A stretch of DNA of 37,517 nt from Akkermansia muciniphila (GTDB lineage: Bacteria > Verrucomicrobiota > Verrucomicrobiia > Limisphaerales > UBA9464). The notes under the pieces are model-generated. The model was not told the origin of the DNA and did not search any database. It saw only the letters and a program-made list of their open reading frames with translations. Below are positions 1-37,517 of this stretch, one piece after another. The translations under genes and the position numbers were made by a program. The stretch spans positions 1 to 37,517 of the forward strand of contig CAMCYJ010000026.1 of NCBI GenBank assembly GCA_945883815.1, in the 5' to 3' direction. Position 1 is the stretch's first letter. Each line of letters starts with the position of its first letter.

Positions 1-137
1 GCTTTGGGACGACAGGTTCGCTTCCGGTTGTTCCCCACCCCGCCTCACGGCGACGCAGTTACCTTCAGCTACACGGCGCCATGCCAGCACCGTACTCGGT
101 CTTTCACCGGTTAGTCGTTTCAGTTTCATGTTCACAC
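1..137 (-). mobile_element. 5' end of a group II intron (partial)
   Basis: Read on the minus strand from 137 down to 1, this non-coding segment starts with GTGTG, a form of the GUGYG 5' boundary of group II introns. It then shows domain I-like elements: a short hairpin around GGTGAAAGACC, a larger hairpin with arms ACGGTGC and GCGCCGT, a CGCC-GTGA-GGCG stem with a GNRA-type loop, and a GGAAGCGA segment. Their order resembles that of bacterial group IIC introns. The intron would continue beyond the window start, so no reverse transcriptase or domain V can be checked. The call rests on motif recognition. An unrelated structured RNA or plain intergenic DNA remains possible. Confidence 0.5.
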
Positions 138-142
138 ATGCG

Positions 143-159
143 GTGCCCCATTGGGGCAC
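143..159. repeat. Perfect 8-bp hairpin next to the intron boundary
   Basis: GTGCCCCA and TGGGGCAC form a perfect palindrome around one central base. On the minus strand this hairpin ends five bases before the proposed intron 5' boundary at 137. Group IIC introns typically insert just downstream of terminator-like hairpins, so this fits as the 5' exon target. No minus-strand gene that it could terminate is visible in the window. Confidence 0.6.
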
Positions 160-161
160 TC

Positions 162-218
162 CGAAAGCCAGTCCTTCCCCGAGCTTACCTGCATGCATCG
201 GACCGGTCCCGCGGAGCC
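162..218. repeat. 57-bp direct repeat, copy 1
   Basis: This segment is repeated at 295-351, 133 bases downstream, with two mismatches near its left end. The last 47 bases (172-218 and 305-351) are identical. It contains GCATGCATCGGACCG, which also occurs in inverted orientation between the copies. It is non-coding and of unknown function. Confidence 0.9.
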
Positions 219-258
219 CAAAAAACCGCAGCGGAGCGGGATCGGTCCGATGCATGCA
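190..258. repeat. 23-bp inverted repeat (possible stem-loop)
   Basis: The left arm (190-212) and right arm (236-258) are reverse complements with one mismatch, separated by 23 bases. Both carry the alternating TGCATGCA core. The left arm lies inside direct-repeat copy 1, so copy 2 could pair with the same right arm instead. This organisation resembles REP/BIME-like elements. There is no T-run that would make it a terminator. Confidence 0.75.
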
Positions 259-294
259 TTGGAAGCGATCAAACCTTTCCCCTCGCGCACAGCG

Positions 295-351
295 CGAAAA
301 CCAATCCTTCCCCGAGCTTACCTGCATGCATCGGACCGGTCCCGCGGAGCC
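295..351. repeat. 57-bp direct repeat, copy 2
   Basis: This is the second copy of the element at 162-218. It ends 56 bases before the gcvH start and so lies in the likely promoter/leader region of gcvH. The rest of the leader (352-407) shows no other recognisable feature and no clear Shine-Dalgarno sequence. Confidence 0.9.
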
Positions 352-407
352 TCATCATTCCTTTCTGCTGGCTTCACCCCCAGAGTCCCGTTAATTCCTC
401 TCCCAGC

Positions 408-794
408 ATGAGTTCGCAAGTCCCCGCCGATCTGAAATACGCCAAGTCCCACGAATGGGCCCGCATCTCCGGAGACACCGCCGTCATCGGCATCACCGAC
501 CACGCCCAGCACGAACTCACCGACATCGTCTTCGTCGAACTCCCCGCCGTCGGCCGCAAGGTCAAGGCAGGCGAAGCCTGCGCTGTCGTCGAATCCGTCA
601 AGACCGCCAGCGACATCTATTCTCCCCTCTCGGGCGAAATCATTGCCATCAACGGTGCCGCCAGCGACAACCCGGCCCTGGTGAACACCGAGCCCTACAC
701 CGGCGGCAGCTTCTTCACCCTCCGCCTGTCCAATTCGGCCGAAGCCGAGGCCCTCCTTTCGGCAGCCGCCTACTCCCAGCAGATCGGCGCCTGA
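408..794 (+). CDS. gcvH: Glycine cleavage system H protein
   Basis: This 128-residue protein is the lipoyl carrier of the cytoplasmic glycine cleavage complex. It shuttles the aminomethyl group between the P, T and L proteins. The family signature is clear: an N-terminal [13 protein letters not shown] stretch, the [18 protein letters not shown] strand region, and the lipoylation site in [16 protein letters not shown], where the Lys of SVKTA is modified. The length is normal. The frame is open upstream to position 81, but homology begins only at the ATG at 408, which is why that start was chosen. No gcvT or gcvP is adjacent, so the gene stands alone here. A strong terminator follows. Confidence 0.95.
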
Positions 795-841
795 ATCGCT
801 GAATCGACAACGGCAAACCACGCCTCCAACCCGGCTTTCCC

Positions 842-878
842 ACCGGCTCATTGCTTCACTGCGTGAGCCGGTTTTTTT
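842..878 (+). terminator. Rho-independent terminator after gcvH
   Basis: ACCGGCTCA (842-850) pairs with TGAGCCGGT (864-872) over a 13-base loop and runs into a T-tract ending at 878. It lies 47 bases past the gcvH stop. Confidence 0.9.
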
Positions 879-965
879 GCCCCGTGGAGCAACCCTGCGA
901 CTGGCTGCGGCGCGGCAGGGGGCCAGCAAACCGGAGCCGACCCGACTGGTTCCGATCCGTGATAA

Positions 966-1238
966 TCAGTTGTTTTCCGGAGCATCCCGACGCAACCCAA
1001 CCTTGTGGGCGATGTCGTCGAATTCCTCCCGACTCACCTCGTGCAGTTCCTTGCCTCGCTTGGTGAGGTGCTCATTGATCTTGATGGCCTTCTCCGTCAT
1101 CGCCTCGTGGGTTTCTTGAGTGCCGCCCACGAGCGCGAAGTTCTTCCCCTGGGTCACCCGTTGGTGACCGTCCGAATCGAACCCGACCCCCAACAGGAGC
1201 GCCTTGGCCTTCTTCGCGGGCTTCTTGGAATCTGCCAT
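966..1238 (-). CDS. Small conserved hypothetical protein
   Basis: This 90-residue protein has a lysine-rich, probably disordered N-terminus (MADSKKPAKKAK). A conserved-looking core follows: LLLGVGFDSDGH, then RVTQGKNFALVGGTQETH and a helical tail with EKAIKINEHLTKRGKELHE. I recognise this pattern from small unnamed proteins common in planctomycetes and verrucomicrobia and know no function for it. The frame stays open to 1337, but the ATG at 1238 places the lysine-rich start where related proteins begin. The gene is divergent from the lipid operon and shares a 119-base intergenic region with it. It is soluble, with no signal peptide or membrane segment. Confidence 0.7.
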   Translation of the reverse strand: MADSKKPAKKAKALLLGVGFDSDGHQRVTQGKNFALVGGTQETHEAMTEKAIKINEHLTKRGKELHEVSREEFDDIAHKVGLRRDAPENN

Positions 1239-1357
1239 GGCTCGACGGTAAATCTTCGATCGGCGTAATGCCCAGCCCCAACATCGATTGGCTCGATGGT
1301 GACTGAAAATCATTCGATTCACGCAACGACAACCCACCGGGCGACAACAGCGGAGTC

Positions 1358-1981
1358 ATGAGCGACCCTGTATTCTGGACCATCCGCGTCACCCAAAGCG
1401 TCGCGAGCACCGCGATAGCTGTCCTCGCTGCCGATTTCGTCGTCGGCGTATTCCATTGGATCGAAGACGCCTACCTCCGGGACAACTGCCCCATCTTGGG
1501 TGAACTCGTCGCCAGACCCAACATCCTCCACCACTACCGACCCCGCCATTTCCTCAAGAAATCCTGGGTAGCCTCCTGCTGGGACTTGTGGCTCGTCGCC
1601 AGCCTGATCCTCACCGCCGCCTGGGCTTTCGGAGTGCTCACACCCGCCGTCGGGCTCTTTGCCTCCTTGGTCGGAAACGCCAACCAAATCCACAAATGGG
1701 CCCACCGCAGCCGCCGCGAAAACGGCCCTTGGATAAACCTTCTCCACGACTTGCGAATCCTCCAAGGTCCCAAACACCACGCAATCCACCACACGGACCC
1801 CAAGTCGACCCATTACTGTGTGATCACCGAGTTCCTCAACCCGATCCTCGAGCGGATCCGCTTCTGGACGCGCCTCGAGTGCTGGCTTCGGAAAGCCTTC
1901 GGGATCCGACGACGCAGCGACACTTCGAACCGACGCCACGGAATCACACCCGACTGGGTTCTGCGCGCTGAACACGCCTGA
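1358..1981 (+). CDS. CarF/PEDS1-type plasmanylethanolamine desaturase family protein
   Basis: This 207-residue membrane protein belongs to the CarF/TMEM189 (Kua) lipid desaturase family. Characterised members introduce the vinyl-ether double bond of plasmalogens. The histidine-rich di-metal pattern is visible: HWIED (H33, D37), HHYRP (H58, H59) with H64, NQIHKWAH (H112, H116), HHAIHH (H140, H141, H144, H145) and the following HYC (H152). Hydrophobic segments lie at about 10-32 and 74-105. The length fits bacterial members. The gene is first in a tight cluster, 13 bases ahead of an LplT-like flippase, which supports a phospholipid substrate. The exact substrate is inferred, since ether-lipid synthesis genes are not in the window. 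Confidence 0.8.
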   Translation: MSDPVFWTIRVTQSVASTAIAVLAADFVVGVFHWIEDAYLRDNCPILGELVARPNILHHYRPRHFLKKSWVASCWDLWLVASLILTAAWAFGVLTPAVGLFASLVGNANQIHKWAHRSRRENGPWINLLHDLRILQGPKHHAIHHTDPKSTHYCVITEFLNPILERIRFWTRLECWLRKAFGIRRRSDTSNRRHGITPDWVLRAEHA

Positions 1982-1994
1982 CACCCTCCATCGA

Positions 1995-3275
1995 ATGCCC
2001 AACTTCCAGCGCAACTACCCCCTTCTGCTCCTGAGCCAGTTCCTCAGCGCCTTGGGTGACAACGCCCTCCTCGCCGTCATCGTCGGACAACTCACCTACC
2101 TTCAGAAGGCAGGCATCTTGTCCGAGGCCCAGCTCAGGACCCACAACACCGTCTACACCAGCCTGCTATTCGTTCCGTTCATTTTCCTGGCTCCAGTCGC
2201 AGGTTTCCTCAATGACCGACACTCCAAAACCTCCTGGCTGGCCGGCGGCAATGCCCTGAAACTTCTGGGCACCCTGCTCTGCGCGTTGAGCCTTCGCTGG
2301 GGACCGATCTGGCAGGGTATCGGATACCTCGTGGTCGGCGTCGGCGCCTGCGTCTATGGGCCGGCCAAGTATGGCATCCTGCCCGAGATCCTCCCCCGGG
2401 AACGCCTCGTCCGGGCCAACGGCATGGTCGAACTCCTCACCCTGGTGGCCATCCTTGGCGGAGCGATCGCCGGCTCAGTCATGGCCGACCGGTGGAAAGA
2501 TTCCGTGTTGAGCTCTTATGCGGTGCTCGTGGGGATTTACCTGGTCTCCTTCCTGCTCAATCTCCTCATGCAGCGAACCCCGTCCAACCCGGGCGTCCTC
2601 TGGAGCGCCAACGTGACAGCCTTCAAAGACCATGCGCGGCAACTGGCCTTGGCTCCTCGATTGTCCCGCATGCTCCTGGGCACCGGAGTCTTCTGGATTT
2701 GTGGCGCAGCCATGAAGATCAACTTCCAACCCTGGGGCCTGAGCGTTCTCCACCTGCCCGACAACACCCAGATCGCGCTGCTCGGGCTCTGGCTCAGCGT
2801 CGGCGTCATGGTGGGCAGCATCCTGGCAGGCCAATGGTTTCCCGTCGGAGAGTTGCAGCGCACCCGCCTTTTTGGTTTCGCCCTTGCTGGCATGCTGGTC
2901 CTCCTCTTTTCCGTGGAGCACCTGAACCTCTGGAAGCACCCCACCCTTCAGGCCGGCGCCTTGCATCTCATCCTGCCAGTGGTCGCCCTGCTCATCGGCA
3001 CCGGCATCGCCGCCGGGTTCTTCCTGATCCCGCTCAATGCCGCCCTGCAGGCCGAATCCGACCCGAACAAACTGGGCAAGACCATCGCGGTCCAGAACCT
3101 GGTGGACAATCTCGGCATGGTCAGTGCCAGCCTCCTTTGCCTCATGAGCGTCCAAGTGGGCATCAGCGCCTCCGGCGTCTTCCTGGTACTGGCCGTGGTG
3201 ACAGCCGCCATCGTCGCCCTGTTGAAGATTCCGGCCTCGAACATCCACCCAATTCCCACAGGAAAGACCCGATGA
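1995..3275 (+). CDS. lplT: LplT-like lysophospholipid transporter (MFS)
   Basis: This 426-residue major facilitator protein has about 12 hydrophobic segments. It begins with the typical SQFLSALGDNALLAV first helix and has FLNDRHSK in the loop between helices 2 and 3. LplT flips lysophospholipids across the inner membrane to the cytoplasmic acyltransferase Aas. The next gene is an Aas-like fusion and overlaps this one by four bases (ATGA), so translation is probably coupled. E. coli has the same pair in the opposite order. Other MFS members share the fold, but the operon context makes the LplT role likely. Confidence 0.85.
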   Translation: MPNFQRNYPLLLLSQFLSALGDNALLAVIVGQLTYLQKAGILSEAQLRTHNTVYTSLLFVPFIFLAPVAGFLNDRHSKTSWLAGGNALKLLGTLLCALSLRWGPIWQGIGYLVVGVGACVYGPAKYGILPEILPRERLVRANGMVELLTLVAILGGAIAGSVMADRWKDSVLSSYAVLVGIYLVSFLLNLLMQRTPSNPGVLWSANVTAFKDHARQLALAPRLSRMLLGTGVFWICGAAMKINFQPWGLSVLHLPDNTQIALLGLWLSVGVMVGSILAGQWFPVGELQRTRLFGFALAGMLVLLFSVEHLNLWKHPTLQAGALHLILPVVALLIGTGIAAGFFLIPLNAALQAESDPNKLGKTIAVQNLVDNLGMVSASLLCLMSVQVGISASGVFLVLAVVTAAIVALLKIPASNIHPIPTGKTR

Positions 3276-5476
3276 TCAAGACCCTGCTCCATGGGCTCCT
3301 GCGCCTTTTTTTCCGGTACCGCGCCTACAACACCCGGGTGCTGTCCACGCCGGGTCCGGTCCTGTTGCTCCCCAATCACGTGTCGTGGTTGGATTGGGCC
3401 CTTCTCGGTGTCGTGCTCGATGAGGATTGGAAATTCGTCACCAGTTCCACCACCGCACAGACTTCGTGGATCCATCGCCGGATCATGGTCAACCGTCGCA
3501 CCTTTCCCATCGATCCGGCTTCACCCTATGGCGCCAAGCGCATGGCGGAGTACCTCGCCCGAGGGGGCCGCCTGGTCTTGTTTCCCGAAGGCCGACTGAC
3601 GCGGACCACCCGGATGATGAAGCTCTTCGACGGCACCGGGTTCCTCATTCACAAAACGCAGGCCAAGGTCATCACCTGCTACTTGCGCAATGCCGTGCGC
3701 GTGCCCGCCGTGCGGCACACGGGCTGGACCCGCTGGTTTCCCCGAGTCTCAGCCCACTTCAGCGCGGTGCACACCGCACCGGACCTCTCCCACCAACCCA
3801 ACTCCGTGGCACGGGCCCAGATCACACGCTGGCTGCGTGACACGATGGTTCATCAACACTTCCAGGCTGAAATGGACCTCGGGCCCCAGGATGTCCTGGA
3901 GGCCATCGCTGAAACCGCCGGAGCCCTTCCCCGGCGGCAGATCCTGGAAGACGTCACCCTCAAGCCGCTGACCTATCGCCGGCTCATGGTCGGAGCCGAA
4001 CTCTTGGCACAGCAGTTCCAGCGTCTCCTGCCGAGACAAACCCGACCTCCCCAATGCGACCCCAGCCGAGTGGGCGTGCTGCTACCCAACGTCAACGGCA
4101 TGCCCGTGACCCTAATGGCTCTGTGGTCCACGGGGCATACGCCGGCGGTCCTCAACTTTTCCACCGGTCCCACCATCCTCCTGCAATGCGCGCAACTGGC
4201 CGACATCCGGGACGTCATCACCTCCCGCACCTTTATCGAGAAGGCGAAGCTGGACATCGGCCCTTTGGAAGCGGCTGGCATCCAATTCCACATGCTGGAA
4301 GACATCCGCACCCAAATCCGGACCGTCGACAAATTGCTGGTCCTACTGAAGCACAGCATTCGATGCGGAATGGGCCTCCGAGTGCCGCGCGACGGCTTTG
4401 ACCCGCTCAAGAAACCGGCCGTGATCCTCTTCACCTCCGGATCGGAGGGCATTCCCAAGGGCGTGGTGCTCACCCACTCCAATCTCCTGGCCAACATCCG
4501 ACAGATGGACGCCTTCCTCGACATTTCCGATGAGGAGCGCTTCTTCAATGCACTCCCTCTCTTCCACAGCTTCGGCCTGACCGCCTGCACCCTGCTGCCT
4601 CTGGTCCGCGGCCTGTACACCTTCCTCTATCCATCCCCCCTGCACTATCGAGTCATCCCCGGAGTGGTGTACGACCGCAACTGCACCGTCATGGTCGGCA
4701 CCAACACCTTCCTCAATGGCTACGCCCGCAAGGCGGCGCCCTATGACTTCCATTCGGTGAAGTACCTGGTGGCTGGCGCCGAGAAAGTCCAGGAGGCCAC
4801 CGCTCAAACCTGGGCCCGGAAGTTCGGCATCCGTTTGCTCGAGGGCTACGGTGCCACCGAGTGCAGTCCGGTGCTGTGCGCCAACAACCGCATCGAGGCC
4901 CAGTTCGGCAGCGTCGGGCGTTTCATGCCCGGCATGGAATGGAAACTCGAGCAAGTAGACGGCGTCAGCGAAGTCACCCCCGAGGGCCGCATCGTCTCCG
5001 GCCGACTCTTCGTGCGCGGCCCCAACGTCATGCGGGGCTACCTCAACCCCGAAGCCAACGCCGCCTTCCAATCGCTGGGTGGCTGGTACGACACCGGAGA
5101 TCTGGCCCGGGTCGACGACGACGGGTTCGTCTTCCTGCTCGGCCGCATGAAACGCTTCGCCAAGATCAGCGGCGAAATGGTCAGCCTCACCGCCGTGGAA
5201 GACGCCCTGGCCGGAGCCTTCCCCCAGCACGGCCTGCGCTGCGAAATCGCCGTGGTGGCGGTCGCCGACGAGGAGAAAGGCGAGAAACTCATTGCCATTT
5301 GCAATGTGCAACGGCTGTCGATGGATGAGGTGCGACAAGCCATCAAGGCCAAGGGTTTGACCAACTTGTTTGTACCACGCGAAATCCGGTTCGTGAACGA
5401 GATCCCCAAACTGGGCACCGGCAAGATCAACCATCGGGCGCTCATCGAAGTCGTCCGCTCCGAGGCAAACGGTTGA
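3272..5476 (+). CDS. aas: Bifunctional acyltransferase / acyl-ACP synthetase (Aas-like)
   Basis: This 734-residue fusion re-acylates lysophospholipids. The N-terminal PlsC-type acyltransferase domain carries the HX4D catalytic motif (NHVSWLD, H36 and D41) and FPEGR (104-108). The C-terminal AMP-binding domain carries the P-loop FTSGSEGIPKG (387-397), EGYGATE (524-530), YDTGD (606-610) and the catalytic lysine in GTGKI (K718). It lacks the extra MFS segment of three-domain Aas fusions, because LplT is encoded separately just upstream. The ATG at 3272 overlaps the lplT stop. The frame is open far upstream, but that part is only the shadow of lplT. The length matches E. coli Aas (about 720). Confidence 0.92.
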   Translation: MIKTLLHGLLRLFFRYRAYNTRVLSTPGPVLLLPNHVSWLDWALLGVVLDEDWKFVTSSTTAQTSWIHRRIMVNRRTFPIDPASPYGAKRMAEYLARGGRLVLFPEGRLTRTTRMMKLFDGTGFLIHKTQAKVITCYLRNAVRVPAVRHTGWTRWFPRVSAHFSAVHTAPDLSHQPNSVARAQITRWLRDTMVHQHFQAEMDLGPQDVLEAIAETAGALPRRQILEDVTLKPLTYRRLMVGAELLAQQFQRLLPRQTRPPQCDPSRVGVLLPNVNGMPVTLMALWSTGHTPAVLNFSTGPTILLQCAQLADIRDVITSRTFIEKAKLDIGPLEAAGIQFHMLEDIRTQIRTVDKLLVLLKHSIRCGMGLRVPRDGFDPLKKPAVILFTSGSEGIPKGVVLTHSNLLANIRQMDAFLDISDEERFFNALPLFHSFGLTACTLLPLVRGLYTFLYPSPLHYRVIPGVVYDRNCTVMVGTNTFLNGYARKAAPYDFHSVKYLVAGAEKVQEATAQTWARKFGIRLLEGYGATECSPVLCANNRIEAQFGSVGRFMPGMEWKLEQVDGVSEVTPEGRIVSGRLFVRGPNVMRGYLNPEANAAFQSLGGWYDTGDLARVDDDGFVFLLGRMKRFAKISGEMVSLTAVEDALAGAFPQHGLRCEIAVVAVADEEKGEKLIAICNVQRLSMDEVRQAIKAKGLTNLFVPREIRFVNEIPKLGTGKINHRALIEVVRSEANG

Positions 5477-5480
5477 CCGG

Positions 5481-6212
5481 ATGTCGATGCCTGGCGCCAT
5501 CCCATCGCTTCAAACGGCTGACCCGCGTTCCGAAGCCGTGGTCCTTTTGCACGGCTGGTACTCCTCGCCGATCCCGATGAAACGGCTGGAATGGGCCCTG
5601 AGACGCGAAGGCTACCAGGTCTTCAATCCAGCCTACCGATCCATTCGGGTGCCGCTCGCGACCTTGGCTTCGGAGTACTTGCCGGGCTATTTGCAGCGCA
5701 ACATTCCGAAGGGGCTCCAACGGCTTCATTTCGTCACCCACTCCATGGGCGGGCTGCTACTGCGCGGAAGTTTGGCCGCTCACCGCCCCGCCAATTTGGG
5801 ACGAGTGGTCTTTTTGGGCACGCCCCACCATGGCAGCGAAGCGGCAGACTTCTGGTCCAAAAGCGCCTTCTGCCGGTGGTTGGCCGGCCCCAATCTGGCG
5901 TCGCTTCAAACCGGTCCGGCAGGCTACTCGGTCACTCTGGGCCCCGCCAACTATGAGGCGCTCGTCATCGCTGGAGATCGTCCCTTGTCACCCTTCTGGT
6001 CTCCCTTGCCCGCCCCGCATGACGGCAAAGTCAGCGTTGCCTCGACCCGACTGGCTGGATCGGCCCGCCACGTCGTCGTGCCTCACACCCACTTTGCCCT
6101 GACCATCCGGGCCGAGATCATCCGACAGGTCATGGAATTCCTGCGCAGAGGCGATGCCCGACTTGGGAAGCAACCCAACGCATCCGAATCTTCGATGCGT
6201 CCCGCCGAATGA
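5481..6212 (+). CDS. Lipase-like alpha/beta hydrolase
   Basis: This 243-residue hydrolase has an oxyanion-hole HG motif (VVLLHGWYSS, 20-29) and a nucleophile elbow THSMGG with S88. It also has FLGTPHHGSE typical of PGAP1/triacylglycerol-lipase-like proteins. The likely acid is D181 (PHDGKVSV), with histidine H202 or H204 (PHTHFAL). There is no signal peptide, so it probably acts in the cytoplasm or at the membrane face. It starts four bases after the aas stop, making it the fourth gene of the lipid cluster. A role in deacylating phospholipids or releasing fatty acids is inferred from this position. The last 20 or so residues are low-complexity. Confidence 0.8.
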   Translation: MSMPGAIPSLQTADPRSEAVVLLHGWYSSPIPMKRLEWALRREGYQVFNPAYRSIRVPLATLASEYLPGYLQRNIPKGLQRLHFVTHSMGGLLLRGSLAAHRPANLGRVVFLGTPHHGSEAADFWSKSAFCRWLAGPNLASLQTGPAGYSVTLGPANYEALVIAGDRPLSPFWSPLPAPHDGKVSVASTRLAGSARHVVVPHTHFALTIRAEIIRQVMEFLRRGDARLGKQPNASESSMRPAE

Positions 6213-6331
6213 CAGAATCCAAACAGCAAGCCCCCTTCCGCGCGAAACCGAGTCGGCAAACCGCGCCTTTACAGGTCATCGCATTGCGGCAAAGTCTCGC
6301 CACGTCCCTGCTCTGAACACCCTTTCTGAAC

Positions 6332-7051
6332 ATGTCCAAGGTCATCGCTGAAATGCTCGTGGAGTCGGTGAAGATGGAACTTCCCGATACCAAAACCGTC
6401 CGCTTCCAATGGCCCGAGGGTTATGCCCCGGACTTCAAAACCGGCCAGTTCATCACCGTGTATTGGCCGCACAAGGCGAAGTACAAGCGGGCCTATTCGC
6501 TCAGCTCCTGCGCGCTCGATCGGGGTCACTATGAAGTCACCGTGAAGCGTGATGGCAAGATGGGCACCAGCATTGTGGATTGGGTCGAGGCTGGTGACCG
6601 GATGTTCGTCATCCCTCCGACCGGCCGGTTCCTGCCGGTGTTCGATCCCCCGGGCAAGCATCTCATTTGCGTGGCCGGCGGTTCCGGCGTGACGCCCTTC
6701 CGGGGTTTCGTTCGTGAGGCCACCGAGAAGAACCTCGATACCCGGATCACCATCCTCTACACGGTGCGCACCACCAGCGACATCATCTTCGCTGAAGAGT
6801 TCCAAGCCCTGGAGGCCCGGAACCCGCGCTTCAAGTTCGTGGTCACCTGCACACGCCTGACGCCCGAAGACCCCTGGACCGGCCGCCGCGGTCGCATCAC
6901 CCCGGAGTGGGTCAAGAGCTTCGTCGATGACGCCGCCAACACCGTCTTCTACGCCTGCGGCACCAACGACATGGTCAACTCCGTAGAGCATCTCGTGCTT
7001 CATGACCTAGGCTTGCCCAAGGAACAAATGAAGCTCGAGAAGTGGGGCTGA
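6332..7051 (+). CDS. FAD/NAD(P)-dependent oxidoreductase of the ferredoxin reductase family
   Basis: This 239-residue flavoprotein has the two-domain FNR layout. The N-terminal FAD-binding barrel carries RAYSLSS (53-59), which contacts the flavin phosphate. The C-terminal NAD(P)-binding domain carries AGGSGVTPF (115-123) and YACGTNDMV (207-215). There is no 2Fe-2S domain, so it must pass electrons to a separate carrier. It could be a ferredoxin or flavodoxin reductase, or the reductase of an oxygenase or desaturase. It lies 119 bases behind the lipid operon that contains a di-iron desaturase, so serving that desaturase is an attractive but unproven idea. A terminator follows. Confidence 0.85.
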   Translation: MSKVIAEMLVESVKMELPDTKTVRFQWPEGYAPDFKTGQFITVYWPHKAKYKRAYSLSSCALDRGHYEVTVKRDGKMGTSIVDWVEAGDRMFVIPPTGRFLPVFDPPGKHLICVAGGSGVTPFRGFVREATEKNLDTRITILYTVRTTSDIIFAEEFQALEARNPRFKFVVTCTRLTPEDPWTGRRGRITPEWVKSFVDDAANTVFYACGTNDMVNSVEHLVLHDLGLPKEQMKLEKWG

Positions 7052-7076
7052 CGCTCACACCGCTGTCGTTCGATTC

Positions 7077-7110
7077 ACGGGGAGTCTGCCTGACGGCGAC
7101 TCCCCGTTTT
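7077..7110 (+). terminator. Rho-independent terminator
   Basis: ACGGGGAGT (7077-7085) pairs with ACTCCCCGT (7099-7107), followed by a short T-run. It lies 25 bases past the stop of the flavoprotein gene. Confidence 0.8.
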
Positions 7111-7120
7111 GTTGGCCTGG

Positions 7121-7366
7121 TCAGGATTTGGAATCGACCGGACCCGCGGACTCCGAAGCATTGAAATGGCCAATCCCCGGCCACCCGAGCCCCAAAGCCC
7201 CAAAAGCCATCGCAATCGTGCGGACCGGGGGCGTGGCGTGGACCATAAACGACTGCGGACCGCCGAGGGCCGACATGAGCAGCGGGATAGTGATGAACGA
7301 ACCCGCCCCCAGCATGTTGGCCATGTTCAGCGCCGTGGCGGGAAACAGGGAAAGCCGTCGCTCCAG
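7121..7366 (-). pseudogene. Relic of an APC-family amino acid permease
   Basis: On the minus strand the reading LERRLSLFPATALNMANM, continuing into LGAGSFITIPLLMSALGGPQ, is the N-terminal helix 1 region of amino acid/polyamine permeases. After about 40 residues the similarity stops abruptly at SFMVHATPP and the frame ends at 7121, whereas intact permeases have more than 400 residues. No start codon with a good context is seen at the upstream edge. It is a decayed fragment. The sequence from here to 7597 shows nothing else recognisable. Confidence 0.55.
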
Positions 7367-7597
7367 GTGCGGAGGATCGGCAGAATGATGGACCTGGACA
7401 GCCTCACCCGGGTTTTAGAGCTCCGCCTCCCCGTTGACCAACCACCCGACGCAGGATGATCGGCCCATCAACGCCCATGCGGGCGCCGGTCCACTCACCG
7501 ATCCGGCTCGGTCATCCTACCAGAGCCTCCGCTGGCACCGGGGCGGTTCTTCCCGGAAATTGTCGTAGCGATCGATCCAGCCCGCGCAGCGGGACAC

Positions 7598-7636
7598 CTG
7601 ATCGAGCAGCGTCAAAAAGCAAATGAGTTCCTATCC
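7598..7636 (+). repeat. Short dispersed repeat, copy 1
   Basis: The element starts CTGATC, continues with GCGTCAAAAAGCAAAT and ends near TTCCTATCC. It recurs at 9261-9295 and 12300-12334. This copy lies between the permease relic and the FAD oxidoreductase gene and has a few extra bases after AAAT. Confidence 0.75.
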
Positions 7637-7727
7637 GGTGCGAGGCGAGAAACTAGCTATCAGGCGCTCAATTTGAGACCGTTGCTCCCGGAAAACCATC
7701 GGTTGCCGGAATTTTAAATTCATTGCG

Positions 7728-8864
7728 ATGCATCAGCTGATTCAAAATGGGGGTGTCTTTGATGTGATTGTCATTGGCGGTGGTATCATGGGTATTGCCA
7801 TTGCCGCGGTGGAGGCAGAGCGAGGTCGCCGAGTTTTGCTGCTGGAGCGGGAAGAGCACCCCGTCGGGGCTTCGGTTCAGAACTTTGGGCTGCTCTGGTG
7901 TCTGGGTCAGCCCGCCCACCTCTGGAAACGGGCCTTGCGAACCCGCGCCCGCTGGTTGGAATTCGCACCACAAGCGGGCTTTCATGCGTCGCCCAACGGG
8001 TCCATTCATCTTGCCCATTCTGAGTTGGATGCAGCCGTGCTGAAGGAGTTTTCGGAGCGCGCGCCGGAAGGTTTCCAAGGGCATTGGCTGCAAGCGGAGG
8101 AAATCCCAGCCCGATGCACCGCGGTGCGCCGTGCCGGTTTGGTCGGTGGCTTATGGAGCCCCCACGAAACCACCGTGGATGGTCGTGAAGCCTTGCCGCG
8201 CCTCTTGGAGTGGCTTCAGCGCGAACGGGGGGTCGAGGTTCGATTCGATGCCGCTGTCTCTCGGGTTGAAGCACCTGAAGTGGTCTCCGCCGCTGGAACC
8301 TTCCGCGGCGATCGGATCTACGTCTGCACCGGCGCCGAGTTGCGCATCCTTTTTCCGGACGTTTACCGAGCATCGGGAATCACCAAAACCAAACTGCAAA
8401 TGTGGCGGACACGACCCCAGCCTGGAGGGTGGCGTTTAGGGCCATCCCTTTGCGCGGGATTGACTTACTTGCACTACGCGGCGTTTGCCGACTGCCGTTC
8501 GTTGCCGGCCTTGCGGGCTGAATACGAGCGGACGCATGCCGAACACCTAGCCCACGGAATCCATGTGCTTTTGGCGCAAAATGCCCTGGGAGAAGCCATT
8601 GTTGGCGATACGCACCACTACGCGCAGACCCACGATCCGTTCCTGCACGATTCCCTGGACCGACTCATTGCCGACTACCTGAACACCTTCGCCTCAGTTC
8701 CGGATCCGCGGGTGGCCCAGCGTTGGATGGGGGTGTATGCCCGGATTCCGGGAAAGACCGACCTCATCGCTCACCCACAACCCGGAGTCACGATCATCAA
8801 TGCCATGGGGGGAGCCGGCATGACCCTTTCGTTTGGATTGGCGGAGGAATTTGTCCCGGAGTGA
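7728..8864 (+). CDS. FAD-dependent amine oxidase of the TIGR03364 (HpnW) type
   Basis: This 378-residue protein has the Rossmann dinucleotide-binding motif VIVIGGGIMGIAIA (14-27) and the DAO-type C-terminal motif INAMGGAGMTLSFGLA. Details such as EHPVGASVQNFGLLW match the TIGR03364 subfamily of glycine-oxidase-like enzymes. These occur with phosphonate catabolism genes, and characterised relatives act on aminophosphonates such as 2-aminoethylphosphonate or its N-methyl form. The expected partner, a HAD phosphonatase-like protein, is not in the window. A broken DUF5690 gene follows directly. The gene itself looks intact. Substrate assignment is by family and context only. Confidence 0.8.
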   Translation: MHQLIQNGGVFDVIVIGGGIMGIAIAAVEAERGRRVLLLEREEHPVGASVQNFGLLWCLGQPAHLWKRALRTRARWLEFAPQAGFHASPNGSIHLAHSELDAAVLKEFSERAPEGFQGHWLQAEEIPARCTAVRRAGLVGGLWSPHETTVDGREALPRLLEWLQRERGVEVRFDAAVSRVEAPEVVSAAGTFRGDRIYVCTGAELRILFPDVYRASGITKTKLQMWRTRPQPGGWRLGPSLCAGLTYLHYAAFADCRSLPALRAEYERTHAEHLAHGIHVLLAQNALGEAIVGDTHHYAQTHDPFLHDSLDRLIADYLNTFASVPDPRVAQRWMGVYARIPGKTDLIAHPQPGVTIINAMGGAGMTLSFGLAEEFVPE

Positions 8865-8996
8865 CCGACCCTAAATTCCCGAGTTGTGGCGAGGTGTGGC
8901 ACGCCTGACACAATGTCAGGCCTGCTGATATTGCCAAATGGGCGGTTTTTCGGGGCTTTAGGAGCGGTTGATATCAGATGGCAACCCATTTTGCGG

Positions 8997-9245
8997 ATGG
9001 TACCCACCCGTTTCTCAGGTCTTGAGCGTCAACTCGCGGCCAATCCCGCCTTGTTCACGCTGATCGCGTCGCTGGCCGCCTTCGGGGCTTACACCGCGAT
9101 GCAGGCATTCCGAACACCTTTCTTGGGGGCTACCTGTTCCCGGCAGGAAATCGGCGGCGTTTCCCTGAAGTGCTGCTCGTGGTGGCCCAGTCGCCGGGTT
9201 TCCCGCTGTCGAAATTCCCCGGGATCCAGGTGTTCGGCAAAGCCT
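8997..9245 (+). pseudogene. Truncated, frameshifted DUF5690 (MFS-like) gene
   Basis: The reading from the ATG at 8997 gives LAANPALFTLIASLAAFGAY followed by TAMQAFRTPF, the first-helix pattern of DUF5690 membrane proteins. The next conserved piece, EVLLVVAQSPGFPLSKFPGI, appears in another frame from about 9168. A one-base change near 9170 has therefore broken the gene. Similarity ends near 9245, after about 80 of some 430 expected residues, and the dispersed repeat follows at 9261. From my recollection, DUF5690 genes sit beside TIGR03364 oxidases in other genomes, so this is probably the relic of a former partner or transporter. Confidence 0.6.
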
Positions 9246-9260
9246 GCGACGGACGGACGG

Positions 9261-9295
9261 CTGATCTCGGAGCGTCAAAAAGCAAATTTCCATCA
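9261..9295 (+). repeat. Short dispersed repeat, copy 2
   Basis: The core CGGAGCGTCAAAAAGCAAAT is followed by TTCCATCA. It abuts the truncated end of the DUF5690 relic. The stretch from 9296 to the rpsA start at 9551 holds the rpsA leader and likely promoter, but I could not single out a convincing -35/-10 pair. Confidence 0.75.
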
Positions 9296-9550
9296 GTTTC
9301 TTGAAAAACCCGCTTGCCTCCTCCGGGCCAATCCCCAACGTCTACGCCGCCGGCCGTCACTCGTGTGGCGGCATTTTCGGCTGAGAAACAACAGTCAACA
9401 CGTCAACCTAACCGCTAACCTCCGTTGTCAACCGCAACGTCGGTCACGTTGGGCAATGGAGTCTTCTGAGGGGCAACCTTACCTCGCCCCGATCAAGTCT
9501 CCTCGTAGATAAACAGCACAGGCGCTCCGTGCGTCTGTCAAATTACCACT

Positions 9551-11224
9551 ATGTCGGCCTCCGCCGCATTCGCAGAACTGCTGAAGCAGTACGACCGCCA
9601 ATTCAAGGCCGGTCAAATCGTCAAGGGAACCATCCTCGAAGTCCGTCCGAAAGAAGTCCTCGTGGACATCGGCGGCAAATCCGAAGGCGTCGTCAGCGCC
9701 TCCGAGTTCGTCGAGTTCGAGAAGGTTGTCGTGGGCGACATCATCGACGTCCTCATCGAGAAGGCCGAAGACAAGGAGGGCAATGTCCACCTGTCCAAGG
9801 AAAAGGCCGAGTTCCAGCAGAACTGGGACCGTATTCAGAGCATTTGCAACGAGGGTGGCAATGTCACCGGCAAGGTGAAGTCCATCGTCAAGGGTGGCCT
9901 GATCGTCAATATTGGCGTCGAGGCGTTCTGCCCGTCTTCCCAGGTTGACATCGTTCCCCCGAAGAACCTGGCCTCCTTCGTTGGCAATGCCTACGAGTTC
10001 AAGGTCGTGAAGCTCAATCCGGACCGCCAGAACGTGGTCCTGAGCCGCCGCGAAATCATCGAGACCGAGCGCAACGCCCGCCGTTCGTCGCTGCTGTCCG
10101 AGATGATGCCCGGCGACATCCGCAAGGGCACGGTCAAGAACCTCACCGACTTCGGCGCGTTCATCGACCTCAACGGCCTCGACGGCCTGCTGCACATCAC
10201 CGACATGTCCTGGGGTCGCCTCACGCACCCGAGCGAGATGCTCAAGGTGGGTCAGGAGATCGACGTCGTCGTCCTCGACATCAACCGCGAGAAAGAGCGC
10301 GTCAGCCTGGGCCTCAAGCAGAAGCTGTCCAACCCCTGGGACAACATCGAGAGCAAATACCCCGTCAACGCCAAGGTCAAAGGCAAGATCGTCAACCTCG
10401 TGCCCTACGGCGCGTTCGTCGAGATCGAGCCCGGCGTCGAGGGCCTGGTGCACGTCACCGAGCTGTCCTGGACCAAGCGCATCGCCAAGCCTTCCGACGT
10501 CCTCAAGCAGGGCCAGGAAATCGAAGCGGTCGTCCTCGGCATCAATCGCGACGAGCAGAAGATCAGCCTCGGCATTCGTCAGCTCGAGACCAACCCGTGG
10601 GACCTCGCCCACGCCAAGTACCCGCCGGGCACCAAGGTCAAGGGCCCGATCCGCAACCTCACCAGCTACGGCGCGTTTCTCGAGCTCGAGGAAGGCCTGG
10701 ACGGCATGGTGCACGTGTCTGACATGAGCTGGACCCGCAAGGTCAACCACCCGAGCGAAGTCCTCAAGAAGGGCGACGAAGTCGAGGCGGTTGTGCTCGA
10801 AGTCGACAAGGCCAACCAGCGCATCAGCCTCGGCATGAAGCAGCTGGGCGTGGATCCGTGGGAGCAGATCGAGACCTTCTTCCGAGTCGGCGACCTCGTC
10901 TCCGGCAAGGTCACCAAGCTCGCCAGCTTCGGTGCGTTCGTTGGCTTGCCCAACGACATCGACGGACTGGTCCACATCTCCCAGGTCAGCGAAGACCGGG
11001 TCGACAAGATCAAGAACGTCCTCAAGGTCGGCGACGATGTCACCGCCCGCGTCATCAAGATCGACCGTGCCGATCGCCGCATCGGTCTGTCCATCAAGGC
11101 CGCGAATTACAGCACCGAGCAGCTGAAGGAAGAGCAGAAGCTCCTCGATCAGCTCAAGCCCGGTGAAGACCTGGTCGCCCTCGAGCACGCCTTCGCCGCG
11201 GCCGAGGCGAAGACCCAGGACTAA
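9551..11224 (+). CDS. rpsA: 30S ribosomal protein S1
   Basis: This 557-residue protein contains six S1 RNA-binding domains, at roughly 18-86, 102-166, 186-256, 271-341, 358-428 and 445-514. The last four show the repeating pattern GxVxxLxxFGAFV followed by GLVHxSxxSW. S1 binds mRNA on the small ribosomal subunit and helps initiation on leaders with weak Shine-Dalgarno sequences, which fits the many such leaders here. The length matches the six-domain bacterial type. A long minus-strand open frame over the same region is only a codon-bias shadow. The last 20 or so codons and the terminator are duplicated at 18788-18916. Confidence 0.97.
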   Translation: MSASAAFAELLKQYDRQFKAGQIVKGTILEVRPKEVLVDIGGKSEGVVSASEFVEFEKVVVGDIIDVLIEKAEDKEGNVHLSKEKAEFQQNWDRIQSICNEGGNVTGKVKSIVKGGLIVNIGVEAFCPSSQVDIVPPKNLASFVGNAYEFKVVKLNPDRQNVVLSRREIIETERNARRSSLLSEMMPGDIRKGTVKNLTDFGAFIDLNGLDGLLHITDMSWGRLTHPSEMLKVGQEIDVVVLDINREKERVSLGLKQKLSNPWDNIESKYPVNAKVKGKIVNLVPYGAFVEIEPGVEGLVHVTELSWTKRIAKPSDVLKQGQEIEAVVLGINRDEQKISLGIRQLETNPWDLAHAKYPPGTKVKGPIRNLTSYGAFLELEEGLDGMVHVSDMSWTRKVNHPSEVLKKGDEVEAVVLEVDKANQRISLGMKQLGVDPWEQIETFFRVGDLVSGKVTKLASFGAFVGLPNDIDGLVHISQVSEDRVDKIKNVLKVGDDVTARVIKIDRADRRIGLSIKAANYSTEQLKEEQKLLDQLKPGEDLVALEHAFAAAEAKTQD

Positions 11225-11244
11225 TCGTCCAAGTTCCGTTTCCA

Positions 11245-11275
11245 AGCGCGCACCCTCACCGGTGCGCGCTTTTTT
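11245..11275 (+). terminator. Rho-independent terminator after rpsA
   Basis: AGCGCGCACC (11245-11254) pairs with GGTGCGCGCT (11261-11270), followed by a T-run. A near copy lies at 18874-18905 in the duplicated segment. Confidence 0.92.
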
Positions 11276-11446
11276 GTTGGGCTGACCCGCTTCCGCAGAG
11301 GGGTCGGCCCTCACTTTTGACACTTTGGAGCTGGGGAACGGCACGCCATTCGGGCCCGTCCCGAAGGGACCTGCCACATCCTTGCTGGAAGGAAGGAAAG
11401 TGCCGAATACACCGATCCGGATTATTTGGCATCAATTTGGATTCAT

Positions 11447-11474
11447 TGATGTCTGATTCACCGTATTGACATCA
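11447..11474 (+). promoter_or_regulatory. Candidate vapBC operator/promoter
   Basis: TGATGTC (11447-11453) and GACATCA (11468-11474) form an inverted repeat that overlaps a perfect TTGACA box (11466-11471), 27 bases before the vapB start. VapB-type antitoxins usually bind such palindromes to repress their own operon. No good -10 box is seen at the right spacing. In the duplicate at 18228-18650 the TTGACA box and one arm are lost. Confidence 0.4.
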
Positions 11475-11500
11475 GATACCTCCGTCAGCATCGTAGTGGG

Positions 11501-11728
11501 ATGAGGACGACGTTGACCTTGGACGATGACCTTCTCGAACTGGCAGCACGTCAGGCGAAGCTCCGAGGCGTCTCCCTGAGCAGGGCCGTTTCCGATCTCC
11601 TCCGCCGGGGTCTCCATGCTGCCACCCCGTCGCAAACCAAAGACGGTCTCCTAATGTTCCAGCTTCCCGAGGACTCGCCCATGGTCACGACCGATGACGT
11701 GCGACTCCTCGAATCGGAGGGGGTGTGA
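11501..11728 (+). CDS. vapB: VapB-type antitoxin
   Basis: This 75-residue protein starts with a ribbon-helix-helix-like N-terminus: the strand MRTTLTLDDDLLELAARQAK, then helices with LRGVSLSRAVSDLLRRGL. The C-terminal tail contains PMVTTDDVRLLESEGV, typical of segments that wrap around the toxin. It would bind DNA and neutralise the VapC encoded next. Its stop overlaps the vapC GTG start (GTGA), so translation is coupled. A damaged copy lies at 18436-18650. Confidence 0.85.
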   Translation: MRTTLTLDDDLLELAARQAKLRGVSLSRAVSDLLRRGLHAATPSQTKDGLLMFQLPEDSPMVTTDDVRLLESEGV

Positions 11729-12165
11729 AGGGCTATCTTCTCGACACCAATGTGCTCATCGCATTGCTCTGGCCCAGCCACGCGCACCACACGCGGGCCG
11801 TGAGGTGGTTCACGAGGCATCGTTCGAGCGGCTGGGCGACCTGCCCGTTCACTCAAGCGGGTTTCGTCCGCATCGTTTCCAACCCCGCCTTCTCCCGCGA
11901 TGCGGTCACACCATGCGATGCAGTGGGCGTGCTGGCCGCCAACATCGGGTCAAAGGACCATGCGTTCTGGCCGGATGAACTGCCTTTGGTCGAGGCCGTC
12001 GCTTTTGCTGGTTCAAAGTTGCTCGGACATCAACAGGTGACCGATGCATACCTGCTCGGACTTGTTCTACGACGGGGAGGAAAGCTGGCCACCTTGGACG
12101 AACGCATCACGGCGCTGGCAGAACCGGATTCGATTCAACGCCGGGCGATGGAAGTGATTGCGTAG
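11725..12165 (+). CDS. vapC: VapC-type PIN-domain ribonuclease toxin
   Basis: This 146-residue PIN-domain protein carries acidic metal-site residues D7 (LLDTNVLIAL), D107 (QQVTDAYLL) and D125 (LATLDERI). The usual second acidic position is a glutamine in TQAGFVR (Q44), a variant I know from other members of this VapC subfamily, so it need not mean inactivity. VapC toxins cleave specific RNAs when not bound by VapB. The GTG start overlaps the vapB stop. The gene looks intact, unlike its copy at 18647-18787. Confidence 0.88.
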   Translation: MKGYLLDTNVLIALLWPSHAHHTRAVRWFTRHRSSGWATCPFTQAGFVRIVSNPAFSRDAVTPCDAVGVLAANIGSKDHAFWPDELPLVEAVAFAGSKLLGHQQVTDAYLLGLVLRRGGKLATLDERITALAEPDSIQRRAMEVIA

Positions 12166-12299
12166 CGACCCCTTCCCGGCGCCCCGCAGAGGTGCGCCAA
12201 TACTTGTAACCGGTGGTTGCGGAAGCGGGTGGTTCCCACCGAGGACACGCTCTCAGGCTGTGGAGAACGCTCGCGGCAGGACACGCTGCGGGATCTGTC

Positions 12300-12334
12300 C
12301 TGATCACGGAGCGCCGAAAAGCAAATTCCTATCC
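12300..12334 (+). repeat. Short dispersed repeat, copy 3
   Basis: CTGATCACGGAGCGCCGAAA continues into AGCAAATTCCTATCC, matching the copies at 7598 and 9261. It sits between the convergent vapC and RND pump genes and overlaps the last codons of the pump gene by six bases. Upstream, CTGCGGGATCTGTC partly resembles the sequence before copy 1. Confidence 0.75.
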
Positions 12335-15300
12335 CGTTCGATTTCGGCTCTGGCCAAAAGCCGCGTAGAGCACCGGTAGCAAGAAAAGGTTGAGCGTGGT
12401 CGAGGTCACCAGTCCACCCAGGATGACCACCGCCATGGGGAACTCGATTTCGTGCCCCGGAATATTCCCTGAGATCACCAACGGCAACAGGGCCAAGGCG
12501 GCGCAGGACGCCGTCATCAGGATGGGCGCCAGTCGTTCCTCCGCCCCGCGCAGCACGAGAGGCACACCGAAAGGCATGCCTTCCTCGACTTCAAGGTGGC
12601 GGTAGTGACTGACCAACATGATGCCGTTGCGGGCGGCAATGCCGAGTACCGTGACAAAGCCAACGAGCGAGCCGATCGACAACACGCCGCCGCCGAGAAA
12701 GGCCGCAGCCACGCCGCCGATCAGGGCAAAGGGCAACGTCAGAGCCACCATCGTCGTGAGCCGGGCCGATTGGAAATCGACCTGCAACAGAACCAGGATT
12801 CCCAGCACGGAAAACCCAGCCAGCAGCAGCAAACGACGGGTAGATTCCTGTAGGGCAGCGTATTCTCCGAGGATCTCCGGATGATAGCCACGGGCGAAGG
12901 GGAGCGTCATGACCCGGTCCTGGATTTCCCGAGCAACAGCGCCCAGGTCCCGCCCTCGGACGTTGCAGGTGACGTCGATCCGGCGTGAGGCGTTCTCACG
13001 CTTGATCTCGTTCGGTGCCGGCACCACTTCGACGTCCGCCACGTCGCCCAGCGGGACCAGCATGCCGCCGGGAATTTCGATCGGAAGGCGCTTCAACGCC
13101 TGGACGTCGGTCCGGAGGGATTCCTCGCCCCAGACGACGACGCTGAAGATCTTCTGGTCCTGATAGAGCTCACCGACCCGGGTGCCCTGGATGAGGGTGG
13201 TCGCGGCAACCCGGACCTGACCGGGCATGAGCCCCAACATTGCGGCGGCCTCGGGGCGCAGGCGCACCTGGACCTGCGGAACCAATGCTTGGGCCTCGAC
13301 CTTGAGATCCGCCACTCCATTGATGCCCGAGAGCGATTGCTTCACTTCCTGAGCTTTGTTCCTCAATTCGCCGAGGTCCGGTCCGAAGATGCGGACGACG
13401 ATCGTCGCGCTGGCGCCAGTCAGGACTTCCTTGATGCGTTCCTTCAGGTAGGTCAGCAGGTCCCGGTACAATCCCGGGTATCCGTCCACGACCTCCTGAA
13501 CCTTCGCGACGGTGGAGTCGTAGTCGACCTTGGGATCAAGACTGATCCAGAGCTCGGTGAAGTTGGGGCCTACGACTTCATCGGCGACTTCGGCGCGACC
13601 GATGTGCGATCCGAAGTTGCGGACGCCGGGGACGGCCCGGAGTTCCTTGCTGACCTGCACGGTGATTCGGCGCATGGCTTCCAACGAGGTGCCGGGTTTT
13701 TCGACCCAGTGCATGAGGAAATCGCGTTCTTTGAAGTTGGGGAGAAACTCCTCCCCAAGCCGGGGGATGGCGATGCCGGTGAGGAGGAAGACCACCACCA
13801 GCACCGAGATGGCTGCGTAGGGTCTGCCAATCAGGCTAGGTAGAATGCTGCCGTAGATCCGTTTGAGCCAGAGCACCAGTGGCGCGTCTATGCGCCGTTC
13901 GGGTGCGCCCGGCAGGAGCATGAGGCACATCGCCGGCGTCACGGTGAGCGCCACACCCAGCGAGGCCATGATCGCCACGACATAGGAGAAGGCGAGTGGC
14001 CGGAAGAAGGTGCCGGTCAATCCCGGCAGGAAGAACACCGGGATGAACACCAACACCACAATCAGGCTGGCGAACACAACTGCACTACGGACCTCCAGGG
14101 AGGCGCCGAGCACCACTTGGAACGCCGGTCGTGGATCGGCCAGCAACCGGTTCTGGCGCAGACGGCGCACGATGTTCTCCACGTCGATGATCGCGTCGTC
14201 GACGACTTCACCCACGGCGATGACCAGGCCCGCCAGCACCATGGTGTTGATGGTGCCGCCTCTCCAGTGCAGCACCAGCGCGGCCGCCATGAGGGACATC
14301 GGGATCGCCGAGACGCTGATCAACGCCGTGCGCCAATCGAAGAGGAAACCCATCAGGATGATCACCACCAGCAGGCAACCCATCCACAGGGCGTGCGACA
14401 GGTTGTCGAGTGACATCTCGATGAAGGTCGCCGGTCGGAAGATGGCTGAATCGATCTCAAGGCCGACCAGTCCCGGCCGCAGCAAGTCGAGGGCGGCCTC
14501 AACCTTGTGGGTGACTTCCAGGGTATTTCCCCAAGGCTGCTTCTCGACGATGAGTAGAAGACCCGGACCGTCGTTGATCACCGCGTCGCCGATCGGGGCC
14601 GGATGCCCCATCACGACCTCGGCCACGTCTCCGATGCGCAGGGGAACCCCGTTGGTGAACCGGACCACCGTCTGGGCCAGATCCTCGATGGTGACGATCG
14701 GGGCCAGATGGCGGACGGGCAGTCGCTGGTTGGGGGTGTCGATGAATCCGCCGGCGCTGACGAGAGCGGCGTCGCCCGCCGCCCGCACCACGGCGTCCAG
14801 GCTGACGCCGTGCATTCGCAGCCGTTCGGGATCGACCAACACCTGATACTGGCGATCGCGCTGGCCCCAGATGGCGACGTTGGCCACGCCGGGAACCGCC
14901 ATCAACCGCGGGCGGATCGTCCAGAGGGCGAGCTCGGACATCTCCATCTGCGAGAGATTGGTGGAGGAAATGCCGATCTTGAGGGCCCGGCTGGTGGAGG
15001 AGAGGGGCGGCAGCAGGACGGGCGGACGGGAGGTCAACGGCAATTTGGGGGCGGCAATCGCCACCCGTTCCTGCACCAGTTGCCGCGCGCGCATCAGGTC
15101 CGTGCCTTCCTCGAAGATCAGCACCACGGAGGAAAGGCCGAGCACGGTCTTGGAGCGAACCGTCTTCAACCAGGGGACGCCATTCACCGCGTTCTCGAGG
15201 GGCACGGTAATGAGACCTTCGACCTCCTCGGTCGAAAGCCCGGGTGCCTCGGTCTGGATCTCGACCAATGGGGGCGCAAACTCCGGGAAGACGTCCATGG

Positions 15301-15403
15301 GTGCCTGTCGCACCACACGCAGGCCGAGCACGATCATCGCGATGGCCGATGCCATCACCAGGACCCGCGCACGCAGGGACGCCGAAATCAGCCAGGTCAT
15401 CAT
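12329..15403 (-). CDS. RND efflux pump, inner-membrane subunit (CzcA/CusA family)
   Basis: This 1024-residue proton-driven pump has the HME-RND layout: an N-terminal helix, the porter motif [19 protein letters not shown] (39-57), and central and C-terminal membrane blocks with [18 protein letters not shown]. The fourth helix carries [13 protein letters not shown] (398-410) with D402, D403 and E409. That differs from the classical zinc/cobalt (DFGxxxDGA) and copper/silver (AIGxMxDA) signatures, so the substrate is open. The frame extends to 15493, but the ATG at 15403, four bases after the adaptor stop, fits homologues. It is the last gene of the efflux operon. Confidence 0.92.
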
Positions 15404-15407
15404 GGTG

Positions 15408-16460
15408 TTACTTGCTGAACCCGACTTCGGTGCCGAACAGTTCAGCGGCTCCCTCGGTGACGATGCTCGCTCCCACCGCCGGCCCACTGGCAAGAACGGC
15501 GACGTTGCCCATCACCCGCCGCAGTTGCACGCGATGGCGTGCGAATCGATGCGGTGCGGGATTCTCGTAAACCCAGGTCCCGCCCTCGATATCGATGACC
15601 ACACTCGACCAGGGAACCACGAGCGAATCTTCTGTGGAGTTCATGGTCAGGCTCGCACCCACCCTTTCTCCGAGGCGGAAGCGGTGATCCGGGTTCTCCA
15701 ACTCGAAGAACAAATCCACCGAAGACGCCGACGGATCCGCGGAAGGCGGCGATGCGATCGGACTCGCCGCCCGTCCGGAATCCCCCTTGTCCCCACCCAA
15801 ATTACCTATCAGCGCCGGTTGGGCCAGATCGATGCGCCGGAGTTCGCCAGCGTAAACCGGGACCCGGACCCGGACCTTCGCGGGCGTGGTGCCTGGAAGG
15901 ACCCTCGGCCCCAGCAGCGCACGTCGGGCAGTGACCCTTCCCAGGTCCGCCCGGGCGACCTGAAGCACGACTCGGGTCTCGTCCACGATCCGTTGGCTGC
16001 CGGACTTGTCGCGCAGCATGCGTTCCGCCCGCTCCACGGCAATCTCGGCGCCCTGTACCTGCGCCTTCGATGCTGCGATGGCTCCGTCGGCATCGACCTG
16101 CGATTCGGCCAGCCGGATCCGATCCGCGGGATTCATTCCGGGGAGCAACGGCGCGATCGACTGGGTTCCCTCGGAGCCGGATGGCTCCATTTCCCCGAGC
16201 GAAACCATCACCTCTCCGCCGAACAACCGGACTTGGGAAAGCTTCTTCCTTTCGACCTTGGCAGTCCGGATGCCGAGTCGTTCCTCGGCCTTGGGAGTGA
16301 GGGTGACCCCGCTGAACTCGGCTTCGTTGGCCTTCTGGCCGACCGTGGCGGGGGGGGTGGTTGGATTCGGCGCGGCAGCCGTCATGCCTCCAACGAGACG
16401 GATCCCGAGCAGGACGACAACCAACGCGGGGCTCGATGGGATTCCGGAGAAGGATTTCAT
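15408..16460 (-). CDS. RND efflux periplasmic adaptor (membrane fusion protein)
   Basis: This 350-residue protein starts with a signal/anchor sequence (about 10-29). It has the adaptor layout of a metal-type HlyD/CusB family member: [20 protein letters not shown] near 51-70, an alpha-helical hairpin around 112-185 and a beta-barrel with [14 protein letters not shown] small C-terminal domain follows, with [18 protein letters not shown]. It bridges the inner-membrane pump to the outer-membrane channel. Its ATG overlaps the stop of the upstream channel gene by four bases, and the pump starts four bases after its stop. Confidence 0.88.
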
Positions 16461-17833
16461 GGGGTCACGACGGGGGATGGCTTCGTTCGATCGGGAACCA
16501 GGTCCAGGCGATGGGCGATGGCACGCTCGAGTTCTGCCCGGGCCCGTTCCCAGTCGGCATTCGCCAGCAAACGATTCTGGGTAGCTGCCAGGAGCACGCG
16601 CTCCGCTTCGAGCGCCTGCGTCGGGGGCAGATCGCCCGACTCGACTCCCTTCCGGGCCATCTGAACCGTTTCCTCCAGTGGTGGATGAACCTGATCGTCC
16701 CAGGACCGCAAAACTTCCAGGGCCTGTCCTGCGCGGACCCGCGCCTGGAGTACTTCCAGCCGGATCTGTTGTCGGAGAGTGATGTAACGGCGGAGCGATC
16801 GCTCCAACTGCGCGTCGGCGATCGCCTTTCCGCCCTGATTCTGATGAAAGACCGGGATCGAAAAATCCACCCCTGGGCCGATCTCGAAACTCGAGCCGAT
16901 GCCGTTGGCATCGATGTCCGCGGTGACGGTGGCGATCTCCTTGCGTGCCAGCCCGGCGCGCTTGCCGGCGGCTTCGATGGCCAATTCAGTCGCCCTCAGG
17001 TCGGGACGATTGGCGAGCGCATCCAGGGTCAGCTCCCCGGCGCTGCGCCCGATGGGTTCGGGACGGGGGGAAGGATCGGCGAGGCGGAGGCCGGACGCGT
17101 CCCGCTCCAGGCCGAGAAGGGTTCCAAGGCGTCCGCGTGCCAATTCGATGTTCGCCCGGGCACGCACCCAGTCCTGCTCGGCATTCAACGCTGCGACGCG
17201 GGCGGTCGTCGCTTCCAGTTCACCCAGATCGCCCGCCCGAAGCCGTGACTCCGCCACCGCAGCCAATTGCTTGAGCACGCGCGCCGTTTCCTGACTCAAG
17301 CGCGCTGCTCCCTCTGCCATCCGCAGGTCGGCACAGGCCAGCCTGACGTCGCGAACCAAATCGAGTCCTCCCTGAACCATCCGTTCGGCCACTTCCCGGG
17401 CCTGCGCTTCCGCTGTGGCGACGCGCTGTCTCCGCAGCCAGAGGACCTCCGACGGAAACCGGGCGGTGAACTCAAATTGCTTCGGCCCCAGCGGGAACAA
17501 CATGAGCATCGACGGGTTTGTGAGCTGACCCGCGGCGATGATGTCGGCTCGGGTGATCCCCAATTCCGAAAGCAGTTGTTGGAAAACAGCGTTGTTCCAA
17601 AGCGCGATCGCGACGGCCTCGCTGTCGTGGAGCGGGCGGTCCAGGGAAACGCCGGGCGGCAATTGCCAAGTGCCGGCGGCAGCGGCGGTGCCGAGCGAAT
17701 GCCCCGAACGATCCTGCAGTTGACGGGAGACGGCCGGACGAAGCGATCCGGGGGACGCACAACCAGCAAAAGCAAGGACCGCCAGCACGAGGAGCAGGGC
17801 CCAAAGATCCATTCGTCGGTGACCAGTTTCCAT
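16457..17833 (-). CDS. Outer-membrane efflux channel lipoprotein (TolC/OEP family)
   Basis: This 458-residue TolC-like protein starts with a lipoprotein signal, with lipobox LAFAGC and acylated C25. Two repeated OEP halves of long amphipathic helices follow. Typical motifs are LWNNAVFQQLLSELGI near 78-93 and LANRPDLRATELAIEAAGKR in the second half. It is the first gene of the minus-strand efflux operon and forms the exit duct for the RND pump. An alternative start lies seven codons downstream (17812). Between this gene and 18008 only a TTGACA box on the minus strand (17935-17930) stands out, without a good -10. Confidence 0.9.
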   Translation of the reverse strand: METGHRRMDLWALLLVLAVLAFAGCASPGSLRPAVSRQLQDRSGHSLGTAAAAGTWQLPPGVSLDRPLHDSEAVAIALWNNAVFQQLLSELGITRADIIAAGQLTNPSMLMLFPLGPKQFEFTARFPSEVLWLRRQRVATAEAQAREVAERMVQGGLDLVRDVRLACADLRMAEGAARLSQETARVLKQLAAVAESRLRAGDLGELEATTARVAALNAEQDWVRARANIELARGRLGTLLGLERDASGLRLADPSPRPEPIGRSAGELTLDALANRPDLRATELAIEAAGKRAGLARKEIATVTADIDANGIGSSFEIGPGVDFSIPVFHQNQGGKAIADAQLERSLRRYITLRQQIRLEVLQARVRAGQALEVLRSWDDQVHPPLEETVQMARKGVESGDLPPTQALEAERVLLAATQNRLLANADWERARAELERAIAHRLDLVPDRTKPSPVVTP

Positions 17834-18007
17834 CCATCAAAAGAGTGTCGGATCCATCGGCAAATGCGGGTTTTAATCACATCCAAGCCATCTCATTACC
17901 ATCAAAACGTTGAGCGAATCCGCTTTGGATGTCAAGCAGGGATCCTGCCAGCCCGGCAATTCGGACGCATCTTCATACGGCCCCCGCCCGGTTCTCGTTC
18001 TCTCCCC

Positions 18008-18222
18008 CGGCTGGCCAAGTTGCGGAATCTCAGCCATGGTTGCGTGGTTCAGTTCCCGATCACCGAGATCACCGACGCCTTGCTCGCGAGTTATTCGCGC
18101 CATGGGGGCATCAACCATCTGGACGGGATCAACCTGCCCTCCAAGGCCTCCGTCGCCGACATCACCCGCGACCTGCTCCGACTGGTGTTCCCGGGCTTCT
18201 TCGACGAGCACATCATCCACAG
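18008..18222 (+). pseudogene. 5' fragment of epsC (serine acetyltransferase), duplicated
   Basis: This fragment is nearly identical to 21670-21884, the beginning of the intact epsC gene, and encodes the same FPITEITDALLASYSRHGGI start and NLPSKASVADITRDLL. After HIIH it breaks off and runs into the vapB upstream repeat. The acetyltransferase domain is missing, so no enzyme can be made. Weak similarity may extend upstream to about 17990. Confidence 0.9.
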
Positions 18223-18435
18223 AGGGGCCGCAGAGGGGTCGGCCCTTACTTTTGACACTTTGGAGCTGGGGAACGGCGCGCCATTCGGGACCGTCCCGAA
18301 GGGACCTGCCACCTCATTGCTGGAAGTAAGGGAAGTGCCGAATGCACCGATCCGGATTATTTGGCATCAATTTGGGTTAATTGATGTCTGATCCGATATA
18401 CCCACATCAGCTATCTCCGTCAGAGTCGTTGCCCG

Positions 18436-18650
18436 GTGAGGACGACGATGACCTTCTCGAACTGGCAGCCCGCCGGGCGAAGCTCAGGGGTGTTTCCCTG
18501 AGCAGGGCCGTTTCAGATCTCCTACGCCGGGGTCTCCATGCTGCCACTCCGTCGCAGACCAGAGACGGTCTCCTGATGTTCCAGCTTCCCGAGAACTCGC
18601 CCATGGTCACGACCAATGACGTGCGAGGCCTCGAATCGGAGGGGGTGTGA
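18436..18650 (+). pseudogene. Damaged vapB copy
   Basis: This is a copy of the antitoxin at 11501-11728. The original ATG has become GTG, and a 13-base deletion removed the stretch coding for the RHH strand (TLTLD). The rest (LLELAARRAKLRGVSLSRA to LESEGV) is kept in an open frame that can be entered only from an unrelated ATG at 18381. The translated product would lack the DNA-binding strand. The region upstream (18228-18435) is the copied vapB leader. Confidence 0.8.
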
Positions 18651-18787
18651 AGGGATATCTTCTCGACACCAATGTGCTCATCGCATTGCTCTGGCCCAGC
18701 CACGCGCACCGCACGCGGGCCGTGAGATGGAAGCGATTGCGTAGCGCCCCTTCCCAGCGCACCGCGGACGTGCACCAACACTTGTAA
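18647..18787 (+). pseudogene. Internally deleted vapC copy
   Basis: The first 27 codons match vapC (MKGYLLDTNVLIALLWPSHA). About 343 bases are then missing and the sequence rejoins at the equivalent of 12148, shifted in frame, and stops after 46 residues. Only the first acidic residue of the PIN site remains, so the fragment cannot be an active toxin. Confidence 0.88.
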
Positions 18788-18916
18788 TCTGAAGACCTGG
18801 TCGCCCTCGAGCGCGCCTTCGCGGCCGCCGAGGAGGAGAAGACCTAGGACTCATCGTCCAAGTTCCGTTTCAAAGCGCGCACCCTCACCAATGCGCGCTT
18901 TTTTGTTGGGCTGACC
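18788..18916 (+). pseudogene. rpsA 3'-end fragment with terminator
   Basis: This is a copy of 11164-11288: the last rpsA codons (EDLVALE, then AFAAAE), stop region and terminator, with several substitutions and a small insertion. It follows directly after the vapC remnant. In the intact locus this piece instead precedes vapB. Confidence 0.9.
18874..18905 (+). terminator. Duplicated rpsA terminator
   Basis: AGCGCGCA (18874-18881) pairs with TGCGCGCT (18892-18899), followed by a T-run. The stem is two base pairs shorter than the original at 11245. It may still insulate the sigma-factor operon from upstream transcription. Confidence 0.8.
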
Positions 18917-19043
18917 GGCTACCGCCTCGTGCACGGTCAGCGGTCTCGTCGGGAACCTTCGGCCCGGACCGCCAGATCCACCATTTTGCCGATTCCAAAC
19001 GACTCTGTCCGGTTTGAGCGGGATGCGGCAGTCTTGCAGTGAG

Positions 19044-20648
19044 ATGAACGCCGCGACCACGACGCCCGACCGCGATCTGGTGCGATCCTACGCTTCGGAA
19101 GGATCGGAGACGGCGTTTCGCGCCCTGGTCGGTCGGCATGTGGGTTTGGTCTTCGCCACCGCCTATCGGCAAGTCGGTGACGCGGGTCTCGCCGAGGAAA
19201 TCACCCAGAACGTCTTCGTCCACCTCGCCCGCAAGGCTCCCTCGCTCGCCGGACACGAAACCATTGCGGGATGGCTCCATCGGTCGGCCATCCTGGAGTC
19301 CAAGGCGCGTTTCCGCTCCGAGGTGCGTCGCCGCCGTCGCGAAGAGGTCGCCGCCGCCTTGGCCCAGACAGAGCTCCACGGACGCGACCCCTCCGAGGAT
19401 CTCACTCCGCTGCTCGATGAGGCGCTGCTCCAACTCCGGGAAGCCGACCGCCTCGCGCTGGTCCTCCGATTCCTGGAGGAACGCAGTTTGCGCGAAGTGG
19501 GCAACGCGCTGGGCATCGACGAAGACGCGGCCCGCAAGCGGGTGAGCCGGGCCCTGGCGCGGGTGACGGAGTTCTTCAGGAATCGCGGGTTCGCCCTGCC
19601 CTCGGCTGGTGCAGCAACCCTGCTCGGCCAAGCCACCCAGGCTGCCCAGGCCGTTCCAGCCGGGCTTGCCTCGAGCGCCGCCGCGGCTGGCTTGGCCGCC
19701 AGTGGCCCTGCCTCGGGCCTCGGTCTGTTGCTCCTTTCCGTCATGAGCCTCACCAAAACCCAGACCGCCCTGCTCTGCGGACTCCTCGTGCTCGCGCCCC
19801 TCGCCTGGCAATCGGCCTCCCTGGCCCATGCCCAACGGGAGGTCGCTTCGCTCGAGCGGGATCGGGCACGGTTCAATGGACAGGTTGCGGACGCCGAACA
19901 AGAACTGGCCCAACTCGACCGCACCCTGCTCCGAGTCCGAAACGAAACGGCCGCCGCCCGTGCTCAGTTGGCCAGCATCAAAGGCGGCCTTCCAAAACCG
20001 GCCACGGATTCCACGGCCACAAACACTTATCGCTGGGACGACAATGCTCCTTTGGTGCGCCTGCCAAAGCGATTGCTTCCTGCCTTCCAATTCCAAGAAA
20101 AGGCAAACGCATCGGGTGAACTGTCCCCGGAAATCCGGAGCGTTCTTCAAATCACGGAAGCTGAAGCCCGCGAGGTCGAATCTGCAATTGACCGTTTCTG
20201 GGCCGCCTACCAGACGCTAATCTTGAAGGTTGCCCGCCCGGTCGCACCCACCCCTGAAGAATTGGACGGCTGGTCACGCGATCAGGTTAGGACCTTTGAA
20301 TTTCAGGGACTCTCCAAACCCGCCCTTAGCCTTCGCAGGGATTTCTTAACCCAACTAGAAGGAACGCTGGACACCGAACGACTAAGACTCCTCGACAGAT
20401 ACGGTGCCTTCTGGGGCGAACCGGACCATCGGCTCACCGTCTACCAGTTCGACCCATCATCACCCAACGGGGCCGAACCCATGGTGACTTTCCGAGTTGA
20501 GACTCCCGACGGCCGATTATCTACAACCAGACGATCTTTAAACAATTTCCCCCGCTATGCACGTCCACTCATTCAGTCATGGCTCGATGCCGTGGACCAG
20601 AAGGCAAGGGTTTCAGCTCCCGCAACAGGCGCGCCCACCAATCCATGA
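19044..20648 (+). CDS. ECF-like sigma factor fused to a transmembrane sensor-like domain
   Basis: This 534-residue protein has an N-terminal sigma-70 part. Region 2 (about 20-100) includes GLAEEITQNVFVHLARK and GWLHRSAILESKARFR. Region 4 (about 128-180) includes DRLALVLRFLEERSLREVGN and a helix-turn-helix. An Ala/Gly-rich linker follows, then a hydrophobic segment near 240-256, a coiled coil (about 258-313) and a C-terminal domain. Such extended sigma factors are familiar in Verrucomicrobia, but their signals are not known to me. The extension could tether or inhibit the sigma part. The ATG at 19044 precedes the typical sigma start. The next gene overlaps by four bases. Confidence 0.85.
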   Translation: MNAATTTPDRDLVRSYASEGSETAFRALVGRHVGLVFATAYRQVGDAGLAEEITQNVFVHLARKAPSLAGHETIAGWLHRSAILESKARFRSEVRRRRREEVAAALAQTELHGRDPSEDLTPLLDEALLQLREADRLALVLRFLEERSLREVGNALGIDEDAARKRVSRALARVTEFFRNRGFALPSAGAATLLGQATQAAQAVPAGLASSAAAAGLAASGPASGLGLLLLSVMSLTKTQTALLCGLLVLAPLAWQSASLAHAQREVASLERDRARFNGQVADAEQELAQLDRTLLRVRNETAAARAQLASIKGGLPKPATDSTATNTYRWDDNAPLVRLPKRLLPAFQFQEKANASGELSPEIRSVLQITEAEAREVESAIDRFWAAYQTLILKVARPVAPTPEELDGWSRDQVRTFEFQGLSKPALSLRRDFLTQLEGTLDTERLRLLDRYGAFWGEPDHRLTVYQFDPSSPNGAEPMVTFRVETPDGRLSTTRRSLNNFPRYARPLIQSWLDAVDQKARVSAPATGAPTNP

Positions 20649-21538
20649 AACGGATTCTGCTGATCACCGCAGCTCTCTTGATGGGTTGCCTCGTCTTGCG
20701 GCGGACGGGCATCGAATCCAGTCGCCTTCGCGAAAATTCGCTCCCGTTAGAGGGGCAAGTTCTCGCCGCATCGAACCAACTGGCCGCCGTTCTTTCCAGT
20801 GTCGACTCCCGACGCCAAGACCTCGCGCGGGAGACGGCGGAAAGCGAATCCATGGTCGCTGAACTCGCCCAAGTCGCTCGTCGTCGGTCACAGGCCTCGG
20901 CCGAGGCGGTTGTCACCTCCACACCGCTTCCAAACAAGCTGCCCACCTGGAATCCAGAGTCCCCCTACATCTGGTTGGAGAAACCGCTGTTGAAAGGGCT
21001 GTCATTTGTCGTTTTCGGACTGGATGGATCCCTCTCGCCGCCCGGGTTAGAATTTCTGGCACTGCAACCGGGTGAGGCGAACCCATTGAGTGAATCCTTG
21101 AAGCGACTCGTCATCGAACATAAGCGCCTGGAGGCCTCTCGCAGTCGGGTGGTGCAGGAACACCTACCGGAGATCGCCAACGATCCAGGCCCTAAGTTCA
21201 CCTTGCGCATCGACCCCGTGACGGAAGTCTCAATGGGCCTCAGAACCGAGGCCGAGGCCGTTCTGACGGAACACTTGGGAGTACAACGTATGGAACTCTT
21301 CAACGGAGCCATCACGGACGGGTTGTCGAAACTCTTCGGAAAACAACCACTCGGAGCCAGAACCCTTTCGTTTGTCCGCATCCCCAACGGCCTGTTCATG
21401 GTGGCCGACCAACAAGGTGACTCCGAAACCAGCCGTGACTGCTGTTTTCCTGATATCCGGCAGAAGCTCCCGGAACACCTGCACCACCTGATCCCGCCCG
21501 AATTCATCCCCAAATCAGACGAACCAGCGGAACCCTGA
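20645..21538 (+). CDS. Exported partner protein of the sigma factor
   Basis: This 297-residue protein has a short N-terminal hydrophobic segment (about 4-18), with a possible lipobox around LLMGC (C15). A helical, probably coiled-coil part (30-85) follows, then a C-terminal domain. From about 100 to 165 it resembles the end of the sigma protein: both have a Pro-rich lead, an x-LxKxLL step, a GxLSPE/P step and a helix with paired acidic residues. Its start overlaps the sigma stop (ATGA), so the two are coupled. No catalytic motif is visible. It may be a periplasmic sensor or regulator for the fused sigma factor. Confidence 0.7.
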   Translation: MKRILLITAALLMGCLVLRRTGIESSRLRENSLPLEGQVLAASNQLAAVLSSVDSRRQDLARETAESESMVAELAQVARRRSQASAEAVVTSTPLPNKLPTWNPESPYIWLEKPLLKGLSFVVFGLDGSLSPPGLEFLALQPGEANPLSESLKRLVIEHKRLEASRSRVVQEHLPEIANDPGPKFTLRIDPVTEVSMGLRTEAEAVLTEHLGVQRMELFNGAITDGLSKLFGKQPLGARTLSFVRIPNGLFMVADQQGDSETSRDCCFPDIRQKLPEHLHHLIPPEFIPKSDEPAEP

Positions 21539-21681
21539 CAAAGGTCCACAGCCTCAGCGGACTCCTCGCCATCGACCCGAATTCGTCCCATCCCGTCCCG
21601 AGTCCATCGACCATCGCCCCGGTCCGGGAAGACCCCAGGTCGACCCGGGTTTTTCCTCGTGTTTTCCCTCGGCTGGCCAAG

Positions 21682-22638
21682 TTGCGGGATCTCAGCCATG
21701 ATTGCGCCGTGCAGTTCCCGATCACCGAGATCACCGACGCCTTGCTCGCGAGCTATTCGCGCCACGGGGGCATCAACCATCTGGACGGGATCAACCTGCC
21801 CTCCAAGGCCTCCGTCGCCGACATCACCCGCGACCTGCTCCGACTGGTGTTCCCGGGCTTCTTCGACGACCACATCATCCACAGCTCGGAGTTGAAGGCC
21901 GAGACGGCGCTGCTGCTCGACAGTATCGCTGGCCGATTGGAGGACGAACTCTACAAGGCCCTGCGTTGCGCCGATCGCACCGATGGCACCTCATCGACCA
22001 AGTCCGACCCGCGGCCCATGGCCCATCACCTGGTCAGCGAGTTCTTGCGCGAACTCCCGGCCATCCGGGAAATCCTGACCACCGATGTCGAGGCCGCTTT
22101 CTCGGGCGATCCGGCCGCGGCCAACCGCGAAGAAATCATCGTGGCCTACCCGTTTGTCGAGGCCGTTGCGGTGCATCGATTGGCCCACGCCTTGTACCTG
22201 CGCCATGTGCCCTTCCTGCCGCGCATCATGGCCGAGTGGTCCCACAGCCGGACCGGCATGGACATCCACCCAGGCGCCCGCATCGGAGACCATTTCTTCG
22301 TCGACCATTGTACCGGCGCGGTGATCGGCGAGACCGCCGTCATCGGCAACCGCGTGAAGCTCTACCAAGGCGTGGGCCTCGTGGCCCGATCCCTGGCCGC
22401 AGGCCAAGCCCTCCGCGGACAAAAGCGCCACCCGACCATCGAAGACCGGGTGACCATCTATGCCAACGCCACGATCGTGGGCGGCGACACGGTGATCGGC
22501 GCCGGCAGCACCATCGGAGCCAATGTCTTCCTCATGCAAAGCGTGCCGCCTGAGTCACTGGTGCTCATGGACGACCACCGCCTGAAGGTCACCGCCAAGA
22601 AAGACCGCACCGTCGCCGCCATCGATTGGCAGATTTGA
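21682..22638 (+). CDS. epsC: Serine O-acetyltransferase (EpsC type)
   Basis: This 318-residue enzyme makes O-acetylserine for cysteine synthesis. An N-terminal helical part carries FPITEITDALLASYSRHGGI. A left-handed beta-helix follows, with SRTGMDIHPGARIG, DHCTGAVIGETAVIG and VKLYQGVGLVARS, the usual SAT active-site series including the DH pair. The length fits EpsC. The start is uncertain: TTG at 21682 is the first usable codon and GTG at 21709 is an alternative, with no ATG in frame nearby. Its first 215 bases are duplicated at 18008-18222. The 143 bases before it hold no other feature. Confidence 0.92.
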   Translation: MRDLSHDCAVQFPITEITDALLASYSRHGGINHLDGINLPSKASVADITRDLLRLVFPGFFDDHIIHSSELKAETALLLDSIAGRLEDELYKALRCADRTDGTSSTKSDPRPMAHHLVSEFLRELPAIREILTTDVEAAFSGDPAAANREEIIVAYPFVEAVAVHRLAHALYLRHVPFLPRIMAEWSHSRTGMDIHPGARIGDHFFVDHCTGAVIGETAVIGNRVKLYQGVGLVARSLAAGQALRGQKRHPTIEDRVTIYANATIVGGDTVIGAGSTIGANVFLMQSVPPESLVLMDDHRLKVTAKKDRTVAAIDWQI

Positions 22639-22657
22639 GAGTCGGATGGGCAGCCCA

Positions 22658-22723
22658 TCAAGGCTCCCAAAGCTCCAGAAGCAAACTGGCTAGGACGTCT
22701 TTTTGAAGAGCGGTGAGAGGCAT
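22658..22723 (-). pseudogene. Start of an AbiEii-like nucleotidyltransferase (fragment)
   Basis: The minus-strand ATG at 22723 gives MPLTALQKDVLASLL and then stops after 21 residues. This is the typical opening of AbiEii-family nucleotidyltransferase toxins, which normally have more than 200 residues. It overlaps the tail of the upstream fragment as such genes do in intact pairs. Call by motif only. Confidence 0.4.
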
Positions 22724-22947
22724 TTGTGCAACTCCTGGGCCGCCCACCAGGCGCGGCGATCGCCGTATTACCGCAAATGCTCCACCACCAGCCGAATGTC
22801 CTCCAGATGGCGGATGCGGGCCTCGGGATGTCGGAACCAAAAGCACTCCGGGTGAGCGCGAACCAATTCGCTGGCCCTCTCGATGAGTGCCGGAGGTGCG
22901 GCCACTGCGGTCGCTCCATCGTTGGATTGTTCGGGCACCAGAGCCAT
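22690..22947 (-). pseudogene. Broken partner gene of the AbiEii-like fragment
   Basis: From the ATG at 22947 the minus strand encodes ALIERASELVRAHPECFWFR and HPEARIRHLEDIRLVVEHLR. It then meets a TAA at residue 60 and, in the same frame, continues as YGDRRAWWAAQELHKCLSPL to a TAG. The composition looks like a real helical protein with a nonsense mutation. I recognise the pattern as a small gene found upstream of AbiEii-like genes but know no function. The flanks up to 23166 hold no other feature. Confidence 0.45.
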
Positions 22948-23166
22948 CCTGTGAATAGTTAGCGACAGGCGGCGGGAGCGGCAAGGCGGCGGTTGCCCTC
23001 CTGCCCCGTCGCTCGTTGGCCATCCGTTCGAAACAGCGAACCGCTGCAAGTTCACCCACCCTCTGCCATCAGCCGAGGGACGGAGACTGAATCATCCGGA
23101 AGGTTCCCCACCCCAACGTCGAAAGCCAAAACTCAGACCTCAATAAAAACCCATGGATTGGGCGAC

Positions 23167-25797
23167 TCAGGGGCGTTTCACTTTGGGTTGATCGTCTTCA
23201 TCTTCGTCGTCCATCCCTTCCGCCAAAACGAAGCCAGCGCGCACTGGCGAGGGCATGGAGGACTGGGCACCCCGGACTGAACGCCAGATGATCTCGTTGA
23301 GTTCCAAATCATCGGCCGCATCTTCGCGGCTCAAGTCCATCTTGTCCGAACGTTCGCGGCCCCAGGCATCCGCGAGATTCTTTTCGTCGAGCCGAGCTTG
23401 AGGCGTGATGGCTGTGTAGGGCTTGAGATCGGGCTTGGATCCAAAGCAGGCATGCATGGGCATCGCGGCCGCATCAAACTGGGTCATCGGCTTCATCCCG
23501 AGGATGAGTTCCATGGTCCGCAGCATCGAACACGTCGAGTACAGGGTGGAATCGACCGTCTTGCGTCGCACGTACGGGCTGATGGCATAGGCAATGGTTC
23601 TATGGGCATCAATGTGGTCGGGGCCATTTTGTGCGTCGTCCTCCACGACAAAAATCGCGGTGGAGGCCCAGAATTTCGATCGGCTCACGGCCTCGACCAC
23701 GCGACCCAGGGCCAGATCATTTTCAGCCATGTACGCGGTCGGAGTCGGCTTGCCTGTCGAAGTTCCGGCCGTGTGATCGTTCGGAAGCCGCACAATTTGC
23801 AGGCGAGGCATTTCTCCCTCGCGCTCAAATCGATGCAATTCGGAGATGAATCGGTCAGCCCGGGCCAAGTCGCTGTAATCCATGTCGAAACTCCGGAAAT
23901 GCGGATCAAAATGTCCCTGGAGCGTCGGAACCAAGGTGGAACACGGGTCATTGGTGGTCGCACCATTGTTGACGAATTCGCCGTAGCTTCGGTAGGTCAC
24001 CTTGGCCGCTTTGGCCCGGTCCCAAAGATAACCGCCGGCGGGCTGCGCGATCTTGAACCGCCCCTCACTCGGATAGGCGTATTTACGGTCCTGATTGTGG
24101 CCGTAACTCATCGGCCAGATACGCTCGACGAAGTCCGTCGCGTAAGCACCCATGGTCCATTCGTGGCCATCGGCACTCACTTCGCTCTCGACGTAGAAAT
24201 TGTCGAGCAGCACGAACTCGCGAGCGAGTCGATGATGGTTCGGGGTCACGGATTCGGGAAACAGACACAGGGTGGGATCGCCCTTCCCCTGCGGCATGTC
24301 GCCCAGAACCTGATCGTAGGTGCGGTTTTCTTTGATGATGTAAATGCAATGACGGATGGGAGAGGGGTTGCCGGTGATCAACGGCACGGGGTGTCCCGGC
24401 TCCAGCGTTGCAGGCGGTGCCGGCGGGCGGCACGCCAAGGTTCGCGCGGTGTACCGCTTCAATTGCTTCTCAAGGTCTTCGCGATCCTTGGGCAGTTCGA
24501 TGATGGACAACGATCCCGGCAAGAGTCCGCCAATGTATTCACGAATGGTTGCCGGCGCTTCGCGGCCGGGTTGAGGCCCCATGCGATTGGACCTCGACGC
24601 CAACCCCTTGCCATTGGTCACCAACAGCCGACGACCATCCGGAGTGACGCGGACCGAAGTGGGATACCATCCGGTGGGAATGAACCCCATCGATCGGCTG
24701 CGACCGGGCTGCCGAACATCAAAAACAGCAATCGCGTTGATGTTGGCGTTCGACACGAAGAGCAAGGATTCGTCGGGGCTGAGGGCCACACTGTTGGGCG
24801 TTGAGCCCGGGGGCGAATCCGGCTCCAGTTCGGCAGCGAGGGTCTCCACGCAACTGCCGCCAGCGGTTTCGAGAACACTAATGGTGTTGCGGTTGGCGTT
24901 GGCGACGAACAGGAATTTTCCCGCCCGGTTGAGGACCATTTCATTCGGGTGCTCTTGCACGGGCCATCGAGCCAGCTTGCGCCCAGAACTCAGCTCCAAA
25001 ACCCCCACCTCAGCGCGCCCCCAATGACTGATGTAAAGTCGGTCGCGGGCCACATCCGGCAGACACGCGAACGGATACGGAGCCTCCGTGTTCAGCACTT
25101 CCAAAAGGGCGCGAGCACGCTTGGTGATGGATTCTTCGTCGAGATCGTGCCACGGGTCTTTTTCTCCGGCGACCGACGGCGCCGTGCGCTCGCCCAACTG
25201 GATGTCGCGAACCACTGTCCCCGCATTCGTGCCCCCCTGAAGAGCAACCTCGGTCACAGACTGCCCCAGCACGTTGGCGACCCAAAGCTTCCGACCATCC
25301 GGACTCACGGCAATGCCCGCGGGAATCCCCCTTTCAGACGCAGGCCGCAGCGCCACGGTGTTGCCATTGGCGAGGCTGCCTTTTTGGAAATCAAAGAGAT
25401 GGATGACTTCTTTTCCCGCACCACTCGCGACGATCCGCTTGCCATCCGGCGTGAAGGCAATTCCGTGAAAGGCTTCCGGGAGAACGGTTCTGGAAAGAAT
25501 TTTGGCACTCGGAACGTCCACCAAGATGATCTCGTGGGGGCCAAAGCCGGAGTGGAGCACCGCCGCGAAACGCCCCGATGGATCGACGGCCATGTTCACC
25601 GGAAAATCTCCGAGAGAGACTTGCTTGCCCACCGGATCCAGCAGCCACTGATTGGGCAATCGAACCGTTCCATCCGGGCGGCTGCCCGGCCAGTTTCCCG
25701 CTTCAGGTGAGGCTGAAGGGCTGGATTGTTGGTGCGTCAGACAACCCGCAACCAACGCCAGACCGGCCAAACACGGCATCCAGAATCGCTTCATCAA
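23167..25797 (-). CDS. YncE-like beta-propeller / phosphoesterase lipoprotein
   Basis: This 876-residue protein begins with a lipoprotein signal (LALVAGC, C19). An N-terminal seven-bladed YVTN/YncE-type propeller follows (about 50-430), with repeated blades of the type FTPDGKRIVAS, VSPDGRKLWVAN and LSPDESLLFVSNA. The C-terminal PF04185 phosphoesterase domain contains KENRTYDQVLGD (489-500), SADGHEWTMGAY and VVEDDAQNGPDHIDAHR (acidic residues at 719-721). The C-terminal tail is very acidic. It would sit in the periplasm or on the cell surface. The substrate is unknown, and relatives are annotated as acid phosphatase or phospholipase C-like. The gene is monocistronic as far as visible. Confidence 0.85.
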   Translation of the reverse strand: MMKRFWMPCLAGLALVAGCLTHQQSSPSASPEAGNWPGSRPDGTVRLPNQWLLDPVGKQVSLGDFPVNMAVDPSGRFAAVLHSGFGPHEIILVDVPSAKILSRTVLPEAFHGIAFTPDGKRIVASGAGKEVIHLFDFQKGSLANGNTVALRPASERGIPAGIAVSPDGRKLWVANVLGQSVTEVALQGGTNAGTVVRDIQLGERTAPSVAGEKDPWHDLDEESITKRARALLEVLNTEAPYPFACLPDVARDRLYISHWGRAEVGVLELSSGRKLARWPVQEHPNEMVLNRAGKFLFVANANRNTISVLETAGGSCVETLAAELEPDSPPGSTPNSVALSPDESLLFVSNANINAIAVFDVRQPGRSRSMGFIPTGWYPTSVRVTPDGRRLLVTNGKGLASRSNRMGPQPGREAPATIREYIGGLLPGSLSIIELPKDREDLEKQLKRYTARTLACRPPAPPATLEPGHPVPLITGNPSPIRHCIYIIKENRTYDQVLGDMPQGKGDPTLCLFPESVTPNHHRLAREFVLLDNFYVESEVSADGHEWTMGAYATDFVERIWPMSYGHNQDRKYAYPSEGRFKIAQPAGGYLWDRAKAAKVTYRSYGEFVNNGATTNDPCSTLVPTLQGHFDPHFRSFDMDYSDLARADRFISELHRFEREGEMPRLQIVRLPNDHTAGTSTGKPTPTAYMAENDLALGRVVEAVSRSKFWASTAIFVVEDDAQNGPDHIDAHRTIAYAISPYVRRKTVDSTLYSTCSMLRTMELILGMKPMTQFDAAAMPMHACFGSKPDLKPYTAITPQARLDEKNLADAWGRERSDKMDLSREDAADDLELNEIIWRSVRGAQSSMPSPVRAGFVLAEGMDDEDEDDQPKVKRP

Positions 25798-25966
25798 CTG
25801 TCATGCTGGCGACCCGGTGCCGTTTTAGACAAGTGACGACTTGGTTTCGAAGACGTCGTGACGGCTCGGATTCGAGCAACTCGAGGCAGCGGTCTCATCA
25901 CCCACCGAACCACCGGCCGAACCCTCGGCCATCCAATGGCCCGGCAAGGGTTCACGCGGCAGCTAA

Positions 25967-26812
25967 CTAAACCACGAACTCCAGCGGCGGTGCCTTGGGG
26001 ATGGCTCCCATGGCCTGACCCCGGTCGAGGAAGCGGCGAATGCTCTCGCGGCCGCGCTCGCCGTAGTCGAGGGTCCAGTGGTTCACGTACATGCCCACAA
26101 AGCGGTCGGCCAAGTCATGCCCCATGTCGCGGGCCCATTGCAGCGAATGCGCCACCGCCTCGGGCCGGTGGTCGAGGCTGTACTGGATACTGGCGGTCAA
26201 GACGTCGCTGACGCGCTTGCGTAGCGCGGGCTCGTGCCGCTTGTGAATGACATTGCCACCCAAGGGCAGCGGCAGGCCGTCATTCTCGCGGCCCCACCAC
26301 ACTCCGAGGTCTTCGCACACCACCAGGCCTTCGTTGGCGTAGGTCAACTGGCCTTCGTGGATGATGAGTCCGACATCGGCCACACCCGACTTCACGGCCT
26401 GGAAAATCTCGTCGAACGGCACCACCACCAGGTCCAACTCGGCCCCGAGACGACCCGCCCACAACTGGAGAGCCAAGAAGGCGCTGGTCATCCGCCCCGG
26501 AATGGCGATGCGCCGACGCAGCACTTCGTCCCGCGTGTAGGGCTGCTTGGACACCAGCATCGGACCATAACCGTCGCCCATGCTCGCGCCGCTGGGCAAC
26601 AAGGCGTACTGGCCGCAGACATGCGCGTAGGCATGGATACTAATGGCCGAGATGTCCAACTCACCGCGGGTCGCCCGTTCGTTGAGGGTCTGGATGTCTT
26701 GAAGGATGTGTTTGAAGCGCAGGCCGGGTGAGGGAATCAATTCCCGCGCCAAGCCATAAAACATGAAGGCATCGTCCGGATCCGGCGAGTGGCCAAGTGT
26801 GAGCGTCAGCAT
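25967..26812 (-). CDS. mqnD: 1,4-dihydroxy-6-naphthoate synthase-like protein
   Basis: This 281-residue protein has a periplasmic-binding-protein fold used as an enzyme in the futalosine route to menaquinone. The family pattern is visible: GHSPDPDDAFMFYGLAREL near 7-25, TRGELDISAISIHAYAHV, GYGPMLVSK, RIAIPGRMTSAFLALQL and ADVGLIIHEGQLTYANEGL. There is no signal peptide, as expected for MqnD. The length is normal. The frame is open to 27025, overlapping the upstream gene, but homology starts at the ATG at 26812. The SPDPDD variant belongs to a sister group of classical MqnD, so the function is likely but not certain. The 169 bases before the next minus-strand gene hold nothing clear. Confidence 0.75.
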   Translation of the reverse strand: MLTLTLGHSPDPDDAFMFYGLARELIPSPGLRFKHILQDIQTLNERATRGELDISAISIHAYAHVCGQYALLPSGASMGDGYGPMLVSKQPYTRDEVLRRRIAIPGRMTSAFLALQLWAGRLGAELDLVVVPFDEIFQAVKSGVADVGLIIHEGQLTYANEGLVVCEDLGVWWGRENDGLPLPLGGNVIHKRHEPALRKRVSDVLTASIQYSLDHRPEAVAHSLQWARDMGHDLADRFVGMYVNHWTLDYGERGRESIRRFLDRGQAMGAIPKAPPLEFVV

Positions 26813-26870
26813 ACCGTTAAGTGAGCGGACGCTACGTCGGAACCCGGCGAAGTCGAGCGCGTGAATGGAA

Positions 26871-29735
26871 TCACTGCCCCGGCGAACCTTCCAGAATGCG
26901 CAACAGGACGGGTTGGGAACACTGGCCGCCATCGCCATTGGCCCGCAAATGAAAGAGGCGAGTCCCCGGACGAGCCTTGCGCGCGGCGGTGATGAAGAAC
27001 TCCCGCTCGGTCTGGTCTTCGACAATCAACAGGCCATTGAGGCCGATATTGTCCACGTAGACACCGTGCGGCAGGTTGCGCCCACAGTCTTCTCCACCCA
27101 ACTCAATGCGTGACTTAAAATCCCGGCGGTCGGCCCGGACCCGGGCTGTGATGGTTTGACCCGGTCGGATGAGCAATTCCATCGGGCGTCCGGACTCTTG
27201 GCGCACCACCGAACGGTCGGGGCCGGGCAAGATTTCCACGGTCACTTTCGGGGCCGCGTCCAGTTGCACATTCCCCAGATCGCCCAATTCGCGGATGACC
27301 TCCCTGCCCTGGATTTTAGCGCTGGCGCTCACTCGGACCGCCCGGTCGGCCGCGTCCTGAGGTTCGGCCGCACCGACCGCAGCGTACAGCGCCGCCACGG
27401 CACGGATTTGCCCGGCTTCAATTTCCACGGGAGTGCTCGCGGTGAATCCGGCCGGCAACCGATCGAGATTCATGCGAATGGGGCCCTCGAACCCTTCACG
27501 ACGGGTGGCCACGAAGCGAATTTCACGACCACTGCCCGGACTGACCTTCGGGTTCAATCCTTCGACGCGCACGGTGAAATCCGGCTGCTGCGGACGGACC
27601 GAGAGCCGGTAGGCGTGATTGGTTCCGCCGCCAAATCCGCGGGTGTCGGTCACGCGAACCAAGTACCGAGCGGTCGTGGGTGCGGTGAACAGCAGCATCG
27701 AATCCATCCCCGACTGACGGCTGGGATCGTCGTCGTTCTGGTAGTTCAATCGAAACACGGGCAAACCATTGGGAATGGGCCGACTGCCCGCCGGATACGC
27801 CTTCACGAGGTAGGCCGGCTCATTGAGCGCATGCGACAACGGCGTGGTTCCAAAGACGGACTGACGACGCCCTTCCCCGGGATACACTTTGAACCCAGAA
27901 TCCGGCCCACGCGGATAGAGCCACAAGCGCACCACCTCGCCATTGGCATACAGGTATTCGTCCAATTCCATTTCGGCCCAGTTCTGGAGTCGAAAGTCAT
28001 CGACGGTGTCGGAGTCCTTGCCCCGGAAGGTGAACCACGAATCGCGAACGGCCTGAAGCACCGCCTGCTCCACCGGCTGGCCGGCCAACGTCAAGACCTC
28101 CAGACGGGAGTCCATCGCAGAACCATCGCGCGCAGCACGCACCTCCAAGGTCAACGCCTCGCCAGCGCGGGCCTGGAAGGAAAAATGATCCACATCGCCC
28201 GGGCTCCCCATACGACCGTAGGTCTCCGACGGTATGGCCACCGTCTGCGCCCGCCGAATCCCGTCGTTGGGCTCCAACTCCGCCTGATGGACGGGCGAAC
28301 GCAGCGACTGCGCGGGGCTGGAAGCGGAAGAACGGCCCGACGGAAACGGTTTTTTCGCATCGCGAGGGGTGGCCTCAATCCCGGTTGAACCCACGGCCGC
28401 ATCGCCTTTGAGCGCGAGGGTTTCCACAGAGCCATCCATTCGCGCCGCCAGCACGGAATCGCCCGCAACATTCATCGCCAAGGCCGCGGCCACATCCGGT
28501 TGCCCGGTCCAGGAGGCCACTTCCTGCAGTTCGGGCAGACGCCATTGCTTGAGGGACCGGTCGATGGCCGCGGTGACGAGATGCCGTCCGTCGCGCGACA
28601 GAGCCATGGACACGATCCCGGCATCATGGGCGAAGCGCGCCGTGACCACCGGGTTCAAGGCCGGCGTCTCTCTTGAGACAAACCGCCATTGGTGGATCCG
28701 GCGATCGGCCCCGACGGCCAACACGTGCTGCCCATCCGGGGTGAACAACACCCGGTTCAAGTCACCCTGGGGCTGATTGAGTGTGTCTAGGCGCAACCCA
28801 TCTCGGACGCGCCAGAGCTTCACGGTCTGATCGGCGCTGGCCGAAGCCAACACGGCTCCGGACGGATCGAAGGCGAGGTCGAAAACCGCCCCATTGTGGA
28901 CGGAGTTGGACCACACCAAAGAATGGTCTGCCACCTTCCACAACCGAATGGACCGATCATAGCCCGCGGTGGCAAACCAACGACCATCCGGCGACAACTC
29001 GGCATCCTGAACGGCGTCCCGGTGACCCTCGAAGCGGGCCAACCGTTGACCGGTTGGCACCGAAAAGAGTTCGGCCATTCCATCCAACCCCGTGATCCCC
29101 GCCGCAACGACCAATGTCGCGCCGTCGGCCGAAAAATGCAGCGCATTCACCTTGCCCGGAATGCCGTCGATGACCCGCTGGGCGCGGCGACCTGTGGGGT
29201 TTCGAAACTCCACCCGACCCGCCGTTCCCAGCGCCAGGATCTTGCCATCCGGCGAATACTCAGCCGCGGTCCAAGGCAGCGCCACCCGGCCCGAAACCGC
29301 CACCTCGGGCACCACCAAGTGTTTGAGAATGGACTCGTCCCGCTGAGGTCCCGGAGCGCCGTCGGCGATCCACTGGCGCAACAGTGCCAACTCCGCCGTA
29401 GAAACCCGTGGCTCGTCCTTCGGCGGCATCACCGGCTTGGCCCGGCCTTCGATGAGTTTCACCAGCAGTGAGCCTTCCGGATCACCCGGTTTCAAAGTCG
29501 CCCCCTTGTCGCCCCCCTGGTTCAGGCTGGAGAAGGTCTCCACCGAAAATTCGCCTTCGCGATCAGCATCGTTGTGACAACCCGCACAATGCGTGCGGAG
29601 GATGGGCGCGATGTCGCGTTCATACAGCCAACCGCGGGTCGCGGCTGAGGCCGCAGAGACCGAAAGCAGGCAAGCGATGAGCCACCGGAGTCGGGCCGAC
29701 TGACGAACAATCCCGCAGAGGTTGAGGCGTCTCAT
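26871..29735 (-). CDS. Exported c-type cytochrome / WD40 repeat protein
   Basis: This 954-residue exported protein starts with a signal peptide (about 15-32). A planctomycete-type cytochrome domain (PSCyt1) with CAGCH (C50, C53, H54) comes next, then a WD40 propeller (about 150-450) with blades such as LSPDGRWFATAGYDRSIRLW. A beta-rich C-terminal half follows, with a pre-peptidase-like segment starting AELEPNDGIRRAQ. It is the last gene of a three-gene operon and starts two bases after the DUF1549/1553 gene. Its function is not known. The operon is widespread in Planctomycetes and Verrucomicrobia and is thought to concern complex polymer breakdown. Confidence 0.85.
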   Translation of the reverse strand: MRRLNLCGIVRQSARLRWLIACLLSVSAASAATRGWLYERDIAPILRTHCAGCHNDADREGEFSVETFSSLNQGGDKGATLKPGDPEGSLLVKLIEGRAKPVMPPKDEPRVSTAELALLRQWIADGAPGPQRDESILKHLVVPEVAVSGRVALPWTAAEYSPDGKILALGTAGRVEFRNPTGRRAQRVIDGIPGKVNALHFSADGATLVVAAGITGLDGMAELFSVPTGQRLARFEGHRDAVQDAELSPDGRWFATAGYDRSIRLWKVADHSLVWSNSVHNGAVFDLAFDPSGAVLASASADQTVKLWRVRDGLRLDTLNQPQGDLNRVLFTPDGQHVLAVGADRRIHQWRFVSRETPALNPVVTARFAHDAGIVSMALSRDGRHLVTAAIDRSLKQWRLPELQEVASWTGQPDVAAALAMNVAGDSVLAARMDGSVETLALKGDAAVGSTGIEATPRDAKKPFPSGRSSASSPAQSLRSPVHQAELEPNDGIRRAQTVAIPSETYGRMGSPGDVDHFSFQARAGEALTLEVRAARDGSAMDSRLEVLTLAGQPVEQAVLQAVRDSWFTFRGKDSDTVDDFRLQNWAEMELDEYLYANGEVVRLWLYPRGPDSGFKVYPGEGRRQSVFGTTPLSHALNEPAYLVKAYPAGSRPIPNGLPVFRLNYQNDDDPSRQSGMDSMLLFTAPTTARYLVRVTDTRGFGGGTNHAYRLSVRPQQPDFTVRVEGLNPKVSPGSGREIRFVATRREGFEGPIRMNLDRLPAGFTASTPVEIEAGQIRAVAALYAAVGAAEPQDAADRAVRVSASAKIQGREVIRELGDLGNVQLDAAPKVTVEILPGPDRSVVRQESGRPMELLIRPGQTITARVRADRRDFKSRIELGGEDCGRNLPHGVYVDNIGLNGLLIVEDQTEREFFITAARKARPGTRLFHLRANGDGGQCSQPVLLRILEGSPGQ

Positions 29736-29737
29736 GG

Positions 29738-32011
29738 TCAGTGCTGGAAGAGGAATTCGCGGCTAGTGAGGATGGACCAGAAGAGGTCTTCAGCCACCGA
29801 CGCCCGTTGGTCGGGACCGGCTTCTTGGAACATCCGAAGAAACGCAGCCCGCTCAGACTCTCGCGGAGCCCGGGACAGCGCCACGGAATAGGCCTCGGTG
29901 ACGAGACGATCGGCATCAACTCCCTCACGCAAGAGGCGGTTCAAACGCCCTGCCTGGGCCGAAAGTTTGTCGTTCACCGTCGAACCGTTCGACAAGTGCA
30001 ATGCCTGCACCAAGCTGGGCTGATTCGACCGCTCACACTCGCAGGTGATCTCGCGCTGGTTGCGGCCGAAGGTCTTGAGGAAGTAGGACGTCACCGAGGC
30101 GTCGAACAACTGAACCGATCGCGGACTGTTGGTGTAGAACGAGGTCTTTTCGGTGGAGCCATCGCTCAGGGTCAGTTCCGTGAACTGCTCCCGGACGCCG
30201 GTGACATCGGCGATGGCATCTTGCATCACTTCGGCACTCAAACGTCGTGGAAAACACCGCGAATAATGCCGCCGGTCTTCCCGGTTGGTCGGCAGAATTT
30301 CGGAGGAACGCCGATACGTCTGAGAAACCAGGATCTCCCGCATCAACGACTTCAAATCAAACCGATGGCTCACCAAGTGATCGGCCAAAGCGGATAGGAG
30401 TCGCTCGTTGGATGCCGGATTGGAGGCGCGCAAATCATCCACCGACTCCACCAAACCCACGCCCAAGTAATGCGCCCAAATGCGGTTGGCGATGGCCCGG
30501 GCGAAGTACGGATTGGAGGGTGCGGTCAGCCAGTCGGCCAAGACCTCGCGACGATCGCGGGTATCGGTCATCGCCATGGCGGGGGCATCCAAGGGTGCCG
30601 GTGGCTGGGGCTTTCCCGTCCGGGGCTGAATGAGGTCTCCGGAAGCTTCGACGTACAATTGCCGTTGCCCGTCACCATTGCGCGGATCCCCGCCCCACCC
30701 CTTGGCTCGGACCCGCGAAAACAAGTTAGCAAACTGGAAGTACTGGTCGTTGGTCCACTTCTCGAGCGGATGATTGTGGCAACGGGCGCAGTTGATGGAG
30801 AGCGACAGGAACGCCTGGCTCACATTCTCGGCCATGGATTCCGGATCTTGATGAACGGCGAAGAAGTTCGACTCCCCTTCATCGACCGAAGACCCCTTGG
30901 CCGTGACCACCTGACGCACGAACCGGTCCCACGGCGTATTGTCGGCCACCTGATTGCGAATCCATCCGTAGTACGATTTCACGGCCGCTGGCCGCAATCG
31001 GGCCCCGCTGACGAGCAGCACGTCCGACCACTTGTAGGCCCAGAAGTCCACATACTCCGGAGCGCTCAAGAGCCGATCGGCCAAACGGGCGTGCTTGTCG
31101 GCCCGCGCATCCTCGACGAATGCCCGCACCTCGGCCGGTGTCGGCAGGCGGCCCAGCGTGTCGAGCGACGCCCGGCGGATGAAGGTGGCGTCGTCGGCCG
31201 GCGGCGAGGGCTGCAAGTGCAGGCGCTTCAATTGGTCCAGCACCAGGGAGTCGAAAGCACTCGTGCGCGGAGCGGCGGCATAGACGGCATCGGGAATTTC
31301 GGCGGCATACGGGGACGTGATGCGCGCGATGACAATCCGCGACGAATACCAGGCCGAGATGGCCCCTTCCCCGGGACCGATCACTGTGACCTTCCCGGTG
31401 CCGTCCACCGAGGCCACGGTCTCATCGGTGGAGGTGAACTTCGCCCATCGGGTGACGTCCCGCTCACGGCCATCGCTGAACCGGGCCTTGACCCTCAGTG
31501 CCAGGGTCTCCCCGACTCGCACCGAGCGCTCCCCGGGATCGATGACCAACGTGCGCAACTCGGCCTCGCCGGCTTGGGGACCGGGCGCTCCCTGGGCAAT
31601 CCAACGGGCCAGCGTGCGGTAGTCGTCCGAATCCACCTCGAATCGCTTGCCCCCCTTGTGCCGGACGGTGGTCGTCGGCTTGGTCAGCAGCAAACTCAAG
31701 CCCGGTTGGGATACTTCGACGCGGCGTCCCTGCGCCTCCCGGGTGATGGCCAGATGGTCTGCCTCCGGGTTGTAACCAAACAACGACAGGCGGAAACCAC
31801 CCTTGCCCGCCATGGCTCCATGACACCCGCCGCTGTTGCAGTTGGCCTTGGAGAGGATGGGCACGATGTCGTTGCGGAAGGACACCGGTGCCTCGGAGAC
31901 CGAACCGGCCAGCAGTCGCGCGGCCAGCGATGTGATCATCCCCAGCAGGCAAGCGCTGCGACAAAGACCGCCGTGCGCCAGCAGCGACATAAACTTCATC
32001 GGGGCTCTCAT
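29738..32011 (-). CDS. DUF1549/DUF1553 protein with cytochrome and Ig-like domains
   Basis: This 757-residue exported protein begins with a signal segment and a cytochrome-like domain whose haem site is spaced CNSGGCH (C58, C63, H64), that is CX4CH. A bacterial Ig-like domain follows (about 155-232, DPGERSVRVGETLALRVKA). DUF1549 (about 250-440) carries a second, standard site CARCH (C408, C411, H412). DUF1553 (about 475-735) includes PYFARAIANRIWAHYLG and FDLKSLMREILVSQTYRRS. Its start overlaps the DUF1501 stop by four bases. The pair always works together by genome context, but no reaction has been shown that I know of. Confidence 0.9.
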   Translation of the reverse strand: MRAPMKFMSLLAHGGLCRSACLLGMITSLAARLLAGSVSEAPVSFRNDIVPILSKANCNSGGCHGAMAGKGGFRLSLFGYNPEADHLAITREAQGRRVEVSQPGLSLLLTKPTTTVRHKGGKRFEVDSDDYRTLARWIAQGAPGPQAGEAELRTLVIDPGERSVRVGETLALRVKARFSDGRERDVTRWAKFTSTDETVASVDGTGKVTVIGPGEGAISAWYSSRIVIARITSPYAAEIPDAVYAAAPRTSAFDSLVLDQLKRLHLQPSPPADDATFIRRASLDTLGRLPTPAEVRAFVEDARADKHARLADRLLSAPEYVDFWAYKWSDVLLVSGARLRPAAVKSYYGWIRNQVADNTPWDRFVRQVVTAKGSSVDEGESNFFAVHQDPESMAENVSQAFLSLSINCARCHNHPLEKWTNDQYFQFANLFSRVRAKGWGGDPRNGDGQRQLYVEASGDLIQPRTGKPQPPAPLDAPAMAMTDTRDRREVLADWLTAPSNPYFARAIANRIWAHYLGVGLVESVDDLRASNPASNERLLSALADHLVSHRFDLKSLMREILVSQTYRRSSEILPTNREDRRHYSRCFPRRLSAEVMQDAIADVTGVREQFTELTLSDGSTEKTSFYTNSPRSVQLFDASVTSYFLKTFGRNQREITCECERSNQPSLVQALHLSNGSTVNDKLSAQAGRLNRLLREGVDADRLVTEAYSVALSRAPRESERAAFLRMFQEAGPDQRASVAEDLFWSILTSREFLFQH

Positions 32012-33399
32012 GTGAACAATTCGCGGATGGGTTCGGTGCCGAGGTCTGTCAGTGAGAAGGGGCGGCCACCCGGGCCCGGCAAATGGGAGGCATGATTGAG
32101 GCCCAACGAATGGAAGATCGTGGCCACGATGTCGCCGGGTTTCACCGGACGTTCTGCGGGAAATCCGCCGATGGGATCACTGGCCCCGACCACGCGACCT
32201 CCCTTCACGCCGCCTCCTGCGAAGTAGGCCGTGAAGCACTGGGGCCAGTGGTCGCGGCCTCCCGCCGGATTGATCTTCGGGGTGCGACCGAACTCGGAAA
32301 GATTGGCCACCAGCGTGTCGTCGAGCATTCCCCGCTCGCTCAAGTCTTCGATGAGCGCGCTGTAGGCCTGATCGTACATGGGGCACACGATGTCCTTCAT
32401 GCCGGCGATGGACGTGAACGGCTTGGATCCGTGGATGTCCCAGGTGATTTCGTCGAACACGGTGAGGAAGGTGTTGATGGTCACGAAGCGCACCCCGCTC
32501 TCCACCAATCGCCGCGCCAGCAGGCAGCACTGACCGAAGCGGTTCATGCCGTAGCGTTCTCGGACCTTCAGGGGCTCGCGGGTCAGGTCAAAGGCCTCGC
32601 GAGCTTTCTCACTCGTCATGATGCGGAAGGCCGCGTGGAAATTCTCATCCATCAGTCGGGCATCTTCGCTGGCCTCGAACTGGGCCACGGAAGACTCGAC
32701 GATCTCCCGCATCTTGCGCCGACGTTCGAGGCGATGGGCCCCAATTTGGTCGGGCGGCAGCAAGTCCGGGACCTTGAAGTTCTTCTGCGACGGATCGGCC
32801 ATCAACGCGAAGGGATCATGGGCCTTGCCCAAGAACCCACCGGCCTGCCCGTTGGGCAAATTCCCGCCACCGCGCCCCATCAACTGAGGCAGCACCACGA
32901 AGGGCGGCAAGTCGGTGCGACGCCCCTTGAGGTGGGACAGAACGGCCCCCGCGTGCGGCGTCTGGATGCCTCCGGTGAATCGCCGACCGGTTTGCATCAT
33001 CTGCCAACCGGCGTCATGCACTGCCGCCCCATCGTGGTGGCAAGACCGCACCAGCGAAAACTTGTCGGCATTGGCCGCATGGCGCGGCAGCAATTCGGAA
33101 ATTTCGAAGGCGTTGGACTTGGTGCGGATGGGTTTGAATGGCCCGCGAATCTCGGAGGGTGCATCCGGCTTCATGTCCCACAAGTCGATGTGGCTGGGCC
33201 CGCCGAGGTTGAAGATCATGATGCACGAACGCCGGTCGTCCGCGGGCTTCACGATCCCTGCCTCTTTGGCCTGCAAGTACTGCGGCAACGACAGCCCCAC
33301 CGCCGCCAGCGAACCCACCTGAAGGAACTCTCTGCGCGAAACGCCCGGTCCACAGAGGCGCACCCGGTCCTGGGGAGATTCTGCGAGGAAGTCGAACAT
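32008..33399 (-). CDS. DUF1501 (sulfatase-like fold) exported protein
   Basis: This 463-residue protein begins with a Tat-type signal: SRREFLQVGSLAAVGLSLP near 21-39. The DUF1501 core follows, with IMIFNLGGPSHIDLWDMKPD, VRSCHHDGAAVHDAG and LSEFGRTPKINPAGGRDHWP. The fold is related to the alkaline phosphatase/sulfatase superfamily, and the conserved DHW and His/Asp residues would form a metal site. Tat export implies folding with cofactor in the cytoplasm. It is the first gene of the operon with the DUF1549/1553 and WD40-cytochrome genes. Its leader contains a G-rich hexamer array (33592-33663). Confidence 0.9.
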   Translation of the reverse strand: MFDFLAESPQDRVRLCGPGVSRREFLQVGSLAAVGLSLPQYLQAKEAGIVKPADDRRSCIMIFNLGGPSHIDLWDMKPDAPSEIRGPFKPIRTKSNAFEISELLPRHAANADKFSLVRSCHHDGAAVHDAGWQMMQTGRRFTGGIQTPHAGAVLSHLKGRRTDLPPFVVLPQLMGRGGGNLPNGQAGGFLGKAHDPFALMADPSQKNFKVPDLLPPDQIGAHRLERRRKMREIVESSVAQFEASEDARLMDENFHAAFRIMTSEKAREAFDLTREPLKVRERYGMNRFGQCCLLARRLVESGVRFVTINTFLTVFDEITWDIHGSKPFTSIAGMKDIVCPMYDQAYSALIEDLSERGMLDDTLVANLSEFGRTPKINPAGGRDHWPQCFTAYFAGGGVKGGRVVGASDPIGGFPAERPVKPGDIVATIFHSLGLNHASHLPGPGGRPFSLTDLGTEPIRELFT

Positions 33400-33579
33400 G
33401 ACGGGACTGTGAACTCAATCGGCACATCCCCTCAAGGTGCAGATGCTTCGGTTGAACGATTTTCCAGCCTCGATGTACGGCTCGGACCCGCGATCGCCGT
33501 GCACCGAGATCGACACCAGGTAGTCTTCGGACTCAACAAGGCCATCGAACACAGGTCGAGTGAACCGGGCTCCGGAACC

Positions 33580-33768
33580 ATGTCGCACCAACCCGAACCC
33601 GAACCCGAACCCGAACCCGAACCCGAACCCGAACCCGAACCCGAACCCGAACCCGAACCCGAACCAGATGCCGACGCACTGAACCTCAGCAGCGACGGCA
33701 TCGCCCTCTTCCAGGTGGCCGACGAACTCTACAACGCCCGTCGCTTCAACCTGCCCACCGTTCGCTGA
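33580..33768 (+). other. Doubtful small open frame with Glu-Pro repeat
   Basis: An ATG at 33580 opens a 62-codon frame: MSHQ, a (Pro-Glu) run encoded by the hexamer array, then DADALNLSSDGIALF and a short tail ending NLPTVR. I recognise no family. The repeat alone keeps the frame open, so it may be non-coding. It lies antisense to the leader of the DUF1501 operon. The rest of the 388-base gap between 33400 and 33787 shows no gene. Confidence 0.2.
33592..33663. repeat. Twelve tandem CCCGAA hexamers (telomere-like)
   Basis: These are twelve uninterrupted copies of CCCGAA on the plus strand, that is (TTCGGG)12 on the minus strand. Runs of three G separated by TTC make a strong G-quadruplex motif on the strand that is the coding strand of the downstream DUF1501 operon. 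The array lies about 190 bases before that operon's start codon. Copy number could vary by slippage. Confidence 0.97.
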
Positions 33769-33787
33769 ACGGGCGGCGTTGGGACTT

Positions 33788-34855
33788 TCACTTCCGGCGG
33801 GCGGTCCAGGCTCGGCTGACGACGTTGCCGTCCATCGTGGTCTCGGTCTTTCCTTCGATCTTCCCGTTCACGAGCTTGCCGGACATGGAATACACCATGG
33901 TGCTGCCATCGGGGCGATCGCGCCGCATCGTCCAGGTCAGCGAATCGCCCTGAACCTTGCCGTCGGTCACCTCGAGGAACTTGCCCGCCTGCTGACCGCG
34001 GATCATTTGCCCCGTGAGCCGAGTCCCCTCCTGCTTCAAGGTCATCGGCAGGTCCACGGGTTGGTCGTCCGGTCCCGGAATGGTCAGAACCCACTCACCG
34101 GAGACATCGCTCCCCGAAGCGACTCCGGCCTGCACCGGCGCTTCTCCGAGCAACTGGGACAATTGGGTTTCGATGGAATCGGCCCAAATCTGGTAGCCCG
34201 ACTTGGAGAGGTGCAAGTAATCGGGCATCAACTCGCGAGGCATGGTGCCGTCGTCGTTCAGGAACTTGTGACCGAAGTCGGCCCAGAACACGGTCTTGTC
34301 ATCGGCGATGCGACGCAGCACCTGATTGATTTGAGCCAGCTTGCCCCGTTGGGCATTGAAGTTCTCGGCACGCGGGAAGATGGCCACCAACAAGACCTTG
34401 GTTCCCGGTAGTTTCGTGCGGAGCTTGTCCACGATGGCGCGGACACCATCCACGATTTGCTCCGGGGAATTGTCTTCGCCGTTGGAATTGTTGGTCCCGA
34501 TCATCACCACGGCCGCCTTGGGCTTGAGACCCGCGAGGTTGCCGTTATCGAGACGCCAGAGGACGTGCTGGGTGCGATCGCCGCCGATGCCCAGGTTGAT
34601 GGCGTTGCGGTGGGCGTAGTGCTTGGCCCAGACCTCCTTGCCCTCCCCTTCCCAACCTTGCGTGATGGAGTCACCGATGAAGATCAACTGCGCCTTGCCC
34701 CCATCGGCAGCGACCGTGGCATTGAAGCTGGCCTGACGATCCACCCACCCCTTGTCGGTGCGGGGTGCCGGTTCGATGGCGGAATGGGCCAAGGCGGAAA
34801 CCAGGCCGAACTGAAGGCCAAGGACGAGCGCAGCCAAGCGGGAAGTGGATCTCAT
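33788..34855 (-). CDS. Exported SGNH/GDSL hydrolase with C-terminal beta domain
   Basis: This 355-residue esterase-like protein begins with a signal peptide (MRSTSRLAALVLGLQFGLVS, cleavage near 25-28). The SGNH blocks are clear: FIGDSITQGW with S63, GIGGDRTQHVLWRL (G91), MIGTNNSNG (N122) and the DxxH pair PDYLHL (D212, H215). The family is close to platelet-activating-factor acetylhydrolase-like carbohydrate esterases. A second all-beta domain (about 240-355) follows, with GEWVLTIPG and LKQEGTRLTGQM. The ATG at 34855 was preferred over upstream ATGs because it gives a clean signal peptide. The gene follows the PQQ-propeller gene in the same direction. Confidence 0.88.
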   Translation of the reverse strand: MRSTSRLAALVLGLQFGLVSALAHSAIEPAPRTDKGWVDRQASFNATVAADGGKAQLIFIGDSITQGWEGEGKEVWAKHYAHRNAINLGIGGDRTQHVLWRLDNGNLAGLKPKAAVVMIGTNNSNGEDNSPEQIVDGVRAIVDKLRTKLPGTKVLLVAIFPRAENFNAQRGKLAQINQVLRRIADDKTVFWADFGHKFLNDDGTMPRELMPDYLHLSKSGYQIWADSIETQLSQLLGEAPVQAGVASGSDVSGEWVLTIPGPDDQPVDLPMTLKQEGTRLTGQMIRGQQAGKFLEVTDGKVQGDSLTWTMRRDRPDGSTMVYSMSGKLVNGKIEGKTETTMDGNVVSRAWTARRK

Positions 34856-34913
34856 GGGCATGTAAAAACCATGCGCCATACACCACCACGGGCGAGGATT
34901 TTCTTAGAGCCTG

Positions 34914-36182
34914 TTAACGACCGTTGAAGCAATACAGCCCACCCTCGGTGCGCAGGTAGACCCGGCCGCCCGAGACCGCCGGAGTGGCCAGCGTGTCTTC
35001 GTTGAGCTCATTGCGTGAGAGCAACTCGAACTTGGGAGTCGCCGCCACCACCGCCGTATTGCCCCGGCCGCTGGTGAAGTAAACCCGCCCCGCCGCCACC
35101 ACGGGCGACACCTTGACGTTCTCGGTGAAGAGCCGCTCCTGCCACAGGGCTTCGCCGGTCTTCAAATTCAGGCAGGAGGCCATGCCGTCATCGCGAATGG
35201 AAAACAAATGACCACCGACAATCACCGGAGTCGGGCAATCCGCCGAGTAGCGGGTAGATTTCCAGAGTTGGTGGGTCGTGGTGATGTCGCCCCGGCCACC
35301 GGCCTTGAAACCAACGGTATAACCGCGGTTCTGGAAGCCCGAGGCCACGGCCACCACGACGCCTTCACCCACGGTCGGACCCGCAATGGTTCGACCGTAG
35401 GGATGCGGGACATCCAAGCCACTCACACTCCAAACCACATCACCATTGGACGGGTTGTAGGCGTTGAGTACCTCGGCTCCGGCCACCACGACTTCCATTT
35501 TACCACCGTGCCGATGGAAAACGGGCGAGGAGTAGGAGTCCTTGCCTTCCTCCCGGGCCGCATTCGATCGATCCTTCTTCCACAAGTCCTTGCCGGTCTT
35601 GGCGTCCACCGCCATCACGTAGGAGTCGGCTCCCTGATGCATGCGCACGACGAAGAGCCGGTTGCCATCGAGCATGGGCGACGATCCGTAGCCGTGGTTG
35701 GTCTTCAACGGGCCGAATTCCTTCACCAGATTCCGTTGCCACGCGATGCGACCCTCGGCGCTCACGCAGGCCAGATCACCGGTCCCAAAAAGCACCCATA
35801 CGTGCCGACCGTCCGAAACGGCGGTGGGAGTGGCCATGTTGTGCAACTCGTGCGCGTGCAGTTTGCCGCGCGCGATCTCGGTGTCCCAAGCCTGGGCTCC
35901 AGTCTCGCGATCCAGGGCCAGCAAATGCAGGCCTTGGTCGGGAGTTTGGCTTGTCAGGTAAATGCGTTTGCCGACGATAATCGGCGAAGACGCACCACGG
36001 CCCGGCAGCGAGACTTTCCAGACGAGGTTCTTCTCCTTGGACCACGACACTGGGGCCGACTTTTCCATGCTGATCCCCAAGCCATCGGTCCCGCGCCAAC
36101 ACGCCCAATCCGCAGCAGAAACCGCGAGAGAGCAGCACAACGACGACAAGGCCACGGCCTGCAAAGGACGGAATGAGTTCAT
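34914..36182 (-). CDS. Exported PQQ-type beta-propeller protein
   Basis: This 422-residue protein begins with a signal peptide (cleavage near AVSA-AD, about residue 23) and WACWRGTDGLGIS, the usual N-terminus of this family (WPQFRGPxGxGIS type). An eight-bladed PQQ/quinoprotein-like propeller follows, with blades such as LLALDRETGAQAWDTEI, VMAVDAKTGKDLWKKD and CLNLKTGEALWQERL. No dehydrogenase active-site motif is visible, so it is probably a scaffold or ligand-binding propeller rather than a quinoprotein enzyme. Such proteins are abundant in Planctomycetes and Verrucomicrobia. The 123-base gap upstream separates it from the DapA-like gene. Confidence 0.85.
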   Translation of the reverse strand: MNSFRPLQAVALSSLCCSLAVSAADWACWRGTDGLGISMEKSAPVSWSKEKNLVWKVSLPGRGASSPIIVGKRIYLTSQTPDQGLHLLALDRETGAQAWDTEIARGKLHAHELHNMATPTAVSDGRHVWVLFGTGDLACVSAEGRIAWQRNLVKEFGPLKTNHGYGSSPMLDGNRLFVVRMHQGADSYVMAVDAKTGKDLWKKDRSNAAREEGKDSYSSPVFHRHGGKMEVVVAGAEVLNAYNPSNGDVVWSVSGLDVPHPYGRTIAGPTVGEGVVVAVASGFQNRGYTVGFKAGGRGDITTTHQLWKSTRYSADCPTPVIVGGHLFSIRDDGMASCLNLKTGEALWQERLFTENVKVSPVVAAGRVYFTSGRGNTAVVAATPKFELLSRNELNEDTLATPAVSGGRVYLRTEGGLYCFNGR

Positions 36183-36305
36183 GGAATTGGTTGGAGATTA
36201 CCGACCGCCGCCCCGTTTTTCCAGAGAGGTTTGCAGCTCGCAATCTCACGCGAGCCGGGGTGGACGGATCCGGCCGACTCGATCTCCTTCCAGCACTTCG
36301 GAAAA

Positions 36306-37202
36306 CTACTGAGGCCGCTGAGCCAATGCCGTACGAATGATCTTCAGCACCGACTCGCGCTCAGCACCGGAGATGGGCAAACGCGGCTCGCGCACCCACT
36401 CCGTGCCCAGGCCGGTTTCCTGGCACAGCAGCTTGATGTACTGCACGAAATGCACGTGGGTATCGAGCTTCATCAGCGGCTGCGACCAACGATACAGCGC
36501 GCGTGCCGCATCCCATTGACCGGCCTTGGCCAAGTCCCACAACTGCTGGTTTTCCTTCGGGAAAGCGATGCCGCTGCCGGCGACCCAACCGTCGATCCCC
36601 AGAATGGCCGACTCCAGGAACAAGTCATCCACACCCGTGAAAATCTGGTACCGATCACCCACTTGATTGCGCAACTCGGTGATGCGACGCGTGTTAGCGC
36701 TGCTCTCCTTGATGGCCACCAAATTGGCCACATCGGTCAACTGGGCGAACATCTCTGGGGTCACATCGGCGTGATAGCCCACCGGGTTGTTGTAGAGCAT
36801 CCACGGCAGCGGCGTCACCGCGGCCAGCGAGCGGAACCAATGCAGCAACTCGGCCGGATCGGCCTTGTACACCATCGGAGGCATGACCATGAACCCGGAG
36901 ATGCCCAGGGCCGCGCAATCGCGCATGTAGGTGGCGGCCGATTGCAAACTCATCTCGGCGACCCCGCTCAAGACCGGCACCCGACCCTTCGCCGTCTCCA
37001 ACGCACAGCGCACCACGGCCCGCTTCTCGTCCGGCTGCAGGCATTGATTTTCACCCAACGAACCGCAGACCACCAACCCAGCCACCCCGGATTGAATCAA
37101 CACTTCGAAGTGACGCGCCGTCGCCGCAAAGTCGATGGACTGATCGGCGTTCAAGTGGGTGATAGCAGCAGGGAAAACACCGGTCCAACGGGGGTGGCTC
37201 AT
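36306..37202 (-). CDS. DapA-superfamily lyase, hydroxyproline-pathway deaminase-like
   Basis: This 298-residue (beta/alpha)8-barrel class I aldolase has a Schiff-base lysine K165 (LVAIKESS) and tyrosine Y137 (MLYNNPVGY). The usual GTTGE loop reads GSLGEN (47-52). The stretches MVYKADPAELL, YNNPVGYHADVTPEMFAQL, RRITELRNQVGDRY and LDTHVHFVQYIKL resemble 1-pyrroline-4-hydroxy-2-carboxylate deaminase of D-hydroxyproline catabolism rather than DapA itself. No other gene of that pathway is nearby, so the substrate is inferred. The ATG at 37202 was chosen because MSHPRWTGVFPA matches the family start, although the frame is open to 37280. Confidence 0.8.
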   Translation of the reverse strand: MSHPRWTGVFPAAITHLNADQSIDFAATARHFEVLIQSGVAGLVVCGSLGENQCLQPDEKRAVVRCALETAKGRVPVLSGVAEMSLQSAATYMRDCAALGISGFMVMPPMVYKADPAELLHWFRSLAAVTPLPWMLYNNPVGYHADVTPEMFAQLTDVANLVAIKESSANTRRITELRNQVGDRYQIFTGVDDLFLESAILGIDGWVAGSGIAFPKENQQLWDLAKAGQWDAARALYRWSQPLMKLDTHVHFVQYIKLLCQETGLGTEWVREPRLPISGAERESVLKIIRTALAQRPQ

Positions 37203-37336
37203 GGCAAAATTCAGAAGATATCGATCAGGGTTCAAACGATTGAAACGCAGAGGATTTGCTGACGAAATCCAAGCTCCCAATCACCGCCTATTCAGACGGC
37301 CCGCGCAAGCTACCGCCCCAGTTTCCAGGCGGTCAA

Positions 37337-37360
37337 CGCACTGTTTGGCGCACTGTTTGG
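37337..37360. repeat. 12-bp tandem duplication
   Basis: CGCACTGTTTGG occurs twice in direct succession in the intergenic region between the divergent DapA-like gene and the antitoxin-like gene. It is probably a simple slippage duplication. Confidence 0.85.
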
Positions 37361-37427
37361 CAGGAAAGGACGAGCAACAGGTCGAAGTGGGGTAGCGAGT
37401 TCGCATGGGTTTCGGTAAGGTAGAGAC

Positions 37428-37517
37428 ATGAAGCATCGAGTGACCGTCACCACGGACCGCGAGCTGATCGTCCAGGCAAAACGTCAAGCCCACCAGACAG
37501 GGACCCAGCCTGCCGGA
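37428..37517 (+). CDS. Antitoxin-like protein, N-terminus (partial)
   Basis: From the ATG at 37428 the first 30 codons read MKHRVTVTTDRELIVQAKRQ and continue to the window end. An initial beta-strand followed by a basic helix is the opening of ribbon-helix-helix, VapB/DUF6364-like antitoxins. GTAAGG, 9-14 bases upstream, may serve as a weak ribosome binding site. The gene is cut by the window edge, so whether a toxin gene follows cannot be seen. Confidence 0.5.
   Translation, partial: MKHRVTVTTDRELIVQAKRQAHQTGTQPAG

Follow-up and report, generated by a model that had tools for sequence, protein, structure and literature searches.

Pieces of alternative rpsA-epsC versions lie in series in a contig from an uncultured verrucomicrobial lineage

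The window analysed here, one whole contig of 37,517 bases from a draft genome of 3.96 Mb in 189 contigs (contamination 3.14), carries pieces of at least two versions of the stretch between rpsA and epsC, one behind the other. In this genome and its relatives, differing contents are found between these same two core genes, and the stretch is in that sense a core-gene-bounded recombination hotspot. Our best explanation, to which we give slightly better than even chances, is that the rpsA-epsC stretch serves as a recombination hotspot in the subclade, and that two or more alternative versions of it have been stacked in the window by additive joins.

Layout and self-comparison of the window

Genes and blocks lie on the forward strand unless stated otherwise. 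The intact rpsA, encoding ribosomal protein S1 (9551-11224; Pfam S1, 320 bits; protein matching those of the related genomes G003 and G005 at 99%), ends in the first copy of a repeated piece, R (11164-11296), which comprises the rpsA tail, the terminator and about 20 bp of flank, with GGGCTGAC-C-G-CT-CCGC common to G003 and the second copy. It is followed by V (11297-12222), a block of a leader, vapB (11513-11728) and vapC (11725-12165). VapC scored 110 bits against TIGR00028 (cut-off 73.6) and 34.6 bits for PIN, also above the cut-off, and as a toxin with a small upstream partner it belongs to the VapBC systems; vapB gave no family above cut-off in profile searches and is named by position only. 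Next come a scrap of 67 bp (12233-12299) that matches only its own genome among the 19 genus genomes searched, a dispersed motif of about 30 bp (12300-12329) whose position coincides exactly with the left edge of the efflux module in the alignment, and the efflux module itself (12329-17833, reverse strand), with an RND permease (ACR_tran, 756 bits; 625 bits for the CusA/CzcA model TIGR00914, below its cut-off of 701), an adaptor and an outer-membrane protein (OEP, 94 bits). E5' (17994-18222), consisting of the upstream edge and first part of epsC, is cut off and leads, across the five bases AGGGG (18223-18227), into a second vapBC block, V' (18228-18787), which begins with 4 bp of rpsA flank (CCGC). 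Behind V' and the two bases TC (18788-18789) stands a second rpsA tail with terminator, R' (18790-18925), ahead of an ECF-like sigma-factor gene (19014-20648; Sigma70_r4 34.4 bits and Sigma70_r2 30.8 bits, both above cut-off), a gene without Pfam family (20579-21538; in the same place in G010 and G001), and the intact epsC for serine acetyltransferase with its upstream edge, E (21656-22638; EPS_EpsC 149.2 bits against a cut-off of 150, Hexapep above cut-off). The layout is R-V, efflux-E5', V' and R'-sigma-gene-E, consecutively.

Self-comparison and a search of the own genome bore out the initial annotation in that duplicated pieces occur in permuted order, that a 5' fragment of epsC precedes the vapBC copy and that vapC is deleted in this copy. 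All duplicated pieces are in direct orientation and far above chance, as judged from E-values against the own genome and from self-repeats. The epsC start at 17994-18222 matched 21656-21884 at 95% (E 1.6e-99); the leader, vapB and the vapC start at 18228-18730 matched 11293-11808 at 88% as a single match (E 3.0e-192), which the self-repeat analysis split into a leader part at 88% and a vapB/vapC part at 93%; the vapC end and downstream DNA at 18719-18787 matched 12140-12209 at 86% (E 7.0e-15); and the rpsA tail with terminator at 18790-18916 matched 11164-11287 at 91% (E 1.5e-43). Self-repeats extended this last pair to 18925 and 11296; the copied block, earlier placed at 18228-18916, holds the pieces named for it and runs on to about 18925. 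In V', the repeat spacing changes from 6935 to 6922 at the vapB start, a loss of 13 bp that is also visible in the alignment, and from 6922 to 6579 in vapC, a loss of 343 bp. The second vapB (vapB'), previously described as damaged, does lack these 13 bp at its start, and its frame is otherwise open as far as the normal stop. Further copies, which had been considered elsewhere in the genome, were not found: the search returned five matches including the query itself, all on this contig (genome about 91% complete).

Outside this region, overlapping frames at about 81-420 repeat a 15-residue peptide, which points to short DNA repeats, tandem or dispersed, and EPEPEP and GSGSGS runs on both strands at about 33550-33680 reflect a simple-sequence repeat.

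Three joints are unusual, namely V/efflux (12233/12300), E5'/V' (18222/18228) and V'/R' (18787/18790). E5' ends in CACAG and V starts after CGCAG, with CAG common to both parents; the joint between E5' and V' reads CACAGAGGGGCCGCAGAGGGGTCGG, with CAGAGGGG occurring twice. At the V'/R' joint, which reads TAATCTGAAG, the parent sequences are TAACCGGTGG in V and CCCGGTGAAG in the rpsA tail, both with CCGGTG at this point. These two joints have only 3-6 bp of shared sequence and look like joins at few shared bases (microhomology in our reading), followed by small changes. If the four bases CCGC are trustworthy, their retention would mean that V' formerly stood behind an rpsA tail.

Comparison with relatives

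Comparison with relatives, proposed at the outset as the deciding check, accounted for the order through alternative versions of the interval. The comparison set comprised 19 genomes of the genus, the own genome included, and the screen for contigs with both rpsA and epsC scored only eight first-look candidates per genome, so that a missing hit is no proof of absence. Both genes were found on one contig in 6 of the 19 genomes (window included), with six different contents in between. Only about 75 bp separate rpsA from epsC in G011; G016 has vapBC and a remnant of the gene that precedes epsC, with vapBC directly behind rpsA, as in the window; G010 has the sigma factor and the second gene; in G005, a Panacea-antitoxin module is followed by some 98 bp of sigma-gene sequence and then by the efflux operon; and G001 has the Panacea module, the sigma factor, the second gene, about 0.7 kb of further DNA and the efflux operon. 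In G003, the start of the sigma gene follows rpsA, with no epsC match on that contig, and in G014 the contig ends inside a Panacea module behind the rpsA end, without epsC. Other DNA lies behind rpsA in G004, G007, G008, G012 and G013, and a full rpsA match was not found in 6 of the 19 genomes.

The Panacea domain scored 70 bits in G001 (cut-off 25.7), and the same protein was read from the translation in G005 and G014. The module stands behind the rpsA terminator in G001 (L058, 984-1760), G005 (L057) and G014 (L061, before 840), in the slot that vapBC occupies in the window and in G016.

Window positions 12300-18222 form one block with G005 and G001, running from the efflux operon into epsC (94.7% over 5.9 kb). 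Because the efflux operon and E5' are one block in these genomes, the epsC fragment arrived or stayed with the efflux operon. Positions 18790-19103 form one block with G003, made up of the rpsA tail, the intergenic stretch and the start of the sigma gene (87.9% over 314 bp), and positions 18988-27527 share with G010 a single block that starts shortly after rpsA, takes in epsC and extends past it (94.7%), which places R' where G010 has rpsA. It follows from the G003 and G010 blocks that the tail at 18790 sits in an old rpsA neighbourhood, and that the epsC at 21656 closes this version on the downstream side. The earlier proposal that vapBC may have moved as a unit carrying the rpsA end is not supported, in view of this continuity of the second tail with rpsA-sigma DNA of the G003 type.

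A single tandem duplication of the rpsA tail and vapBC was rejected, and with it the simple form of nested deletions from one such duplication that the initial annotation had named as a competing account: at 18790-18925, no vapBC intervenes where the second tail passes into the sigma-factor gene. The order could nevertheless come from an array of three units and several deletions, if a unit of rpsA tail, vapBC and epsC start had been present about three times in one lineage, to be read as R1 V1 E1 (R2) V2 (E2) R3 (V3) E3 with the bracketed parts deleted, and if the efflux module and the sigma gene had been added separately. Such an array would suit V' and R', which are closest to copies within the window, and the 4 bp of rpsA flank kept by V'. 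Yet it requires three units, at least three deletions and two insertions, R' meets the sigma gene exactly as in relatives that have no vapBC, and no array was found in the relatives read; we regard it as unlikely.

Divergence of the copies

Over the 67-codon body of vapB, the blocks V and V' have diverged at 20% of synonymous sites and at 4% of the remainder, and their leaders differ at 27 of 196 positions; V' is accordingly old or was diverged on arrival, and is no fresh copy. R' is nearest to its own R (92.5%), followed by G003 (91.1%) and G014 (90.2%). V' shows 20 differences in 287 positions to its own V and 30 in 287 to V of G016, with a grouping support of 0.67 only, and has the 4 bp of rpsA flank in common with V; E5' is equally close to its own epsC and to that of G010 (94.8%). 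In trees of the tail and of epsC, the pieces proved too short to separate import from old self-duplication, and by these comparisons an old self-duplication would account for R', V' and E5' as well as a foreign origin. With G016 as the reference for polarity, the changes in V' number 6 synonymous and 5 other, those in V 5 and 1; for vapB', 6 synonymous among 11 polarised changes correspond to a P of about 0.05 against neutrality, without correction for mutation bias.

The divergence also bears on the possibility that the assembler joined the versions of different strains. The genome is fragmented (189 contigs, contamination 3.14), the pieces correspond to alternative versions, and the tract at 99.5% described below could stem from mixed strains. 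Against this, the copies differ by 5-12% and each has its own deletions, the 3-6 bp shared at the joints are too little for an overlap, and a second version is absent from the other contigs of the genome. An artefact of this kind seems quite improbable to us.

Exchange between species

Over positions 20000-21499, a tract chosen by eye ahead of its test, identity of the window to G010 rises to 99.5%, with 8 mismatches in 1500 bp against 70 in 1000 on the left and 52 in 1000 on the right; the flanking stretches stand at 93-95%. The tract speaks directly for an exchange of DNA between species within the interval, and homologous exchange at or inside the interval is what characterizes a hotspot. 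Elsewhere in the genome, two stretches of 12 kb each match G010 at 92-93% along 7 kb and 10 kb; the interval's overall 94.7% is thus only modestly high, and only the 99.5% tract lies far outside the background. The tract spans the C-terminal half of the sigma factor and the next gene, a part of which the G001 version is unusually divergent.

Synonymous differences to G010 were 0.144 in the N-terminal part of the sigma factor, 0.012 in its C-terminal part, 0.010 in the next gene and 0.109 in epsC. Beyond epsC, the values were 0.161 and 0.206 for the two adjoining genes and 0.272-0.377 for four genes farther out. The efflux permease differed by 0.126 from G005 and by 0.118 from G001, with 0.317 and 0.346 to G005 in two genes of the left flank. 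To G016, the values were 0.220 for vapB and 0.118 for vapC, with flanks at 0.375-0.507; epsC, at 0.383 to G016, is the exception among the interval genes in not being below the divergence of the flanks. As ribosomal genes are codon-biased, synonymous values (pS) of rpsA were omitted from the flank comparison.

Searches for mobile elements

In line with the initial annotation, no transposase or integrase was found in the interval frames scanned, a selection of all frames, and Y2_Tnp occurs in 3 of the 19 genus genomes, the own genome not among them; by these searches, the interval does not qualify as a transposon or integrative element. Searches for a mobile carrier gave no match for V in 72,556 plasmids, none for the copy block in 50,697 phages, and none for the E5'/V' joint in viral contigs. 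At 133/136 bp, the direct repeat of the rpsA tail greatly exceeds the usual length of a target duplication. Inverted repeats at the ends of V, noted by eye near 11287 and 12219 (CCCGCTTCCGCA / TGCGGAAGCGGG), were dismissed: the left arm is rpsA flank that G003 also has, and the right arm is not conserved in G016.

These searches weigh on the idea of a circular intermediate, in which one circle of rpsA tail and vapBC and another of vapBC, efflux module and epsC start would have integrated by single crossovers, in rpsA and then in vapBC. The product would be identical to the observed order, with the two odd joints as circle closures, and tail remnants that by eye, with no family hit, resemble IS91, a kind of element credited with moving neighbouring DNA, lie in the corresponding interval in G001 and G003. 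With no integrase or transposase in the scanned frames of the interval, Y2_Tnp missing from the own genome, and plasmids and phages devoid of matches, we consider circles rather improbable.

The transposase-like tail remnants lie at L058 4995-5219 (G001) and L060 13156-13398 (G003), with the dispersed motif, or a variant, some 0.5-0.6 kb after each. A link of the window to IS91 was discarded, with remnants in relatives only and no family hit. The dispersed motif (CTGATCGCGGAGCGTCAAAAAGCAAATTCC) occurs at 9261-9290 and 12300-12329, exactly where homology to relatives begins. At up to 3 mismatches, it has two matches in the window, with 0.00 expected, and 8 places in 6 of the 19 genus genomes; it may be the end of an unknown mobile element.

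Discussion

A circle or a trimmed array, as initially suggested, would give the same order, and neither is needed given the alternative rpsA-epsC versions. In the stacking that we favour, an rpsA-vapBC version would first have been joined ahead of a resident rpsA-sigma-gene-epsC version, and the right-hand end of its vapBC would have been fused to the rpsA tail of the resident, to give R-V'-R'-sigma-gene-E. An rpsA-vapBC-efflux-epsC version would then have been joined in front of this product, and the donor epsC would have been truncated and linked to the beginning of V', to give R-V-efflux-E5'-V'-R'-sigma-gene-E. Each join would rely for one of its sides on homology in rpsA, a gene that remains whole, and would close the other without long homology, while older parts would be displaced downstream and then decay. 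The homologous left anchor in rpsA is assumed. The order would appear permuted because newer layers lie nearer rpsA.

We favour two additive joins because they need the fewest assumptions, and because relatives provide every kind of version that they use, or one closely analogous to it. The supposed intermediate R-V'-R'-sigma was not seen in any genome of the genus set, and neither was the donor version rpsA-vapBC-efflux-epsC, whose nearest analogue is G005, with another module replacing vapBC. Deletion versions that resemble those assumed are present in G005, where some 98 bp of the sigma gene precede the efflux operon, and in G016, with the gene remnant after vapBC. The competence genes comEC and dprA are present, each being above cut-off in 10 of 14 controls as well, and DNA uptake is possible.

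A more specific variant would make the site behind rpsA one where toxin-antitoxin systems drive the stacking: different modules would enter with a fresh rpsA tail and hold the new version in place by addiction, and a displaced vapB' would temporarily be kept as protection against the incoming toxin. Five of the 8 subclade genomes with the rpsA end on the contig have vapBC (window, G016) or Panacea (G001, G005, G014) there, and the open frame of vapB', in which 6 of 11 polarised changes are synonymous, was kept while the second vapC was lost. We think this variant rather improbable.

We explain the window as a scar record of a recombination hotspot, left by a process of known kind. In the Vibrio type VI effector-immunity arrays of Kirchberger et al. 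(2017; PMC5361080), new modules arrive at a constant gene and older genes are displaced downstream and kept as remnants, which is also what we propose for the window. Here the constant gene is rpsA, and the remnants include its own tail, a vapBC copy minus vapC and the start of a neighbour gene. Those authors asked whether copies are closer to other strains than to each other (PMC5361080); here R' and V' are slightly nearer to their own copies and E5' is tied. Homology-facilitated illegitimate recombination, with homology at one end only and an illegitimate join at the other, was proposed for the Vibrio arrays in the same paper (PMC5361080), and one-sided joins have been described for transformable bacteria and for conjugation (PMC3240628). 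In the window, two joints have 3-6 shared bases, and a homologous end in rpsA is invisible in the finished product.

Hotspots between core genes without mobile elements were reported by Oliveira et al. (2017; PMC5635113), likewise with one core-gene interval holding most of the change and homologous recombination at the flanking genes; that work counts genes and is not known to describe stacked fragments of flanking genes such as those found here. Transformation merodiploids carry two versions of a region side by side after DNA uptake (Johnston et al., 2013; PMC3784515). The duplications in that account span about 100-900 kb and form via repeats, whereas those in the window cover a few kb with non-homologous joints.

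Permuted order without relatives at hand is no ground for inferring circles. Remnants of the flanking core genes mark the joins from version to version, and an apparent scramble thereby becomes a readable record. Orphan tails of such genes could be searched for in other genomes, and additive exchanges thus counted where a mobile element is absent, as here in an uncultured lineage.
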